A DNA stretch of 64,000 nucleotides. Origin: Prauserella shujinwangii. Lineage in GTDB: Bacteria; Actinomycetota; Actinomycetes; Mycobacteriales; Pseudonocardiaceae. The notes beneath the pieces are model-generated. The model did not search any database. It was not told where the DNA came from and saw only the letters and a list, made by a program, of their open reading frames with translations. The position numbers and the translations under genes are program-made. The stretch is from positions 124,001-188,000 of the forward strand of contig NZ_PVNH01000009.1 of the NCBI RefSeq assembly GCF_003001955.1. Reading direction: 5' to 3'. Below, piece by piece: positions 1 through 64,000 of this stretch (positions within the stretch are counted from its first letter, which is position 1; every line of letters starts with the position of its first letter).

Positions 1-304
1 TCTTCTCCCGCGTGGCCGGCGCGAACGGCGCGGGGGTCCGGTCGAGCACGCGTTCCACGTCACCGGCGTCGAGCACCAACGCGAACGAGCGGCGCGGGAT
101 GCGCAGCGGCACCGGGTCGGGCCCGTAGCGGCTGCGCAGCCGCCGCAGCAGCCGCACCGCGGGGCGGTCCAGTCGCAGCCGCCCGGCCAGCGCCATCACC
201 TTCGGCCGCCGCTTGAGCACCCCGCCCGCGAGCGTGGGCAGCACGACCTGGCCCAGCACGCGGGCGGTGTCGGTCCGGGTCGCGGGGCGGGGCGTCGAGC
301 TCAT
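1..304 (-). CDS. cytochrome P450, N-terminal part (runs off the left edge)
   Basis: Only the first 101 codons are inside the window; the heme-binding Cys region lies outside. The visible part has the N-terminal pattern of actinobacterial P450s: a leader with GGVLKRRPKVMALAGR, then YGPDPVPLRIPRRSFALVL (about residues 61-79), the beta-strand pair that precedes helix B, and later PFAPATREK. Start is the ATG at 304, preceded by a GAGG that overlaps the stop region of the upstream 65-residue gene, so the two are probably translationally coupled. Substrate cannot be inferred. The assignment rests on N-terminal resemblance without the ExxR or Cys motifs, hence moderate confidence. Confidence 0.6.
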   Translation of the reverse strand, partial: MSSTPRPATRTDTARVLGQVVLPTLAGGVLKRRPKVMALAGRLRLDRPAVRLLRRLRSRYGPDPVPLRIPRRSFALVLDAGDVERVLDRTPAPFAPATREK

Positions 305-309
305 CGACC

Positions 310-507
310 TCACTGACCGCGCTGGGCGGGCACGAGCTTGCCGTCCTGCGGGGTCAGGCCCAAAGCCTCGAGCAGTTCCGCGCACTCCTCGGCATCGGCC
401 GACGCCGACGCCACCGCCCGCGCCGCCCGGTAGCGCTGGTGCGCGTCCGGCTCCTCGCTGTACGGCAGCACGGGCTTCGGGTCCTTGCTGGGCGCATGTG
501 GGTTCAC
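310..507 (-). CDS. small hypothetical protein, 65 aa
   Basis: A short charged protein starting at GTG 507 behind a good ribosome site (AGGAG, about 6 nt upstream). It is rich in Ala, Glu and Pro, has no membrane segment or signal peptide, and contains an Ala/Glu-rich helical stretch in the middle (SADAEECAELLEALGL). It sits between the acetate kinase-like gene (60 nt upstream) and the P450 start (5 nt downstream) on the same strand, so it likely belongs to a three-gene operon. I do not recognise the family; coding status is supported by the ribosome site and tight spacing. Confidence 0.55.
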   Translation of the reverse strand: MNPHAPSKDPKPVLPYSEEPDAHQRYRAARAVASASADAEECAELLEALGLTPQDGKLVPAQRGQ

Positions 508-567
508 GACAGCTCCTGCGATCGAGGTCTTGGTCTCCAGGTCTCGTGGTCACCGTGGTACGTGCAG

Positions 568-1689
568 TTACCCACTCGCCGTGCCCGCTACACGTGCCGC
601 CTCGTACGCGAGCTGGAGTTCCACGTGTGCCTCGACGATCAGCAGGGGCACCCGGGAGCCGATCCCCAGCACCCCCAGCCCGGCGGTGACCTCCTGCACC
701 ACCTCCGGCTGGTGCTCACCGATGGCGCCGGTGAGCACCAGCGCGTCGATCCGGTCCAGGCTCGCGGACATGGCGGCCAGTTCCCGGCGGACGCGGTGGC
801 TGAACACGTCCATCGCGAGCCGTCCGCGGCGGTCCCCGGCCCGTGCCGCGCGCACGAGCTCGTCCGGGGTGGCGGAGCGTCCCCCGGACAGGCCGAGCAG
901 GCCCGAGCGCTGCCGCAGGGCCTCGTCGAGCTCGGCGAGACCGATCTTGTCCTCCCGCAGCAGCCACAGCAGCAGGCCGGGATCGACCGAGCCCGAACGG
1001 GTCGGCATCGGCAGCCCCTCCAGCCCGGTGAACCCCATCGAGGTGTCCACGCTGCGGCCGTCCCGCACGGCACAGACGGAGCTGTCGTCGTCGAGGTGGG
1101 CGATCAGCAGGTTCAGCTCCCTTGCCGGGCGCTGCAGCAACTCGGTGGCGCGGCGCAGCGCCCACGCGTACGACAGGCCGTGTCCGCCGAACCGGTGCAG
1201 GCCCCACCGCTCGCGCCACTCCTCGGGAAGGGCGTAGGTGCGGGCCGCCTCGGGCAGGTCCGCGTGGAACGCCGTGTCCGGGCAGACGACGTGCGGCACC
1301 TCGGGCAGGCGGTCCCGCAGGTGGTCCAACAGCGCCAGCGCGGCCGGACCGTCCTCGGGCGCGACGGTGGCGGCGTCCGCCAGCTTCCCGCGCACCAGAT
1401 CGTCCACAACGGACGGTCGAGTGACCGCGGGCCCGCCGTGACTCAGCCGATGGCCCACCGCCGCCGCACGCGGCATCCGGCCGAGCAGTCCGGTGAGCGC
1501 GTCCCGGGCCCGCGCCGAGTCGGCGGGGACGTCGGCCTCCACCTGGTCGAGGACGCGCAGGCAATGCTCGTCGACGACGTGCGCGCGCAGTCTCTCCGGA
1601 CCGCCGTCGACCGCGAGGATCGCGTTCACGTCCGCGACTACCACCCGTGCTGCCTGCGGAAACGCGTTGGTTTCCCCCTGCAGCGGCAC
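568..1689 (-). CDS. acetate kinase family protein, divergent active site
   Basis: The protein follows the acetate/propionate kinase (ASKHA) layout over its full length, about 373 aa against about 400 usual: HRLSHGG (near 79), PDTAFHADLPEAARTYALP, RFGGHGLSY, SSVCAVRDGRSVDTSMGFT, LEGL, TRSGSVDPG, SGLLGLSGG and TGAIGEH near the C-terminus. In the family these surround the acetate and ATP pockets and catalyse acetate + ATP to acetyl phosphate. Two signatures are altered: the N-terminal N-x-GSSS strand reads VNAILAVDG, and the phosphate loop HLGNG reads HLDDD. Activity is therefore uncertain. The GTG at 1689 has no obvious ribosome site; GTG at 1644, just before VVADVN, is an equally good start. 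It heads the operon that includes the small gene and the P450. Confidence 0.75.
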   Translation of the reverse strand: MPLQGETNAFPQAARVVVADVNAILAVDGGPERLRAHVVDEHCLRVLDQVEADVPADSARARDALTGLLGRMPRAAAVGHRLSHGGPAVTRPSVVDDLVRGKLADAATVAPEDGPAALALLDHLRDRLPEVPHVVCPDTAFHADLPEAARTYALPEEWRERWGLHRFGGHGLSYAWALRRATELLQRPARELNLLIAHLDDDSSVCAVRDGRSVDTSMGFTGLEGLPMPTRSGSVDPGLLLWLLREDKIGLAELDEALRQRSGLLGLSGGRSATPDELVRAARAGDRRGRLAMDVFSHRVRRELAAMSASLDRIDALVLTGAIGEHQPEVVQEVTAGLGVLGIGSRVPLLIVEAHVELQLAYEAARVAGTASG

Positions 1690-1736
1690 GGGTACTCAGC
1701 GTGCGTGGCGGGGCGCGCCACGGGAAGGAGGCTACG

Positions 1737-2201
1737 GTGACGACCGACATCTACCTCTGGTTCCTCGGTATCGGCGTGGCCATCATCGTCGCGGACGGCT
1801 TTTTCCTGTACCACAGTGGCAAGCGGTACCTCGCCGCGGCGGACGGCGAGGGCGGGGAGACCGCCATGTCCCGGCTGATCGCCGTGCTGTTCCACATCGT
1901 CATGTTCGGCATCCTGGCGCTGCTGTCGGTGTTCGACTTCGACTTCGGCGACGGCGCCTCGATGCGGGCGCTGGTGGGGAACCTCGGCGTGCTGCTGCTC
2001 GTCCTCGCGATCGTGCACGGCGTGACCATCGCCGCGCTGTCGAACGTCCACGACAACCAGGTCGCCGAGGACCAGCTCGCGTCCCGCGCGTCGGCGAGCA
2101 CCAACGCGCACATCCAGCGGGGGCCGGTCGTCACGCCGGTGCCGGGCCAGAAGGGCCGTGACCCACAGGTCAGCCCTTCGATCGAGCATGACGCCCTGTA
2201 G
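1737..2201 (+). CDS. integral membrane protein, three predicted TM helices
   Basis: A 154-residue protein beginning at GTG 1737 behind AAGGAGG. Three hydrophobic segments are visible: IYLWFLGIGVAIIVADGFF (near the N-terminus), RLIAVLFHIVMFGILALL, and LVGNLGVLLLVLAIVHGVTI, followed by a soluble charged tail of about 50 residues. An upstream in-frame ATG at 1647 would add a 30-residue basic leader overlapping the divergent gene and is unlikely. No catalytic motif is seen. It is divergent from the acetate kinase-like gene. Function unknown. Confidence 0.7.
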   Translation: MTTDIYLWFLGIGVAIIVADGFFLYHSGKRYLAAADGEGGETAMSRLIAVLFHIVMFGILALLSVFDFDFGDGASMRALVGNLGVLLLVLAIVHGVTIAALSNVHDNQVAEDQLASRASASTNAHIQRGPVVTPVPGQKGRDPQVSPSIEHDAL

Positions 2202-2231
2202 CCCGCGGGCCGGGGCCGGTCGCGCGGCCGG

Positions 2232-2735
2232 TCAGGCTGGACGGCCGCCCGGCGGCACGCCGAGTGGCGAGGGGGAGTCCTCGTCGGTGAGCCGCCGCTT
2301 CGGCCGGGGCCCCTTCGGCTCCCGCGACGCCAGTTCGTAGCAGGCGAGCAGGCGGAGTCCGGTCCACTCCTCCGGAGTCCAGTCGGATTCCACCCTGGGG
2401 GGCCGCCAGCCTTCGCGCAGTGCCCGCTGCCGGGTGTCGTAGGCGTGCGAGGCCAGCAACACCAGCCGGCTGACCGGTACGGGGCGCTCGACGGCGGACT
2501 CCTGCTCGCGCAGGGTCGTCCGGATCGCACGCAGGTGCTGGTGGAGCTGGGTACGCAGGACGGGCTGGGCGGCGAGCGCCGTCCAGCCCGAGTTCAGCTC
2601 ATCGGCCATCCGGCGCAGCCATCTCCGCGCCGAACGGTCGGCTGCCGAATCCAACCAGCGCACACGTCGATGATGACCCTCGGTGCACATGATCGCTACT
2701 CGGAGGGTCCATCCGCCGTCACGGTATGCGCCCAT
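2232..2735 (-). CDS. hypothetical protein, possibly DUF6401-like
   Basis: A soluble, Arg/Leu-rich protein with a helical core WLDSAADRSARRWLRRMADE followed by a second helix around LHQHLRAIRTTLREQ and a third around LASHAYDTRQRALREGW. This order (RRWL motif, middle helix, then Leu-rich helix ending in ExGW) resembles the small actinobacterial DUF6401 proteins, but that is recall from sequence pattern only. The C-terminus is a disordered Pro/Arg tail. ATG 2735 has weak ribosome support; ATG 2690 (MCTEGHH) is a plausible shorter start. It is divergent from the TetR gene at 2875. Confidence 0.5.
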   Translation of the reverse strand: MGAYRDGGWTLRVAIMCTEGHHRRVRWLDSAADRSARRWLRRMADELNSGWTALAAQPVLRTQLHQHLRAIRTTLREQESAVERPVPVSRLVLLASHAYDTRQRALREGWRPPRVESDWTPEEWTGLRLLACYELASREPKGPRPKRRLTDEDSPSPLGVPPGGRPA

Positions 2736-2874
2736 CCGGCGGACGGACGGTGGTCGGCAGCCGGGCCGGAGGAATTCTCACCAGCGCCGGTACCCGGTCG
2801 CGCGATGGACGGCTTTCCCACTGACGGAGTAGCCCGCGTACGATTTTCCGGATGAGCCCGGTCGGGGGACCACC

Positions 2875-3423
2875 ATGAACGGAACCACGTTGCGAGCGGA
2901 CGCCCGGCGCAACCGGGAGCGGGTTCTCCAGGCCGCGAGGGAGGCCTTCGCGGCCGAGGGGTTCGCGGTACCGCTCGACGACATCGCCCGCCGCGCCGGT
3001 GTCGGTGCGGGCACCGTGTACCGGCACTTCCCGAGCAAGGAGGCGCTGTTCGACGCCGTCGTCGCGGAACGGGCGGCGGAGCTCACGGCCGAGGCGCGCG
3101 CACCGGCGGACAGCGCGGCGGCGGGGGCGGCGTTCTTCGCGTTCGTCGAGCGGGTGGTGGCCGAGGGCACGCGCAACGCGGCACTCCGCGACGCGCTGAC
3201 GGGCCCGGCGGCGTTCGAGCGGGGCGCGGTCGCCGAGTCCGGTTTCGCCGCGGCGCTCGGTGAGCTGCTGCGCCGTGCACAGGCGGCCGGGGCGGTCCGC
3301 GGGGACGTGGACCTCGGCGGCCTCAGGGCGCTGATCGCGGGTTGCCTGACGGCCGAGCGCACCGCTCCCGCGGGCCGCCACCTCACCAGCGTCTTCCTGG
3401 ACGGCCTGCGCGCCGGCTCGTGA
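2875..3423 (+). CDS. TetR/AcrR family transcriptional regulator
   Basis: An 182-residue repressor with a canonical N-terminal TetR HTH: REAFAAEGFAVPLDDIARRAGVGAGTVYRHFPSKEALFDAV (about residues 22-62), then an all-helical ligand domain containing ATPS-like ALRDALTGPAAF and a C-terminal ALIAGCLTAER helix typical of the AcrR_C subgroup. The start ATG follows a GGGGGA. The stop codon TGA (3421-3423) lies inside the hairpin element at 3417. Its target is not obvious: neighbours are a convergent iron-siderophore binding protein and a divergent hypothetical gene. Confidence 0.9.
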   Translation: MNGTTLRADARRNRERVLQAAREAFAAEGFAVPLDDIARRAGVGAGTVYRHFPSKEALFDAVVAERAAELTAEARAPADSAAAGAAFFAFVERVVAEGTRNAALRDALTGPAAFERGAVAESGFAAALGELLRRAQAAGAVRGDVDLGGLRALIAGCLTAERTAPAGRHLTSVFLDGLRAGS

Positions 3424-3462
3424 GTGAAAACCGTGGTGAGAACGACGTTTCTCACTCACGAG
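3417..3462. repeat. 46-bp palindromic element, copy A1
   Basis: Inverted repeat between convergent genes: left arm CTCGTGAGTGAAAACCG, loop containing GTGAGAAC, right arm ACGTTTCTCACTCACGAG. Flanking GCCGG/CCGGC extends the stem. It supplies the TGA of the TetR gene and resembles five other copies in the window. Probable bidirectional terminator. Confidence 0.8.
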
Positions 3463-3473
3463 CCGGCAGGCCG

Positions 3474-4475
3474 CTAGCGCGCGGGGTCGACGCCGAACTG
3501 CTTCGCGATGTCGTCGAGCATCTGGTGGGCGCCCTGCAGGCTCACCGAGACGTACCACGTGTCGTCGTCGACGTCGGTGATCTCGCCGTTGAGGGTCTGC
3601 CACAGCGGGTTGGACTGGAACTTCGCCTTCGGGTCCTCCGCCTGCTGCGTCTCGTCGGCGTAGTTGGAGACGTAGACGTGATCGGCGTCGAGGTCGCGGA
3701 TCCGCTCCTGGCTGAGGTCGACCGCGATCTGGTCCTTCGTGTCGGGCTGGTTCGCGGGCCGCGTCAGCCCGACGTCGGAGAGCACGATGCCGGGGAAGGA
3801 CTTGCTGCTGTAGAGCCGCACGGTCGGCTCGCCCTCGACGAACCGGACGAGCGAGTACGTCGGCATCGACCCGGTCTTCTCCTCGATGGCCTGGCCGATC
3901 TCCCTGGCACGCTGCTCGTAGGCGCCGATCTTCCGCTCGGCGAGGTCCTCCTTGCCCAGTGCCTTCGCGAGCAGCCGGATGTTCTCCTTCCACGTCGCGC
4001 CCGTGGTCTCGCTGAACACGGTCGGGGCGATGTTCGACAGCTCCCCGTAGAGCTCCTCGTGGCGGACCTTCGCCGAGACGATGAGGTCCGGTCGCACGTC
4101 GTACAGCTGTTCCACGTCGGGGCTGGACAGCTGGCCGATCATCCGGGCGTCCTCGCCGAACCGGGTGTCGTCGCCGAGGTAGGCGGGGAAGCCGTCCGTC
4201 GTCGGGTACTTCGTGTACGCGACGACCTTCGTCTCCAGGGCCAGCGCGGCGTCGACGTAGCTGGAGTCCAGCGCGGCGACGTGCTGCGGCCGCTGCTCGA
4301 TCGTGGTCTCGCCCATCGCGTGCTGGATCGTGCGGGGGAACCCTTCCTGGTTCGCGGCGGACGGGTCGGCGGCCTGCTCGCTGGGAGGCGAGCACGCGGC
4401 CAGCGCCAGCACGGCGAGGGCGGCCGCCGTCAGGCCGGTGCGCCGCGATCGACGTTGACGGTACAGGCGGGGCAT
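3474..4475 (-). CDS. iron-siderophore ABC transporter substrate-binding lipoprotein
   Basis: A 333-residue FepB/FecB-type binding protein. The N-terminus is basic (RRSRR), followed by a hydrophobic stretch and lipobox LALAACS, so the mature protein is lipid-anchored outside the membrane. The Peripla_BP_2 fold is indicated by the first-lobe pattern PQHVAALDSSYVDAALAL, the segment QLYDVRPDLIVSAKV, the long linker helix around NIRLLAKALGKEDLAERK, and the C-lobe strand LDADHVYVSNYAD. It is divergent from a FecCD/FecCD/FecE set at 4586-7511 and shares an iron box with it at 4491, so it should deliver a ferric siderophore to that importer when iron is short. Confidence 0.9.
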   Translation of the reverse strand: MPRLYRQRRSRRTGLTAAALAVLALAACSPPSEQAADPSAANQEGFPRTIQHAMGETTIEQRPQHVAALDSSYVDAALALETKVVAYTKYPTTDGFPAYLGDDTRFGEDARMIGQLSSPDVEQLYDVRPDLIVSAKVRHEELYGELSNIAPTVFSETTGATWKENIRLLAKALGKEDLAERKIGAYEQRAREIGQAIEEKTGSMPTYSLVRFVEGEPTVRLYSSKSFPGIVLSDVGLTRPANQPDTKDQIAVDLSQERIRDLDADHVYVSNYADETQQAEDPKAKFQSNPLWQTLNGEITDVDDDTWYVSVSLQGAHQMLDDIAKQFGVDPAR

Positions 4476-4490
4476 CTGCGATCCTTTGCG

Positions 4491-4509
4491 TTCGGTTAGG
4501 CTTTCCTAA
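4491..4509. promoter_or_regulatory. DtxR/IdeR-type iron box
   Basis: TTCGGTTAGGCTTTCCTAA matches 16 of 19 positions of the consensus TTAGGTTAGGCTAACCTAA. It lies 16 bp upstream of the binding-protein start and 77 bp upstream of the divergent permease start, so one Fe(II)-loaded repressor (IdeR/DmdR type) could control both. Confidence 0.8.
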
Positions 4510-4585
4510 CGGTCGGGCCACCGGACCATAAGCACACACCGGCCACCGGGAAAAGGGTTCGTAACGTGGATGACAGGAGCCGTCC

Positions 4586-5638
4586 ATGGAGGTGACCGTC
4601 GCGTCACCGGCGGGTACCGCCCGTGACGGCATCCCGGGCCGGACTCCCCGCCGTCGCCGGTCGCTCACCCTGGGCGCGCTGGTCGCCTGCCTGGTGCTGG
4701 CGGCAGGCCTGAGCATCGCGTTCGGCGCCCGGACGCTGCCGCCCGCCGCCGTGCTCGACGCGCTCGTCAGCCCGGACGGGTCCGAGGCCGACCTGATCGT
4801 CCGGTCCCTGCGCGCGCCCCGCACGCTGATCGGCATTCTCGCCGGGCTCGCACTCGGCGCGGGTGGCGCGCTGATGCAGGGCCATACGCGCAATCCGATC
4901 GCGGACCCCGGGCTGCTCGGCGTCAACCAGGGCGCGGCCTTCGCGATCGTGCTCGCCATCGTGGTCTTCGGCGTGCGCGACCTCTACGGGTTCGTCTGGT
5001 TCGGCTTCGCCGGTGCGCTGCTCGCCGCCGTCGTGGTGTTCCTGCTCGGCTCGGTCGGCGGGCGCGGCTCCACCCCCGTCACGCTGGCCCTCGCCGGGGC
5101 GGCGATCAGCGCCCTGCTGTACGGGCTGATCTCGGCCATCGTGCTCGGCAACCGCGAGGGCATGGAACTGTTCCGGTTCTGGCACGTCGGGTCCATCGCG
5201 GGCAGGGACTTCGCGGTGGCGGGCCAGATCGCGCCCTTCGTCGTGCTCGGGCTGGTGCTGGCGCTCGTCAACACCCCCGGGCTGAACACCCTCTCGCTCG
5301 GTGAGGACGTGGCCACGTCCCTCGGCCAGGACCTCCGCCGCACCCGGGTGCTCGGTGTCCTCGCGATCACGCTGCTCGTCGGCGCGGCCGTGGCCGCGTG
5401 CGGGCCGATCGCGTTCCTCGGCCTGATCGTGCCGCACATCGCGCGGGCCGTCACCGGGCCCGACTACCGGTGGCTCGTGCCGTCGGCCGCGCTGCTCGGC
5501 GCGATCCTGCTGCTCTGCGCCGACGTCGTCGGCAGGCTCGTGTCCGGCGACCGGCTGGAGGTGGGCATCGTGCTCGCCGTGCTCGGTGCGCCCGTGTTCA
5601 TCCATCTCGTCCGGCGGCGGGGACTGGTGCGGCTGTGA
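4586..5638 (+). CDS. FecCD-family siderophore permease, subunit 1
   Basis: A 350-residue polytopic inner-membrane permease of the BtuC/FecCD family. Characteristic segments are present in order: VRSLRAPRTLIGILAGLALG, ALMQGHTRNPIADPGLLGVN (conserved N-P-x-A-x-P-x-x-L-G), and near the C-terminus CGPIAFLGLIVPHIARAV, the coupling-helix region that contacts the ATPase. About ten TM helices can be drawn. ATG 4586 follows CAGGAG. The next gene starts inside its stop codon (GTGA overlap), so it is the first gene of a three-gene importer operon driven from the iron-box region. Confidence 0.93.
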   Translation: MEVTVASPAGTARDGIPGRTPRRRRSLTLGALVACLVLAAGLSIAFGARTLPPAAVLDALVSPDGSEADLIVRSLRAPRTLIGILAGLALGAGGALMQGHTRNPIADPGLLGVNQGAAFAIVLAIVVFGVRDLYGFVWFGFAGALLAAVVVFLLGSVGGRGSTPVTLALAGAAISALLYGLISAIVLGNREGMELFRFWHVGSIAGRDFAVAGQIAPFVVLGLVLALVNTPGLNTLSLGEDVATSLGQDLRRTRVLGVLAITLLVGAAVAACGPIAFLGLIVPHIARAVTGPDYRWLVPSAALLGAILLLCADVVGRLVSGDRLEVGIVLAVLGAPVFIHLVRRRGLVRL

Positions 5639-6710
5639 GCGCGGTGCGGGACAGCGGCCCGGCGCCCGGCCGGAAGGTGCTGCGGGCGGGACCGGCGGCG
5701 TGGACGTTCCGGCCGAGGGTGGTCGCCGTGCCGCTGGTCGGCGCCGCCCTGCTCGTGGTCGTCGCCGCCGTGAACATCGGCAAGGGCAGCTCCTACATCG
5801 AGCCGCTCGACGTGCTGCGGACGCTGCTCGGCGGGGGAGACCGCCGCGAGACCGGCATCATCTTCGACCTGCGGCTGCCGCGCACCCTCGCCGGGGTGCT
5901 GGTGGGTGCCGCGTTCGGGCTCGCGGGCGCGATCTTCCAGACGATCGCCCGCAACCCGCTGGCGAGCCCTGACATCCTCGGGATCACCTGGGGCGCGGGG
6001 GTCGGCGCGGTCGGCGTGATCGTGGTCGGCGGTTATCGCGGCCAGGTCAGCGGTGCCGCCGCCGAGCTGGGCGTGCCGCTCGCCGCGCTCGTGGGCGGGC
6101 TGGTCGCGGGCCTGCTGCTGTACGCCCTGTCGTGGCGCCGTGGCATCGACGGCTACCGCATGGTGCTGGTGGGCATCGGCCTTTCGGCCATCGGCTACAA
6201 CATCGTCTACTGGCTGCTGACCGTCGGCGACGTCGACGACGCCGCGCGGGCGACGACGTGGATCGTGGGCAACCTGGCCGACGTCGGCTGGGAGGCCGTC
6301 GGCCCGGTGGCGCTCGCGCTCGCCGTGCTGGTGCCGGTCACCCTGGTCGGCGCGCACACCCTCGGTGGCCTGCAGTTCGGCGACGACACCGCGCGCGGGC
6401 TCGGCATCCGGGTCGACGCGGCCCGCGGTGGTCTGCTCCTGCTCGCGGCGGCGCTGGCGGCCGTGGCCACCGCGGCGGCGGGGCCGATCACCTTCGTGGC
6501 GCTCGCGACCCCGCAGATCGCGCTGCGGCTCGCGCGGACGGCGCAGCCGCCGCTCGCGGGCTCGATGGTGCTGGGGGCGTTGCTCACGGTCGGAGCCGAT
6601 CTCACCCTCCGGCTGACCGCACCGGCCCTGCCGGTCGGCGTGCTGACCGCGATCCTCGGCGCGCCGTACCTGATCTACCTGTTCGTCCGGAGCCGCCGGG
6701 AGGTGCGCGC

Positions 6711-6714
<4 letters not shown>
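5635..6714 (+). CDS. FecCD-family siderophore permease, subunit 2
   Basis: A 359-residue second permease, pairing with the preceding subunit as in FecCD or FepDG heterodimers. Family motifs: FDLRLPRTLAGVLVGAAFG, IFQTIARNPLASPDILGI, and AGPITFVALATPQIALRL in the coupling region. Start GTG 5635 overlaps the upstream TGA by 4 nt. The following ATPase starts in an ATGA overlap, so all three are translationally coupled. The first 30 residues are a hydrophilic extension before TM1. Confidence 0.93.
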
Positions 6715-7504
<790 letters not shown>

Positions 7505-7511
<7 letters not shown>

Positions 7512-7550
7512 GTGAGGAACGTGGCGAGAACCACGTTCCTCACTCACGAG
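7505..7550. repeat. 46-bp palindromic element, copy A2
   Basis: Near-perfect hairpin: CTCGTGAGTGAGGAACGTGG, loop CGAGAA, CCACGTTCCTCACTCACGAG. Both convergent genes end inside it: TGA 7509-7511 on the plus strand and TGA 7542-7540 on the minus strand. The strongest stem of the family; likely a bidirectional terminator. Confidence 0.85.
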
Positions 7551-8109
7551 GCCGGTGCGGCTCGGCTCCCCTGACCAGTATCGTCAGCGCGTCGGCGGCC
7601 GGGGTGGCCGGCGGTGCGCCGGTGGCCAGCCTGCGCAGTTGCAGGCCGGTGACGAGCGCGACGGCCGGACCGGCGAGCCGCTCCGGGTCCGGGATGTCCA
7701 GCGCGCGCAGGATCGTCAGCGCCAGCTCGTCGTAGGCGGCGAAACAGCGGGCCGTCGCGTCGCGCAGTCCGGGGTCGCGGCCCGCCTGCAGGAACAGCTC
7801 CAGCGAGGCGATCTCGGCGATGCCGAGCGGCAGGTTCGCCAGCACGGTGTCGACGGCGGCCGCGGCGGCCTCGACGGTCATCCCCTCGGCGCGGTGCGCC
7901 TCGGCCAGCCCGCCGAGGCGCACCGCCTCGTCCTCGGCGAACAGCAGCATCGCCTGCCGCAGCAGTTCCGGCTGGCTGGGGAAGTGGTAGGTCAGCGAGC
8001 CGAGCGAGACTCCGGCCTCCGCGACGATCCTGCGGTTGGTCAGCCCCGCGACGCCCTGCTCGCCGATCACGCGCAGTGCCGCGCGGAGGATCGCCTCGCG
8101 GGTGCTCAC
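7540..8109 (-). CDS. TetR family transcriptional regulator
   Basis: A 189-residue repressor. The HTH is canonical: AILRAALRVIGEQGVAGLTN, then RRIVAEAGVSLGSLTYHFPSQPELL, in which the SLGSLTYHF wording marks the subgroup with a TetR_C_6-like C-terminal domain. Start GTG 8109 overlaps the amidase stop by 4 nt, so it is the second gene of an amidase-tetR operon. The perfect 20-bp palindrome just upstream of the amidase (9502-9521) is the obvious autoregulatory operator. The last codons read RPRE-stop with the TGA provided by element A2. Confidence 0.9.
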   Translation of the reverse strand: MSTREAILRAALRVIGEQGVAGLTNRRIVAEAGVSLGSLTYHFPSQPELLRQAMLLFAEDEAVRLGGLAEAHRAEGMTVEAAAAAVDTVLANLPLGIAEIASLELFLQAGRDPGLRDATARCFAAYDELALTILRALDIPDPERLAGPAVALVTGLQLRRLATGAPPATPAADALTILVRGAEPHRPRE

Positions 8110-9488
8110 GGTGTCCGCTCGTGCCAGCGTTCGGCCCGCTCCAGCTGCGCGGCCAGGGAGACGAGCAGCTCCTCGGAGTCGGCGGGGCCGAGCAGCTGCG
8201 CGCCCAGCGGCAGGCCGTCGGCGGTCGGCCCGGCCGGGACGTTCACCGCGGGCCAGCCGAGCACGTTCCACGGCCACGCGTACGGGCAGGCGGCCACGAT
8301 CGCCCGGTCGGTGCGCCAGTTCGGCAGGCCGGTGAACGCGTCGGCGCGGGGCGGCGGCGTCGCGGTCGTGGGCGCGAGCAGCACGTCGACCTCGTCGAAC
8401 ACGGTTCCCACCTGCCGGTGCAGCAGTGGCTCCGCGCGCCGGGCCAGCCGCAGCAGGGGACGCAGCCGCGCTCCGGCCCGCTCGTTGGCCCTGGTCCTGC
8501 GGTCGAGCAGGCTCGGGTCGGGCACCTTGGCGACGACCCAGTCGTGCACGCCGACGAGCGAGCGGGGCAGGAAGTCGAGCCCGATCAGGCCGTAGCGCGG
8601 TTCGACGGGCCGCACATCGTGCCCGAGCGCGGTGAGGACCCGCGCGAGCCGGGTGACGGCGGCCCGGACCACCGGGTGGAGCCGGGCACGCACGCCGGAG
8701 AACGGGATCCGCAGCGACAGCCCGATCCGCAGGTGCCCCGGTTCCCGGCGGGCGGCCCCGGCGAAGGTGTCTTCGGTGCCCGCCGTCACGTCGAGCAGCA
8801 GCGCGGCGTCGGCCACCGTCCTGGCGAGCGGGCCGTGCACGGTCAGGCCGTGGAACAGCTCCGGTTCGGGGTCGGTGGGGATCCGCCCGCGGCGGGTCTT
8901 GATGCCGACGAGGTTGTTCCACGCGGCGGGGATGCGCACCGAGCCCGCGCCGTCGGAGCCGAGCGCGGCGGGCACGAGCCCGGCGGCGACAGCCGCCGCC
9001 GAGCCACCGGACGAGCCACCCGGCGTGTGGGCGTGGTGCCACGGGTTGCGGGTCAGGCCGAAGGCCGCTCCCTCGGTGAACGGCCACTGGCCGATCTCGG
9101 GTGTGTTGGTCTTGCCGACGATGACGGCGCCCGCGCGCTTGAGCCGGGTGACCACCTCGGCGTCGGTGTCGCGGACGGGGAACTCGCCCGCGCAGCCGAA
9201 CGCGGTGGGCAGGCCCGCGATGTCCGTGTCGTCCTTGATGGCGACGGGCACACCGAGCAGCGGGGCCCGGTCGCCGGCCGCGAGCCGCCGGTCGGCCGCC
9301 TCCGCCTCGCGCCGCGCCTCGGCGGCGCGCACGTGCCGGAAGGCGTTCAGGGTCCGCTGGGACCGCTCGATCCTGGCCAGCGTCGCCTCGACCAGCCTGG
9401 CCGAGGTGACCCGGCCGCGCGCGAGCAGGTCGGCCTGGCCGGTGAGACCGGCGAAGGTGAGGTCGCCGGCCGTGGTCGCGTCGCTCAT
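8106..9488 (-). CDS. amidase (amidase-signature family)
   Basis: A 460-residue amidase-signature enzyme, hydrolysing amides through a Ser-cisSer-Lys triad. Visible residues: catalytic Lys in VPVAIKDDTDIAG (about 78), the Gly/Ser-rich block GGSSGGSAAAVAAGLVPAALG with the cis-Ser, and the nucleophile region GSDGAGSVRIPAAW. The usual GTDxGGSxR reads GSDGAGSVR; the nucleophile Ser is kept. Substrate is unknown; GatA-like transamidation is unlikely because no gatB/C is nearby. ATG 9488 lies 13 nt downstream of a 20-bp palindrome, and the co-transcribed TetR presumably controls it. Confidence 0.9.
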   Translation of the reverse strand: MSDATTAGDLTFAGLTGQADLLARGRVTSARLVEATLARIERSQRTLNAFRHVRAAEARREAEAADRRLAAGDRAPLLGVPVAIKDDTDIAGLPTAFGCAGEFPVRDTDAEVVTRLKRAGAVIVGKTNTPEIGQWPFTEGAAFGLTRNPWHHAHTPGGSSGGSAAAVAAGLVPAALGSDGAGSVRIPAAWNNLVGIKTRRGRIPTDPEPELFHGLTVHGPLARTVADAALLLDVTAGTEDTFAGAARREPGHLRIGLSLRIPFSGVRARLHPVVRAAVTRLARVLTALGHDVRPVEPRYGLIGLDFLPRSLVGVHDWVVAKVPDPSLLDRRTRANERAGARLRPLLRLARRAEPLLHRQVGTVFDEVDVLLAPTTATPPPRADAFTGLPNWRTDRAIVAACPYAWPWNVLGWPAVNVPAGPTADGLPLGAQLLGPADSEELLVSLAAQLERAERWHERTP

Positions 9489-9501
9489 GGCCCGCTCCAA
9501 C

Positions 9502-9521
9502 TCGTTCGTTCGAACGAACGA
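9502..9521. promoter_or_regulatory. perfect 20-bp palindrome, probable TetR operator
   Basis: TCGTTCGTTCGAACGAACGA is identical to its reverse complement. It sits between the stop of the DUF998 gene and the amidase start, 13 nt from the amidase ATG, the expected place for autoregulation by the co-transcribed TetR. Confidence 0.8.
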
Positions 9522-9523
9522 TA

Positions 9524-10183
9524 TCACCGGACGCTGGTGCGCCGTGCCCGCGCCGCCCGAAGCGCGAGTGCCAGGAACGTGGCGAGCAGCGCGAAGTCCA
9601 CCAGCAGCACGAGCCGCTGGGTGAGCCCGACCGGGAAGACGTCCATGAAGTAGGACACGCCGAACAGCGCGAGTCCGTTCCAGCTCAGGGACAACACGCA
9701 GACCAGCGCGGTGCGGACCTCGGCGAGGGCGGGGTGCCCGCGCAGCCCGTCGAGCAGGGCAAGCCCGATGATCGGCAGGCTGAGGAACGCGACGGCGCTG
9801 CCGAGCTGGTGCACCCTGCCGACGAGCGGGTGGATGTCGGGGCTGAAGCTCGCCGGGAACAGCGCGGCCGCCACCAACCCGGCGGCGGTCGCGGTGAACA
9901 GCACCGACGTGGACCGGCTGAGCGGGACGCCCGCGACGTGCAGCGCCCCCCGGACCGCGACGACCCCGATCGCCAGCGAGACCAGGCTCGCCTCGAGCAT
10001 GCCGACGCCGTGGTCGGTGAACGCGTAGCGGCTGAGCGTGTCCAGCATGGGGTCGTAGGAGCTGACCACGTGCAGGATCGTCAGCGTGAACAGGGCCCAG
10101 CCGATCGCCGCGTAGGCGGCGAGGGCCCAGGGCCGGACACGGGTCTCGGCGACGGTCGTGGCCACCGGTTTGGTCATGGTCAC
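9524..10183 (-). CDS. DUF998 family integral membrane protein
   Basis: A 219-residue membrane protein with six predicted TM helices, beginning with ALAAYAAIGWALFTLTILHV and including SYDPMLDTLSRYAFTDHGVG, the loop typical of DUF998 proteins, followed by VVSLAIG-like and AALFPASFSPDIHPLVGRVHQ segments (FPxD..HxxVH is a family hallmark). Function unknown in the family. Start is GTG 10183 or the ATG two codons later. Its stop is 2 nt from the amidase operator, so it could be co-transcribed with the amidase but more likely is separate. Confidence 0.8.
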   Translation of the reverse strand: MTMTKPVATTVAETRVRPWALAAYAAIGWALFTLTILHVVSSYDPMLDTLSRYAFTDHGVGMLEASLVSLAIGVVAVRGALHVAGVPLSRSTSVLFTATAAGLVAAALFPASFSPDIHPLVGRVHQLGSAVAFLSLPIIGLALLDGLRGHPALAEVRTALVCVLSLSWNGLALFGVSYFMDVFPVGLTQRLVLLVDFALLATFLALALRAARARRTSVR

Positions 10184-10237
10184 CAGCTTGGTGTCCGGCC
10201 ACCGCCCCGGGATCAGGGAAGCTCCCTGAGCCTTCCC

Positions 10238-11005
10238 CTACTTCTCCCGGAAGTCGATCAGGGCGAGCGCCTGGTCGTCATGCCGCTTCGACCGCGGCCA
10301 CCGCGTCGCGTGCGGGTCGGTGTGCTCGGCCTCCCGGACGGCGTCGAGCACCGTCGCGGCGCCCTTGCGGCGGGCGAGGTCGAGCACCTCGGCCCAGTCG
10401 AACAGGCCGTACGTGTCGACACCGACCGCGGCGCCGTCCGTGGCGAGCAGCACGGCGTCCACCGAGTCGAGTGGCCAGCGGCGGACGAGCGCGTGCCGGG
10501 CCGCGGCGGGATCGGCCTCCGCGACCCAGAACCCGCCCTCGCTGTTGCGCCGCCGGTTGACGGCCTCCCTGGTGCGCAGCGCGCCACTGCGCCGCAGGGC
10601 CAGTGCCCGGTCGTCGGCGACGATGTCCGTTCCGGACTGTCCGAACGCGATGACGGGGCTGTCGCCGAGCACGAGTGCGTCGACGGCCTCGCCGGTCCAC
10701 CGCAGCATGGCCACGGTGCTGGAGGGGGAGTGGCCCGGTCGCAGCCCGTGTGCCGTGGCGACGTCGGTGATCGCGGCGGCCAGCGCGCCGGCGAGGTCGG
10801 CGTCCGGCCGGGCCCGCAGCCGGGCGTCGAGTCGTTCGGCCAGCCGGGTCGCGTACCAGCCGCCGCTGGGCAGGTCGTCGCGGAACTCGGTGGCTCCGTC
10901 GAGCAGGACGACGGCGTTGCCGGTGGTCACCACGTGGTCCTCGGTGGGCCGGGGAGCGCCGTTGACGCCAACACCGGCCCGTTCGGCGATGTCGATTCGG
11001 GGCAC
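10238..11005 (-). CDS. PP2C-like serine/threonine phosphatase domain protein
   Basis: A 255-residue protein with the sequence order of a PP2C fold: RPTEDHVV near residue 20, VVLLDGATEF (metal-binding DG), PSSTVAMLRWTGEAVDALVLGDSPVIAF (the core strands with GDS), and DAVLLATDGAAV (the second D-G of the metal site). PP2C enzymes dephosphorylate Ser/Thr with two Mn/Mg ions. Start GTG 11005 gives MPRIDIAERAG; a longer reading from 11062 would run through the regulatory palindromes and is rejected. It is divergent from the HTH-ClpN pair and might share their operators. Confidence 0.7.
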   Translation of the reverse strand: MPRIDIAERAGVGVNGAPRPTEDHVVTTGNAVVLLDGATEFRDDLPSGGWYATRLAERLDARLRARPDADLAGALAAAITDVATAHGLRPGHSPSSTVAMLRWTGEAVDALVLGDSPVIAFGQSGTDIVADDRALALRRSGALRTREAVNRRRNSEGGFWVAEADPAAARHALVRRWPLDSVDAVLLATDGAAVGVDTYGLFDWAEVLDLARRKGAATVLDAVREAEHTDPHATRWPRSKRHDDQALALIDFREK

Positions 11006-11030
11006 GGGGTCGACAGTAGCCGCGGCAGGC

Positions 11031-11073
11031 GTCAACCGACGTTGACAAACCCTGTGCGTCAACCTATGTTGAC
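11031..11073 (+). promoter_or_regulatory. sigma-70-type promoter overlaid by two copies of a GTCAACC/GTTGAC operator
   Basis: TTGACA (11042-11047) and TATGTT (11065-11070) are spaced 17 bp. Two matching inverted repeats cover them: GTCAACCGACGTTGAC (11031-11046, over the -35) and GTCAACCTATGTTGAC (11058-11073, over the -10), 27 bp centre to centre. The start codon at 11077 falls where transcription should begin, suggesting a leaderless mRNA. Confidence 0.8.
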
Positions 11074-11076
11074 ATC

Positions 11077-11286
11077 ATGACAGAGGCAACCGACCTGGCC
11101 GCCAGGGCAGGCGATCGCGACCCGCGGGTAGGGCTGCGGGCGGTCGCCGCCCTGCGCAGGCTGCTGGAGCAACTGGAGGCCGTGCAGGTGCGCAGCGCGC
11201 GCGTGCAGGGCTGGTCGTGGCAGGAGATCGCCGACGAGCTGGGTGTGAGCAGGCAGGCGGTCCACAAGAAGTACGGGAGGCGTTGA
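11077..11286 (+). CDS. small helix-turn-helix protein, 69 aa
   Basis: A short DNA-binding protein consisting of an N-terminal helix (RVGLRAVAALRRLLEQLEAVQV) and an HTH, WQEIADELGVSRQAVHKKYG, with no ligand domain. It is followed in a one-nucleotide overlap (TGATG) by a Clp N-domain protein, a pairing common in actinobacteria. The promoter bears two copies of a GTCAAC-N4-GTTGAC palindrome, so autoregulation by this protein is likely (inference). The ATG is probably at the transcription start, hence no ribosome site. Confidence 0.8.
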   Translation: MTEATDLAARAGDRDPRVGLRAVAALRRLLEQLEAVQVRSARVQGWSWQEIADELGVSRQAVHKKYGRR

Positions 11287-11828
11287 TGTTCGAGCGGTTC
11301 ACCAAGGACGCCCGCGAGGTGGTGGTCGAGGCGCAGGGCAAGGCGGTCGCGCAGGACGCGGCGGAGATCGGTGCCGAGCACCTGCTACTCGCGCTGATCG
11401 CCGCGCCGGACGGCAGGGCCGCGCGGTTGCTCACCGAACTGGGCGCCGAGCCGGAGCTGCTGACCGCCGAGCTGAACAACGTCCGCAGGCGGGGCGGGCT
11501 CAGCGATTCCGACGCCGAGGCGCTCGCGGAGTTCGGTATCGACGTGGACGCGATCGTCGAGCGGGTCGAGCGGGCGCACGGCGAGTACGCGCTCGCGGAC
11601 CGCCCCCGGCGGACCCGTTCTCGCACGTTGCGGCACCGGCCGTTCACGAGCGGGGCCAAGCAGGTGCTGGAACGCACGCTCCGCGAGGCGCTGGACCTCG
11701 GCGACCGGCACATCGGCTCCGAGCACATCCTGCTCGCTCTCGCCACCCAACCGGGCGCCACGGCGGACGTGCTCGCCACCTACGGCGCCGATCCCGTGGC
11801 TATCCGGCGCGCCCTGGCTCGTCCGTGA
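11286..11828 (+). CDS. Clp N-terminal-domain protein (ClpC N-domain only)
   Basis: A 180-residue protein with two Clp_N repeats and no AAA+ module: FERFTKDAREVVVEAQGKAVAQ...IGAEHLLLALIA (repeat 1, residues 1-40) and FTSGAKQVLERTLREALDLGDRHIGSEHILLALA (repeat 2, about 120-155). In ClpC this domain binds adaptors and substrates; stand-alone versions are thought to act as adaptors or decoys. It is coupled to the HTH gene (GGGAGG before the ATG, TGATG overlap). Its TGA is inside palindromic element A3. Confidence 0.88.
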   Translation: MFERFTKDAREVVVEAQGKAVAQDAAEIGAEHLLLALIAAPDGRAARLLTELGAEPELLTAELNNVRRRGGLSDSDAEALAEFGIDVDAIVERVERAHGEYALADRPRRTRSRTLRHRPFTSGAKQVLERTLREALDLGDRHIGSEHILLALATQPGATADVLATYGADPVAIRRALARP

Positions 11829-11859
11829 GAAACGTGGTGAGGGCAACGTTTTTACGAGG
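11823..11859. repeat. palindromic element, degenerate copy A3
   Basis: A decayed version of the 46-bp element: CCGTGAGAAACGTGGTGAGG then CAACGTTTTTACGAGG. The right arm has lost the TCACTCA segment. It still supplies the TGA of the ClpN gene (11826-11828) and the TAA of the convergent membrane gene (11854-11852). Confidence 0.65.
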
Positions 11860-12487
11860 CCACGCGGGCGTCTCGCCATGCGACGTACGGCAGGAACGCC
11901 TGCGTCAGAGGGCCGATGCCCAGCGCGTAGAGCACCGTGCCCGCGCCGACGGTGCCGCCCAGCGTGAACCCGATCGCGAGCACGGTGAGTTCGATCCCCG
12001 TGCGGACCAGGCGCACCGAGCGGCCGGTGCGGGCGGAGAGGCCGGTCATCAGCCCGTCGCGCGGACCGGGGCCGAGCCGGGCCCCGACGTACACGGCCGT
12101 CGCCAGGCCGTTCAGCACCACCCCGCCGACCAGCAGCGGGATCTGCAGCGCCAGTACGTGCTGGTCCGGAAGCACCAGCCGGACCAGGTCGACGGTCACC
12201 GCGATCACCAGCACGTTCGCGACCGTGCCCACGCCGGGCCGCTGGCGCAGTGGCACCCACAGCAGGAGCACGGCGACGGCGGTGAGGCCCGTGATCGTGC
12301 CGAAGCTCAGGCCGGTCAGCCCGGTGAGGCCCTCGTGCAGCGTGTTCCACGGGTCGAGGCCGAGCTGTGCCCTGGTGAGCATCGCGATGCTGGCCCCGTA
12401 GAGGGCGAGGCCCGCGACCAGCTGCACGAGCCTGCGGGACGGGTGGACGGTGACGCTGACGGGACGGAGGTCGACTGGCTGGGCCAC
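11852..12487 (-). CDS. YczE/YyaS-type integral membrane protein
   Basis: A 211-residue polytopic protein with five to six TM helices. Family marks: GLALYGASIAMLTRAQLGLDPWNTLHEGL (glycine-rich TM1 and the LGxxPWxxLHxGL motif) and ARLGPGPRDGLMTGL (GxGPRDGLM). These identify the YczE membrane family, often encoded divergently from a MocR-type regulator, as here. Its transport role is unproven. Start GTG 12487 gives MAQPVDLRPV; the upstream in-frame stretch overlaps the operator and regulator. Confidence 0.8.
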   Translation of the reverse strand: MAQPVDLRPVSVTVHPSRRLVQLVAGLALYGASIAMLTRAQLGLDPWNTLHEGLTGLTGLSFGTITGLTAVAVLLLWVPLRQRPGVGTVANVLVIAVTVDLVRLVLPDQHVLALQIPLLVGGVVLNGLATAVYVGARLGPGPRDGLMTGLSARTGRSVRLVRTGIELTVLAIGFTLGGTVGAGTVLYALGIGPLTQAFLPYVAWRDARVAS

Positions 12488-12506
12488 GTACGGAACTATC
12501 CAGCAG

Positions 12507-12531
12507 ATTGGCTGGCGATACCATAGCCAAT
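12507..12531. promoter_or_regulatory. inverted repeat between yczE-like and MocR-type genes
   Basis: ATTGGCT (12507-12513) and AGCCAAT (12525-12531) form an inverted repeat in the short divergent region; AATTGG at 12539 and GATTGGCTA near 12592 repeat the half-site. A likely binding site for the adjacent MocR-type regulator. Confidence 0.65.
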
Positions 12532-12548
12532 CGGCAAGAATTGGCCTG

Positions 12549-14000
12549 GTGAACACCGACATCCCACTAGGTGGACGTGTATCGGGTCCTCGATTGGCTA
12601 CGTTGCTGGGGGACTGGCGACGCGGTGGGTCCCGGCGCGGTGCCGCCGATCTCGCCGCGGCCGTCGAGCTGCTCGTGCTCGACGGGCAGCTGCCGGTCGG
12701 CACGCGACTGCCCGCGGAGCGGGAGCTGGCCGACGCGCTCGGGGTGAGCCGCACCCTCGTCGCCGCCGCGCTCGACCGGCTGCGCGCGGACGGGCTCGTC
12801 GCCAGCAGGCGCGGCGCGGGCTCGTGGATCGCGGCGGCCCGGGACGCCGGGTCCGTACCGGTGCCCGAGCGCGGTGCTGACCTCATCGACCTGGCCAGGG
12901 CGGCGCCACCCGCCGCGGCCGGTATCGGAGCGGCGGTCGACGTCGCGCGGCGGGCGCTCACCGCGGAGCTGGCCGGCCACGGGTACACCGCGCAGGGCCT
13001 CGCGGACCTGCGGGCACGGATCGCCGAGCGCTACCGTGCCCGGGGCCTGCCCACCACACCCGACCAGGTGCTCGTCACCAACGGCGCCCACCACGGGTTC
13101 GCGCTGGCGCTGCGCGCGTTCACCGGCCCCGGCGACCGGGTGCTCGTCGAGCAGCCGTGTTATCCCAACACGCCCGAGGCCATCCGGGCGGCGCACGCGC
13201 AGCCGGTGCCCGCGCCGGTCGACCCGGTCGAGGGGTGGGACCTGCCCGGGATCGAGGCCGCGCTGCGGCAGGCCGCGCCCCGGCTGGCGTACCTCGACGT
13301 CGACTTCCACAACCCGACCGGTCTGCGGCTGGACGCCGAGGGCCGGGAACGGCTCGGGGCGGCACTGGCGCGGTCGCGGACCCCGGTCGTGGTGGACGAG
13401 ACGGTGGCCGAGCTCGACCTGGAGGGCGACCCGGTGGCCGGTCCGCCCCCGCTCGCCGCGTTCGCGGGCGACTGGGCGATCACGGTCGGGTCCGCGGCCA
13501 AGTCGCACTGGGGCGGCCTGCGGCTGGGCTGGATCAGGGCGGCGGAGGAGGTCGTCGACCGGATTCTCGCCTCCCGCTACTCGATCGACCTGGGATCTCC
13601 GGTGCTGGAGCAGCTCGTGCTCGCGGAACTGCTCACCGACCCGGAGCCGTTGCTCGCCAGGCGGCGCACGGAGGTGCGGGAACTGCGGGACGTGCTCGTC
13701 TCCTCGGTGCGCACCCACCTGCCGGACTGGACGTTCCGCGTGCCGGAGGGCGGGTTGTCGCTGTGGTGCCGCCTGCCCGAGCCGATGAGCACCCGGCTCG
13801 GCGTGGCCGCGGCGAGCCACGGCGTGCTCGTCGCTCCGGGGCCGCGGTTCGCGATCCGGGGCGGCTTCGAGCGGTGGCTGCGGTTGCCGTTCGCGCAGCG
13901 GGCGGACCGGCTGGACGAGGCGGTGCGCAGGCTCGCCGTCGCGGCGGCCTCGGTCCGTCCCTCGGGTGCGGCGAACGCGCTGGACGTGCCCGTCACGTGA
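12549..14000 (+). CDS. MocR/YczR-type GntR regulator with aminotransferase domain
   Basis: A 483-residue fusion: N-terminal GntR winged helix (LPVGTRLPAERELADALGVS...RTLVAAALDRLRADGLVASRRGAGSWI, about residues 45-95) and a fold-type I aminotransferase domain. The PLP region is visible: NGAHHGFALALRAF, DVDFHNPTG, VVDETVAEL, and the lysine in GSAAKSHWGGLRLGW that would bind PLP. Such proteins sense PLP or an aminated ligand rather than transaminate. Divergence from a YczE membrane gene matches the YczR-YczE arrangement. GTG 12549 is used; no strong ribosome site is present. Confidence 0.9.
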   Translation: MNTDIPLGGRVSGPRLATLLGDWRRGGSRRGAADLAAAVELLVLDGQLPVGTRLPAERELADALGVSRTLVAAALDRLRADGLVASRRGAGSWIAAARDAGSVPVPERGADLIDLARAAPPAAAGIGAAVDVARRALTAELAGHGYTAQGLADLRARIAERYRARGLPTTPDQVLVTNGAHHGFALALRAFTGPGDRVLVEQPCYPNTPEAIRAAHAQPVPAPVDPVEGWDLPGIEAALRQAAPRLAYLDVDFHNPTGLRLDAEGRERLGAALARSRTPVVVDETVAELDLEGDPVAGPPPLAAFAGDWAITVGSAAKSHWGGLRLGWIRAAEEVVDRILASRYSIDLGSPVLEQLVLAELLTDPEPLLARRRTEVRELRDVLVSSVRTHLPDWTFRVPEGGLSLWCRLPEPMSTRLGVAAASHGVLVAPGPRFAIRGGFERWLRLPFAQRADRLDEAVRRLAVAAASVRPSGAANALDVPVT

Positions 14001-14426
14001 CGAGCGAGACAGGCACGACATGACGAAGCCGGTGCGCCGGATGAGAGATGCCGTCACTCCAGGGATGCGGGACGGGTGGTCATCCGGCGCACCGGCTTCG
14101 GCCGCGGGCGCTTCCCGGCATCGCCCCTCGCCATGCCGGGAAGCCCCGTCGGCTCAGGCGCGCACCGGGTGGAGGTTCCCGCTCGGCGCGGTGAGCGGGA
14201 ACCACCGGTGAACGCCCGGGGTGGGCGCCGGCGTCGCGGGGGCAACGCGACGCCGGGCCCGGAACCCGTCACGGCCGGGCGCGGTCGGCCGAGCGGGAAG
14301 AATGAGTCGCACGTAACACCCCGAACTAAACGAATCGGACCGAATCGAGACGTGATCCGGGCGTCGCGAAACCAGAAGTTGATCTTGTTCTGGACGCGGC
14401 TTTCCCGGCGGGTTCGGCTCGCGGGG
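14001..14426. other. 425-bp non-coding region between convergent genes
   Basis: I see no credible gene here; a 120-codon plus-strand frame across 14076-14438 is Arg/Gly/Pro-rich with no domain and runs through four hairpins. The first 290 bp hold a run of perfect inverted repeats (next entry); the rest, 14292-14426, is comparatively AT-rich with a CGAATCGGACCGAATCG repeat and no recognised promoter. Confidence 0.6.
14024..14291. repeat. array of five consecutive inverted repeats
   Basis: Hairpin 1: 21-bp perfect arms 14024-14044 and 14080-14100 (core GAAGCCGGTGCGCCGGATGA), 35-nt loop. Hairpin 2: CTTCCCGGCAT 14111-14121 with 14133-14143. Hairpin 3: GGTTCCCGCTC 14174-14184 with 14193-14203. 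Hairpin 4: CGGCGTCGCG 14229-14238 with 14246-14255. Hairpin 5: CGGCCG 14272-14277 with 14286-14291. The first probably terminates the MocR-type gene; the number is far more than termination needs. Confidence 0.75.
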
Positions 14427-15554
14427 TCAGTCGGGTGACGTGACGGGCAGGGCGGCCTCCCGGCCCGCCCCGTCGGCGTCGTGGCCACGGCTCGTACCGA
14501 GAAGCCGCAGCTGGGTGGGCGTGGTCTCCGCGTTCGGCGTGGCGTGCACGTGGCGGCCGCCGCCGGAGTTGTCCTGCGGGGCGACGACGCTCGCGCCGCC
14601 GGTGGTCGCGGTCGCGGGCGCCAGCGGCAGCGAGCCGCCGCCCGGTGCGCCGGGGACGGAGCCGCCGCCCGCGCGGATGTCGGTTTCCCCCTCCGGGCCC
14701 GACGTGTCCGCGGCCGTCCACGAGGTGGCGGCGGACGCGGGGGTGCCGCCGGATCGTGCGGTCACCACCGGACCGGCGACCGCGCCGCGGTCGGCCCGCG
14801 CGCCGTCTCCGGCCGGAGCCGGCGCGGTCGCGGGCAGCTGGTCCGGTGCCGTGGGCCGCGGTGCGGGCGCTGCCGGAGCGGTGGCGTCCGGCGCGGGCGC
14901 GGGCGCCTGCGGCGCGAGGTCGGGCACGACCGGGCCGAGATCGGGCAGCACCTTCGGCACGTCGACGATCGGCGTGATGGCATCCACCGACCCCGACACG
15001 TCGTCGACGGTGGTGTCCACGGTGCGCACCACGGTGTCGACGGTGCTGGTGAGGGTGCCCAGCAGGTTGCCGGTGGGCTCGGTGACCCGCTGCACGGTCT
15101 GGGTGGTCTGCCGGAGCACGGGCTCGGTGATCCGCGTGAGCCCGCCGAGGAGGCCGGCCCCCGCCTGCGGTGCGGTCCGTGGCTCCTCGGACGTTTCCTC
15201 GACCGGCTGCTCGGTGGGCTGCTCGGCCGGCTGCTCGGTGGGTTGTTCGGCCGGTTGTCCGGTGGGCTCCTCAGCGGGCTTCCCGGTGGCTCGCGGCTCC
15301 GCGGGCGGAGCGGGGTCCGGCTCGGCCGGGGCGGTGCCCGCACGGGAGGTGTCCACAGGGGAGGCGTCCGGCTCCTCGGCCGCCACCGGCTCGGTCGTCG
15401 TGGTGGCCTCGTCGGCGAACGCGACCGACGAGAGCGCCGACGTCAGCAGCCAGGCGGCCACGGCGAAGCCCGCGATCACCAGCAGGCGCGTGAGCGAGGT
15501 GGGCAGCACGGCACCGGAGCGGTGCGTGGCACCTGAACTCCTCACCGCAACCAC
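14427..15554 (-). CDS. secreted or surface-anchored Pro/Thr/Ala-rich protein
   Basis: A 375-residue low-complexity protein. An N-terminal hydrophobic segment, LLVIAGFAVAAWLLTSALSSVAFADE, looks like a signal peptide cleaved after AFA. The mature part contains acidic Thr/Glu/Pro sequence with tandem PAEQPTEQP repeats (about residues 98-122), then a more regular helical block (LLGGLTRITEPVLRQTTQ...GNLLGTLTSTVDTVVRTVDTTVDDV), then Pro/Ala/Gly-rich sequence. No catalytic motif or sorting signal is recognised. Most likely extracellular or cell-wall associated. It is convergent to the MocR-type gene across the hairpin array. Confidence 0.7.
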   Translation of the reverse strand: MVAVRSSGATHRSGAVLPTSLTRLLVIAGFAVAAWLLTSALSSVAFADEATTTTEPVAAEEPDASPVDTSRAGTAPAEPDPAPPAEPRATGKPAEEPTGQPAEQPTEQPAEQPTEQPVEETSEEPRTAPQAGAGLLGGLTRITEPVLRQTTQTVQRVTEPTGNLLGTLTSTVDTVVRTVDTTVDDVSGSVDAITPIVDVPKVLPDLGPVVPDLAPQAPAPAPDATAPAAPAPRPTAPDQLPATAPAPAGDGARADRGAVAGPVVTARSGGTPASAATSWTAADTSGPEGETDIRAGGGSVPGAPGGGSLPLAPATATTGGASVVAPQDNSGGGRHVHATPNAETTPTQLRLLGTSRGHDADGAGREAALPVTSPD

Positions 15555-15662
15555 CGTCCGTACTCCCGCTCACGGCTCGTCGCCCGTGGATCATGGTCGG
15601 GGTCATCCGGCCTGGTCGCGGCTACCCCGGCTAGCCCATTTCTAACATCGACGGGGAGTCTT

Positions 15663-16865
15663 TCACCTCGTGAGCGTCCGATCCACCCCGGACGGCGCAA
15701 TCGTGGCCAGTTTGTGCAAACGGGCGATCGCGTCGTCGAGAACTTCGTCGCGTTTGCAGAACGCGAATCGGAGTACATGATTCCACTCGTCCGGGTGATC
15801 GGTGAACACCTTCACCGGCACGGCGGCCACTCCGATCCGTTCGGGCAGCTGCCACGCGAGCTCGGCGGCGTCGGTGAAGCCGAGTGGGCGCACGTCGGCG
15901 CAGACGAAGTAGGTGCCCGCGCTCGGCCACACGGCGAAGCCAGCCTCGGCGAGCCCCGCCGCGAGGCGGTCGCGTTTGGCCGCCAGCGACCGGCGCAGCT
16001 CCGCCACCCAGTCCAGCTCGTGCCGCAGGGCGTGGGCGACGGCGGGCTGCAGCGGGCCGCCGGAGACGAAGGTGAGGAACTGCTTGGCGGACTTCACGGC
16101 GGCCACCAGCTCCGGCGTCGAGCAGGCCCAGCCGATCTTCCAGCCGGTGCAGTTGAACGTCTTGCCCGCGCTGGAGACGGACACCGTGCGCTCGGCCATC
16201 CCCGGCAGCGTCGCCAGCGGGATGTGCTCGTTGTCGTCGAACACCAGGTGCTCGTAGACCTCGTCGGTGATCGCGATCAGGTCGTGTTCGACGCACACGG
16301 TCGCCAGCGCCGCCAGCTCGGCGCGCGTGAACACGGTGCCCGTCGGGTTGTGCGGCGAGTTCACGAGGATGGCCCTGGTCGCGGGGGTCACCGCCGCGCG
16401 GACGGCGTCCACGTCGAGGGCGAACCGGCCGCCTTCCGAGACCAGGGACACGACGCGCCGGGTGGCTCCGGCCATCGCGACCGATGCGGCGTAGGAGTCG
16501 TAGTAGGGCTCGATGACGATCACCTCGTCACCGGGTTCGGTCAGGGCGAGGAGGCTGGCCGCGATGGCCTCGGTGGCGCCCGCGGTGACGAGGACCTCGC
16601 TGTCCGGGTCGTAGCGCAGGCCGTACCGCTCGCGGTGGGCGGCGATCGCGGCCCGCAGCTCCGGCCGTCCCGGGCCCGGTGGGTACTGGTTGGCCCCGCC
16701 GAACAGGGCGTCCTTGGCCGCGTCCAGCATCCCGGCCGGTCCGTCGGTGTCCGGGAAACCCTGGCCGAGGTTGACCGCGCCGGTCCGGGTGGCCAGCGCC
16801 GTCATCTCGGCGAAGATGGTCGAGGTGAACGGCCGGAGGCGGGGGACGAGAACTGGTTCGCGCAC
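15663..16865 (-). CDS. pyridoxal phosphate-dependent class I aminotransferase
   Basis: A 400-residue fold-type I aminotransferase. Motifs: NLGQGFPDTDGP near residue 32, VTAGATEAIAASLLAL, NSPHNPTGTVF (about 170), ITDEVYEHLVFDD with the PLP-pyridine Asp, SSAGKTFNCTGWKIGW with the Schiff-base Lys (about 236), and the C-terminal Arg region HVLRFAFCKR. The GKTFNCTGWKIGW pattern matches the kynurenine/glutamine transaminase and DapC-like group (as in mycobacterial Rv0858c), so amino acid or N-succinyl-diaminopimelate transamination is possible; the exact substrate is unresolved. GTG 16865 is the likely start, 29 nt from the divergent DUF445 gene. Confidence 0.9.
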   Translation of the reverse strand: MREPVLVPRLRPFTSTIFAEMTALATRTGAVNLGQGFPDTDGPAGMLDAAKDALFGGANQYPPGPGRPELRAAIAAHRERYGLRYDPDSEVLVTAGATEAIAASLLALTEPGDEVIVIEPYYDSYAASVAMAGATRRVVSLVSEGGRFALDVDAVRAAVTPATRAILVNSPHNPTGTVFTRAELAALATVCVEHDLIAITDEVYEHLVFDDNEHIPLATLPGMAERTVSVSSAGKTFNCTGWKIGWACSTPELVAAVKSAKQFLTFVSGGPLQPAVAHALRHELDWVAELRRSLAAKRDRLAAGLAEAGFAVWPSAGTYFVCADVRPLGFTDAAELAWQLPERIGVAAVPVKVFTDHPDEWNHVLRFAFCKRDEVLDDAIARLHKLATIAPSGVDRTLTR

Positions 16866-16894
16866 GATCGCCCATCCTCACGGACAATGGCGTC

Positions 16895-18193
16895 GTGGAG
16901 CAACTGACGTCCGCCGGAGCGCGACCGGCCGAACCACCTGGCGGCATCGCCGACGAGGAGGCCAAGCGGCGCGGCCTGCGCAGGATGAAACTGGTCGCGC
17001 TGTCCTTCCTGCTCGGTGCGACGGTGTTGTTCCTGCTGGCCAGCTGGGCGGAGGCGGCGGGCTGGCCGGTGTGGGTCGGCTACGTGCGGGCCGCCGCCGA
17101 GGCGGGCATGGTGGGCGCGCTCGCGGACTGGTTCGCGGTCACGGCGCTGTTCCGGCATCCGCTGGGCATCAAGATCCCGCACACGGCGATCATCCCGAAC
17201 AAGAAGAACGTGCTGGGCAACAGCCTCGGCGACTTCGTGGGCGCCAACTTCCTCTCCGAGCCGGTGGTGCGGGACAAGCTGCGCCGCATCGAGATCTCCG
17301 CGCGGCTCGGCGGCTGGCTGTCGCGGCCGGAGAACGCCGACCGGGTGACCGCGGAGCTGGCGACCGTCGTGCGGGGTGCCGTGGCGGTGCTGCGGGACGA
17401 GGACGTGCAGGCCGTGATGGAGCACGCCGTGGTGCGGCGGGTCCTCGACCGGCCGTGGGGACCGCCGCTGGGCAAGCTGCTGGAGCAGGTGTTCGCGGAC
17501 GGTGCGCACTACAAGCTGGTCGACCTCGTGTGCGACCGCGCGTACGAATGGGTGCGCGACAACCACAACACCGTGCTGCGCGTGGTGTCGGACCGGGCAC
17601 CGAGCTGGTCGCCGCGTTTCGTCGACGAGATGCTCGCCGACAAGGTGTACGGCGAGGTGCTGTCGTTCGCCTGGGCCGTGAAGACCGACGTGAACCACCC
17701 GATGCGGCTGGCCGTCGACCGCTTCCTCACCGAGTTCGCCCACGACCTGCAGAAGGACCCGGAGACCATGGCCAGGGCCGAGCAGGTCAAGCAGCAGCTC
17801 GTGGAGCATCCCGAGGTGCAGAACCTCATCGGCTCGGCGTGGTCCACGGCGAAGGACATGCTGCTCACCGCCGCCGAGGACCCGTCGAGTGAGCTGCGCA
17901 GGAGGGTGCGGGCGGGGCTGTGCGAACTCGGCGACCGGCTGGTCACCGACCGCTCGCTCGCGGCGAAGGTCGACGGCTGGGTCGAGAGCGCCGCCGCCCA
18001 CGTCGTCAACAACTACGCCACGGAGATCACCACCATCATCACCGACACCGTGGAGCGTTGGGACGCCGCCGAGACGTCCCGCAAGGTGGAGCTCCAGGTG
18101 GGCCGCGACCTGCAGTTCATCCGCATCAACGGCACCGTGGTCGGTGCGCTGGCCGGGCTGGTCATCCACACCGTCGCCCACCTGCTGTTCTGA
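16895..18193 (+). CDS. DUF445 family membrane protein
   Basis: A 432-residue protein with one N-terminal TM helix (KLVALSFLLGATVLFLLASW) and one at the extreme C-terminus (VVGALAGLVIHTVAHLLF), and the DUF445 block AGMVGALADWFAVTALFRHP...GIKIPHTAIIPNKKNVLGNSLGDFV, which is highly conserved in this family. The region between the helices is a long amphipathic, probably peripheral helical stalk. Function is unknown. GTG 16895 is preceded at the right distance by GACAAT, so the transcript may be leaderless. Confidence 0.9.
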   Translation: MEQLTSAGARPAEPPGGIADEEAKRRGLRRMKLVALSFLLGATVLFLLASWAEAAGWPVWVGYVRAAAEAGMVGALADWFAVTALFRHPLGIKIPHTAIIPNKKNVLGNSLGDFVGANFLSEPVVRDKLRRIEISARLGGWLSRPENADRVTAELATVVRGAVAVLRDEDVQAVMEHAVVRRVLDRPWGPPLGKLLEQVFADGAHYKLVDLVCDRAYEWVRDNHNTVLRVVSDRAPSWSPRFVDEMLADKVYGEVLSFAWAVKTDVNHPMRLAVDRFLTEFAHDLQKDPETMARAEQVKQQLVEHPEVQNLIGSAWSTAKDMLLTAAEDPSSELRRRVRAGLCELGDRLVTDRSLAAKVDGWVESAAAHVVNNYATEITTIITDTVERWDAAETSRKVELQVGRDLQFIRINGTVVGALAGLVIHTVAHLLF

Positions 18194-18228
18194 GTACCGC
18201 GACGGCGTTTCCGGCGGGTGGAGCGGGG

Positions 18229-19458
18229 TCAGGCGGTGGGTGGCACGGCCGCGCCCCGCACGTTGAACTCGAGGCCGAACTGTTCCGCCAATCCGGGCAC
18301 GGCGATCTCGGAGACCAGGTCGCCGGTGGCGCGGTCGAACCGCGTGATCCTGACTGGTGTCACGCCGTCGAACGTCTCCTGGACGACGTGTATCGACCGG
18401 TCCGTGAAGATCGCCTGGCTGGACGAATCGCTGCCCGAGGTGGACCGGGTGTCGAACCGCGGTTCGGTGACCCCGGAGGCGATCTCGGTACTCATGATCC
18501 GGCCGTCGGCGGCGAGCCATTCGAGGTGACCATCCCGGACCGCCCGTGCGTCGTAGGACTTCAGGGAAAACACCTCGGGGTCGACCAGTTCCTCGGCGAC
18601 GGGGCGTCCCTGGCCGTCGACGAGGGGCTGTTCGGTGTACTCGCCGTCGCGGGTGTCCCACGAGACGACGGTCAGGTGGGGCGTGCCCTCGGCGTCGAGG
18701 TAGTCGGAAAGGAACGTGATGACACCGTCGTGACAGGGCACGTGACGGTTGTGGTCTCCGGCGTTGAAGGCTCCTCGCCAGGCGAGGACCTTTTCCCGCC
18801 CTTCGGTTGCCGGGTACAGCTGGGAAAGCAGCTCCGGCTGCGCGGTGGGATCGACCTTCGAACGCATACCGGGAATGCCGGCCGAATCCGCGAGATGCGT
18901 CCCCGCTTCGGTGGCGATTCCATGAAGGGCACCGTCGCACAGCGCGTTCATGAAGTAGTTTCCTTCGACCTGGTAGAGCCGGGAACCGGTGGAGGTGGTG
19001 ACGGCCACCTGGTTGGTGTAGCCGGATTCGGAGAAGCCTTCGTTGTAGACCGCGACGAAGCCCTGGCCGCCGGGCAACGCGAAAGCCGACTGCTGATGCC
19101 CTGCCTTCTCGTTGGCGAAGCTGACCAGACCGTCGTTGCCGAGGATGTGGTCGCGTTCGTCGTCGCTGAAGAACAGTCCGGTCTCCGACCACGCGAGGTG
19201 CGGCTCGCTCATGCCGCTGGTCTCGATCAGCTGTTTTCCGCCGTCCGCCCGCACCAGGACCAGATAGGCCGGGCGCTCCTCCGGTGAGCTCTTCTCGACG
19301 GAGGTGTCCGGGCTGAGGTAGAACGCGACGACGGTGTCGCCGAGGGTCACCTCAGCGGGATCGGCGATGTCTCCCGCGGCTCCGCTCTCCGGCGAAGTGC
19401 AGGCCGTCACGGCCAGGACCGCGCAGGCGGCGAGCGCGATGAGTCGGAGCGAGTGCAC
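18229..19458 (-). CDS. secreted lipoprotein of unknown function
   Basis: A 409-residue protein starting at GTG 19458 behind AAAGGA. Signal: RLIALAACAVLAVTACTS, with lipobox VTAC. The mature domain is beta-rich with repeated units of the type VAFYLSP...YLVLVRADGGKQLIE and HLTVVSWDTRDGEYTEQPL, reminiscent of a beta-propeller, but I cannot name a family. It is encoded 71 nt downstream of a secreted NlpC/P60-like protein on the same strand, so the two may form a surface-protein operon. Four cysteines are present, one the lipidated residue. Confidence 0.75.
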   Translation of the reverse strand: MHSLRLIALAACAVLAVTACTSPESGAAGDIADPAEVTLGDTVVAFYLSPDTSVEKSSPEERPAYLVLVRADGGKQLIETSGMSEPHLAWSETGLFFSDDERDHILGNDGLVSFANEKAGHQQSAFALPGGQGFVAVYNEGFSESGYTNQVAVTTSTGSRLYQVEGNYFMNALCDGALHGIATEAGTHLADSAGIPGMRSKVDPTAQPELLSQLYPATEGREKVLAWRGAFNAGDHNRHVPCHDGVITFLSDYLDAEGTPHLTVVSWDTRDGEYTEQPLVDGQGRPVAEELVDPEVFSLKSYDARAVRDGHLEWLAADGRIMSTEIASGVTEPRFDTRSTSGSDSSSQAIFTDRSIHVVQETFDGVTPVRITRFDRATGDLVSEIAVPGLAEQFGLEFNVRGAAVPPTA

Positions 19459-19529
19459 CGTGTCGGGTCCTTTCGACCGGCGGGTGGTGCGGCCCGCACC
19501 CGGCAGGCCGCACCACCACCTGGATGTCG

Positions 19530-20138
19530 TTACTTGATGGTCGCGTAACGCACGGTGCTGCCGTCGTCCTTGATGTTGTTGGGGTAGACGCCTGGCCCGC
19601 CGTTGCTGTCCAGTTCGATGTTCACGGCGTACTTGTAGGCCTTCCACACCAGCTCGGAGCAGTTCAGCTTCGAGCTGTTGCTGCTCTTGTTGAACGCGAA
19701 GTTCGTGTCGTAGGCCTTGCCGCGGTAGTTCCGGTAGGCGTAGTTGGCCGCCTTGTCGCGGCTGGACTGCTTGGCCTTGACGTACATCTTGTAGATGGGG
19801 CCACACTTCTTGAGCGTCGATGCCGTGACGGACCTGCTCTTGCTGCCCTTGCCGGGCGCCTCCACGACCGTCTTCGTCGTGTAGTAGATGCCGACGTGGT
19901 TGTGCTTGTACACGGCGGTCTTGGCGTAGGAGTGGAAGATGTCTCCCTTGTTCCGCGCGTTTCCGACCGTCTTCTTCTTGCTGCAGGCGCCGTCGTCAGA
20001 AGAGGAAGCGATGGCGACCGGGTTCGACGCGGCCGTTTCCGCGGCCGTGGCGGGTGCGACGAGCAGGCCGGTCATCGCCGTTCCCGCCACCACGGTGGCC
20101 GCTATGGAAGAGGCGAGAGTTCGCCCGATTCTGGACAT
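19530..20138 (-). CDS. secreted permuted NlpC/P60 (YiiX-like) papain-fold protein
   Basis: A 202-residue exported protein. Start ATG 20138 follows GGAG; the signal peptide runs to about AATAAE. The mature part has the order of a circularly permuted NlpC/P60 enzyme: a His in KHNHVGIYY (strand 1) and a later Cys in LNCSELVWKAYKYA, the nucleophile helix. Family members act as amidases or thioesterases on peptidoglycan or lipids. The mature protein is unusually rich in Lys, Asn and Tyr for this genome, with AAR/AAC codons, which lowers local GC. An extra Cys pair (GACSKKK, LKKCGP) may form a disulfide. Confidence 0.75.
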   Translation of the reverse strand: MSRIGRTLASSIAATVVAGTAMTGLLVAPATAAETAASNPVAIASSSDDGACSKKKTVGNARNKGDIFHSYAKTAVYKHNHVGIYYTTKTVVEAPGKGSKSRSVTASTLKKCGPIYKMYVKAKQSSRDKAANYAYRNYRGKAYDTNFAFNKSSNSSKLNCSELVWKAYKYAVNIELDSNGGPGVYPNNIKDDGSTVRYATIK

Positions 20139-20303
20139 GTGTAACTCCACTCTGTAACCCGTGGACATCGACCCCAAGGAAAAGGCGCTTGCCGCGCGCG
20201 AATCCCCCGATGCGGCCACCGGATGGCCGCCATCGGGCCCCTCTCGTCCTTGAACCCCCAGTCCGTTGACAAGAGCGACATTAGACCGCCCGGTCACCCC
20301 TGT

Positions 20304-20325
20304 CTGTCGGGTGTTCACCCGACAG
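20304..20325. promoter_or_regulatory. 10-bp perfect inverted repeat, candidate operator
   Basis: CTGTCGGGTG and CACCCGACAG are exact complements around a TT centre. It is about 165 bp upstream of the exported-protein start and 20 bp downstream of a TTGACA. Candidate operator; the regulator is unknown. Confidence 0.5.
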
Positions 20326-20386
20326 CGGAGCGTAGGGGCAACCCGGCAACTCGCGGACGGCAGCGAGGACTCGCGGTCACTCGCGG

Positions 20387-20447
20387 GTGTCCACCCGAAC
20401 GGGGGAGTTGTCCACAGTTGCCCGGGTTATCCACCGGGTTATCCACA
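20387..20447 (+). promoter_or_regulatory. cluster of DnaA-box-like nonamers
   Basis: TTGTCCACA (20408-20416), TTATCCACC (20427-20435) and TTATCCACA (20439-20447), with a weaker GTGTCCACC at 20387-20395, all in one orientation. TTGTCCACA and TTATCCACA are the actinobacterial and E. coli DnaA box consensus. Confidence 0.55.
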
Positions 20448-20450
20448 GGG

Positions 20451-20915
20451 TCATCGCTCGGTCGCGGCGCGCTGCCGCCACGCGCGGGCCTTCTCCCGGT
20501 TGCCGCAGACCTTCATCGAGCACCACGTGCGGGACCGGTTGCGGGACCGGTCGTAGAACGCCCACCGGCAGTCGTCGGCCGGGCAGATCTTCACGCGCTC
20601 CCATTCGCCGAGCACCGCGAGCCGGGCCGCCGCCGCGAGCACCGTGGCCACCGCGCCGGCGGCCACGAGCTCCGGTCCCCGGTCGGTGAGCACCACCTCG
20701 ATCCCCGCGCGGGCAGGCGACGGTGTCCGCGCCGGGTCGCCGACCGCCGCCCGCAGCGCGTCCCGGACCTCCCTGGCCTCGGTCACCGGGTCCGCCCGCA
20801 GCTCACGGTCGCGTGCCCAGGCAGCCCAGGCGGTCGCCGAGTCGAGCAGGTCAGTGCCCTCCTCCACGTCGACGGTGTTGAGGAAGTCGAGCACGAGGGA
20901 CGCGTCGGGCGGCAC
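20451..20915 (-). CDS. CGNR zinc-finger (ABATE domain) protein
   Basis: A 154-residue protein: N-terminal ABATE domain opening with PPDASLVLDFLNTVDVEEGTD, and a C-terminal CGNR finger with the four Cys in CPADDCRW and WCSMKVCGNREKAR. CGNR proteins are stress-associated putative regulators. The start is taken as GTG 20915, where TACACT six bases upstream suggests a leaderless transcript; ATG 20957 is an alternative that would overlap the ATAACC inverted repeat. Divergent from the VOC gene, which it may control. Confidence 0.88.
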   Translation of the reverse strand: MPPDASLVLDFLNTVDVEEGTDLLDSATAWAAWARDRELRADPVTEAREVRDALRAAVGDPARTPSPARAGIEVVLTDRGPELVAAGAVATVLAAAARLAVLGEWERVKICPADDCRWAFYDRSRNRSRTWCSMKVCGNREKARAWRQRAATER

Positions 20916-20955
20916 GTCACCAGTGTAGATCCCATGGTGGTTGCTCCCCTCCGGC

Positions 20956-20984
20956 ATAACCACCATAATCAGTTCGAAGGTTAT
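20956..20984. promoter_or_regulatory. inverted repeat ATAACC-N17-GGTTAT
   Basis: ATAACC (20956-20961) and GGTTAT (20979-20984) lie in the divergent region between the CGNR and VOC genes, ending 12 nt before the VOC start. Possible shared operator. Confidence 0.45.
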
Positions 20985-20996
20985 GTGGAGGTGATG

Positions 20997-21395
20997 ATGA
21001 ACTCGACGACCACAGCCGCCGCGAAAGCCTCGAAGGTCGCGTTCGGTTGCGTGGCGCTCGACTGCCCTGACCCGTGGGGGCTCGCCGGTTTCTACCGGGA
21101 GCTGCTGGGCTGGCGGGTGCACGAGGAGAACAAGCCGGGTGACGACTGGGTGACGCTCGTGAACCCGGACGGCGGGCCGGACATCGCGTTCCAGCGCGAT
21201 CCCGGCTTCCAGCCGCCGACCTGGCCCTCCAGTGAGCGGGCGCAGATGCTGCACATCGACTTCGAGGTGCCGGACATCGAGGCCGAGCACGACCGGGTCC
21301 TCGGCATCGGGGCGCGCCTGCTGGACGACCAGCCCGAGACGTTCCGGGTGTACGCCGATCCGGCCGGCCATCCGTTCTGTCTCTGCGCCTGCTGA
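20997..21395 (+). CDS. VOC (glyoxalase/bleomycin-resistance-like) family protein
   Basis: A 132-residue protein with one vicinal-oxygen-chelate unit pair: FGCVALDCPDPWGLAGFYRELLGW, then WVTLVNPDGGPDIAFQR, then MLHIDFEVPDIEAEHDRVLGIG and FRVYADPAGHPFCLC. The DPAGHPFCL ending is typical of the glyoxalase-like subgroup of unknown substrate. ATG 20997 is 5 nt after GGAGG; the ATG one codon earlier is too close to it. The divergent CGNR gene shares the upstream region. Confidence 0.88.
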   Translation: MNSTTTAAAKASKVAFGCVALDCPDPWGLAGFYRELLGWRVHEENKPGDDWVTLVNPDGGPDIAFQRDPGFQPPTWPSSERAQMLHIDFEVPDIEAEHDRVLGIGARLLDDQPETFRVYADPAGHPFCLCAC

Positions 21396-21399
21396 GTGG

Positions 21400-21444
21400 C
21401 TATACACAGGGTGTAGAGACCACTTCTATACATCCTGTGTATAG
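21400..21444. promoter_or_regulatory. PadR-type operator upstream of padR
   Basis: CTATACACAGGGTGTAGA (21400-21417) and TCTATACATCCTGTGTATAG (21425-21444) form an interrupted, nearly perfect inverted repeat, AT-rich against the background and ending 8 nt before the padR start, as expected for autoregulation. Confidence 0.8.
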
Positions 21445-21452
21445 TCAGTCGC

Positions 21453-21977
21453 ATGTCAGTTGGACATACGCTCCTCGGCCTGCTGGAGTCGGGGCCGCGC
21501 CACGGTTACGACCTCAAGCGCGACTACGACGCGAAATTCGGCCACGACCGCCCCCTGCACTACGGCCAGGTCTACTCGACCCTTGCCCGCCTGCTGCGCA
21601 ACGGACTCGTCAGCGAGCGGGGAACCGAGGCGGGTGGCGGCCCTGAGCGCAAGAGCTACGCCATCACCGACGCCGGGGTCAGCGACGTCGAGCAGTGGCT
21701 CGCCACGCCGGAGAAGCCCGAGATCTACCTGCAGAACACGCTCTACACCAAGGTCGTGCTGGCGCTGCTGTCCGGCCGCAGTGCCCAGCAGGTGCTCGAC
21801 ACGCAGCGCAGCGCGCACCTGGCCGCCATGCGCACGCTCACCGCGCGCAAGGCCGGCGGGGACCTCGCCGACGTGCTCATCTGCGACCACGCCCTGTTCC
21901 ATCTCGAGGCGGACCTGCGCTGGCTGGAGCTGACCGCGGCCCGGATCGACGAGCTGGCCGAGCGGGTGCGGTCGTGA
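21453..21977 (+). CDS. PadR family transcriptional regulator
   Basis: A 174-residue PadR protein: winged helix LLGLLESGPRHGYDLKRDYDAKFG, LHYGQVYSTLARLLRNGLVSERG and the wing ERKSYAITDAGVSDVEQWL, followed by a C-terminal dimerisation helix region (Vir_C-like). PadR members typically repress a neighbouring exporter until a ligand binds. Here the next two genes, an ABC ATPase and an FtsX-like permease, are coupled by 4-nt overlaps, and an inverted repeat covers its own promoter, so it likely controls the whole tricistronic unit. Confidence 0.93.
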   Translation: MSVGHTLLGLLESGPRHGYDLKRDYDAKFGHDRPLHYGQVYSTLARLLRNGLVSERGTEAGGGPERKSYAITDAGVSDVEQWLATPEKPEIYLQNTLYTKVVLALLSGRSAQQVLDTQRSAHLAAMRTLTARKAGGDLADVLICDHALFHLEADLRWLELTAARIDELAERVRS

Positions 21978-22654
21978 GTACCGCGGCGCTGCTGAGCGCC
22001 ACCGGCCTGCACAAGTCGTTCGGGCCCACCGAGGCACTGCGCGGGGCGAGCCTGTGCGTTCAGGCCGGTGAGGTCGTCGCCGTGATGGGCCCTTCCGGGT
22101 CCGGCAAGTCGACGCTGCTGCACTGCCTGGCCGGGATCGTCCAGCCGGACGCGGGTGCGACGTACTACCAGGGCCGCAGGCTCACCGACCTCACCGACGC
22201 CGAGCGCACGGCGCTGCGCCGGACCGACTTCGGGTTCGTCTTCCAGTTCGGTCAGCTCGTGCCCGAGCTCACCTGTGTGGAGAACGTCGCGCTGCCGCTG
22301 CGGCTCGGCGGGCTCCGCAGGCGGGAGGCGGAACGTGCCGCGCTGGCGGCGATGGCCCGGCTGGAGGTCGACGACCTCGCGCCGAAGCGGCCCGGGGACG
22401 TCTCGGGAGGCCAGGGGCAGCGGGTGGCTGTCGCCAGGGCACTGGTCACCGAACCGAAGGTGATCTTCGCCGACGAACCCACCGGGGCGCTGGACTCGCT
22501 GAACGGGGAACGCGTGCTGCGGCTGCTCGTCTCCGCGGCGACCGAGCACGGCACCGCCGTGGTGCTCGTGACACACGAGCCCAGGGTGGCGGCCTATTCC
22601 ACCCGCGAGGTGATCGTGCGGGACGGCCGGACGACCGAGCAGGTGGTCGCGTGA
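21974..22654 (+). CDS. ABC transporter ATP-binding protein (MacB/LolD type)
   Basis: A 226-residue ATPase: Walker A GPSGSGKST, Q-loop FVFQFGQLVPELT, signature region VSGGQGQRVAVARAL, Walker B VIFADEPTGALDS, H-loop VLVTHEP. The FADEPTGALDS Walker B/D-loop is typical of MacB/LolD ATPases that pair with FtsX-like permeases, which follows directly. The signature reads VSGGQGQR where LSGGQxQR is usual, a mild change. GTG 21974 overlaps padR's stop; the downstream gene overlaps its stop likewise. Confidence 0.93.
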   Translation: MSTAALLSATGLHKSFGPTEALRGASLCVQAGEVVAVMGPSGSGKSTLLHCLAGIVQPDAGATYYQGRRLTDLTDAERTALRRTDFGFVFQFGQLVPELTCVENVALPLRLGGLRRREAERAALAAMARLEVDDLAPKRPGDVSGGQGQRVAVARALVTEPKVIFADEPTGALDSLNGERVLRLLVSAATEHGTAVVLVTHEPRVAAYSTREVIVRDGRTTEQVVA

Positions 22655-24594
22655 GTGTCCACAATGACCTCGTCCTCGGGGCCCGGCTGGCTGTCGGGGG
22701 CGGCCGGACCCGGGGGACGAGCCTGGTCCGGCTGGCCCTCGTCGCCACCGGCGTCGGGCTCGCCGTGGCGGCGCTGCTGCTCGCGCTGTCGGCCGTCGGC
22801 GCGGTTCAGGCGCGCATGGACCGGGAGTCGGCACGCGAGCCGGTTCCAGCCGAGGCGGGCGACACGTCGACGTACGTGATCCAGGACTGGACCTACTACC
22901 GCGGCACCCTGATCGAGGGCGCCTTCCTCCAGGCGGGCGGAGCGGGTGCGCCGGTGCCGCCGGGGCTCGACCGCGTCCCGGCGCCGGGGGAACTGGTCGT
23001 GTCCCCGGCCCTGGCGGAGTTGCTCCGCTCGCCGGAAGGGGAACTGCTCCGGCCGAGGTTCACCGGACGGGTCGTCGGCACGATCTCCGCCGAGGGGCTG
23101 GCCGACGCCGGCGAACTCAGGTACTACGCGGGTGCGGACGGCCTGCGGGAATCCGGGGCGGCCGAGGCCGTGGGGGCCTTCGGAGAACGAGGCGGATCGA
23201 CCGGCCCGCCGCCGTTCCTGATGTTCCTCCTCGGTGTCTCGGCGGCGGTGGTGTTCGTGCCGTTGCTGATCTTCGTGTCGAGCGTCAGCCGGATCGCCGG
23301 TGCGGAACGGGACCGGCGGCTCTCCGCGCTCCGGCTGGCCGGTGCGGATGCCGCCCAGCTCCGCCGGATCGCGGCGGCCGAGGCGCTGGTCGGCGCGCTC
23401 GCCGGGGTCGCGGTCGGCGCGGTGGTGTTCCTGGCCGCGCGGCCCGCGGTGGCCGGGACGGACATCGCCGGAATCCCGGTCAGGCCGGCCGACTTCGCGC
23501 CGTCGTGGCAGGCGGCGACCGCGGGACTGCTGCTGGCGCCGGTGCTGGCGGTCGGCAGCGCGTTGTTCGGACTGCGGCATCTCGTCGTCGAGCCACTCGG
23601 CGTCGTGCGCCGCTCCGCCCCGGTCCGCCGCCGGCTGTGGTGGCGGTTGTCGCTGGTGGGCGCCGGGGTGCTGGCCCTGTCGCCGGATCTCGTGTTCGCC
23701 GTGGAAGGCCGCGGCCACAACACCGCCGTGGCGGCCGGTACCGGTTCCGTGCTGCTCCTGCTGGGGGTCCCCGCGCTCACCGCCTGGCTCACCGACCGGC
23801 TCGTCCGCCGTCTCCGGGGCGGGACACCGGCCTGGCAGCTCGCCGTCCGCAGGCTCCAGCTGGACAGCGGAACGCCGACGCGGGTGGTCGCGGGTGTCAC
23901 GGCGGTACTGGCCGGTGCGATCGCCCTGCACGGCCTGTTCGGTGCCGTGCAGGCCGAGCGGGAACGGGTGATCGCGGACGAGCGGGACGCGGTGCTCGTC
24001 GCGGTCACGGACGCGGACTTCCGGCACGCCGCCGAGCTGCTGCGGCACACGCAGGGCGTGCGCGAGGTCGACGACGACGCGATCGTGCTCGACGAGACCG
24101 ATCCCGCGGCGCTGGAACGGGCCCGCAACGCGCTGGCCCCGCTGTCGTGGCGCGCCTCGCTGTCGGCGCCGGTCGACAGCCAGGCCTCGGCGGAGCGGGC
24201 GGTGGCGATCCTGCGCGGGGTGCTCGTCGCGGGTGTGCTCCTCACGCTCGTGATCTCCGGGGCGAGCCTGCTGGTGCTCGTCAGCGGGCAGCTCGCCGAA
24301 CGGCGCAGGGCGCTCGCCGCACTCGGGGCGAACGGGGTGCCGTGGGGTGTGGTCGGGCGGTCGCTGCTGTGGCAGAACGCGATCCCGATCGGTGTCGGCG
24401 TGGTGGTCGCGGTGAGCGTGGGCCTCGCCGCGACGGCCCTGGTGGGCAGGCTGCTGGAGATGCCCTTCCGGCCCGACTGGCCCATCGTCGCGGGTCTCGC
24501 GGCGGTGGCCGTGCTCGTGGTGCTCGCGGCGACCGCCGCGCTGCTGCCCGCGGTCAGGGCGGCCACCACCCAGTCCGCGCTGCGTGCCGAATAG
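22651..24594 (+). CDS. FtsX-like ABC transporter permease
   Basis: A 647-residue permease with an N-terminal TM helix (LVRLALVATGVGLAVAALLL), an extracytoplasmic domain of about 150 residues, then clusters of TM helices in two FtsX blocks: FVSSVSRIAGAERDRRLSALRLAGAD...QLRRIAAAEALVG and LVSGQLAERRRALAALGANGVPWGVVGRSLLWQNA. These ERDRRLxxLRxxGA and ERRRxLAxLxAxG motifs define the FtsX fold. With the upstream ATPase it would form a mechanotransmission-type exporter or resistance pump. It ends where a leaderless zinc-ribbon gene begins. Confidence 0.92.
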   Translation: MSVHNDLVLGARLAVGGGRTRGTSLVRLALVATGVGLAVAALLLALSAVGAVQARMDRESAREPVPAEAGDTSTYVIQDWTYYRGTLIEGAFLQAGGAGAPVPPGLDRVPAPGELVVSPALAELLRSPEGELLRPRFTGRVVGTISAEGLADAGELRYYAGADGLRESGAAEAVGAFGERGGSTGPPPFLMFLLGVSAAVVFVPLLIFVSSVSRIAGAERDRRLSALRLAGADAAQLRRIAAAEALVGALAGVAVGAVVFLAARPAVAGTDIAGIPVRPADFAPSWQAATAGLLLAPVLAVGSALFGLRHLVVEPLGVVRRSAPVRRRLWWRLSLVGAGVLALSPDLVFAVEGRGHNTAVAAGTGSVLLLLGVPALTAWLTDRLVRRLRGGTPAWQLAVRRLQLDSGTPTRVVAGVTAVLAGAIALHGLFGAVQAERERVIADERDAVLVAVTDADFRHAAELLRHTQGVREVDDDAIVLDETDPAALERARNALAPLSWRASLSAPVDSQASAERAVAILRGVLVAGVLLTLVISGASLLVLVSGQLAERRRALAALGANGVPWGVVGRSLLWQNAIPIGVGVVVAVSVGLAATALVGRLLEMPFRPDWPIVAGLAAVAVLVVLAATAALLPAVRAATTQSALRAE

Positions 24595-24638
24595 CGTGGA
24601 CCCTCCCCGCGCCGCCCGCACATGCGTAGGCTGTGCCC

Positions 24639-25019
24639 GTGATTTGTCCCAAGTGTCAGAACGTGCTGAAGACGGTCGACAAGAACGGCATCCACATCGA
24701 GCAGTGCGAGGGCTGCCGGGGCGTCTTCCTGGACCGTGGGGAGCTGGAGCAGATCGTCAACGCGGAGAAGGCCTTCTACGCGCAGGCGGCTCCCTCGGCT
24801 CCGCCGCCGTACCGGTCCGACGCGCCGCCGCCCCCGCCCGGCTACCAGGGCGCCCCGCCGCCCGCCCCGCACTATCCCGGCGGCCACTACAAGGACTCGC
24901 CCCGTCCGTACCGGGGTGGGCACGGAGGTTACGGCGGCTACCAGGACTCGCCGCGGCCGTACGGCCACGGGCACAAGGGGCATCGCAAGCGCAGCTTCCT
25001 CGAGGGGCTGTTCGACTAG
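24639..25019 (+). CDS. zinc-ribbon (zf-TFIIB) protein with Pro/Gly/Tyr-rich tail
   Basis: A 126-residue protein with a TFIIB-type zinc ribbon at residues 1-40: CPKCQNVLKT...HIEQCEGCRGVFLDRGELEQI, containing two CxxC pairs. The tail is low complexity, with PPP, GGHY and KDSPRPY repeats (DSPRPY occurs twice), ending in the basic HKGHRKRSFLEGLFD. The family (YdjM/zf-TFIIB) is of unknown function. GTG 24639 is used because TAGGCT six bases upstream suggests a leaderless start; GTG 24633 is also possible. It is 3 nt from the kinase-like gene. Confidence 0.85.
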   Translation: MICPKCQNVLKTVDKNGIHIEQCEGCRGVFLDRGELEQIVNAEKAFYAQAAPSAPPPYRSDAPPPPPGYQGAPPPAPHYPGGHYKDSPRPYRGGHGGYGGYQDSPRPYGHGHKGHRKRSFLEGLFD

Positions 25020-25022
25020 GGC

Positions 25023-25652
25023 GTGCTCGATCTCAAGATCTGCCCCGGGTGCGGTGAGTTCGCCGAGGTTCCCCGGGCCGAGCAGGGGCGGCTGGTCTGC
25101 GCTCGCTGCGGCCACCGCCGCGAGTTCCGCCGGCTGCCCCTGTTCGCGCTCACTGGGCCCAGCGCGGCCGGGAAGTCGACGGTCGGTCCCGCGCTGGCGC
25201 GGCTGCTCGGCGACCGGGTGGTGCCGCTCGAACAGGACGTGCTGTGGACCGGTGGGCTGCGCGACGACGTGGACGGCCATCCGGCCTTCCGCTCGACGTG
25301 GCTGCGGATGGCCGCGATGATCCAGCAGAGCGGACGGCCGGTCGTGCTCTGCGGGACGGTGGTGCCGCCGGAGTTCGAACCCCTGCCCGAGCGCGTCTTC
25401 TTCAGCGAGATCCACTACCTGGCGCTGGTCGCCGAGCCCGGTGTGCTGGCGCGGCGGCTCCGGGCACGGCCCGCGTGGCGTGGCTGGGACGAACCGCGGA
25501 TCGCCGAGATGCTCGAGTTCAACGACTGGCTGCGGGCCGAGGCGGGCCGGCTGGAGCCGCCCGTGCGGCTGGTCGACACCACCACCGCACCGCTCGACGA
25601 GACCGTGGCCACCGTGTGCGCCTGGGTGACCGACCGCCTGCCTCGTGAGTGA
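25023..25652 (+). CDS. zinc-ribbon P-loop kinase/ATPase-like protein
   Basis: A 209-residue protein with an N-terminal zinc ribbon (CPGCGEF...CARCGHRREF, residues 8-34) fused to a P-loop NTPase: Walker A GPSAAGKST at about 45-53, VVPLEQDVLW, VVLCGTVVPPEFE, and a lid-like RRLRARPAWRG. This resembles nucleoside/shikimate-type small kinases or broad-specificity AAA_18 NTPases, but no substrate can be named. GTG 25023 follows the zinc-ribbon gene by 3 nt, so they are co-transcribed. The stop codon lies in element A4. Confidence 0.78.
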   Translation: MLDLKICPGCGEFAEVPRAEQGRLVCARCGHRREFRRLPLFALTGPSAAGKSTVGPALARLLGDRVVPLEQDVLWTGGLRDDVDGHPAFRSTWLRMAAMIQQSGRPVVLCGTVVPPEFEPLPERVFFSEIHYLALVAEPGVLARRLRARPAWRGWDEPRIAEMLEFNDWLRAEAGRLEPPVRLVDTTTAPLDETVATVCAWVTDRLPRE

Positions 25653-25687
25653 AGAGCGTGGTTAGAACCACGCTCCGCACTCACGAG
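25642..25687. repeat. 46-bp palindromic element, copy A4
   Basis: CTCGTGAGTGAAGAGCGTGG, loop TTAGAA, CCACGCTCCGCACTCACGAG. Both convergent genes stop inside it: TGA 25650-25652 (+) and TGA 25683-25681 (-). A stem change GAGCG/CGCTC relative to A2 (GAACG/CGTTC) is compensatory. Confidence 0.85.
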
Positions 25688-26838
25688 GCAGGCGTGGTCA
25701 GAGGCCAGCGGTGCGTGCTCTCCGGCTCCCTGAGCCAGAACTCCTGGCGTTCGCCGGTGACCGTGACGCCGAAGTCGGTGCGTTCCGGCTCGCCGAGGGT
25801 GCGCCACTGGTCGTAGGCCGCCTCGACGAGGTCCCACAGCCGCCGCGGACCGCCCTGCTCGACCTCGAACCTTCCGTTCCGCCCGCGCTGGCGCGCCCAC
25901 GACCCGTCCGCGTGCACGAGGCAACTGCGGTCCGGGTCGTCGGGGTCCGGCACGGTCGTCACGTCCGCGAGCGTCAGCCCGGCGAAGAACTCGAACCGGC
26001 TGGCCGGGCTCAGCACCGTGGTGAGGGGCAGCGCGGTCCGGGTGCTGGCCACGGTGCCGCGGCCGACCGCTTCCACCGGATCGGCGATCCGGTGCGCCCG
26101 CAGCGGCATGAACCGGCCGTCCCAGCCGAGCACCCTGCCCGTTCCGGTGGCGCCCGTCCCGACGACGATCCGGAGCAACCCGGCGCCGATCGGCCGGTTG
26201 AGGGTGGTGACGATCAGCCCGCCCTGCCGGGTCTGTTCCAGCCACGCCGGCGGGATCCGGGACACCGCGCACGTGCACAGCACGCGGTCGTACGGCGCAC
26301 CCCGGGGCAGCCCGTGTTCGCCGTCGGCCGCCTCGCCTCGTGGCTGGTATCCGAGCCGGCGCAGGGTCGCCCCGGCGAGCGCGGCGAGCCCCGGGTCGAT
26401 GTCCACTGTGTACACGTGGGCGGAGCCGAGCCGTTCGCACAGCAGTGCCGTGTTGTACCCGGTTCCCGTGCCGATCTCGAGCACGCGGGAGCCGCTGGCC
26501 ACGAGCAGCTGCTCCAGCATCACCGCCATGATCCCCGGCATGCTCGACGAGCACGTGGGCGTGCCGGGCACCGGGCCGTCCCGCCGCGCGAGCTCCCACC
26601 GGGACAGGTCGTCGTCGAGCTGGGTCACCAGCACCGCGTCGGAGTAGACGGTGCCGAGTGCGCCGTCGTCCTCGACGCTCACCGCGGCCCACCGCGAACC
26701 GGAGGGGACGAAGAAGCGGGGCACGAACGCGTGGCGCGGCACCTGCCGGAACGCGGCCAGCCACCGCGTGTCCGTGAGGACGCCGTCGCGGTGCAGTCCC
26801 TCCGCGAGGCGCCGCCGGGCTCGTGCGGCGTAACTCAC
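25681..26838 (-). CDS. protein-L-isoaspartate O-methyltransferase-like SAM enzyme
   Basis: A 385-residue protein with a PCMT-type methyltransferase domain in the N-terminal half: VPRHAFVPRFF, VYSDAVLVTQLDD, SSSMPGIMAVMLEQLLV, then the SAM motif VLEIGTGTGYNTALL and VYTVDIDPGLA. The PCMT repair enzyme is about 210 aa; here a 170-residue C-terminal extension (to REPESTHRWPLTTPAS) is added, as in actinobacterial proteins that modify ribosomally made peptides or act as stand-alone methyltransferases. No precursor peptide is seen nearby. GTG 26838 start. Its TGA is in element A4. Confidence 0.85.
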   Translation of the reverse strand: MSYAARARRRLAEGLHRDGVLTDTRWLAAFRQVPRHAFVPRFFVPSGSRWAAVSVEDDGALGTVYSDAVLVTQLDDDLSRWELARRDGPVPGTPTCSSSMPGIMAVMLEQLLVASGSRVLEIGTGTGYNTALLCERLGSAHVYTVDIDPGLAALAGATLRRLGYQPRGEAADGEHGLPRGAPYDRVLCTCAVSRIPPAWLEQTRQGGLIVTTLNRPIGAGLLRIVVGTGATGTGRVLGWDGRFMPLRAHRIADPVEAVGRGTVASTRTALPLTTVLSPASRFEFFAGLTLADVTTVPDPDDPDRSCLVHADGSWARQRGRNGRFEVEQGGPRRLWDLVEAAYDQWRTLGEPERTDFGVTVTGERQEFWLREPESTHRWPLTTPAS

Positions 26839-26878
26839 CTGTCCACGATATCGCCGTGGCGTGAACCACACTCGATGG

Positions 26879-26911
26879 TTGCAAGCAGAGTGCTTGCAAT
26901 AGTTAGCACTC
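26879..26911. promoter_or_regulatory. two overlapping inverted repeats upstream of the XRE gene
   Basis: TTGCAAGC-AGAGT-GCTTGCAA (26879-26899) overlaps GAGTGCT-N10-AGCACTC (26888-26911). The stretch is AT-richer than surroundings and lies between divergent genes, 36-68 bp before the XRE start. Candidate operator or promoter for the XRE-hbhA unit. Confidence 0.65.
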
Positions 26912-26946
26912 GGGCGTACCGTCGGTGGTGTCGTGAGGAGGTGGCA

Positions 26947-27402
26947 GTGGTGACGGAGACACCGGCTCCGGAGAGCAACGGTGCGGCCAGGACCGTCGAT
27001 GCCAAGCCGATGGACAAGGTCGCCGACATCGGCCGGGACATCGGCGAGTACATCCGGCAGCAGCGCAACAACGCGAAGATCTCCTTGCGGCAGCTGTCGA
27101 AACTGGCCGGGGTCTCCAACCCGTACCTGAGCCAGATCGAGCGCGGGGTTCGCAAGCCCAGCGCGGAGATCCTGCAGCAGATCGCCAAGGGGTTGCGAAT
27201 CTCGGCGGAGGCCCTCTACGTGCAGGCGGGAATCCTCGACCTGCCGGTGGGTGGGCCGGTGCCCGACGCGATTCGTGCCGACACCGAGCTGTCCGAGCGG
27301 CAGAAGCAGGTCCTGCTCGATGTGTACGAGTCCTTCCGTCGGGAGAACCGGGCGGTCAACCCCACCGAACCCACCACAGCCGAGTCCGAACCCGAGGAGT
27401 GA
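26947..27402 (+). CDS. XRE-family HTH regulator (Rv0474-like)
   Basis: A 151-residue regulator: about 35 flexible residues, then an XRE HTH, IGEYIRQQRNNAKISLRQLSKLAGVSNPYLSQIERGVRKPSAEIL...QQIAKGLRISAEAL, then a helical tail ending in acidic residues. Both the sequence and the gene order (next an HbhA-like gene, then DUF2516) match mycobacterial Rv0474-Rv0475-Rv0476. GTG 26947 is 5 nt after GGAGG; GTG 26950 is an alternative. It probably binds the overlapping palindromes upstream. Confidence 0.9.
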   Translation: MVTETPAPESNGAARTVDAKPMDKVADIGRDIGEYIRQQRNNAKISLRQLSKLAGVSNPYLSQIERGVRKPSAEILQQIAKGLRISAEALYVQAGILDLPVGGPVPDAIRADTELSERQKQVLLDVYESFRRENRAVNPTEPTTAESEPEE

Positions 27403-27407
27403 TCCAC

Positions 27408-28106
27408 ATGGCCACCAACAAGTCCGAGGACACCCGCAAGACCAGCTTCGACCCGATCCGCACGCCGCTGCTCGCCGCGCTCGGCGCGGGCAACCTGGCC
27501 GGTCAGGCCGTCGCCGACGCCATGAACAAGGCGAAGGAGCGCGTCACCGAGAGCAGCGAGGTCGCGCGGAAGAACATCGAGGAGCTGCCGACCGATGTCG
27601 AGCAGCTCCGGGAGCGGTTCGACCCGGCCGAGCTCCGCAAGCTGCTCGACGAGTACACCGAGGCCGCGCTGAAGCTGTACCAGAAGCTCGCCGAGTCCGG
27701 TGAGGAGGCGTGGGAGCGGCTGCTCACCCAGCCGCAGGTCAAGCGCAGCATCGAGCAGCTGGAGGAGGCCCTGCAGACCGCGCAGGAGCGCGTCGGCGAC
27801 TTCTCCGGTGACGCCCGCGAACGCGTCGACGAGGTGCTCGCGCTCGTGTCCAAGCGGACCCGTTCGCTCGGCGAGAAGGCGGCGACGTCGATCGGCGAGA
27901 CCAGCAGCGACGTCGCCGAGGCCATCGACGAGGCCGGTTCCGAGGCCGCGCACGAGACGCGCAGCGTCAGCCGCAAGGCCGCCAACCGGACCTCCCCGCG
28001 CACCACGAGCGCCGCTCGCCGCGGCGGCTCGAGCACGTCCAGCACGTCGAGCACCTCGAGCAACACCCGGAAGAGCACCGGCGGTGGCTCGAAGTCCACG
28101 AAGTAG
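27408..28106 (+). CDS. HbhA-like heparin-binding hemagglutinin family protein
   Basis: A 232-residue protein with the HbhA N-terminal signature (IRTPLLAALGAGNLAGQAV), a long charged coiled coil (VTESSEVARKNIEELPTDV...EQLRERFDPAELRKLLDEYTEAALKLYQKL), and a basic low-complexity C-terminus of Ser/Thr/Arg/Lys (SSTSSTSSTSSNTRKSTGGG). In mycobacteria HbhA is a surface adhesin whose Lys/Ala tail binds heparan sulfate; here the tail is Ser/Thr-rich rather than AKK repeats, so heparin binding is doubtful and a membrane- or polymer-organising role is as likely. ATG 27408 follows GAGGAG, 5 nt after the XRE stop. Confidence 0.85.
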   Translation: MATNKSEDTRKTSFDPIRTPLLAALGAGNLAGQAVADAMNKAKERVTESSEVARKNIEELPTDVEQLRERFDPAELRKLLDEYTEAALKLYQKLAESGEEAWERLLTQPQVKRSIEQLEEALQTAQERVGDFSGDARERVDEVLALVSKRTRSLGEKAATSIGETSSDVAEAIDEAGSEAAHETRSVSRKAANRTSPRTTSAARRGGSSTSSTSSTSSNTRKSTGGGSKSTK

Positions 28107-28120
28107 GACTCCGGCGGAAC

Positions 28121-28175
28121 TGTCATGAGCGGCCCGTTACGGACGAGAGCTGTCCGTAACGGGCCACTCATGACA
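28121..28175. repeat. 55-bp palindromic element, copy B1
   Basis: Arms start TGTCATGAGCGGCCCGTTAC and end GTAACGGGCCACTCATGACA, with a central GGAC/GTCC extension. It lies 14 nt after the hbhA-like stop. The only similar sequence in the window is at 57656, same length, with paired substitutions in the stem. Confidence 0.82.
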
Positions 28176-28220
28176 TCCGGGCCCGCTGGCACGCGGCACG
28201 GCCTGACGTACCCTGGGGTG

Positions 28221-28514
28221 GTGCCGCTCATCGCGCAATGGATCGTCTGGGTCATCGACTGGGCAGGGACCCTCGTCGGCGTGTTCGCCTTCGTGCACGC
28301 GCTCACGCAGCGTGCGGACGCGTACGCGGCCGCGGACAGAAAGACCAAGCCGGTATGGCTGGCCATCACCGGTGGCTCCACTGTGGCGCTCGCGCTGTTC
28401 GGTTACTACGGCGCGGGGATGATCTTCTGGCTCGCGGGCCTGGTCGCGGTGCTCGTCTACATCGTCGACGTCCGGCCGAAGCTGATCGAGGTCCAGCGGG
28501 GCGGGCAGTACTGA
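28221..28514 (+). CDS. DUF2516 family membrane protein
   Basis: A 97-residue protein with three hydrophobic segments: IAQWIVWVIDWAGTLVGVFAFV, VWLAITGGSTVALALFGYY and IFWLAGLVAVLVYIVDVRP, the last followed by the KLIEVQRG tail typical of DUF2516 (mycobacterial Rv0476). Position downstream of the hbhA-like gene is conserved. GTG 28221 lies 6 nt after TACCCT, so the transcript is probably leaderless and independent of hbhA, from which it is separated by hairpin B1. Confidence 0.88.
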   Translation: MPLIAQWIVWVIDWAGTLVGVFAFVHALTQRADAYAAADRKTKPVWLAITGGSTVALALFGYYGAGMIFWLAGLVAVLVYIVDVRPKLIEVQRGGQY

Positions 28515-28535
28515 CCGACCACTATCGTTGGCGGC

Positions 28536-29081
28536 GTGACCACCTGGAGCATCGCCGGAACCCTTGACGTCCTCCCGGCCGCGCAGCACCCCGGCCTGAT
28601 GGCCGAGCCGGTGGCGAAGGCCCTCGCCGGGATCACCGAGCCGGTGGGCGTGGCGGAGATCGACCCCGAGCTCGCCGACACCGCCGAGTTCTGCGCCGCC
28701 TACTCCTCGCCGCTGTCCGCCTCCGCCAACTGCGTCGTCGTGGCGGGCAAGCGATCCGGCGAGGTCCGCTACGCCGCGGCCATGATCCTCGCCACCACCC
28801 GCGCCGACGTCAACGGTGTCATCCGGCGGCGGCTCGACGTCCGGAAGGCCTCGTTCGCCCCCATGGCGGAGGCCGTCGCGCTGACCGGCATGGAGTACGG
28901 CGGCATCACGCCGATCGGCCTGCCCGAGGAATGGCCGATCCTCGTCGACCGCGCCGTCGCCGACTCGCCGGAGCTCGTCGTGGGCAGCGGCATCCGCGGG
29001 AGCAAGCTGCTGGTCACGGGCGCCCTGCTCACCTCGCTGCCCGGTGCCGAGGTGATCGAAGGGCTCGCCAATCCGGTCTGA
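28536..29081 (+). CDS. YbaK/EbsC (ProX-type) aminoacyl-tRNA deacylase family protein
   Basis: A 181-residue single-domain protein of the trans-editing family. Conserved pieces: FCAAYSSPLSASANCVVVAGK, YAAAMILATTRADVNGVIRRRL, RKASFAPMAEAVALTGMEYGGITPIGLP (the family's K-x-S/A-x-A ... G-x-x-x-G-G-x-x-P-x-G motif) and VGSGIRGSKLLVTG. In characterised members the Lys corresponding to RKASF helps deacylate mischarged tRNA. Stand-alone editing of Cys- or Ala-tRNA(Pro) is the likely activity. GTG 28536, 21 nt after DUF2516. Confidence 0.85.
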   Translation: MTTWSIAGTLDVLPAAQHPGLMAEPVAKALAGITEPVGVAEIDPELADTAEFCAAYSSPLSASANCVVVAGKRSGEVRYAAAMILATTRADVNGVIRRRLDVRKASFAPMAEAVALTGMEYGGITPIGLPEEWPILVDRAVADSPELVVGSGIRGSKLLVTGALLTSLPGAEVIEGLANPV

Positions 29082-29128
29082 GCCCTGGTCCGGACGAAGC
29101 CGACGAAGCCGACGAAGAGGAGCCACGC

Positions 29129-29568
29129 ATGGGACAGGTCACGGCCACCGCCGAGCGCACGATCGACGCACCGGCCGAACAGGTGCGCGCACTCGTCGCC
29201 GACTACGCCGAGACCCGGCCGAAGATCCTCACCGAGCACTACCGCGACTACGAGGTCACCGAGGGCGGCCAGGGTGCGGGCACCGTCGTGCGCTGGAAGC
29301 TGCAGGCGACGTCGAAGCGGGTCCGGGATGTGGTGGCGACCGTCAGCGAGCCCGAGCCGGGCACGCTCGTCGAGACGGACGCGAACTCGAGCATGGTCAC
29401 CACGTGGACGGTCCGGGAGGCCGGTGCCCGCAGCCTGGTACGGATCCAGACGAGCTGGCAGGGCGCGAGCGGCATCGGCGGCTTCTTCGAGAAGACGTTC
29501 GCGCCCGCGGGGCTGAAGCGGATCCACGACGGCGTGCTCGCCAACCTCGACGCGCGGGCGCGGTCCTG

Positions 29569-29569
<1 letters not shown>
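29129..29569 (+). CDS. SRPBCC (polyketide cyclase/START-like) family protein
   Basis: A 146-residue helix-grip protein: TATAERTIDAPAEQVRALVADY at the start and GIGGFFEKTFAPAGLKRIHDGVLANL as the C-terminal helix that closes the cavity. Such folds bind hydrophobic ligands; no catalytic residues can be assigned. ATG 29129 follows GAGGAG. A three-fold 9-bp repeat (GACGAAGCC) precedes the ribosome site. The MDR oxidoreductase starts in a one-nucleotide overlap, so the pair is coupled. Confidence 0.85.
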
Positions 29570-30576
<1,007 letters not shown>

Positions 30577-30591
30577 AACGACGTTCCCCGC

Positions 30592-31539
30592 TCACGAGGG
30601 CTGGGACGTGAGGTAGCCGCCCATCGTGCGGAAGTAGTCGGTGGCGGCGTACTCGGTGTCGTCCTCGGTGCGTACCCGCTCGACCAGCAGCCCGTGGTTC
30701 TGCCCGTACCTGGCGTCCGCGCCGGCGACGATCACCACGCCGTCGCCCTCGCGGATGAAGATCCGCCCCGGCGTGCCGCCGTAGCGGCCCTCGGAGACCG
30801 AGGCGCGCACGATCCGCAGTTTCCGTCCCTTGTGGAAGGTGAAGGCGTTCGGGTACGGGTCGGACTGCGCCCGCACCAGCCGCTCGATGTCCTCGGCGGG
30901 CCACGTCCAGTCGATGCGGCTGTCCTCGATGGACCGCTTGTGGAAGAAGCTGGCCTTGGTGCGGTCCTGCGGCGTCCAGTCGGTGCGCCCGGACGCGATG
31001 AGCGGCAGCGCCTCGCTCACCACCGGCTCGATGAGGTCGACGGTCTTGTGGAACAGGTCCGTGGCCGTGTCCTTCGGGCCGACCTCGACCGCCTTCCGCA
31101 GCACGATCGGCCCGGCGTCGAGCTCGCCGTCCATCATGTGCGCGGTGACGCCGACCTCCTTCTCCCCGTTGATGAGGGCCCAGATCAGCGGGGAGAAGCC
31201 CGCGTAGGCGGGCAGCAGCGAGTCGTGCACGTTCAGCGTCCCGAACCTGGGCAGCCGGAAGATCTCCGGTGGGATCCAGGTGCGCCAGTTGTTCGCCACG
31301 ATGAGGTCGGGCCGGACCTCCCGCAGCCGCGCGGCCAGCTCCTCGTCCGGCCGGTTGCGCAGCACCACCTCGACGCCGTGCTCCTCGGCCAGGTCCGCCA
31401 CCGAGTCCGCCCAGATCCGCTCGTAGGCGTGGTCCGACTTGGGGTGCGTCACCACCAGTGCCACGTCGTGCTCCGAGTCCAGCAGCGCCCGCAGGGTCCG
31501 GTGCCCCCACGTCTGGTAGCCGAACATGACGACCCGCAT
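30592..31539 (-). CDS. siderophore N5-hydroxyornithine formyltransferase (CchA-like)
   Basis: A 315-residue protein of the methionyl-tRNA formyltransferase family. N-terminal domain motifs: MRVVMFGYQTWGHRTLRALL, VRPDLIVANNWRTWIP with Asn, LNVHDSLLPAYAGFSPLIWAL with the catalytic His and SLLP loop, and MDGELDAGPI with the catalytic Asp. The C-terminal OB-like domain is present. It would transfer a formyl group from 10-formyl-THF to N5-hydroxyornithine, as in coelichelin and rhodochelin pathways. It is divergent from the ornithine monooxygenase across three iron boxes, which fits siderophore synthesis rather than initiator-tRNA formylation. Confidence 0.9.
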   Translation of the reverse strand: MRVVMFGYQTWGHRTLRALLDSEHDVALVVTHPKSDHAYERIWADSVADLAEEHGVEVVLRNRPDEELAARLREVRPDLIVANNWRTWIPPEIFRLPRFGTLNVHDSLLPAYAGFSPLIWALINGEKEVGVTAHMMDGELDAGPIVLRKAVEVGPKDTATDLFHKTVDLIEPVVSEALPLIASGRTDWTPQDRTKASFFHKRSIEDSRIDWTWPAEDIERLVRAQSDPYPNAFTFHKGRKLRIVRASVSEGRYGGTPGRIFIREGDGVVIVAGADARYGQNHGLLVERVRTEDDTEYAATDYFRTMGGYLTSQPS

Positions 31540-31578
31540 CGGGCTCCTCCAGATCCTTCGGTGGCAAACGGCGCCTAG

Positions 31579-31597
31579 TGAAGCAAGCCTTACCTAA
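31579..31597 (-). promoter_or_regulatory. iron box for the formyltransferase
   Basis: On the minus strand TTAGGTAAGGCTTGCTTCA matches 14 of 19 consensus positions with an intact TTAGG-AGGCT half. It is 40 bp upstream of the formyltransferase start. Confidence 0.65.
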
Positions 31598-31643
31598 ATT
31601 CGCAACCCCCGGCGGTACGGGATGAGGATCACCCACAAAAGTA

Positions 31644-31682
31644 CTAACTGAGCCTTACCTAAGTTAGGTTAGGGTTTCCTCT
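31644..31682. promoter_or_regulatory. tandem iron boxes for the monooxygenase-NRPS operon
   Basis: Two adjacent 19-bp boxes: 31644-31662 (minus strand TTAGGTAAGGCTCAGTTAG, 15 of 19 to the TTAGGTTAGGCTCACCTAA variant) and 31664-31682 (TTAGGTTAGGGTTTCCTCT, 14 of 19). Together they contain the palindrome CCTAAGTTAGG. They end 20 bp before the first start codon. Confidence 0.75.
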
Positions 31683-31701
31683 GTTCGGCTGGTTCACGGC
31701 G

Positions 31702-33057
31702 ATGGGACGGGGTATGCCAGAGGCGCTGCGCAAGGACGAGACACCGGTCTACGACCTGGTCGGAGTGGGGTTCGGGCCGTCCAACCTCGCGCTCGCGATC
31801 GCGGTGACGGAGCACAACGCCGGTACCGGGGACGCCGTCACGGCGCACTTCCTGGAGCGGCAGGAGCGGTTCGGCTGGCACCGCGGGATGCTGATCGACG
31901 ACGCCACCATGCAGGTCTCCTTCCTCAAGGACCTGGTCACCCTGCGCAACCCGGCCAGCGACTTCAGCTTCCTCTCCTACCTGCACGACCAGGGCAGGCT
32001 GGTGGACTTCGTCAACCACAAGAACCTCTTCCCGCTGCGCGTCGAGTTCCACGACTACTTCGAGTGGGCGGCCGCGCGGGTGGACGACATGGTGTCGTAC
32101 TCGCAGGAGGTCGTGGCCGTCCGGCCGGTCTCCGCGGCGGGGGAGGTGGCGTACTTCGACGTCGCCACGGCGGCGGGCGAGGTCTACCGCGCCCGCAACC
32201 TGGTGCTGGCCACCGGCCTGCGGCCGTACCTGCCGGACGGGGTCACCGCGTCGGACCGGATCTGGCACAACCGCGACCTGCTGCACCGCATCGACGACGT
32301 CGACGAGCGCACCGCCCGCCGGTTCGTCGTGGTCGGCGCGGGCCAGAGCGCGGCAGAGGTCACCGCGTTCCTGCACGACCGGTTCCCGCGCGCCGAGGTG
32401 TGCTCGGTCTTCTCCCGGTTCGGCTACAGCCCTTCCGACGACAGTGCGTTCGCCAACCGCATCTTCGACCCCGACTCGGTCGACCGGTTCTACGGCGCGC
32501 CGGAGGAGACCAAGCGCCGGATCATGGACTACCACGCGAACACGAACTACTCCGTGGTCGACCTCGAGCTCATCGACGAGCTCTACCGCAGGCTCTATCG
32601 CGAGAAGGTGCTGGGCGTCCAGCGGCTGCGCATCCTCAACGTCTGCCGTCCGGCCGCGGTCGAGGACACCGGCGACTCCGTGCGCGTGACCGTCGAGTCG
32701 CTCGCCACGGGGGAACGCACCGACCTCGACGCCGACGTCGTCGTCTACGCGACCGGGTACCGGCCCGACGACACGCCCGCGCTGCTCGGCGAGCTCTCCC
32801 GGTACTGCCTGCGCGACGAGCACGGGCGGTTGCGCGTCGAGCGCGACTACCGCCTGCGCACCGTGCCGGAAGTGGCGGGCGGCCTCTACCTGCAGGGCGG
32901 CGGCACCGAGCACACGCACGGCATCACGTCGTCGCTGCTGTCCAACAACGCCGTGCGGTCCGGCGAGATCCTGCGCTCGGTCGCCGACCGCCGCCTCCGG
33001 GGGGAGAGCGCCAGTCCTGCCGCGGCCTACGCGGTCAGTGGAATCAGTTCCCGGTAA
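31702..33057 (+). CDS. L-ornithine N5-monooxygenase (siderophore hydroxylase)
   Basis: A 451-residue flavin N-hydroxylase of the SidA/PvdA/CchB family. FAD loop GVGFGPSNLALAIAV (about 21-35), substrate-side MQVSFLKDLVTLRNP, NADPH loop VVVGAGQSAAEV (about 212), NxxFxP-like SRFGYSPSDDSAFANRIFDP, and ATGYRPDD near the C-terminus. It makes N5-hydroxy-L-ornithine, the precursor of modules 1, 3 and 4. ATG 31702 and ATG 31714 are both possible; GGGACGGGG lies between them. The operon continues through the binding protein into the NRPS. Confidence 0.95.
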   Translation: MGRGMPEALRKDETPVYDLVGVGFGPSNLALAIAVTEHNAGTGDAVTAHFLERQERFGWHRGMLIDDATMQVSFLKDLVTLRNPASDFSFLSYLHDQGRLVDFVNHKNLFPLRVEFHDYFEWAAARVDDMVSYSQEVVAVRPVSAAGEVAYFDVATAAGEVYRARNLVLATGLRPYLPDGVTASDRIWHNRDLLHRIDDVDERTARRFVVVGAGQSAAEVTAFLHDRFPRAEVCSVFSRFGYSPSDDSAFANRIFDPDSVDRFYGAPEETKRRIMDYHANTNYSVVDLELIDELYRRLYREKVLGVQRLRILNVCRPAAVEDTGDSVRVTVESLATGERTDLDADVVVYATGYRPDDTPALLGELSRYCLRDEHGRLRVERDYRLRTVPEVAGGLYLQGGGTEHTHGITSSLLSNNAVRSGEILRSVADRRLRGESASPAAAYAVSGISSR

Positions 33058-33096
33058 GGCAGTTCCCGGCAGAGAAGGAAGAAAGGTAGTTCCCCG

Positions 33097-34134
33097 ATGT
33101 TCCCCATCCTCCGAAAGCCGGTGCGGGCGTGGCTGCGCCTGCCCGCGGCGCTGCTGGGCCTCGTGCTGGCAGTGGTGCTCGCCGGCTGCGGCAGCTCCGA
33201 CGGTTCCGGTGACTCCTCCGGCGACCAGCCCTCCAACGCGGCGGCCGACGGCGCGTTCCCGGTGACCGTCGAGCACAAGTACGGCAGCACGGAGATCACC
33301 GAGGCCCCGGAGAAGGTGGTCACCCTCGGTCTGTCCGATCAGGACGCGGTACTCGCGCTCGGCATCAAGCCGGTCGGGGTCGTCGACTGGTTCAAGGAGC
33401 GCCCGTACGGCAAGTGGCCGTGGACCAAGGAGCGCTGGGGCGACACGCAGCCCGAGATCGTCGGCGAGCGCGACGAGTACAACATGGAGAAGGTCGCGAC
33501 GCTGCGGCCCGACCTCATCATCGCGCAGTACTCGGGCATGACCAAGGAGCAGTACGACACCCTCTCCGAGATCGCGCCGGTCGTCGCGCAGCCCAAGGAG
33601 TACCCCGACTACGCCGCGCCGTGGAAGGTCATGACGCAGCGGATCGGCAAGGCGCTCGGCCGGGAGGACGAGATCAACCAGCTCATCGAGCAGACCGACC
33701 AGCGCTTCGCCGAGGTCAGGCAGAACCACCCGGAGTGGGCCGAGCAGACCGTGGTGGTCGCCGACAGCTTCGAGCCCGGCGTCTACTCGGCGTTCACCAG
33801 CACCGACCCGAAGGCGGACTTCTTCAAGGAGATGGGCTTCCAGCTCAAGCCCGCGATCGACGAGGCCGCCGAGGAGGGCGCGAACGTCGCCCAGCTCAGC
33901 GCCGAGCAGCTCGGCATGCTGGAGGCCGACCGGCTCGTCTGGGTCACCTCCAGCGAGGAGGCCAACGAGCGGATCCGGTCGGAGCCGCTCTACCAGCGGC
34001 TGAAGGTCCACCAGGACGGCCGTGACCTGTTCGTGCCGTACGAGAACCCGGACATCGGTGCCGCGTTCTCCTTCAACACCGTGCTGTCCATCCCGTACGC
34101 CATCGACCAGATGGTGCCGCGGCTCGAGAAGTGA
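33097..34134 (+). CDS. ferric-siderophore substrate-binding lipoprotein
   Basis: A 345-residue FecB-type binding protein. Signal [16 protein letters not shown] with lipobox LAGC. The mature domain opens with [42 protein letters not shown], the classic Peripla_BP_2 start, and has the [28 protein letters not shown] block. Its C-terminal Glu-rich surface ([12 protein letters not shown]) probably contacts the permease. It lies inside the synthesis operon, between monooxygenase and NRPS, and is the natural partner of the importer at 53737-56671. The NRPS reading frame begins at its stop. Confidence 0.92.
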
Positions 34135-34151
34135 CGGAAGGCTGCTTCCCG

Positions 34152-37100
34152 ATGTCGGATGCTCCGCTCACGAGCGCCCAGTCCGGAATCTGGCTGGCAC
34201 ACCGGATCGAACCGGACGACCCGGTCTACAACATCGCCTGGTACGCCGACCTCCGCGGCGACTTCGACCTCGATCGGCTCGCCACGGCGACCCGGCAGGC
34301 GATCGGCGAGGCCGAGTGTGTGCACGTGCGGTTCACCGGCACCGGGGAGCGGCCGAGGCAGGTGCCCGCACCCGCCGACCCCGCACCCGGACGGCTCGAC
34401 TTCACCGCCGAGCCGGATCCGGAGGCGGCCGCGGTGGAGTGGATGCGAGCCGACCGGCTCCGGCCGGCCGACCCGGAGCGGGGGCCGCTGTTCCGGCACG
34501 CCCTGCTCCGGGTCGCCGCCGACCGGATCTGGTGGTACCAGCGGTATCACCACCTCGTGATGGACGCCTACGGCTGCCTGCTGGTCACGCAGCGCGCGGG
34601 GAGCCTGTACGCGGGCGAGGACGGCGTGCCGTTCGGCCCGCTGCGCCGGCTGGTCGGCGCGGACACCGCCTACCGCGCCTCGCGGCAGTACACAGTGGAC
34701 CGGGAGTACTGGCACTCGCGGTTCGCCGACCGCCCGGAGCCCGCCCGGCTCGTGCCGTACGGCGGCGGTGAGGTACGCCGCCGCACGACCGAGCTGCCCG
34801 CCGCGACCACCGCGGCGGTGCGGGAGCTGGCCGCCCGCCAGGGCTCCCGGCTGTCCCGGGTCGTCATCGCGGCGGTCGCGGCCTACACCCAGCGCGCGAC
34901 CGGCGCCAGGGACGTCGTGCTGAACCTCCCGGTGACCGCCCGCGTCGAGGACAGCACCCGCGACGTGCCGGGCATGGTCTCGAACGTGCTGCCGCTGCGC
35001 GTCCCCGTCCATCCGGCGACGACTCCGGCCGCGCTGATCGGCGCGATCGACGTGGCGGTCGCGGAGCTGCTGGCGCACAGCCGGTACCGCGGCGAGGACC
35101 TGGCCAGGGAGCTGGGTCTGCCCGGGGGCATCGCCGAACTCGGTGGCCCCGGGGTCAACGTCATCGGGTTCGGCCGTGACCTGCGGATCGGCGGGCGGCG
35201 TGTGGAGTTCCGGGACCTCGCGCTCGGCCCCGTCTCCGACCTCAACATCACCTGCTACGACCGGGGCCCCGAGGACGGCCTGCTCGTCGAGTTCGACGCC
35301 GCGTGCGCCGACGACCGGCTGGCCGGGCACGAACGCCGCTTCCTCGCGGTGCTCGACGGCCTGCTCGCTCACCCGGATCGCCCGATCGGCGCGCTCGACC
35401 TCGTTGGCGAGGGCGAGCGCACCCGGCTGCTCACCGAGTTCGGCCGCGACGAACGCGCCGTCGACGAGCTGACCTGGCCTGCCGCCTTCGAACGGCAGGT
35501 CCGGAGGGCGCCGGACGCCGTGGCCGTGGTGTGCGAGAGCGAGCGGCTGACCTACGGCGAGCTGAACGCGGCCGCGAACCGGCTGGCGCGCGCGTTGCGG
35601 GCCCGCGGAGTGGACGCCGAGGACATCGTGGCCGTGGCCCTGCCCCGGTCGGCGGATCTCGTCGTCGCCCTGCTCGGCGTGCTCAAGGCGGGGGCAGCCT
35701 ACCTCCCGCTCGACCCCGACCAGCCGCGCGAACGCCTCGAGGCGATCACCGCCGACGCCGACGCCCGGCTGACCCTGTCCACACTGGACCACGACGAGCT
35801 GAGCGCGTACGACGACTCGGATCTCGGCCTGGAGATCGACCTGCGCCAGGCCGCCTACGTCATCTACACGTCCGGCTCCACGGGCAGGCCGAAGGGCGTC
35901 GTCGTCCCGCACGAGGGCATCGGCAGCCTGGTCGCGACCGCCGTCGACCGGCTCGGCGTGGACGCCACCAGCCGGGTGGCCCAGTTCGCGTCCGTGAGTT
36001 TCGACGTGACGGTGTGGGACCTGACGATGTCGCTGTGCGTCGGCGGCCGGGTGATCGTCGTACCCGCCGAGCGGCGCGTACCGGGCCCCGAGCTGACCGG
36101 GTATCTGACCGAGCACGGCGCCACGCACATGATCCTGCCGCCGTCGCTGGTCGCCGCGCTGCCTCCCGGCTGCGCGCTGCCCGAGGGCGGGGTGCTCGTG
36201 GTCGGCACCGAGACCGTGCCCCCGGAGCTGGTGGCCCGCTGGGCGGACCGGATGCGTGTCGTGGCGGCGTACGGGCTCACCGAGGCCACCGTGAACTCGA
36301 CGCTGTGGTCCGCGCGGCCCGGCTGGACCGGCCCGGTGCCGATCGGCAGGCCCGACCCCAACACCCGCTGTTACGTGCTGGACTCCGCGCTGCGCCCCGT
36401 CGGCATCGGCGAGGTGGGCGAGCTCTACGTCGGCGGTCGCGGGCTCGCCCGCGGCTACCTCGGCAGGCCGGGGCTGACCGCGGAACGGTTCGTCGCCGAC
36501 CCGTTCGGGGCGCCGGGCGCGCTGATGTACCGGACCGGCGACCGGGTGCGCTGGTCGCGAGCCGGGGACCTCGAGTTCCTCGGCCGGGTCGACGACCAGG
36601 TCAAGATCCGCGGGCACCGGGTGGAGCCCGGCGAGGTCGAGGCCGCCCTGCTGACGCACCCGGACGTGGCACAGGCCGCCGTGGTCGCGCGCGAGGACCA
36701 CCGCCGCGTACGCCGCCTCGTCGCCTACACCGTCGGCGACGCGAAGCCCGGCGCGTTGCGGACCTTCCTCGCCGGCGCGCTGCCGGACTACCTGGTGCCC
36801 TCGGTGTTCGTGTCCCTCTCCGGCACGATGCCGGTGACCCCGAACGGCAAGATCGACAAGCGGGCGCTGCCGGACCCCGACTGGACCGCGCTGGCCGGGG
36901 ACGCCGAACCGGCGACACCGCGCGAGCGAACGCTGGCGGCCCTGGTCGCCCAGGTGCTCGACCTGCCGAGTGTGGGCGTGCACGACAGCTTCTTCGAGCT
37001 GGGCGGCGACAGCATCGTGGCGATCCGGCTGGTGAACCTGGCCCGCGCCGCGGGACTCGCGCTCACGCCCCGCGACGTGTTCCGTCTCCGTACCGTGGCC

Positions 37101-40100
37101 GCGCTCGCCGAGGTGGCCGGGGTGCCGGAGACCGCGGCCGAGGTGAGCCTCGACGACGACGCGCTGCCCGTGTCACCGCTGCAGGAGGGCTTCTTCTTCC
37201 ACTCGGCGTTCGACGACACGGACTCCTACGTCGTGCAGCAGGTCGTCGAGCTGACCGGCGACGTCGACCCGGTGGCGCTGCGCCGCACGCTGCAGGGTGT
37301 GCTGGACCGGCACCCGCTGCTGCGTGCCGGGTTCCGGCAGCTGCCCGACGGCCGGGTCGTGCAGCGGCTCGCCGACCGAGTGGAGCTGCCGTGGCGGGAG
37401 GCCGACGACGTGGACACCGCGCTCGCGCGGGACCGCGCCGAGGGCTTCGACCTGGCCACCCCGCCGCTGCTGCGCGCCACCCTGGCCGGCTCGCGGCTGG
37501 TGCTGACCCTGCACCACATCATCGCCGACGGCTGGTCGGTGTCGATCATGCTGCGGGACCTGGTGGCCGGGTACACGGGCGAGGAGCCGCCGCCCGCGCC
37601 GGATCCGCGTGGCTACCTGGCGTGGCTCGCCTCCCGTGACCGGGAGTCCGCACGTGCCGCCTGGCGCTCGGCACTGTCCGATGTGGAACCCACCAGGTTG
37701 GTGGAGGAGCCTCCCGGCGCACCGGCGCAGCACGACGTCCGGCTGTCCGAGGAGCTGACGGCTGGCCTCGCCGCGCTCGCCCGCGACCGGGGGCTCACCC
37801 TCGGCACGGTCCTGCACGGCGCGTGGGGACTGCTGCTCGGCGGCCTGACCGGGCGCACCGACGTCGTGTTCGGCAGCACCGTGTCCGGCCGGGGCGCCGC
37901 CGTCCCCGGCATCGAGTCGGCCGCCGGGCTGTTCATCAACACCGTGCCCGTCCGGATGCGCGTGCGCCCGGCCGACACGCTCGCCGGGGCACTGCTGCGC
38001 ATGCAGGACGACCAGGCCACCCTGCTGGACCACCAGCACCTCGGGCTCGCCGAGATCCAGCGCGGCACCGGCGAGCTGTTCGACACGCTCGTGGTGGTGG
38101 AGAACCAGCCGATGCCCGAGCGATCGGGCCCGATCGGCGCGATCGAGGTCCACGACGCCGTGCACTACCCGGTCGCGCTCGTCGCCCACCCCGGACCACG
38201 GCTGCACCTGCGGTTCAAGCACCGCATCGGCGCTGACCGCGCCCGGGACCTCGCGGACCGCTACGTGCGGCTGCTCCGCACGCTCGCCGGGGAGCCCGAC
38301 CTGCCGGTCGCCGCGCTGGACCTGCTCACCGGCCCCGAACACGACCGGCTCGCGCGGCTGAACGCCACCGGAACGGACGTGCCGGACGCCACGCTGGTGT
38401 CCGCGTTCGCCGAGCAGGTCGCCCGCACGCCGGACGCGACGGCGGTGGTGTACGAGCACACGCGACTGTCCTATGCGGAGCTGGACCGGCGCGCCAGCGC
38501 GCTGGCCGCGGTGCTGCGCGCGCGGGGCGCGGGCCCGGAGGCCGTCGTCGCCGTGGCCGTGCCGCGCAGTGCCGAGCTGATGGTCGCGCTGCTCGGCGTG
38601 CTGCGCTCGGGCGCCGCGTACCTGCCGGTGGACCTCGACTACCCGGCCGACCGGGTAGCGTTCATGCTCGCCGACTCCGGCGCCCGGCTCGTCGTGACGC
38701 TGCCCGGCATCGAGCTGCCCGGCGACCTCGACCGGGTGCACGTCGGGGAGACCGCAGGGGACAGCGCGGACAGCGCGGGCAGCGGGGACGCGCCGCCCGC
38801 GCCCGGCCATCCGGCCTACCTGATCTACACGTCCGGCTCCACCGGGCGGCCCAAGGGCGTGGTGGTGACCCACCGCGCCATCGTCAACCGGCTCGCCTGG
38901 ATGCAGCACGCCTACGGGCTCGCGCCGGACGACCGCGTGCTGCAGAAGACCCCGTCCAGCTTCGACGTCTCGGTGTGGGAGTTCTTCTGGCCGCTGCTGC
39001 GGGGCGCCGCCGTGGTGCTCGCCCACCCGGACGGCCACCGCGACCCCGCCTACCTGGCGGAGCTCGTACGGTCCGAGGGCATCACGACCATGCACTTCGT
39101 GCCGTCGATGCTGGCCGCGTTCACCGGCGCCGTGCGGCCGGGCGCGTGGTCGGCGAGCCTGCGCCGGGTGTTCTCCAGCGGGGAGGCGCTGCCCGGCGAG
39201 GTCGCCGCCCGCTGGCGGGAGCTGACCGGGGTGCCGCTGCACAACCTCTACGGCCCCACCGAGGCGGCCGTCGACGTGACGTGGTTCCCGTACACCGGCG
39301 GGGACGAGGTGTCCGTGCCGATCGGGTGGCCGGTGTGGAACACGCGCCTGTACGTGCTCGACGAGCTGCTGCGGCCGGTGCCCGACGGGGTGCCGGGCGA
39401 GCTGTACCTCGCGGGCGTCCAGCTGGCGCGCGGCTACCACGACCGGGCGGGTCTCACCGCGGAGCGGTTCGTGGCGTGCCCGTTCGGCAGGCCCGGTGAG
39501 ACCATGTACCGCACCGGGGATCTGGTGCGGCGGCGCCCGGACGGGGCACTGGAGTACCTGGGCCGCACCGACCGCCAGGTGAAGCTGCGCGGCAACCGTG
39601 TCGAGCTGGGCGAGATCGAGGCCGCGCTGCTCAGGCTGCCCGGGGTCGGGCGGGCGGCGGTGACCGTCCGCGACGGCGCCCTCGTCGGCTACGTCGTGCC
39701 CTCCGGCGCCGAACCGCACCCCGGCGAGCTGCGCGCGGCCCTCGCCGACGCGCTGCCCGCCGGCATGGTGCCGGGCGCGTACGTGGTGCTCGACGACCTT
39801 CCGCTGACGCCGAGCGGGAAGCTCGACCAGCGGGCGCTGCCCGCGCCCGAGGTCGTCACCGGGCCCGCGCGGGAACCCGCGAACGAGCGGGAACGGCTGC
39901 TGTGCGACCTGGTCGCCTCCGTGCTCGAGCTGCCCTCGGTCGGCGTCGACGACGACTTCTTCGTGCTCGGCGGAGACAGCATCACCTCGATCGCCGTGTC
40001 CACCCTGGCCAGGGACCGCGGTCTCGACGTCAGCCCGAGGGACGTGTTCGAGCACCGCACGCCCGCCGCGCTCGCGGCGGCGGTGGGCACCAGCGCGGAG

Positions 40101-43100
40101 CCCGTGCCCGCCGAGCTGGCGCGGGTGGAGCTGACCGGCGACGAGCGGCGGCGCGTGGCCGCGCTGGCGGGCGGTGCGGTCGAGGACGTCTGGCCGCTCT
40201 CGCCCCTGCAGGAGGGCCTGTACTTCCACGCCACCTACGACGAGGCCGCGCTCGACGTCTATCTGTCCCAGGAGACGCTGGACTTCGACCACGCGCTCGA
40301 CGCCGACCGGCTGCGCGCGGCGTGCGCGGCACTGCTGGCGCGCAACCCGAGCCTGCGGGCCGGGTTCGCCAGCGACGGCCTTTCCCGCCCCGTGCAGTTC
40401 GTGGCCACCGAACCCGAGGTGCCGCTCACCGAGGTCGACCTGTCCGGCCTGTCCTGCGACGAGCAGGACGAGCGGGTGGAGCGGCTGCTGGCCGAGGACC
40501 GCAGACGCCGGTTCGACCTGCACCGGCCCCCGCTGTGCCGGCTACTGCTCATCCGGCTTTCCGACGGCCGCGACCGGCTCGTGGTGACCCACCACCTCGT
40601 GCTGTGGGACGGCTGGTCGGCGTGGCTGTTCCTGGAGCAGCTGTTCGAGCTCTACGAGCGCGGCGGCGACCCGGCCGGGCTGCCGGAGCCCGGCACCTAC
40701 CGCGACTACCTGGCGTGGCTGGCCGCGCAGGACGGTGCCGCGGCGCTGGCCGCGTGGCGGGACGCGCTCGCGGGGCTGGCCGAGCCGACGCTGGTCGGAC
40801 CCACCGACCAGGGACGGGAGCCGATGATCCCCGCCGACTTCGACACGGTGCTGCCGAAGGCGGACAGCGACCGGCTGCGTGCCTTCGCCAGGGAGCACGG
40901 GCTCACCCTGAACACGGTGCTGCACGCGGCCTGGGGCTCGATCCTCGCGGCCATGGTCGGCAGGGACGACGTCGTGTTCGGTGCCGCCGTGGCGGGCAGG
41001 CCGGTGGAGGTGCCCAACGTCGGCAGCGTGATCGGCATGTTCCTCAACACCGTGCCCACGCGGGTGTCCTTCGACCCGGCCGAGCCGGTCGCGGGCCTGC
41101 TGCGGCGCCTGCAGGCCGAGCGGGCCGCGCTGATGCCGTACGAGTACGTCGGGCTCGGCGACATCCAGCGTGAGGCGGGCCACCGGAAGCTGTTCGACAC
41201 GCTGTTCGTGCTCCGCACCGCCGACGGCGACGAGCGCGCCGAGCGGCTGCGCGCGCGCCACGGCATCACCAGTGTGTCCAATGTGGACGGAACGCACTTC
41301 CCGCTGACGCTGATCGTCACGCCGGAGGACGAGCTGCGGGTGACGCTGGCCGCGCGGCCCGACCTGTTCGACGAGCGGGCGGCGCGGACCGTCCTGGAGC
41401 GGTTCATCGCGGTGCTGGGCAGGCTCGCGGCCGACCCGGACCAGCCGGTCGCGCGGGTCGGCCTGCTGACCGAGGGCGAACGGCGTGAGCTCGAGGCGGA
41501 GTGGTCCGCGGTGGAGCGGCCGATCGGGGACGAGACCGTGGCCGACCTGCTGGCGGCGCAGGCCGCCCGCACACCGGAGGCGACGGCGCTCGTGTTCGGC
41601 GGCACCACGCTGACGTACGCGGAGCTGGACGCGCGGATCAACCGGCTGGCCCGGTTCCTCCTCGCGCACGGCGCGGGCCCGGAGCGGGTGGTGGCGCTGG
41701 CGCTGCCCCGGTCGATCGACATGGTCGTGGCGTTGTTCGCCGTGTTGCGCACGGGGGCCGCCTACCTGCCGCTCGACCTGGACCACCCCGCCGAGCGGCT
41801 GCGCGCCATGCTCGACGACACGTCCCCCCTCTGCGTCCTGGCTGTGACCGGCAGTGAAGGTGGCCTTCACTGGCCGACGTACCTGCTGGACGGGGAGGGG
41901 GTGCGGGACGAGGTCGAGGGGTACTCCGGGGAGGCGCTGGACGACGCCGAGCGTCCCGCGTTCGCCCGCGGCGTGCCGGACCGGCTGGAGTATCCCGCCT
42001 ACGTCATCTACACCTCCGGCTCGACCGGGCGGCCGAAGGGCGTGGTCACGCCGTACCGCGGCCTGACCAACATGCAGCTCAACCACCGCGGGGAGATCTT
42101 CGGCCCCGCCATCGACGCCGCGGGCGGGCGCAGGCTGCGCATCGCGCACACCGTGTCGTTCGCGTTCGACATGTCCTGGGAGGAGCTGCTGTGGCTCGTC
42201 GAGGGCCACGAGGTGCACGTGTGCGACGAGCAGCTGCGCCGCGACGCCGAGGCGCTCGTGGCGTACTGCGCCGAGCACCGCATCGACGTGGTCAACGTGA
42301 CGCCGACCTACGCGCAGTTGCTGATCGAGCAGGGCCTGCTTCGCGATCACGTGCCACCGCTGGTGCTGCTCGGCGGCGAGGCGGTGTCCGACGCGGTGTG
42401 GACGACGCTCGCCGACACCGAGGGCACCTACGGCTACAACCTGTACGGTCCCACCGAGTACACGATCAACACGCTCGGCGCCTCCACCATGGACAGTGCG
42501 ACGCCCGCGGTGGGCAGGCCGATCCTCAACACGCGTGCCTACGTGCTCGACCGCTACCTCCGCCCGGTGCCGCCGGGCACGCCGGGGGAGCTCTACATCG
42601 CGGGCATCGGGCTCGCCCGCGGCTACCACGACCGGCGAGGGCTCACGGCGGAACGGTTCGTGGCCGACCCGTTCCGGCCAGGCCGGATGTACCGCACCGG
42701 CGACCTGGTGCGGCGCAGGCCCGACGGGATCATCGACTTCCTCGGCCGCACCGACGACCAGGTGAAGATCCGCGGCTACCGCGTCGAGCTCGGCGAGGTG
42801 GAGGCCGCGCTCGCCGAGCACCCCGACGTCCGCCACGCCGCCGTGGTCGCCGACTCCACCACGGCCGTGCGGCGGCTCGTCGGTTACGTCGTGGCCGAGC
42901 GCGAGTTCGACTGGCGCGCGCACCTGAAGGAACGCCTGCCGGGCTACATGGTTCCCTCGGCCGTGGTCGCCGTGCCGGAGCTGCCGCTCACCGTGAACGG
43001 CAAACTCGACGTCAAGGCGCTGCCCGCCCCGGACATCGGGGCGGTGGGGGAGAGCAGGCCACCGCGCACCCGCGCCGAAGAGGTGCTGTGCGAGCTGTTC

Positions 43101-46100
43101 GCCGAGCTGCTCGGCGTGCGGGGCGTCGGCATCGACGACGACTTCTTCGACCTCGGCGGGCATTCGCTGCTCGCCACCCGGCTCGTCAGCCGCGCCCGCG
43201 CCGCGCTGAACGCCGAACTGGCGATCCGGGATCTGTTCGAGGCCCCGACCGTGGCGGAGCTGGTCACCCGCATCGGCCGCCCCGCCCGGCCCGCGCTGGT
43301 GCCCGCCGAGCGGCCGGCCGAGCTGCCGCTCTCCCCGGCCCAGCGGCGGCTGTGGCTGATCCAGCAGCTGGAGAGTTCCGCGGCGGCGTACAACTTCCCG
43401 CTGGTGGTGCGGCTGCGCGGGCGGCTGGACCTCGCCGCGTGGCGGGCCGCGCTCGCGGACGTGGTGGACCGGCACGAGGCGCTGCGCACGGTGTTCGCCG
43501 AACGCGAGGGTGTTCCGTACCAGCGGGTCCTGACCGGAGTCCGGCCGGAGGTGGAGGTCGTGGACGCCGCCGGGGCGCAGGTGCCCGACCTGGTGCGGGA
43601 GGCCGTGTCGCGCCCGTTCGACCTGGCGACCGAGCTGCCGCTGCGCTGCACGGTGCTCCGGCTCGCCGAGGACGAGCACGTGGTCGTGCTGATGCTGCAC
43701 CACATCACCACCGACGAGTGGTCCGACCGGCCGTTCCTGCGCGATCTGTCCACCGCGTACGCGGCCAGGGTCGACGGCGCGGCCCCGGACTGGCCGCCGC
43801 TTCCGGTGCAGTACGCGGACTACGCGCTGTGGCAGGAACGGCTGCTCGACGCGGTCGGCGCCGAGCAGCTCGCGTACTGGGAGTCCACTCTGGACGGGAT
43901 TCCGGAGGAGATCGATCTGCCCGCGGACCGCACCAGGCCGGGCAGGCCGACGTTCCGGGGCGGCTCGGTGGACATCGAGCTGGCGCCGGAGACCGTCGAA
44001 CGGCTGCGCGCGCTCGCGCAGGACACCGGCGCGAGCATGTTCATGGTGCTGCACGCGGCGGTGGCGGCACTGCTGCACCGCATGGGCGCGGGGGAGGACA
44101 TCCCGCTCGGCGCACCCATCGCGGGCCGCACGGACTCCGCCCTCGACGACCTGGTCGGCTTCTTCGTCAACACGCTCGTCCTGCGCACGGACGTCTCCGG
44201 CGCGCCGGGTTTCGCCGAGCTGGTACGGCGGGTCCGCGCGGCCGACCTGGCGGCGTTCTCGCACGCCGACGTGCCGTTCGAGTCGGTGGTCGAGCGGCTC
44301 AACCCGGCGCGCTCGCTCGCGCGGAACCCGCTGTTCCAGGTGATGATCGGCTACCACGTGCGGTCGGGGGAGCCGCTCGAGCTGCCCGGCCTGACCGCCG
44401 AGTTCGTGCCAGGACAGGCCGAGACGGCGAAGTTCGACCTGGTGTTCAGCTTCACCGACCAGCTCGGCACCGGCCGCCTCGGCTGCCGCGTCGAGTACAG
44501 CACGGAGCTGTTCGACGCGGAGACCGCGAGCAGGCTCGGCGAACGGCTCGCGCTGCTCGCCGACACCGTGGCCGCGGCTCCGGACCGGTCGCTGCGCGAG
44601 GTCGACCTGCTGATCGACGACGAGCGGCGGCTCGTGCTGGCGGGCTTCAACGCCACCGAGCGCGTGGTACCGGAGAAGTCGCTGCCGGAACTGTTCGCGC
44701 GGCAGGTCGCCGAGCGGCCCGGCGCGGTGGCCGTGGTCGACCGCTCGGACTCGGTGACCTACGCGGAGCTGAACGCACGGGCCAACCACATCGCCCGGCT
44801 GCTCGCCGGGCACGGGGTGGGCACGGAGGACGTCGTTGGCGTCGCCGTCCCGCGCTCGGTGGACACGATCGCGACCGTGCTGGCCACGCAGAAGCTCGGC
44901 GCCGCCTTCCTGCCGCTGGACCTCACGTACCCGGCCGACCGGCTCGCCTACATGGTCCGGGACTCCGGCGCGAAGGTCGTCGTCACGACCCCGGCCGCGG
45001 GCGGGGCGGTGCCGGACGTCGCGCCGGTGCTGACCCTCCTCGGCGACGATCGGGACGAGTCCGGCGTGGACGCGCCGATGCCCGCGCTGGACCAGGCGGC
45101 GTACGTGATCTACACGTCCGGCTCCACCGGCAGACCCAAGGGTGTCGTCGTGCCGCACGACGGCATCGCGAGCCTCGTCGCCACCGCCGTCGACCGGATG
45201 GGGCTGGAGCCGGACTCGCACGTGCTGCAGTTCGCGTCCGTCGGGTTCGACGTGTTCGTCTTCGAGCTGTCGATGGCGCTGTGCCACGGCGGCAGGCTCG
45301 TGCTGATCCCGGAGGAGGCCAGGGTGGCGGGCCCGGCGCTCACCGACTTCCTGCACGAGCAGCGGGTGACCCATCTGATCCTGCCGCCGTCGCTGGTGTC
45401 CGCGCTGCCGGACGACTGCGCGCTGCCGGACGGCTCGACGATCCTCGTCGGCACCGAGACCGTGCCGCCGGAGCTGATCGAGCGCTGGGCGGGCAGGCTC
45501 AACCTGATCGCGGCCTACGGGCTCACCGAGGCCACGGTGAACTCGACGCTGTGGCCCGCGAAGCAGGGCTGGCAGGGCCCGGTCCCGATCGGACGGCCGG
45601 ACCCGAACACGGTCTGCTACGTGCTGGACTCCGCGTTGCGGCCGGTGCCGCCCGGTGTGGCCGGGGAGCTGTACGTCGCGGGCCGCGGGCTCGCGCGCGG
45701 TTACCTCGGCAGACCGGGGCTCACGGCGGAGCGGTTCGTGGCCAATCCGTTCGGACCGCCGGGTTCCCGGCTCTACCGCACCGGGGACCGGGCGCGGTGG
45801 CGCAGCGACGGGAACATCGACTTCCTCGGCCGCACCGACGACCAGGTGAAGATCCGTGGGTTCCGCATCGAGCTGGGGGAGGTCGAGGCCGCCCTCACCG
45901 CGCTGCCGGGGGTGCGGCAGGCGGCGGTGGTCCCCGACCGCAGGGGAGACATCGTGCGGCTGGTGGGCTACGTGGTCACGGACGAGCCGGTCGAGTGGCG
46001 GGAGCCGCTGCGGGCCGCGTTGCCGGACTACATGGTCCCCGCGCTGGTGATCCGGCTCGACGGGCCACTGCCGCTCACCCCCAACGGCAAGCTCGACCGG

Positions 46101-47618
46101 CGCGCGCTGCCCGCGCCCGACTGGACCGAGCTGACCGGGCAGGCGCGGCCGGTCACCGCCGAGGAGCGCACGCTGGCGCGGCTGTTCGGCGAGATCCTGG
46201 AACTCACCGATGTCGGCGTGCACGACCACTTCTTCGAGCTGGGCGGGCACTCGATGTCGGCCATGCGCCTGCTCGGCCGCATCCGCACGGAACTGGGCGT
46301 CGACCTGACGGTGCGGGACGTGTTCGACGCGCCGACCGTCGCCGGGATCGCCGCCAAGCTCGGCGGGGCGTCGGCGCACCGGCCCGCGCTGGAGCCGCGG
46401 GAGCGGCCCGCGCGGGTGCCGCTGGCCCCGGTACAGCGGTGGGCGTGGCGACGGTACCGCGAGCGGCCGGGGTTCGACCACGCGCTCGCGCTGCGCTCGG
46501 AGACCGAGTTCGACGTCGCCGCGCTCGCGGCCGCGCTGCGGGATGTCGCCGGGCGGCACGAGCCGTTGCGCAGCCGGTTCGCCGAGCGCGACGGTGCCGT
46601 GTGGCAGGAGCTCGGCGCACCGCCGGAGCTGACCGTGGAGTCCGATGTGGACATCGAGATCCGCCTGGCGGAGCTGGCCCGCGACGCGCCCGACCTGACG
46701 GTCGAGCCGCCGCTGCGGGCGAGCCTTCTGGTGGGCGAGTCGGAGCAGGTGCTGCTGCTGGCGATGCACTACCTGGGTGTGGACGAATGGTCGGTGGTGC
46801 CGCTGCTGCGGGATCTCACCGCCGCCTACACGGCCCGGCGTGCGGGCACCGCGCCGGAGTGGGCACCGCTGCCGGTCGGCTACGCGGACTACACCCGGTG
46901 GTCGGTGGAGCTGACGCGCGAGGTCGCCGACCGGCAGTTGGCGTACTGGCTGCGGACGCTGCGCGGCGCGCCGGACATCGCCCTCCCCGGCGCGCGGCCG
47001 GGCGCCGGGGGCGATGCGGACCTGGTCGGCTTCGTGCTCGACGAGGATCTGCACGCCCGGATCGACCGGCTGGGCAGGCGGTACGGCGCGAGCATGTTCA
47101 TGGTGCTGCAGGCCGCGTTCGCGCGGGTGCTCGCCGACCGGGGCGCCGGGACCGACCTGCCGATCGGCACCGCCGTCGCCGGCCGCACCGAGGAGGAGCT
47201 GGCCGGGCTGGTCGGCTGCTTCGTCAACACGGTGGTGCTGCGCACGGACGTCTCCGGCGATCCTTCCTTCCCCGAGTTGTTGCGGCGGGTACGGGCGACC
47301 GGGCTCGCCGCGCTGGACCGGCAGGACGTGCCCTTCGCCGACGTCGTGGCGGAGACGGGCGTGCGGCCGAGGGTGGCGGTACTGCACCACGAGCAGGCCG
47401 GGCTGGCCGACCTGGAGGGCGGGCACGGCTCACTCGAGGCCGTGCCGGCCGCGGCGGCGGACGCCGACCTGACGTTGAGCTTCTACGAACCGCGCGGGAG
47501 CGGGGCCGTGCACTGCTACCTCGGCTACGCGACCGGGGTACTCGACCGGTCCACTGTGGAGGATCTGGCGCGGCGGCTGCACGCACTGCTGGACGAGGAG
47601 ACGAGGAGGAACCCGTGA
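34152..47618 (+). CDS. tetramodular siderophore NRPS, C-A-T-C-A-T-C-A-T-C-A-T-C
   Basis: A 4,488-residue synthetase. C1: [10 protein letters not shown]133. A1 with T1 Ser954 (GGDSI). C2: HHIIADG, H1121. A2 with T2 Ser1943 (GGDSI). C3: HHLVLWDG, H2147. A3 with T3 Ser3005 (GGHSL). C4: HHITTDEWS, near 3183. A4 with T4 Ser4034 (GGHSM). C5: [11 protein letters not shown]4206. Eight-position codes read by alignment to GrsA, plus the A10 Lys: A1 DVWIVGAVNK, A2 DVWHFSLVDK (Ser), A3 DMENLGLINK (N5-hydroxyornithine), A4 DVFILGAVNK. A1 and A4 probably take N5-formyl-N5-hydroxyornithine. C1 opens like EntF ([10 protein letters not shown]) and may acylate residue 1; no TE, so C5 likely releases a diketopiperazine, as described for erythrochelin. 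ATG 34152 follows GGAAGG; GTG 34131 overlapping the previous stop is an alternative. Confidence 0.95.
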
Positions 47619-47812
47619 CCAACCCGTTCGAGGACCCCGAGGGCCGCTTCTACGTGCTGGTGAACGACGAGGAGCAGCACTCGCTGTGGCCGTCGTTCGT
47701 CGCCGTGCCCCCTGGCTGGCGGATCGTGTTCGGCGAGGACTCGCGTGCGGCCTGCCTGGCGTACGTCGAGGAACACTGGACCGACCTGCGCCCGGCCAGC
47801 CTGCGCTCGTGA
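47615..47812 (+). CDS. MbtH family NRPS chaperone
   Basis: A 65-residue MbtH-like protein with the whole family signature: [19 protein letters not shown], then [19 protein letters not shown], including the Trp residues that clamp the adenylation domain. These proteins bind A domains and are often needed for their solubility and activity; this one presumably serves the adjacent NRPS. GTG 47615 overlaps the NRPS stop by 4 nt (GTGA). The end LRS-TGA with CTCGTGAG looks like a half-copy of the palindromic elements. Confidence 0.97.
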
Positions 47813-47827
47813 GCGCGGCGCCCGACG

Positions 47828-48460
47828 TCATGCGCCCACCACGAGGTGGACGGCCAGGGCGGTGACGACGGCGCTGGACGCCAGCGCCGTCGCGAGCCTG
47901 CCCCTCGGGCCGCTGAGCACGCGGCCCAGCAGCGTGCCACCGCACGCGAGCAGCAGCTGCCAGCTGGCGGAGGCCACGAACGCCGCCAGCGCGAACACCA
48001 CGGCCGCGGCGGCGCCGTCCGCCACGATCGCGCGGTGGCCCGCGACGAGTGCGGCGAAGTACACGACGGTGGCCGGGTTGAGCGCCGTGATCCCGAGCAG
48101 TGCGGTGTACGCGCGCACCGGCGACATCCGGTCGGGCAGCGCGCCGCCGTCCTGCTCGGTTCGCGTGCGGTGCCGCCGGAACGCGCGGAGGGCACCGGTG
48201 GCGGCCAGTGCCACCAGCGCCGCGGCCGACGCCCAGCGCAGCGTGCCCGCGAACGGCGCGACCGCCCCGGCGAGGGCCGCCCCGCCGAGCGCGGCCACGA
48301 GCGCGTAGAGACCGTCCGCGGTCGCGACGCCGAGGGCGGCGCTCGCCCCGATCCGGGGTGAGGTCCGGGCAGAGAGCGAGACCAGGTACGCCCCGACGGC
48401 GCCGACGGGGATCGCGATGCCGTAGCCGGCGACGAGCCCCGCGACGAGCGCGGCGCTCAC
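47828..48460 (-). CDS. LysE family translocator
   Basis: A 210-residue membrane exporter with about six TM helices. Family marks: VAGLVAGYGIAIPVGAVGAYLV (the glycine/proline-rich TM1 with G-x-x-x-P-G-A/P), SAALGVATADGLYALVAAL, and LLGITALNPATVVYFAAL, in which NPxxxxYF is the LysE hallmark. LysE members export basic amino acids or small metabolites. It is convergent to mbtH with a 15-bp gap, so not part of the siderophore operon. GTG 48460 chosen because TM1 begins directly after; longer readings add a charged leader. Confidence 0.88.
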   Translation of the reverse strand: MSAALVAGLVAGYGIAIPVGAVGAYLVSLSARTSPRIGASAALGVATADGLYALVAALGGAALAGAVAPFAGTLRWASAAALVALAATGALRAFRRHRTRTEQDGGALPDRMSPVRAYTALLGITALNPATVVYFAALVAGHRAIVADGAAAAVVFALAAFVASASWQLLLACGGTLLGRVLSGPRGRLATALASSAVVTALAVHLVVGA

Positions 48461-48670
48461 GCGACCGCGCGGGTGGTCCTTCCCGGTGGCGCGGCCTGCT
48501 GCCGGGCCGTCCCGCGTGCGGGCGCGGTCGTCGGCAGCGGGACGGGGCACGGTGCGGTCATGCGGGCATCGTGCGGCGTGGCCCGGCCACCGGACAAGCG
48601 AATATCCGGCTGCTCCGGGAGAGGCCGCGGTGGCCGGGCACCCGAGAACTCGGGAGGATACCTTCAACGG

Positions 48671-48705
48671 TGATACTGTCATTGATGTTAGTATCATTGA
48701 TGATA
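48671..48705 (+). promoter_or_regulatory. AT-rich repeat region upstream of the ATPase gene
   Basis: TGATACT-N12-AGTATCA (48671-48696) overlaps TATCAT-TG-ATGATA (48692-48705); TCATTGATG is also directly repeated 15 bp apart. It ends 10 nt before the ATPase start and is strikingly AT-rich for this genome. Candidate operator. Confidence 0.6.
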
Positions 48706-48715
48706 GTCTCTCCGG

Positions 48716-50146
48716 GTGACGACATTCACCGGGCGTGAGCGTGAGCTCGCGATCCTGGACCGGGCCCTCGAACGCACCCGATCCGGAGGGCGAGCCGGCC
48801 GTCCCGGCCGCGCGATGCTCATCCGCGGTCGCCGCCGGGTCGGCAAGTCCCGGCTCGTCGAGGAGTTCATCGAACGTGCCGGCGTGCCCCATCTCTTCTA
48901 CACCGCCTCCGCGCAGCCGGACGCGGCGACCGACCTGGCCTTGTTCACCGAGGCGGCGGCCGGGAGCGAGCTGCCGGGCGCGGAGGTGTTCCTCGACCAG
49001 ACGCCTCGTTCGTGGGACGCCGCTCTCCGGCTGCTCGCCGGGGCACTGCCGGACGATCAGCCCAGCGTTGTCGTGCTGGACGAGCTGCCCTACCTGCTTT
49101 CCAACGATCCCGGCTTCGAAGGCACGCTGCAGAAACAGTTCGACCGTGAACTGTCGCGGAAGCCGGTGCTGCTGCTGTGTGTCGGCTCGGACCTCGCGAT
49201 GATGGAAGCGCTCAACGAGTACGGACGTCCGTTCCACCAGCGGGCGACGGAGCTGGTCGTGCCGCCGCTCAGTCCGGCGGACGTGGCATGCCTGCTCGCG
49301 CTGCCCGCCGCCGACGCCTTCGACGCGTACCTCGTGACCGGAGGGTTGCCGCTCGTCCTGGACGAGTGGCCGCAGGGTGCTTCCGTGGCCGAGTACCTCG
49401 CCGGGGCGCTGGCCGATCCGACCTCGGCGCTGCTGGTGAGTGCCGAGCGCGCACTCGCCGCCGAGTTCCCGGTCGAGGCGCAGGCCAGGCGCGTGCTGTC
49501 CGCCATCGGATCGGGCGAACGGACGTTCTCGCTCATCGGCAAGGCGGCGGGCGGGCTCCCGCAGGCGTCGCTGAACCGCGGGCTGCGCCTGCTGGCCGAG
49601 AAGCGTCTCGTCGACGTCATGGTGCCGCTGTCGGTCCGGCCCGCGAAGGAGACCCGGTACGTGATCGCGGACCCGTACCTTCGGTTCTGGCTGTCGTTTC
49701 TCGGTACGCGGTTCGCCGAGATCGAGCGCGGCAGGGGCGATCTCGTGCTCGCGCGAATCATGGCGTCGTGGACCGCCTGGCGAGGCCGGGCGATCGAGCC
49801 CGTCGTGCGGGAGTCGCTGCGCCGCCTTCCCCCCGGCGTGCTGCCGGAGGGGACGAACGTCGTCGGCGGCTACTGGACTCGCACGAACGACCCCGAGATC
49901 GACATCGTCGGCGCCGACCGGGAGCCGGTCGCGAAGCGGATCACGGTCGTGGGCTCGATGAAGTGGCTGGAGCAACGCCCCTTCGACGCCCACGATCTCG
50001 GGCGGCTGGTGTCGCACCGGTCCCGGCTGCCCGGCGCGGACGAGACCACACCGCCGCTGGTCGTCAGTCGTAGCGGAGCGACGGTCGGCGGTGTTCAGGT
50101 CATCGGACCCGAGGAGCTGCTCGCCGCGTGGGCCCCCGGCTCGTGA
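48716..50146 (+). CDS. AAA ATPase with DUF234-type C-terminus
   Basis: A 476-residue STAND-like ATPase. It opens with FTGRERELAILDRAL (GREREL motif), Walker A IRGRRRVGKSRLVEEF (about 36-50), Walker B VVVLDELPYLL (about 119), sensor LLCVGSDLAMM, then a winged-helix segment GERTFSLIGKAAGGLPQASLNRGLRLLAEKRLV and the DUF234 region PYLRFWLSFLGTRFAEIERG with downstream nuclease-like strands (NDPEIDIVGADRE). Such proteins are common in archaea and actinobacteria, function unproven; E-I-D-I-V resembles a PD-(D/E)xK core. It is unrelated to iron and looks inserted within the locus. Confidence 0.85.
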   Translation: MTTFTGRERELAILDRALERTRSGGRAGRPGRAMLIRGRRRVGKSRLVEEFIERAGVPHLFYTASAQPDAATDLALFTEAAAGSELPGAEVFLDQTPRSWDAALRLLAGALPDDQPSVVVLDELPYLLSNDPGFEGTLQKQFDRELSRKPVLLLCVGSDLAMMEALNEYGRPFHQRATELVVPPLSPADVACLLALPAADAFDAYLVTGGLPLVLDEWPQGASVAEYLAGALADPTSALLVSAERALAAEFPVEAQARRVLSAIGSGERTFSLIGKAAGGLPQASLNRGLRLLAEKRLVDVMVPLSVRPAKETRYVIADPYLRFWLSFLGTRFAEIERGRGDLVLARIMASWTAWRGRAIEPVVRESLRRLPPGVLPEGTNVVGGYWTRTNDPEIDIVGADREPVAKRITVVGSMKWLEQRPFDAHDLGRLVSHRSRLPGADETTPPLVVSRSGATVGGVQVIGPEELLAAWAPGS

Positions 50147-50232
50147 GTGAGAAACGCCCACCTGCCGCCCGGCCACCCCCTGGCGGAGGCGCTCCGCGCC
50201 GCCGTGTTCTCACCACGTTCCTCACTCACGAG
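50140..50232. repeat. palindromic element A6, expanded to 93 bp
   Basis: Outer arms CTCGTGAGTGAGAAACG and CGTTCCTCACTCACGAG flank a GC-rich centre not present in other copies. The inner GTTCTCAC next to the right arm is the reverse complement of the loop GTGAGAAC of A1, so this copy faces the other way. Both convergent genes stop in it: TGA 50144-50146 and TGA 50228-50226. Confidence 0.8.
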
Positions 50233-51977
50233 CGGGTGCCGGACCAGGCGCGCCAGAGGTCGGCGTAGCGGCCGCCCGCCGCGACCAGCTGGTCGTGGGT
50301 ACCGGTCTCCACCACGCGGCCCGCGTCGAGCACGACGATCCGGTCCGCACCGGCCGCCTGGGTCAGCCGGTGCGCGACGACCAGCCCGGTGCGCCCCTCC
50401 AGTGCCCTGCCCGCCGCCGTCTCCAGTGCCCGCGCGCCCGCGCTGCCCGCCTCGGCGGTCGCCTCGTCCAGGATGGCGATCGGCGGGTCGGCCAGCACCA
50501 GCCGGGCCAGCGCGAGCTGCTGCGCCTGGGTCACCGTCAGCCGGTGCGCGCCCTCGCCGACCACAGTGGACAAACCCGAGGGCAGCGCTTCCACCCACGC
50601 CGTCGCCCCCACCCGGGCCAGCGCCGCGCGCAGGTCCTCGTCGGTCGCCCCGGGCCGGGCCAGCCGCAGGTCGTCCGCCAGCGGCCCGGCGAAGACGTGC
50701 ACCTCCTGGCTGATCAGGGCGACCGTGCGCCGCGTCGCGGCGGGACCGAGCTCGTCCAGCGACACCCCGCCCAGCGAGATCGAGCCCCGCGTGGGGCGGT
50801 GGATGCCCGCGATCAGCTTGGCCAGCGTGGTCTTGCCCGCACCGCTCGCGCCCACCAGCGCCACCCGCTCGCCGTCACCGAGATCGAGGTCCACATCGGA
50901 CAGCACGTCGTGGCCGGTGACGTACGCGTGCCCGACGGCGGCCGCCTTGACCGACGCGCCGGCGGGCGCGGCCCCGTCCCCGGTCTCCCGCTCGCCCTCC
51001 AGGTCGGACACCCCGACGATCCGCGCCAGGCTCGCCGTGGCGGCCTGCGCGTCGTCCACCAGCGCGAGCGCGGCGTTGACCGGGTTGAACAGGCTGTGGA
51101 AGTACAGGGCCGCCGCCGTGGCCGTGCCGATCGTGGCGGCGCCGGAGCCGACCAGCCAGAACCCGGCCGCCAGCACGGCGGAGAGCCCCACGTACTCGGC
51201 GAGGTTGAGCCGGGAGAAGAACCGCGTCATCAGCCGGATGCCGCGCAGCGCCAGATTGACGGCCTCCTGCGAGCGCCCCCGCACCCGGCCGACATGGTCG
51301 GCGGACAGCCGGAACGCGCGCACGGTGCGGGCGCCCCCGACCGTGTCGAGCAACTGGTGCTGCAGGGCACCGCCCGCCACCCGCTGCGCGGCGTACAGCG
51401 GCACCGCGCGCCGCACGTACCAGCGGACCGTCCACAGCTGGATCGGTGTCGCCAGCAGTGCCGCCAGCAGGAACCGCCAGTCGAGGATCGCCAGCGCACC
51501 CAGGGTGAGCACGATCGTCAGCACCGACCGCCCGAGCTCGGGCAGCGCCTCCCGGACCGACTTGGCGATCACCGCCACGTCGGTCGTCACCCGCGCCGTC
51601 AGGTCGCCCGACCCGGCCTTCTCGACCTGTTCCAGCGGCAGGCCGAGCGCCCGCTCGACGAAGCGCTCGCGCGCGTCGGCGAGCATCTCCTCGCCCAGCC
51701 GCGACACCAGCGCGAGCCCCCACGCGTTGGCCGCCCCGCGCGCGAGCGCGACCGCCGCGAGCCCGGCGACCGGCAGCGTGAAGTCCGTGCTGCCGCGCGC
51801 CACCAGGTCGACGATGTGCCCCAGCAACGGCGCCGTCAGCAGGCCGATCGCGGTCGCGGCGACCAGCACGGCCAGCCCGCCGAGCGCCAGCCCCCTGCGT
51901 GGCCGCAGCAGCTGCCCGACCGCGGCCCTGGTGCGCCTGGCGGTCGCCGTGGGCAGCAGTTCCCGTTCCGTGCTCAC
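50226..51977 (-). CDS. heterodimeric ABC exporter, subunit with canonical Walker motifs
   Basis: A 583-residue half-transporter: about six TM helices (GLALGGLAVLVAATAIGLLT onward, with QVEKAGSGDLTARVTTDV in the first coupling region), then an ATPase domain with Walker A VGASGAGKTTL, Q-loop ISQEVHVF, Walker B IAILDEATAE and H-loop VVAHRL. The signature LSGGQ is replaced by LTVTQ (HRLTVTQAQQLALARL). It starts in a 4-nt overlap with the partner gene and lies next to the importer behind the same iron boxes, so siderophore export is the likely role. Confidence 0.9.
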   Translation of the reverse strand: MSTERELLPTATARRTRAAVGQLLRPRRGLALGGLAVLVAATAIGLLTAPLLGHIVDLVARGSTDFTLPVAGLAAVALARGAANAWGLALVSRLGEEMLADARERFVERALGLPLEQVEKAGSGDLTARVTTDVAVIAKSVREALPELGRSVLTIVLTLGALAILDWRFLLAALLATPIQLWTVRWYVRRAVPLYAAQRVAGGALQHQLLDTVGGARTVRAFRLSADHVGRVRGRSQEAVNLALRGIRLMTRFFSRLNLAEYVGLSAVLAAGFWLVGSGAATIGTATAAALYFHSLFNPVNAALALVDDAQAATASLARIVGVSDLEGERETGDGAAPAGASVKAAAVGHAYVTGHDVLSDVDLDLGDGERVALVGASGAGKTTLAKLIAGIHRPTRGSISLGGVSLDELGPAATRRTVALISQEVHVFAGPLADDLRLARPGATDEDLRAALARVGATAWVEALPSGLSTVVGEGAHRLTVTQAQQLALARLVLADPPIAILDEATAEAGSAGARALETAAGRALEGRTGLVVAHRLTQAAGADRIVVLDAGRVVETGTHDQLVAAGGRYADLWRAWSGTRS

Positions 51978-53653
51978 GACAGCACCACCGCCCGGTACGC
52001 GGCGTCGGAGTCGACGAGCCCGGCGTGCGTGCCCTCGGCCCGGACGGTGCCCTCGTCGAGCACCACGACCCGGTCGGCGGCGGCGAGCAATGCCGGGCTG
52101 GTGGTGACGGCCATCGTGGTGCGGCCGCGCCGGACCTCCCGCAGCGCACCGGCGATCCGGGCCTCGGTCACCGCGTCGACGGCGGTGGTCGGGTCGTGTA
52201 CCGCCAGTACGGCGGGGTCGGCGGCGAGCGCACGGGCCAGCGCGACCCGCTGCCGTTGCCCGCCGGACAGCGACCGGCCACGCTCGGCGACCATCGTGTC
52301 GACCCCTTCCGGCAGCGTCCCGGCGACCTCGTCGGCCGCGGCCGCGGCGAGCGCGGGTTCCACAGTGGACCCGCGTGTTCCGGCGAGTACGTTGTCCAGC
52401 AGGGTGCCCTCGAACAGGTCGGCGTCGTGGGCCGCGACGAGCACGGCGGACCGCAGCTCATCGAGGTCCAGCTCCGGCAGCGGCACGCCGTCCAGCTCCA
52501 CCGAGCCCGCTCCGGGGTCGGCCTCCCTGGCGAGGCATTCCAGCAGGTGCACGGCGTCGGCCGGGTCGGGGCAGACCACCCCGAGCAGCTCGCCGGGCCG
52601 GACCTCGAGGTTCACGCCGCGCAGGGTGCCGTGGGTGACGCCGCTGAACCGGACGTGCCCGGCGGTCCCGCCGGACAGCACGCCGGTTCCGGGCACCACG
52701 GCGGGCGGCGCGGCCAGCACCGACGCGATCCGTTCCGCGGACGCCCTGCCCTGCGCCAGCTGGCCGTTCACCCACGCGAAGATCTGGAACGGCGTCAGCA
52801 GGAACTGGGCCAGCCCGACGGCCGCGACGAGCTGGCCCACCGTGATGTCGCCGCGCGCGGCGAGGTGCGCGCCGACGAGCGCGACCACCGCGATGAACAG
52901 TCCGGTGAGGGCGAGGATCACGCCGTCGTGCCCGGCGTGCGCGCGGGCCGCGCGCAGGGTGGCCGCCAGCGAGTCGCGGCTCGTCCTGCGGTACCGCGCG
53001 ACCGCGGCGGCCTCCGCGCCGATGCCCTTCAGCACCCGCAACCCGGCCACGAGGTCCGCGGCGACGCCGGACGCGTGCGCCGCGCGCTCCTGCTCGTCGC
53101 CGCTGCGCCGCTCCAGCGGCCTGCCGACGAGGTGGGTCAGCCACAGCAGCGGCGGCGTGCCGAGCAGCACGAGCAGGCCGAGCGGCACCGAGATGCGCAG
53201 CAGCAGTACCGCGCTCACCAGCAGCCCGGCGAGCCCGGCCACGGCGAAGGGCAGCACCCCGTTCACCGCACCGACGCGTTTGGCGTCGCCGGTCGCGATG
53301 TTGACGAGCGCGCCGGGCAGCCTGCCCGCCTCCGCGCCACCGCGCGCGTCCAGCACGCGGCCGGTGACCTCGAGCCGTAGCCGGTGCGCCGCCTGTTCCG
53401 AGGCTCGCTCGGCCGCGCGGGAGGCGAAGCGGTAGCTGACCGACAGCCCGGCGAACACCGCGGCGAGCACGGCGAGCCAGCGCAGCAGCGCCGCGGCGTC
53501 GCCGGTGGTCACGGCCTCGTCGATGATCACACCGATGAGGACGGGGACCAGCGCCTCACCGCCCTGGTGGGCCGCGGCGAGGGCGGATCCGCCCACGACG
53601 TACCGCCGCTGGTCCGAGACGGCCTTCCGGAGCACGCTCCGGCCGGTTGGCAT
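51974..53653 (-). CDS. heterodimeric ABC exporter, subunit with degenerate ATP site
   Basis: A 559-residue half-transporter: TM region beginning VVGGSALAAAHQGGEALVPV and an ATPase domain with an intact signature LSGGQRQRVALARAL. Its own ATP site is broken: Walker A reads GVVCPDPADAVHLL (no GK[S/T]), Walker B LAVHDPTTAVD (Asp for the catalytic Glu), and the H-loop AVTTSPALL lacks the His. It thus complements the partner, which has Walker A/B but no LSGGQ. ATG 53653 is 9 nt from GGAGG; GTG 53656 is also possible. Divergent from the importer across two iron boxes. Confidence 0.9.
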   Translation of the reverse strand: MPTGRSVLRKAVSDQRRYVVGGSALAAAHQGGEALVPVLIGVIIDEAVTTGDAAALLRWLAVLAAVFAGLSVSYRFASRAAERASEQAAHRLRLEVTGRVLDARGGAEAGRLPGALVNIATGDAKRVGAVNGVLPFAVAGLAGLLVSAVLLLRISVPLGLLVLLGTPPLLWLTHLVGRPLERRSGDEQERAAHASGVAADLVAGLRVLKGIGAEAAAVARYRRTSRDSLAATLRAARAHAGHDGVILALTGLFIAVVALVGAHLAARGDITVGQLVAAVGLAQFLLTPFQIFAWVNGQLAQGRASAERIASVLAAPPAVVPGTGVLSGGTAGHVRFSGVTHGTLRGVNLEVRPGELLGVVCPDPADAVHLLECLAREADPGAGSVELDGVPLPELDLDELRSAVLVAAHDADLFEGTLLDNVLAGTRGSTVEPALAAAAADEVAGTLPEGVDTMVAERGRSLSGGQRQRVALARALAADPAVLAVHDPTTAVDAVTEARIAGALREVRRGRTTMAVTTSPALLAAADRVVVLDEGTVRAEGTHAGLVDSDAAYRAVVLS

Positions 53654-53679
53654 CACCGTTCACCTCCGCGCTTGTGAGC

Positions 53680-53737
53680 GGAGGTTAGGCTATCTTAAGT
53701 TTGAAGCACGGTCACTCGTTCGGTTAGCCTCACCTTA
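53680..53737. promoter_or_regulatory. two iron boxes between exporter and importer operons
   Basis: GGAGGTTAGGCTATCTTAA (53680-53698) matches 15 of 19 consensus positions; TTCGGTTAGCCTCACCTTA (53719-53737) matches 16 of 19 in the other orientation and ends on the first base of the importer ATG. One box per divergent promoter. Confidence 0.8.
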
Positions 53738-54792
53738 TGTCGCTCGCCACGGCCCCCACCGCACCTCCGGGCGCCGTGGCCCCCCAGCGCAAGCCGCCGC
53801 ACGCCCTGCGTGCCGCGGGCCTGCTCGTGGCCGTCGGCGCGCTCCTGGCCACGGTGCTGCTCAGCGTCTGGCTGGGCTCGAAGGACATCGGGTTCGCCGC
53901 GACGTGGGACGTGCTCTGGCACCACGACGGCTCCGACGACGCGCTGATCATCCACTCCTACCGCATCCCGAGGACCCTGCTCGGCGTCCTGGTCGGTGCC
54001 GCGCTGGGTGTCGCGGGCGCCCTCATGCAGGCGATCACCCGCAACCCGCTCGCCGAGCCGGGGCTGCTCGGCATCAACATGGGCGCCTCGACGGGCGTGG
54101 TGCTCGCCCTCGTCCTGGTCGGCGTGCCCTCGGTGCTCGGCTACGTCTGGTTCGCCTTCCTCGGCGCCGCGCTCGCGTCGGTCGCGGTGTACGTGCTCGG
54201 CGCCACCGGACGCGGTGTCGCGACCCCGGAGCGGCTGGTGCTGGCCGGTGCGGCGTTCACCGCGGTGCTCTACGCCGTGAACAGCGGCCTGCTGCTCACC
54301 GACCCCGAAGCGCTGGACGAGTACCGGTTCTGGAACGTCGGCTCCCTGGCCGGCCGGTACTACTCCGTGCTGCTGCCGGTGCTGCCGTTCATCGCGGCGG
54401 GCCTCCTGCTCGCCCTGCTGCTCACCCGGTCGCTGAACGCGCTCGCGATGGGGGAGGACGTGGGCCGCGCGCTCGGCGCCCACCCCACCCGCACCCGGGT
54501 CCTCGGGGCGATCGCGATCACCCTGCTGTGCGGGGCGGCGACCGCCGCGGCGGGGCCCATCGCGTTCGTCGGGCTCGCGGTGCCGCACGTGGCGCGGCTG
54601 CTGGTCGGGCCCGACCAGCGCTGGGTGCTGCCGTACTCGCTCGTGCTCTCCCCGATCCTGCTCGTCGGCGCCGACATCCTGGGCCGCGTCGTCGACCCGC
54701 CGGGCGAGGTGCAGGTCGGCATCGTCACCGCCGTCGTCGGCGTGCCGGTGTTCATCGCCCTGTGCCGGCGCAGGAAGCTGGCCACGCTGTGA
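53737..54792 (+). CDS. FecCD-family siderophore permease, subunit 1 (cluster importer)
   Basis: A 351-residue BtuC-fold permease. Motifs: IHSYRIPRTLLGVLVGAALG, ALMQAITRNPLAEPGLLGIN, FWNVGSLAGRYY and AGPIAFVGLAVPHVARLL at the ATPase-coupling region. It closely parallels the permease at 4586 in layout but is distinct in sequence. No ribosome site is visible before ATG 53737; an iron box ends on this ATG, so the mRNA may be leaderless or nearly so. The next gene overlaps its stop (GTGA). Confidence 0.93.
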   Translation: MSLATAPTAPPGAVAPQRKPPHALRAAGLLVAVGALLATVLLSVWLGSKDIGFAATWDVLWHHDGSDDALIIHSYRIPRTLLGVLVGAALGVAGALMQAITRNPLAEPGLLGINMGASTGVVLALVLVGVPSVLGYVWFAFLGAALASVAVYVLGATGRGVATPERLVLAGAAFTAVLYAVNSGLLLTDPEALDEYRFWNVGSLAGRYYSVLLPVLPFIAAGLLLALLLTRSLNALAMGEDVGRALGAHPTRTRVLGAIAITLLCGAATAAAGPIAFVGLAVPHVARLLVGPDQRWVLPYSLVLSPILLVGADILGRVVDPPGEVQVGIVTAVVGVPVFIALCRRRKLATL

Positions 54793-55841
54793 GCGCGCCG
54801 GTGACCGGCCGGGTCCTGCGCACCCGGGGTGAGGGACTGTCGCTGCGGGTGGACGGCCGCGCACTCGGCGCGTCGCTCGGCCTCGCGGTGGCGCTGGTCG
54901 CGGTGATGCTGGTGACGCTGACCACCGGCGAGTACGAGCTGTCGGTGCCCGAGGTGCTCGCGGCCCTCGTCGGCCAGGGCGACGGCGGGGCGGAGTTCAT
55001 CGTCGGCACCCTGCGCCTGCCGCGGCTGCTCACCGCGCTGTTCGTGGGCGCCGCGCTCGCGCTGAGCGGGGCGATCCTGCAGAGCCTCTCCGGCAACCCG
55101 CTGGGCAGCCCGGACGTCATCGGCTTCACCAACGGTGCCGCGACGGGCGCGCTGCTCGTCATCATCGTGCTCGGCGGCGGCATGACCCAGACCGCGTTCG
55201 GCGCCTTCGCCGGTGGCCTCGCCGCCGCGCTGCTGATCTACCTGCTGGCCTTCAAGGGCGGCGTGCAGGGCTTCCGGTTCATCCTCGTCGGCATCGGCAT
55301 CAGCGCGCTCGCGCTGTCGGTGAACTCCTACCTCGTCACGCGGGCGAGCCTGCACGACGCGGTGGCCGCGCACGCGTGGCTCATCGGCAGCGTCAACGGG
55401 AGGGGCTGGGAGCAGGTCGCGGCCGTCGGCGGCACGCTCGCCGTGCTGCTGCCCGTCGCGCTCGGGGCCGCGCGCAGGCTCTCGTTGCTCCAGCTGGGCG
55501 ACGCCACGGCGACCGCGCTCGGCGTCGGCGTGCAGCGCAGCAGGCTCGTGCTGATCGCCACAAGCGTGCTGCTGGCCGCCGTGGCGACGGCGGCGGCAGG
55601 GCCGATCTGGTTCGTCGCGCTCGCCGCGCCGCAGCTCGCGCGGGGGCTGACCCGCGTGGCCGGGCCGGGCCTCGCCTCGTCGGCGCTCATGGGCGGCCTG
55701 CTGCTCACGGCGGGAGACCTCGCCGTGCAGCTGCTGTTCCCGACATCCCAGCTGCCGGTGGGCACGGCGACCGGTTGCCTCGGCGGGCTGTACCTGTGCT
55801 GGCTGCTGGCCGCGCAATGGCGGAAGGGAAGCTACACGTGA
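54789..55841 (+). CDS. FecCD-family siderophore permease, subunit 2 (cluster importer)
   Basis: A 350-residue permease with VGTLRLPRLLTALFVGAALA, AILQSLSGNPLGSPDVIGF, FILVGIGISALALSVNSYL and AGPIWFVALAAPQLARGL. The NPLxSPDxIGF wording is typical of the FecD/FepG-like second subunit. GTG 54789 overlaps the upstream stop by 4 nt, and the ATPase start overlaps its own stop by 4 nt, so stoichiometric coupled translation is expected. Confidence 0.93.
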   Translation: MSAPVTGRVLRTRGEGLSLRVDGRALGASLGLAVALVAVMLVTLTTGEYELSVPEVLAALVGQGDGGAEFIVGTLRLPRLLTALFVGAALALSGAILQSLSGNPLGSPDVIGFTNGAATGALLVIIVLGGGMTQTAFGAFAGGLAAALLIYLLAFKGGVQGFRFILVGIGISALALSVNSYLVTRASLHDAVAAHAWLIGSVNGRGWEQVAAVGGTLAVLLPVALGAARRLSLLQLGDATATALGVGVQRSRLVLIATSVLLAAVATAAAGPIWFVALAAPQLARGLTRVAGPGLASSALMGGLLLTAGDLAVQLLFPTSQLPVGTATGCLGGLYLCWLLAAQWRKGSYT

Positions 55842-56671
55842 CCAGGCTCTACGCGGAGAACCTGACGCTGGCCTACGACGAGCGGACCGTCGCGACCGAG
55901 CTGGGCGTGGCCATTCCCGACGACTCGTTCACGGTGATCGTCGGGCCGAACGCGTGCGGGAAGTCGACGCTGCTCAAGGCGCTCGCGCGGATGCTCAAGC
56001 CGCGTGGCGGCGCGGTGTACCTCGACGGCAAGGGCATCGGGGAGTACCGGACGCGGGAGGTCGCGCGGCGGCTCGGCCTGCTGCCGCAGACGTCGGTCGC
56101 CCCCAGCGGCATCACGGTTGGCGACCTGGTGGCCCGTGGCCGGTACCCGCACCAGCGGATGCTGCGCCAGTGGTCGCGCGCGGACGAGGCCGTGGTGACG
56201 GAGGCGATGCGGCTGACCGGCGTGCTGGAGCTGTCCGGCAGGCTGGTGGACGAGCTCTCCGGCGGGCAGCGGCAGCGCGTGTGGCTGGCCATGGTGCTCG
56301 CGCAGCAGACGTCGATCCTGCTGCTCGACGAGCCCACGACGTTCCTGGACATCGCCCACCAGGTGGAGGTCCTCGACCTCTGCGCCGACCTGCACGAGCA
56401 CAAGGGACACACGCTCGTGGCCGTGCTGCACGACCTCAACCAGGCCTGCCGCTACGCCACGCACCTGATCGTCATGCGGCCGGGCGGGCAGATCGCGGCG
56501 CAGGGGCGGCCCGGCGAGATCGTGACCGCGGACCTGGTGCGGGAGGTGTTCGGCCTGCCGTGCCGGGTCATCGACGACCCGGAGACCGGCACCCCGCTGA
56601 TCGTCCCCGCGTCCCGCCGTTCGTCCCCCAAGGCCACCGTGGTCGCGGGAATCGAACGCAGCGGCGCGTAG
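55838..56671 (+). CDS. siderophore ABC transporter ATP-binding protein (cluster importer)
   Basis: A 277-residue FecE/FepC-type ATPase. Walker A GPNACGKST, Q-loop LLPQTS, RGRYPHQRMLRQWS, signature LSGGQRQRVW, Walker B LLLDEPTTFLDIAHQ and H-loop VLHDLNQA are all intact. The C-terminal regulatory extension (FGLPCRVIDDPETGTPLIVPASR) is also seen in the paralogue at 6711. It powers the two upstream permeases and receives ferric siderophore via the binding protein encoded before the NRPS. Confidence 0.95.
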   Translation: MTRLYAENLTLAYDERTVATELGVAIPDDSFTVIVGPNACGKSTLLKALARMLKPRGGAVYLDGKGIGEYRTREVARRLGLLPQTSVAPSGITVGDLVARGRYPHQRMLRQWSRADEAVVTEAMRLTGVLELSGRLVDELSGGQRQRVWLAMVLAQQTSILLLDEPTTFLDIAHQVEVLDLCADLHEHKGHTLVAVLHDLNQACRYATHLIVMRPGGQIAAQGRPGEIVTADLVREVFGLPCRVIDDPETGTPLIVPASRRSSPKATVVAGIERSGA

Positions 56672-56700
56672 CGTCTCCATCTGGGTGGCGGTGGGAGACG
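56672..56700. terminator. stem-loop after the importer operon
   Basis: CGTCTCC (56672-56678) and GGAGACG (56694-56700) form a 7-bp stem just after the ATPase stop and before the convergent purU end. No T-run follows, as is usual in high-GC actinobacteria. Confidence 0.5.
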
Positions 56701-56733
56701 GGTGGGCGTGACCAAGGTGCCCTTGGGGGACGA

Positions 56734-57603
56734 CTAGAAGACCACGGTGCGGTTGCCGTGCACCAGGACGCGGCTCTCCAGGTGCCACCGCAGGCCGCGG
56801 GCGAGCGTGACCTTCTCGATGTCGCGGCCCTTGCGCACCATGTCGGCCACCGAGTCGCCGTGGTCGACGCGGATCACGTCCTGCTCGATGATCGGCCCCG
56901 CGTCCAGGTCCGCCGTCACGTAGTGGCACGTCGCACCGACCAGCTTCACGCCCCGCGCGTGCGCCTGGTGGTAGGGCCGCGCTCCGACGAACGACGGCAG
57001 GAAGCTGTGGTGGATGTTGATGGCCCTGCCCGCCCAGGCCTCGCACAGCTCGGGCGGCAGGATCTGCATGAACCGCGCCAGCACCACCGCGTGCGGGTCG
57101 TGCTCGTCCACCAGCTTGCGGACCTCGGCGAACGCCTCCGCCTTCCCCTCGGTGCCGTGCGCGGGAAACGGCACGTGGTGGAACGGGATCCCGTGCGCGC
57201 GGGTGACGTCGGCCAGCACGTCGTGGTTGCCGATCACCGCCCGCACGTCCACGTCCAGTTCGCCGGCGGCCACCCGGCCCAGCAGGTCGTAGAGGCAGTG
57301 CCCCTCCTTCGAGACGAGCAGCACCACCCGCGGCCGCTCGGCGGTGTCGTCGATCCGCCAGTCCGACTCCGCGCCCAGCGACCGCGCCACCCCGGCGAAG
57401 CGGGCTCGCAGCTCCTCGACGTCGAACGGCAGGGTGTCGGCCCGCACCTCCTGGCGGGTGAAGAACCAGCCCGTATCCAGGTCGGAGTGGTAGGCGGCCT
57501 CGACGATCAGGCCACCCGCCTCGGCGAGGAACGACGAGATGCGCGCGATGATGCCGGTGCGGTCGGGGCAGCCGAAGGTGATGACGTAGCGGCGTTCGGA
57601 CAC
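56734..57603 (-). CDS. purU: formyltetrahydrofolate deformylase
   Basis: A 289-residue PurU: N-terminal ACT domain (YVITFGCPDRTGIIARISSFLAEAGG) and a C-terminal formyl-transferase-fold hydrolase domain with VLLVSKEGHCLYDLL, GNHDVL, VVLARFMQILP, INIHHSFLPSFVGARPYHQA (catalytic His and SFLP loop) and DAGPIIEQDVIRVDH. It hydrolyses 10-formyl-THF to THF and formate. The start is GTG 57603 (MSERRYVITFG); the longer reading adds a non-homologous leader. Adjacency to a siderophore locus that consumes 10-formyl-THF is notable, but no iron box is seen upstream of it. Confidence 0.95.
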   Translation of the reverse strand: MSERRYVITFGCPDRTGIIARISSFLAEAGGLIVEAAYHSDLDTGWFFTRQEVRADTLPFDVEELRARFAGVARSLGAESDWRIDDTAERPRVVLLVSKEGHCLYDLLGRVAAGELDVDVRAVIGNHDVLADVTRAHGIPFHHVPFPAHGTEGKAEAFAEVRKLVDEHDPHAVVLARFMQILPPELCEAWAGRAINIHHSFLPSFVGARPYHQAHARGVKLVGATCHYVTADLDAGPIIEQDVIRVDHGDSVADMVRKGRDIEKVTLARGLRWHLESRVLVHGNRTVVF

Positions 57604-57655
57604 CAGCGCATTGTCGCCCGGGTGGCCCCGCGGCCGCACAGGCAGGTCCTGGAAG

Positions 57656-57710
57656 TGTCATGAGTGGCTCGTTACCGACGAGAAGTGTCAGTGACGAGCC
57701 ACTCATGACA
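57656..57710. repeat. 55-bp palindromic element, copy B2
   Basis: Arms start TGTCATGAGTGGCTCGTTAC and end GTGACGAGCCACTCATGACA. It has the same length as B1 at 28121, differs at about nine positions, and some changes are paired (C/G to T/A in GGCCCG versus GGCTCG). It lies between the MDMPI gene end and the purU start. Confidence 0.82.
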
Positions 57711-57731
57711 TCCGGAGCCGGGGTGCGGCGA

Positions 57732-58454
57732 TCACGGCGCGGCCAGCGGCTCCAGGAGAGCGGCGTCGCCCGTGACGCTCGCCGCGCTCGGCCTGCGCCA
57801 CACCGCCCGGTACACCGCGTCGGCCGAGCCCTCGACCGTCACGTCCGGTTCGAACGGCTGCTCGGTGTCGGCCAGCCGCGGCGCCTTGCCGGGCAGCAGC
57901 CGCAGCGTCCACAATCTCCCGATGTCCTCGGCATGCACGAGCACCGTGCCGTCGGCGGCGAACGCCGACCAGTCCCGCCGCCCCCACACGAGCATGGCCA
58001 GCAGCTCGTCGATGCCGTCGCCCGCGAAGGCCGGATCGAACTGCACGGTGCCGCCGCCCCTGGCGAGCTCGGCGTCGATCCGGTGGATCGCCGCCTCGTG
58101 CGCCTGCCGCCGCGCCCACGAGCCGACGGTCCGCGTGTAGTTGCCGAACGAAAGCCACGCCGGGGCGTCGGGGCCCGCGGTGAACATCTTGCGCAGTGCC
58201 TCCCGCTGTTCCTCCCACCAGGCCAGCAGCGCGTCCCAGTCGTCGGGCGGCGTCCCCGCGCGGACGTTCTCACCGCTCGGATCGGCTCCGGCGGCCACCG
58301 TCCAGGAGTGCACCCTGGCGATGTGCCGCACGAGTCTCCGTACTGTCCATTTCGGACAGGAGGGCACCGGGGCATCCGGCCCGGCCGCGATCGCCGCCGC
58401 CCGGAGCCCGTCGCTGTGGTCCTCCACTGCCCGCACCAGCGTCGCGTAGTCCAC
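57732..58454 (-). CDS. maleylpyruvate isomerase N-domain (mycothiol-dependent type) protein
   Basis: A 240-residue protein of the MDMPI/DinB-like four-helix family. N-terminal pattern: CPKWTVRRLVRHIARVHSWTVAA (a metal-binding His follows LVRH), later SWARRQAHEAAIHRIDAEL, where HEAAIHR contributes two more metal ligands, and a C-terminal SCP2-like segment FEPDVTVEGSADAVYRAVW. Such proteins use mycothiol or act on unknown electrophiles. GTG 58454 is the evident start because the conserved domain begins at once. Its first 185 nt overlap the 3' end of the upstream DedA frame. Confidence 0.85.
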   Translation of the reverse strand: MDYATLVRAVEDHSDGLRAAAIAAGPDAPVPSCPKWTVRRLVRHIARVHSWTVAAGADPSGENVRAGTPPDDWDALLAWWEEQREALRKMFTAGPDAPAWLSFGNYTRTVGSWARRQAHEAAIHRIDAELARGGGTVQFDPAFAGDGIDELLAMLVWGRRDWSAFAADGTVLVHAEDIGRLWTLRLLPGKAPRLADTEQPFEPDVTVEGSADAVYRAVWRRPSAASVTGDAALLEPLAAP

Positions 58455-59055
58455 GGCGAGAGAGTATCCGCCGCCCGCCCTCGACGCATCCAGCCACCAG
58501 CAGGCCGATCAGGAAGGCCAGCAGCATGCCCTTCATGGGTTCCTCGGCGAAGCGCGCCCCGCCCAGGTAGCCGAGCGCGACGCTGTAGCAGGCCCAGATC
58601 GTCACCCCGGCCGCGTCCAGTAACGCGAACCGGCCCGCCGGGAACCGCATGCTGCCCGTGGCGAGGGCCGACGCCACGCGCCCTCCCGGCAGGTAGCGGC
58701 CCGCGACGATGAGCACGGTGGCGTGCCGGTGCACCTGGTGCCGGGCCCATTCGTAGCGCCGCTTGCCCCGCTCGTCGCGGGTCAGCCTGCGCAGGGTGCG
58801 CGGGCCCGCGGCCCGGCCGAGCCAGTGCCCGAGGCAGTCGCCGGCCAGCGCTCCGGCCGCCGCGACCACCACCAGCAGCGCGAGCCCCCGCACATCCGGC
58901 CCGAGCAGCACGGCCATCGTGATCACCGTGCCCTCGCTGGGCATGAACGGCAGCAACGCGTCCAGCCCGGCCACCACGAACAACGCCAGCCACAGCCACG
59001 GCGAGTCGAGCGCGCCCCGCAACAGCTCGGTGGCGTCGTTCAGCAGGTCAAACAC
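58270..59055 (-). CDS. DedA/SNARE-associated family membrane protein with overlapping tail
   Basis: A 261-residue frame. Residues 1-200 are a typical DedA protein: LALFVVAGLDALLPFMPSEGTVITMAVLLG, GDCLGHWLGRAAG, and HATVLIVAGRYLPGGRVASALATGSMRFPAGRF (the conserved RFxPGxR and G), ending with TM helix MLLAFLIGLLVAGCVEGG. The last ~60 residues are Arg/Gly-rich and are a shifted reading of the MDMPI gene, so the native stop may have been lost. DedA proteins act in lipid flipping and membrane homeostasis. GTG 59055 overlaps the acyltransferase stop by 8 nt, suggesting a lipid-related operon. Confidence 0.85.
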   Translation of the reverse strand: MFDLLNDATELLRGALDSPWLWLALFVVAGLDALLPFMPSEGTVITMAVLLGPDVRGLALLVVVAAAGALAGDCLGHWLGRAAGPRTLRRLTRDERGKRRYEWARHQVHRHATVLIVAGRYLPGGRVASALATGSMRFPAGRFALLDAAGVTIWACYSVALGYLGGARFAEEPMKGMLLAFLIGLLVAGCVEGGRRILSRRGLRDAGAGSGGPQRRAPGGGDRGRAGCPGALLSEMDSTETRAAHRQGALLDGGRRSRSER

Positions 59056-59731
59056 GGGCAGGCTCCCGGCCGAGCACCGCGTCCCTGGCGAGAGCCGCCA
59101 GCTGCCGCCGGTCGCCGGCGGGCGGCAGCGGCTCCCTCGGCCGCACCCGGACGGTGAGGTCGGCGGCCCGCAGCACCCGCCCGACCGAGCGGACGAGGGT
59201 GTCGTCGCCGACGAACGCGGCGACCGTGCTCGGCCGCCCACCCTGGGTGTACTCCAGGCTCACCGGCCGCACGGGGGCACCCGCGTCCAGCGCCGCCTGG
59301 AACGCGGCCCGCCGGAACGGCCCGCCTGGGGCCGAGCACCACGTGGTGGCCTCGGGAAACACCACGACCGACCGGCCCTCCCGCAGCCGCGCGGCCACGG
59401 TCGCGACCGTGGCGGGCAGCGACCGCAGTGCCCAGCGGTCCACGAACAGCGTGCCCTGCGCCGCGGCGACCGGTCCCAGCACCGGCCAGTCGCCGACCTC
59501 CCGCTTGGCGAGAAACGCCGCGGGCTCGACCGCCAGCAGGGCCACGATGTCCAGCCACGACACGTGGTTGGCGACGATCAGCGTGCCCGGGCCACCCGGC
59601 ACGCTCAGCGGTCCGGCGGTGGCGTCGAGCCGGACGTCCAGCGCGTCCAGCACCCGCCTTGCCCGCTCCCGCAACGGCCCGCCGCGCCCGAGGGACACCG
59701 CGAGCGCCGAACCGCGTCGCACGGCGTCCAT
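59048..59731 (-). CDS. olsA: 1-acylglycerol-3-phosphate acyltransferase family; probable OlsA
   Basis: A 227-residue PlsC-fold acyltransferase: NHVSWLD (NHxxxxD motif, about 53-59), LFVDRWALRSL, FPEATTWCS (FPEGT block with Ala for Gly) and PVRPVSLEYT. The fold transfers an acyl chain to a hydroxyl. Downstream of an OlsB-like N-acyltransferase it most likely adds the second acyl chain to lyso-ornithine lipid; lysophosphatidate acylation cannot be excluded. ATG 59731 or GTG 59740 could start it. The DedA gene overlaps its stop. Confidence 0.75.
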   Translation of the reverse strand: MDAVRRGSALAVSLGRGGPLRERARRVLDALDVRLDATAGPLSVPGGPGTLIVANHVSWLDIVALLAVEPAAFLAKREVGDWPVLGPVAAAQGTLFVDRWALRSLPATVATVAARLREGRSVVVFPEATTWCSAPGGPFRRAAFQAALDAGAPVRPVSLEYTQGGRPSTVAAFVGDDTLVRSVGRVLRAADLTVRVRPREPLPPAGDRRQLAALARDAVLGREPARV

Positions 59732-59799
59732 CCTGCTCACCGGAGGTCGACCGTGGGTGACGCAGCGGGGAGAACAGGGTGAACACACGCGGTAGGCGC

Positions 59800-60534
59800 T
59801 CACCGGTCCGCGCCGAGGAGGAAGCGGGCGTAGCGCTCGTCGATCGAGTCCAGCCGCAGCAGTACGAAGAAGTCGGCGACGCCGAACGCCGGATCGTGGG
59901 CGGGTGGCCCGCAGACGACCGCACCGAGCCGCAGGTATCCGCGCAGTAGCGGCGGCACGTGGGCGTAGCTGGGCCGCTCGCGGAGCGGGCGCGCCGGCAC
60001 CCACGGCAGGTGCGGCCGCACCCGCAACTCCGCGGGCGCGGCGTGCCGGGTGTCGGCGAGCTGCCAGGTGGTCGCGGCGGCGCGGCCACCGTCCGCCAGC
60101 GGCACCGACGCGCAGCCCGCGAGGTGGGTGTGCCCGCCGAGCAGCGCGTACCTGGCGAGTGCCGACCACATCAGGTTGATCACCGCGCCGCCGCGGTGGT
60201 CCGGATGGACGCACGACCGGCCCGCCTCCACCAGGCCGCCCCGCAGCCCGGCCAGCGCCGAGACGTCGAACTCGCCCGCCGAGTACAGCCGCTCGGTGCG
60301 GCCCGGTGGCAGCAGCCGGTACGTGCCGACCACCGCACCGGTCGGCTGGTGCTCGACGATCAGGTGGTCGCAGAACTCGTCGAAGTCGTCGGAGTCCAGC
60401 CCGCCCGCGATGCGAGCGCCGAGCTCACCGGCGAACACCGAGTACCGCAGCCGCTGGGCCGCGCGGATCTGGCCCGGCGTGTGAGCTATCGAGACCGTGT
60501 AGGCATGCGTGGGTACCTCGGCCAGCGTTGCCAT
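59800..60534 (-). CDS. olsB: GNAT-type ornithine-acyl-ACP N-acyltransferase; probable OlsB
   Basis: A 244-residue protein of the OlsB/hemolysin-like acyltransferase family: IRAAQRLRYSVFAGELGARI at the start (the RxxRYxVF motif), DDFDEFCDHLIVEH, VVGTYRLLPP, LVEAGRSCVHPDHRGGAVINLMWSALARY and the long C-terminal part with RPSYAHVPPLLRGYLRLGA and a closing DFFVLLRLDSIDERYARFL. This enzyme makes lyso-ornithine lipid (3-hydroxyacyl-ornithine). Together with olsA 68 nt downstream it encodes ornithine-lipid synthesis. ATG 60534 follows GGAG. A 9-bp inverted repeat lies 27 nt upstream. Confidence 0.82.
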   Translation of the reverse strand: MATLAEVPTHAYTVSIAHTPGQIRAAQRLRYSVFAGELGARIAGGLDSDDFDEFCDHLIVEHQPTGAVVGTYRLLPPGRTERLYSAGEFDVSALAGLRGGLVEAGRSCVHPDHRGGAVINLMWSALARYALLGGHTHLAGCASVPLADGGRAAATTWQLADTRHAAPAELRVRPHLPWVPARPLRERPSYAHVPPLLRGYLRLGAVVCGPPAHDPAFGVADFFVLLRLDSIDERYARFLLGADR

Positions 60535-60560
60535 GAGGGTGCTCCGTCCTTGCCGTGGAA

Positions 60561-60592
60561 TGTCGTTCGCTCCTACCCGGGTACGAACGACA
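60561..60592. promoter_or_regulatory. inverted repeat TGTCGTTCG-N14-CGAACGACA
   Basis: Perfect 9-bp arms at 60561-60569 and 60584-60592, 27 nt upstream of the olsB start. Candidate operator for the olsB-olsA unit; the cognate regulator is not in the window. Confidence 0.55.
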
Positions 60593-60686
60593 CTCGCAGG
60601 ACTGGACCACCGATGGCTACTGTCGAAGGGCAATATCCGGGGCAACTCCGGGAGAGGTCAGGGGAACCCCTACCGGCAGCCCCGAC

Positions 60687-61478
60687 TCACCCCGGTGCCA
60701 CGCACTCCCAGGGCACGGTCAGCTCGCCGCGGCGCCAGTGATCGCGGCGCCCGCGCACCGGCCAGCCGCGCTCGGCGAGCAGGCGCACCGACTCCGTCCA
60801 CCGTGCCCTCGGCCCGAAGGCGCCGAACGGGGCCGCCTTCGCCCAGCATCCGTCCAGAGCGGACAGTAAAGCATGCACGCGCTCGCCGGGGATGTTGCGG
60901 TGGATGAGCGCCTTCGGCAGCCGCTCCGCCACAGTGGACGGTCGAACCAGGGACGCGGGACGCACCGAGAGCGTCAGCGAGCGCGGGCCCGCGTGCGACA
61001 CGGTGATCCACGAGCACAGCCTGCCGATCTCGTCGCACGTCCCCTCGACCAGCAACCCGCCGGGCACGATGCGGCTCAGCATCGCCTCCCACGCGGGGGC
61101 GACGTCCGCCTCGCCGTACTGGCGCAGCACGTTGAACGCGCGCACCAGCACGGGCCTGCTGCCACCCAGTTCGAAGCCGCCCCTGCGGAACTCCAGCCGG
61201 GGCGGGTCCGCGGCGTGCCGTGCGGCGTCGACCCGCTCGGGATCCAGCTCCAGACCCAGCACCCGCACCCCGGGATGTGCCACGCCCAGCCGCCGCGCGA
61301 GCTCCACCGTCGTCACCGGGGACGCGCCGTAACCCAGATCGACGACCAGCGGGCTCGGGTGCGCCGCGAGGACGCGCCGCACCTCGGCGGCGGTGGTGAG
61401 CCAGCGATCGATCCGGCGCAGCCGGTTGGGGTTGGTGGTGCCGCGGGTGGGCGTTCCGATCAGCCGCGCCCGAGCCAC
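60687..61478 (-). CDS. SAM-dependent methyltransferase-like protein
   Basis: A 263-residue class I methyltransferase fold: HPSPLVVDLGYGASPVTTVELARRL (motif I, D-L-G-Y-G), VRVLGLELDPERVDAAR (motif II acidic residue), VLVRAFNVLRQYGEADVAPAWE (motif IV) and RIVPGGLLVEGTCDEIG. The DLGYGASP version of motif I is characteristic of an actinobacterial group next to DUF2505 genes; its substrate is unknown. It overlaps the upstream DUF2505 gene by 19 nt and so is co-transcribed with it. Confidence 0.82.
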   Translation of the reverse strand: MARARLIGTPTRGTTNPNRLRRIDRWLTTAAEVRRVLAAHPSPLVVDLGYGASPVTTVELARRLGVAHPGVRVLGLELDPERVDAARHAADPPRLEFRRGGFELGGSRPVLVRAFNVLRQYGEADVAPAWEAMLSRIVPGGLLVEGTCDEIGRLCSWITVSHAGPRSLTLSVRPASLVRPSTVAERLPKALIHRNIPGERVHALLSALDGCWAKAAPFGAFGPRARWTESVRLLAERGWPVRGRRDHWRRGELTVPWECVAPG

Positions 61479-61957
61479 GACGCCGTGAACTCGGCCTCAC
61501 GCTCGAGCAGGCCGGTGACCTGGTCGGCGATGATGCCCTCCAGCTTGCCCCCGACGAGGGGGATACGGACCTTGGCCTCGCCGCGGGTGCGCTGCACGCT
61601 GCCCGTGCCCTCCGCGGTCAGCTCCGTGCGGGCGGTGATCTCACCGGGGATACCGGTCACGTGGGCGCTGATCGTGCCGGTGTACCGCTCGCCGGACCCG
61701 GACCAGGTGTGCACCCGCCGCACCACGAGGTCACCCTGGTGCACCGTGCGCACCACCTGGGGCAGCTTCTCGGCGGGCACCCCCTGCAACAGCACGTACC
61801 GCACGCCGTCCGGGGTCTCCTCGTGCTCCTCCAGCCGCGCGTTCACACCGCCGACCTCGGCCAGCCGCGCCCGCAGCGCGGCCGGATCCGACTGCGCGGC
61901 CAGCACGTCGGCGACGCCGTGCGCGAACGTCGCGTGGTGCTCGATACGGGATGCCAT
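61460..61957 (-). CDS. DUF2505 family protein
   Basis: A 165-residue single-domain protein with a START-like helix-grip pattern: ASRIEHHATFAHGVADVLAAQ at the N-terminus, WSGSGERYTGTISAHVTGIPGEI in the beta sheet, and the closing helix GGKLEGIIADQVTGLLEREAEFTASWL. DUF2505 is widespread in actinobacteria, usually beside murB as here, with unknown ligand. ATG 61957 is 25 nt from the divergent murB start. Confidence 0.88.
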   Translation of the reverse strand: MASRIEHHATFAHGVADVLAAQSDPAALRARLAEVGGVNARLEEHEETPDGVRYVLLQGVPAEKLPQVVRTVHQGDLVVRRVHTWSGSGERYTGTISAHVTGIPGEITARTELTAEGTGSVQRTRGEAKVRIPLVGGKLEGIIADQVTGLLEREAEFTASWLGRG

Positions 61958-61982
61958 GCCCCGGACAGTACCGTTACGTGCC

Positions 61983-63032
61983 GTGAGCGCTGTCGAAACG
62001 TCCACCCAGGAGGCCCTGCGCGGGTACACGACGCTGCGGCTCGGCGGCCCGGCGCGCCGGTTCGTCGTGGCCGGGACCACAGCGGAGCTGGTCTCGGTCG
62101 TCCGGGAGCTGGACGCGGCAGGCGAGCCGGTGCTGCTGCTCGGCGGCGGCTCCAACCTCGTGGTCGCCGACGCGGGCTTCCCGGGCACCGTGGTGCGGAT
62201 CGCCACCACCGAGCGCGACGGCTGGGACGTGGCGGCGGGCCGGGACTGGGACGGCTTCGTGGCCGAGACCGTCGCGGCGGGCCACGGCGGGCTGGAGTGC
62301 CTGTCCGGCATCCCCGGCTCGGTCGGGGCGACGCCGATCCAGAACGTCGGCGCGTACGGCTGCGAGATCAGCGAGGTGCTGCACTCGATCCGGCTCTACG
62401 ACCGGCGTGCGGGCGAGGTGCGCACGCTGACGGCCGCCGAGCTCGGCTTCGGCTACCGCACCAGCGTGCTCAAGGGCACGGACACGGGCGTGGTGCTCAG
62501 CGTGCGGTTCGCGCTGCACGACGACGGGCTGTCCGCGCCGATCCGGTACGCGGAGCTGGCGCGCACGCTGGGGGTCGAGATCGGTGCCCGGGTGCCCGTC
62601 GCGGAGGCCAGGGAGGCCGTGCTGCGGCTGCGCCGGGGCAAGGGCATGGTGCTCGACGCCGCCGACCACGACACGTGGAGCGCGGGCTCGTTCTTCACCA
62701 ACCCGGTGGTGCCCGACGGCGAGCTGGCGGACGTGCTCGCACGGATCGCCGACGTGGTGGGCGAGGACGTGCCGGTGCCGCGGTACCCGGCGCGGGACGG
62801 GGTGAAGCTGTCGGCGGCGTGGCTCATCGAGCGGGCCGGGTTCGCGAAGGGGCATCAGGGCCCCGGCGGGCGGGTGTCGCTGTCGACGAAGCACACGCTG
62901 GCGCTCACCAACCGCGGCTCGGCGACCACGGCCGACCTGCTGGCGCTGGCGAGGGAGGTCCGGGACGGCGTGCTCGCCCGGTTCGGCGTCCGCCTCGTCC
63001 CGGAACCCCTCCTCGTCAACTGCGCCCTCTAG
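61983..63032 (+). CDS. murB: UDP-N-acetylenolpyruvoylglucosamine reductase
   Basis: A 349-residue MurB, catalysing the NADPH-dependent reduction that forms UDP-N-acetylmuramate in peptidoglycan synthesis. Motifs: YTTLRLGGPARRFV (start of the FAD domain), LLGGGSNLVVADAGF, GLECLSGIPGSVGATPIQNVGAYGCEI (FAD pyrophosphate loop), FGYRTSVLKG with the substrate Tyr/Arg, WSAGSFFTNPVV with the catalytic Ser, SAAWLIERAGFAKG and HTLALTNRG. It is a type I MurB by length. GTG 61983 gives MSAVETSTQEAL. No operon partner on its strand. Confidence 0.97.
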   Translation: MSAVETSTQEALRGYTTLRLGGPARRFVVAGTTAELVSVVRELDAAGEPVLLLGGGSNLVVADAGFPGTVVRIATTERDGWDVAAGRDWDGFVAETVAAGHGGLECLSGIPGSVGATPIQNVGAYGCEISEVLHSIRLYDRRAGEVRTLTAAELGFGYRTSVLKGTDTGVVLSVRFALHDDGLSAPIRYAELARTLGVEIGARVPVAEAREAVLRLRRGKGMVLDAADHDTWSAGSFFTNPVVPDGELADVLARIADVVGEDVPVPRYPARDGVKLSAAWLIERAGFAKGHQGPGGRVSLSTKHTLALTNRGSATTADLLALAREVRDGVLARFGVRLVPEPLLVNCAL

Positions 63033-63050
63033 CCGCCCACCCACTCGCGG

Positions 63051-63141
63051 CGACTTCCCCAATGTGGCATTCGGTGCGCTGGCCGCACCCAATGTGGCAT
63101 TCGGTGCGTTGAACGCAACCAACGCCACATTGGGGAAGTCG
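63051..63141. repeat. 91-bp composite hairpin with internal direct repeats (type C)
   Basis: Outer stem of 18 perfect bp: CGACTTCCCCAATGTGGC (63051-63068) with 63124-63141. Inside, the 20-mer CCAATGTGGCATTCGGTGCG occurs twice (63059-63078, 63089-63108), 30 bp apart. It lies between convergent murB and the SDR gene. Confidence 0.82.
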
Positions 63142-63154
63142 GGGCCGGGGGATG

Positions 63155-63886
63155 TCACTCGCGGTGGAACCGGCTTCCGTTGTACTGGGCGCGCGGCTTG
63201 AGCACGATCTGGTCCAGGTTGACGTGCGAGGGCCGCGTCGCGGCGAACGCGATCACCTCGGCGACGTCGTCCGCGGTCAGCGGCTGCAGCCCCTGGTACA
63301 CCTTCGCCGCCCGCTCGCTGTCGCCCCCGAACCGGTTCAGGGAGAAGTCCGTCTCCACCATCCCGGGCACGATCTCGGTGAGCCGCAGCGGGTCACCGAG
63401 GTGTTCCGAGCGCAGCGTCTGGTGCAGCGCCGCCTGCGCGTGCTTCGCCGAGGTGTAGCCGGAGCCGTTGTCGTAGACCTCGTGCCCGGCGATCGACGTC
63501 ACAGTGATCACGTGCCCGTCCCCGGACGCGAGCAGCGTGGGCAGCAACGCCTTGGTCACCCGCAGCGTGCCGAGCACGTTCGTCTCCCACATCCAGCGCC
63601 AGTTCGCCTCGTCGGCGTCCACCACGCGCTCCAGGCCACGCGCGCCACCGGCGTTGTTGACGAGCACGTGGCATTCTGGAATGTGCTCCGCGAACGAGGC
63701 AACGGAGTCCGCGTCCGTGACGTCCAGTGGGAGTGCGGTCCCGGAGAGCTCGTCGGCCAGCGCTTGCAGCCGGTCGTGCCTGCGCGCGCCGAGAACGACG
63801 TGGAAGCCGGCCTTGGCCAGGGCCCGGGCGGTGGCCGCGCCGATGCCGGCGCTGGCTCCGGTGATGACAGCGGTTCGGGTGCTCAT
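63155..63886 (-). CDS. short-chain dehydrogenase/reductase (SDR)
   Basis: A 243-residue classical SDR: TAVITGASAGIGAATARALA (TGxxxGIG), PLDVTD, VLVNNAGGARG (NNAG), NVLGTLRVTKALLP, VTSIAGHEVYDNGSGYTSAKHA with catalytic Ser, Tyr and Lys (YxxxK), and IVPGMVETDF. The GHEVYDNGSGY wording matches the YdfG-like group acting on 3-hydroxy acids, but the substrate is uncertain. ATG 63886 is preferred; ATG 63895 adds three residues. Convergent with murB. Confidence 0.93.
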   Translation of the reverse strand: MSTRTAVITGASAGIGAATARALAKAGFHVVLGARRHDRLQALADELSGTALPLDVTDADSVASFAEHIPECHVLVNNAGGARGLERVVDADEANWRWMWETNVLGTLRVTKALLPTLLASGDGHVITVTSIAGHEVYDNGSGYTSAKHAQAALHQTLRSEHLGDPLRLTEIVPGMVETDFSLNRFGGDSERAAKVYQGLQPLTADDVAEVIAFAATRPSHVNLDQIVLKPRAQYNGSRFHRE

Positions 63887-63957
63887 GGCATGCATGCTGC
63901 CAGGTAATGTCGAGCTGCTCACGAGCGGTTTGGCGTGGGTGTACGGGAGGTTGAAGG

Positions 63958-64000
63958 GTGATCGAACGGCGTACGGTCTTCAGAGCCGCGCTGGGAGCCG
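63958..64000 (+). CDS. start of a probable Tat-exported protein (truncated by window edge)
   Basis: Only 14 codons are visible: GTG 63958 after GGGAGG at good spacing, encoding MIERRTVFRAALGA. The RRTVFRAA pattern looks like the twin-arginine signal RRxFL followed by a hydrophobic region. Nothing can be said of the mature protein. Confidence 0.5.
   Translation, partial: MIERRTVFRAALGA

Follow-up and report, generated by a model that had tools for sequence, protein, structure and literature searches.

Condensation domains of D-type descent without epimerization domains in a predicted hydroxamate-siderophore synthetase of Prauserella shujinwangii

Nonribosomal stereochemistry is routinely predicted from epimerization (E) domains and from the subtypes of condensation (C) domains, and in one synthetase (NRPS) of Prauserella shujinwangii these two signals conflict. 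The window, i.e. the whole stretch of 64,000 nucleotides that was analyzed, encodes a tetramodular NRPS (Table 1). Its initial annotation described GGDS carrier (T) domains that lead straight into PLQEG-type C domains of D-accepting style, and offered three explanations: the E domains were lost, epimerization occurs in an unrecognized way, or residues 1 and 2 stay L. The question is which of these applies.

Table 1. Features of the NRPS gene and its neighborhood (positions in the window)
Feature	Position	Strand	Remarks
Formyltransferase	30592..31539	-	adjoins NRPS; PF00551, PF02911
L-ornithine/lysine N-monooxygenase	31702..33057	+	PF13434
Periplasmic-binding-protein-like gene	33097..34134	+	probably siderophore binding; PF01497
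Tetramodular NRPS	34131..47618	+	4495 aa ORF; C1-A1-T1-C2-A2-T2-C3-A3-T3-C4-A4-T4-C5
C1	34155..35420	+	N-terminal condensation domain
A1	35427..36905	+	code DVWIVGAVN
T1	36906..37115	+	GGDSI
C2	37152..38342	+	SPLQEGFFF (Gly gate), HHIIADG intact
C2 E1-free residues	V 38160-38162, A 38175-38177	+
A2	38352..39869	+	code DVWHFSLVD
T2	39873..40085	+	GGDSI
T2-C3 linker	40086..40178	+	~30 residues; E2 site in relatives
C3	40179..41486	+	SPLQEGLYF (Gly gate)
C3 Leu	40596-40598	+	in place of catalytic second His
C3 E2-free residues	40620-40625	+	Ala-Trp after DGWS
A3	41490..43052	+	code DMENLGLIN
T3	43062..43274	+	GGHS
C4	43308..44630	+	SPAQRRLWL (Arg gate), HHITTDE; L-L type
A4	44634..46145	+	code DVFILGAVN
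T4	46146..46358	+	GGHS
C5	46401..47594	+	terminal condensation domain; HYLGVDEW (second His to Tyr)
Two ABC transporter genes	50226-51977, 51974-53656 (50226..53656)	-	membrane and ATPase domains fused
Two FecCD permeases	53737-54792, 54828-55841 (53737..55841)	+

Domain architecture and the search for an epimerization domain

The GGDSI motifs lie at protein positions 958 and 1947, the GGHS motifs at 3009 and 4038, and the SPLQEG motifs at 1015 and 2024. T1 is separated from C2 by 13 residues and T2 from C3 by 30 residues. No E or dual C/E domain was found in the NRPS, and the direct T-to-C succession described in the annotation was confirmed. A motif scan of the whole protein also agreed with its remark that the H....GD motif of dual C/E domains (HH[I/L]xxxxGD) is absent, and a dual C/E domain was rejected on this ground. 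A trans-acting E domain was rejected because all five PF00668 matches of the genome (99.86% complete, 21 contigs) are inside this NRPS. An E profile gave an E-like tail of 16.8 bits before C3, but this match ends in the E-C linker and C start, which the profile itself included, and it was discarded as evidence of an E domain.

Four C-A-T modules with a terminal C domain, next to an ornithine N-monooxygenase gene and siderophore transport genes, place the locus with the erythrochelin/foroxymithine type. We take the A2 code to mean Ser and the A3 code to mean N5-hydroxyornithine; with code meanings assumed in the same way, A1-A4 would fit Orn-derived, Ser, hydroxyornithine and Orn-derived residues. 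D-residues might also be loaded directly, if A1 and A2 activated D-amino acids from a racemase. This is known in principle, as excerpts of two papers report direct D-Ala loading for cyclosporin (PMC8949500) and fusaricidin (PMC3897469), and it would suit the D-type lineage of C2 and C3 (see below). However, no amino-acid racemase was found among the 26 neighboring reading frames scanned in the window, and the Ser-type code of A2 is the same as in the E-bearing synthetases G013, G052 and L124. We regard direct loading as very unlikely.

Descent of C2 and C3 and the state of E domains in related synthetases

A tree was built from 152 C domains, without the split C2 of G042, and all 24 domains that follow an E domain (dead E domains counted) are in one 66-row branch (SH-aLRT 100). 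The E-less C2 and C3 of the family are in the same branch and did not cluster with L-L domains, the outcome that the annotation had named as speaking against its assignment; C4 and most C5 form a separate branch. The position of the gating Arg is occupied by Gly in C2 and C3 of all 72 related synthetases, and in C4 by Arg (67/72) or Ser (5/72). In fuscachelin C3, this Arg is seen as QRRLW in one PCP-C chain and as QRGLW in the mutant counterpart, which is named R2577G in an excerpt of the corresponding paper (PMC8097023). The best solved relatives of the window C3 are PvdL (235.6 bits), McyB (217.8 bits) and SrfA-C (208.8 bits), compared with 62.7 bits for fuscachelin 7kvw. The window C4, to which the annotation had assigned an L-L style, matches 7kvw with 376.3 bits.

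C2 and C3 are thus DCL domains by descent, as they group with post-E C domains and have a small residue replacing the gating Arg, but the directly upstream E domain that a functional DCL type would need is absent. Their D-type label is inherited and the domains are changed in detail, and grouping alone is not proof of D donors. The annotated D-accepting style therefore holds for descent (tree, Gly gate, solved relatives), whereas acceptance itself is half supported, as residues have changed. GGDS in T1 and T2 and GGHS in T3 are not a matter of chance, because the pattern holds in 72/72 synthetases. The reading of GGDSI as a pre-E motif stood in one direction: in a biased sample of non-family NRPSs, T domains before E have GGDS in 60 of 61 cases, but those before C have GGHS in 45, GGDS in 27 and another motif in 2. 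GGDS directly before a C domain without E is not rare elsewhere.

The 72 synthetases, window included, comprise sets of 26 and 46. For these, 29 relative genomes were fetched, four of which (G026, G034, G063 and G084) were excluded as other NRPSs; from 80 named loci, 47 were selected for their architecture, and 46 remained once L126 had been dropped as incomplete. A check with A3 as bait comprised four new genomes, and G248 proved to be the same record as L127. E1 is present in 14/72 synthetases and absent in 58/72. E2 retains its catalytic His in 22/72, is full-length without it (dead) in 7, is replaced by a spacer of 91-121 residues in 11 (G011 and ten Streptomyces, including S. zaomyceticus and S. 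exfoliatus, all ten without E1) and is absent in 32. Prauserella flavalba (L089) is a close relative with an E-free synthetase, and a Streptomyces (L117) has E2 but no E1. In the dead E2 domains the catalytic His is gone in 7/7 and the Glu in 6/7, whereas 55 of the 56 non-family E domains scored retain both. The spacers match the E core weakly (best 3.4 bits, E 0.0015, one sequence) and were counted merely as spacers at the E2 place, not as E fossils.

The comparison with homologous synthetases that the annotation had suggested thus revealed intact, dead, spacer-replaced and absent E domains, and this series, with the common ancestry of E2, supports its proposal of E loss. Of the 29 family E2 domains, 27, with all seven dead ones, are in one 33-row branch (SH-aLRT 99), and because E2 copies are largely one lineage, loss is likelier than gain. 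We therefore infer a direction from E-bearing to E-less. The converse, an E-less ancestor with E domains inserted in other lineages, is favored by one step under equal-cost parsimony (6 v 7 for E1, 5 v 6 for E2), and loss is preferred only where gain is costlier. It is harder to reconcile with the dead E2 domains, which occupy one and the same site in three groups, with the mostly single lineage of E2, and with GGDS T1/T2 and Gly-gated C2/C3 in all 72 synthetases, which an E-less ancestor would not require, although the frequency of GGDS before C elsewhere softens the last point. An E-less ancestor seems very unlikely to us. A tie between E loss and the formyltransferase was also rejected, as E-bearing and E-less synthetases both occur with and without this enzyme; tailoring is no predictor of E loss, because G010 and G031 combine a formyltransferase with an intact E2.

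Residues of C2 and C3 that track the upstream E domain

Single residues of C2 and C3 follow the state of the preceding E domain. In C3, Ala149 is found in 50/50 synthetases without active E2 and 1/22 with it, and Trp150 in 48/50 and 0/22, respectively; in C2, Ala341 is found in 58/58 without E1 and 2/14 with it. All seven dead-E2 synthetases already have Ala-Trp in C3. The marks were chosen by the same scan that yields their p values, which are uncorrected; the best p for E2 is 2.8e-17 in C3 and only 1.8e-4 and 5.7e-6 in the controls A3 and C4, in which no site fell below 1e-6 with either E1 or E2 state. The marks are local to the module in either direction: in nine synthetases that have E2 but not E1, C2 shows Ala341 and C3 shows Gln plus Gly/Ser, and L101 (Sinosporangium siamense), with E1 and no E2, has the reverse pattern. 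The donor side chain is a confounder, as a Ser-type A2 code occurs in 46/50 synthetases without active E2 and 4/22 with it. The discordant cases nevertheless track E rather than Ser, because Ala149 is lacking in 4/4 E2-active Ser rows and present in 4/4 E2-inactive non-Ser rows (some of them near relatives). Among hold-out C domains, Ala occupies the place of position 149 in 5/8 E-free domains and 0/8 domains preceded by an E; the three E-free domains without Ala belong to distant NRPSs (L147, and L165 twice).

Independent contrasts are few. In a tree built without C2 and C3, five C3 contrasts are on supported branches, with Ala149 concordant in 4.9 (p 0.0625 at best) and Trp150 in 4.5 of them on average, and of seven C2 contrasts Ala341 is concordant in six and does not differ in one (p 0.031), while Val336 is concordant in only 4/7. 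The window's 26-row clade is broken up in this tree, which points to an exchange of blocks and makes the event counts soft; block exchange is suggested in Streptomyces. C2 and C3 may have kept a tolerance of D donors but be lax and let L pass without re-tuning, the marks being lineage markers in exchanged blocks. Besides the few contrasts and the suggested exchange, this would account for the 15 A2 sites associated with E2 below 1e-8 and for weaker cross-associations (best 1.6e-9 for C2 with E2, 1.3e-7 for C3 with E1). The E2 associations are, however, densest in C3 (17 sites below 1e-8) and missing from the adjoining A3 and C4, and E-free and E-bearing marks alike are module-local; we consider lax domains unlikely.

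The E-free C2 and C3 could also be unrecognized condensation/epimerization domains that make E redundant, their changes being part of the activity and residues 1 and 2 being D. The changes common to E-free C3 domains right behind the active-site motif, and the co-occurrence of dead E2 with an already changed C3, are compatible with this. Against it, the dual C/E motif is absent, Leu at the second His of C3 makes base chemistry there less likely, and we know of no actinobacterial precedent for E-free epimerizing C domains. We give this reading very little credence, and the annotation's unrecognized route of epimerization is left unsupported.

We consider it probable, instead, that the window encodes a hydroxamate-siderophore synthetase of erythrochelin-kind D,D,L,L descent, with both E domains lost, C2 and C3 re-tuned, and L-configured residues 1 and 2. 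The first two modules of the ancestor would each have contained an E domain, and T1, T2, C2 and C3 would still bear the stamp of this ancestor (GGDSI, Gly gate). C2 and C3 would have been re-tuned to the unepimerized donor, so that residues 1 and 2 would remain L. That they stay L, as the annotation had allowed, is the best inference from sequence, given that the C2/C3 changes are almost confined to synthetases with E absent or dead. The marks would then signify acceptance of an L donor, but could instead reflect another function. The natural series of intact, dead, spacer-replaced and absent E domains, with all four E1/E2 combinations, permits residue-level study of the conflict, and the E-tracking residues are a candidate donor-stereochemistry switch in C domains, which would be of use for engineering.

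The histidine-less C3, the predicted product and known systems

The second His of HHxxxDG is missing from 84/90 C domains before DMEN[LM]GLIN A domains, compared with 1/309 before others, and the window C3 is among the domains without it. In these counts, 6 of 470 C domains had no readable motif, and 65 of the remaining 464 were excluded for want of a readable following A code. Of these, 46 lack the His; 45 have Tyr instead, and nearly all are terminal domains. Tentatively, and with slightly less than an even chance, C3 may represent a catalytic class of its own that acylates the side-chain hydroxylamine of N5-hydroxyornithine. The second His may have been given up because the hydroxylamine would need no general base, leaving a motif that is now mostly H[L/M/V/F]xxWDGW, and in this family the two residues after DGWS would report donor epimerization (Ala-Trp without E, mostly Gln/Glu and Gly/Ser with E). 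If so, donor stereochemistry would be readable from sequence and perhaps switchable. The missing His bears on the open question of the role of this residue; titles and abstract beginnings of the literature on C-domain histidines and hydroxamates revealed no His-less hydroxamate C domain.

The predicted residue order is acyl-(formyl)hydroxyornithine, Ser, hydroxyornithine, (formyl)hydroxyornithine, and C5 probably closes a diketopiperazine, which would give a foroxymithine-like product. Foroxymithine is a hydroxamate siderophore, and its structure, as generally known, was used for the comparison; the window matches it in predicted residue order, formyltransferase and terminal C domain. An excerpt of one paper (PMC9769785) describes foroxymithine from Streptomyces venezuelae, tentatively matched to an NRPS cluster; the full-text literature, as far as excerpts of it extend, yielded no stereochemistry of foroxymithine or scabichelin. 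Dual C/E domains of the arthrofactin type, which an excerpt (PMC8949500) describes from lipopeptides of Pseudomonas, Burkholderia and Xanthomonas, also give D-residues without E domains, but their motif is absent from the window.

The DCL domains SrfA-C, TycB C1 and PvdL C3 are the best sequence and fold neighbors of the window C3 and have the Gly gate in common with it. SrfA-C and TycB C1 accept D donors, and PvdL C3 follows an E2 (by the title of its structure entry). The window C3 differs from them in having no upstream E domain, no catalytic second His, and E-free marks. The erythrochelin synthetase (EtcD/ErcD) of Saccharopolyspora erythraea has, as in the window, four modules and a terminal C domain, and contains E domains according to an excerpt of a review (PMC6151668). 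The G013 synthetase is arranged as C-A-T-E-C-A-T-E-C-A-T-C-A-T-C. We take G013 to be S. erythraea; erythrochelin itself has D,D,L,L stereochemistry. Compared with this system, the window has a formyltransferase, none having been found in the 40 kb fetched for G013, and it lacks both E domains and has C2 and C3 with the E-free residues.

Domain organisation and descent of C2 and C3

The synthetase consists of four modules and a terminal condensation (C) domain, and it is adjoined by genes for a formyltransferase, an ornithine N-monooxygenase, a periplasmic-binding protein, two ABC transporters and two FecCD permeases. The initial annotation had reported GGDS motifs in the carrier (T) domains T1 and T2 and PLQEG-type starts in C2 and C3; these and the other motifs it claimed were all found at their places. 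It was also correct that no epimerisation (E) domain separates T1 from C2 or T2 from C3, as the linkers at the E positions have just 13 and 30 residues. The adenylation (A) domains carry the codes DVWIVGAVN (A1), DVWHFSLVD (A2), DMENLGLIN (A3) and DVFILGAVN (A4); from these we take A1 and A4 each to select an ornithine derivative, A2 Ser and A3 hydroxyornithine. Direct loading of D-residues, by which C2 and C3 would receive D donors with no E domain, is one of the weaker explanations of this arrangement. In several relatives, A domains are interrupted by about 340–400 residues (A1 of genomes G019, G042, G056, G074 and G101; A3 of G016, G054 and G101), and the insert is perhaps a methyltransferase.

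Positions of the synthetase and of two of its C domain features in the window
Feature	Position	Observation
Four-module NRPS with terminal C domain	34131-47618	Reading frame
C3, HHxxxDG motif	40590-40613	Leu at second His; H-L-V-L-W-D-G in ungapped alignment with PvdL
Terminal C5	46401-47594	Tyr at second His; HYLGVDEW

A tree built from 152 C domains unites the 24 located after an E domain, dead ones included, in one 66-row branch (SH-aLRT 100), which is shared by those E-less C2 and C3 domains of the family that are in the tree. C4 and most C5 domains form a separate 65-row branch (SH-aLRT 99). Also in the 66-row branch are some C domains from first positions, as well as three that follow a T domain without E (G101 C5, G016/G054 C6 and G084 C3), which belong to further modules or other NRPSs. 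According to PMC8097023, the gate residue that separates C domains for L donors (LCL) from those for D donors (DCL) is Arg in 73% of LCL; DCL have Gly in 80% and Ala in 4%. It is the very position at which the two fuscachelin chain forms differ; its counterpart in C4 is the second Arg of SPAQRRLW, and in C2 and C3 it is the Gly of SPLQEG. Every one of the 72 family synthetases has Gly there in both C2 and C3, and 67 have Arg there in C4. By sequence, the closest solved relatives of the window C3 are PvdL, McyB and SrfA-C, and the best nine Foldseek matches of its model (mean pLDDT 90.8) are structures of SrfA-C, tyrocidine modules 1-2 (chain B) and PvdL E2-C3. C2 and C3 of the window synthetase belong to the D-type lineage. 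Outside the family, a GGDS T domain directly before a C domain is also common (27 of 74 T-before-C cases in a biased sample, e.g. loci L139, L143, L144, L148, L155 and L160).

States of E1 and E2 and direction of change

The 72 usable synthetases came from 150 related genomes, queried with the T1-C3 stretch, and from named genomes, queried with a C3 alignment and drawn from among the 80 matches listed. E1 is present in 14 of them. For E2, 22 synthetases retain the catalytic His and 7 have a full-length but dead domain; in 11 (G011 and ten Streptomyces) a spacer of 91–121 residues takes its place, and the other 32 lack it. Each of the four possible E1/E2 combinations exists, E1 without E2 in one locus only, and GGDS is the motif of both T1 and T2 throughout. 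Hidden epimerisation by the C domains, which would make residues 1 and 2 D in the E-free members, is a weaker rival. The dead E2 domains have lost the catalytic His in 7/7 and the Glu in 6/7, versus 55 of 56 non-family E domains that keep both; their motifs are SDLAVDPWSW (G032), HPLVIDAATW (G056) and, in five six-module synthetases of an Amycolatopsis group, HP with the glutamate deleted. E1 of locus L122 (Actinophytocola algeriensis) keeps HHLVVDEVSW but has Ala at the catalytic Glu and, judged by these residues, is probably dead. The spacer, located at the place of E2 in the T2-C3 interval (loci L090-L098, L152 and L049, the last from G011), is often Ala-rich and alike in the ten Streptomyces and G011; it is counted simply as a spacer, with descent from E no more than a possibility. 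Of the 29 family E2 domains, 27 lie in one 33-row branch (SH-aLRT 99) that includes six copies from other loci, and the remaining two (G036 and G069) group with E1 of the same synthetase. Twelve of the 14 E1 copies share a 17-row branch (SH-aLRT 94). Most copies of E2 belong to a single lineage.

In a tree of C2, A2, C3, A3 and C4, the window synthetase lies in a 26-row clade (SH-aLRT 95) with neither E1 nor active E2 in any member (E2 dead in 2, spacer in 11, none in 13). From an ancestor with both domains, seven losses of E1 and six of E2 activity suffice on this tree. When gain and loss cost the same, an E-less root saves one step, so the direction of change rests on the dead copies and on the shared ancestry of the E copies. 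An E-less ancestor is one of the weaker rivals. The 26-row clade is not recovered without C2 and C3, and in the tree of A2, A3 and C4 six E2-bearing Streptomyces (L117, L119, L121, L123, L125 and L134) nest among spacer-bearing ones, which is not seen when C2 and C3 are included. This suggests that a C2-to-C3 block, carrying E2 and C3 together, was exchanged among Streptomyces, and the counts of gains and losses are accordingly soft.

Residues of C2 and C3 that accompany the preceding E domain

Sites in C3 were scanned against E2 activity and sites in C2 against E1 presence across the 72 synthetases. In C3, reference position 149 is Ala in 50/50 synthetases without active E2 versus 1/22 with it, and position 150 is Trp in 48/50 versus 0/22; these two residues directly follow DGWS and are mostly Gln/Glu, then Gly/Ser, in E2-bearing synthetases. 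In C2, position 341 is Ala in 58/58 without E1 versus 2/14 with it (L122, whose E1 lacks the Glu, and L135, with an intact-looking E1), and position 336 is Val in 52/58 versus 0/14. As a control, no A3 or C4 site fell below 1e-6 with either E state. E2 is also associated with C2 sites (best 1.6e-9) and E1 with C3 sites (best 1.3e-7), cross-associations that blur the picture. The marks go with the E state of the module just before them: nine E1-less/E2-bearing synthetases and the single E1-bearing/E2-less one show opposite pairings. Fifteen A2 sites associate with E2 below 1e-8, at least partly because of substrate, since a Ser-type A2 code occurs in 46/50 E2-inactive versus 4/22 E2-active synthetases; the other codes are DPxxFGV-like or different. 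In the eight rows where E2 state and Ser code disagree, C3 tracks E, not Ser.

The Ala-Trp pair is already present in all seven dead-E2 synthetases. The tree built without C2 and C3 offers few phylogenetically independent contrasts: for C3 Ala149 five, of which on average 4.9 are concordant (p 0.0625 at best), and for C2 Ala341 seven, of which six are concordant and one shows no difference (p 0.031), both uncorrected for site choice; Val336 is concordant in 4/7. Among C domains outside the 72 (L202, undetermined, and L200, a duplicate, omitted), Ala occurs in 5/8 E-free cases, the three misses being distant NRPSs, and is absent in 8/8 that follow an E domain. The simplest account of the window synthetase is that E1 and E2 would have been lost from an ancestral synthetase, C2 and C3 re-tuned to L donors, and the GGDS of T1/T2 and the Gly gate of C2/C3 retained by inheritance. 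The strongest rival is that C2 and C3 are lax, in which case they would take donors of either configuration. Under loss with re-tuning, residues 1 and 2 of the predicted product should be L, and the parts of the literature consulted held no statement on the stereochemistry of any E-free member.

A possible class of C domains without the second His

The second His of HHxxxD is catalytic; in PMC8097023, fuscachelin C3 H2697Q retains about 1% activity. All 72 family synthetases have Leu, Met, Val or Phe at this place in C3, and all 72 retain the His in C2 and C4. Where the A code could be read (399 C domains), the His is missing in 84/90 before a DMEN[LM]GLIN A domain, a count whose named loci were partly fetched by the C3 motif itself, versus 1/309 before others, the one having an incomplete code. 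The six exceptions with His before DMENLGLIN are L137, L139, L143, L144, L147 and L165. Because of the fetching by motif, the comparison was repeated using A3 as the query against 296 genomes from the phylum: in the 30 loci listed, a His-less C domain precedes 5/5 further DMENLGLIN domains (four without the L127 duplicate), and His is kept in 18/18 other readable C domains. C3 of L170-L174 likewise lacks the second His. The fifth C domains of the family have Tyr at this place in 44/67 and His in 23/67, and among those with His are fifth domains that are not terminal, from six-module synthetases; a role of the Tyr in ring closure is a guess.

A search of titles and abstract starts in the open-access literature returned no report of a His-less C domain of hydroxamate type. 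From these sequence patterns, His-less C domains before DMEN[LM]GLIN possibly form a hydroxamate-forming class. C4, whose predicted acceptor is an alpha-amine, keeps the His, and the low pKa of a hydroxylamine could make a general base at C3 unnecessary. The residue order read from the A codes presumably follows the foroxymithine/erythrochelin pattern, and in these two siderophores the bond corresponding to the C3 step links Ser with the hydroxylamine on the side chain of hydroxyornithine.
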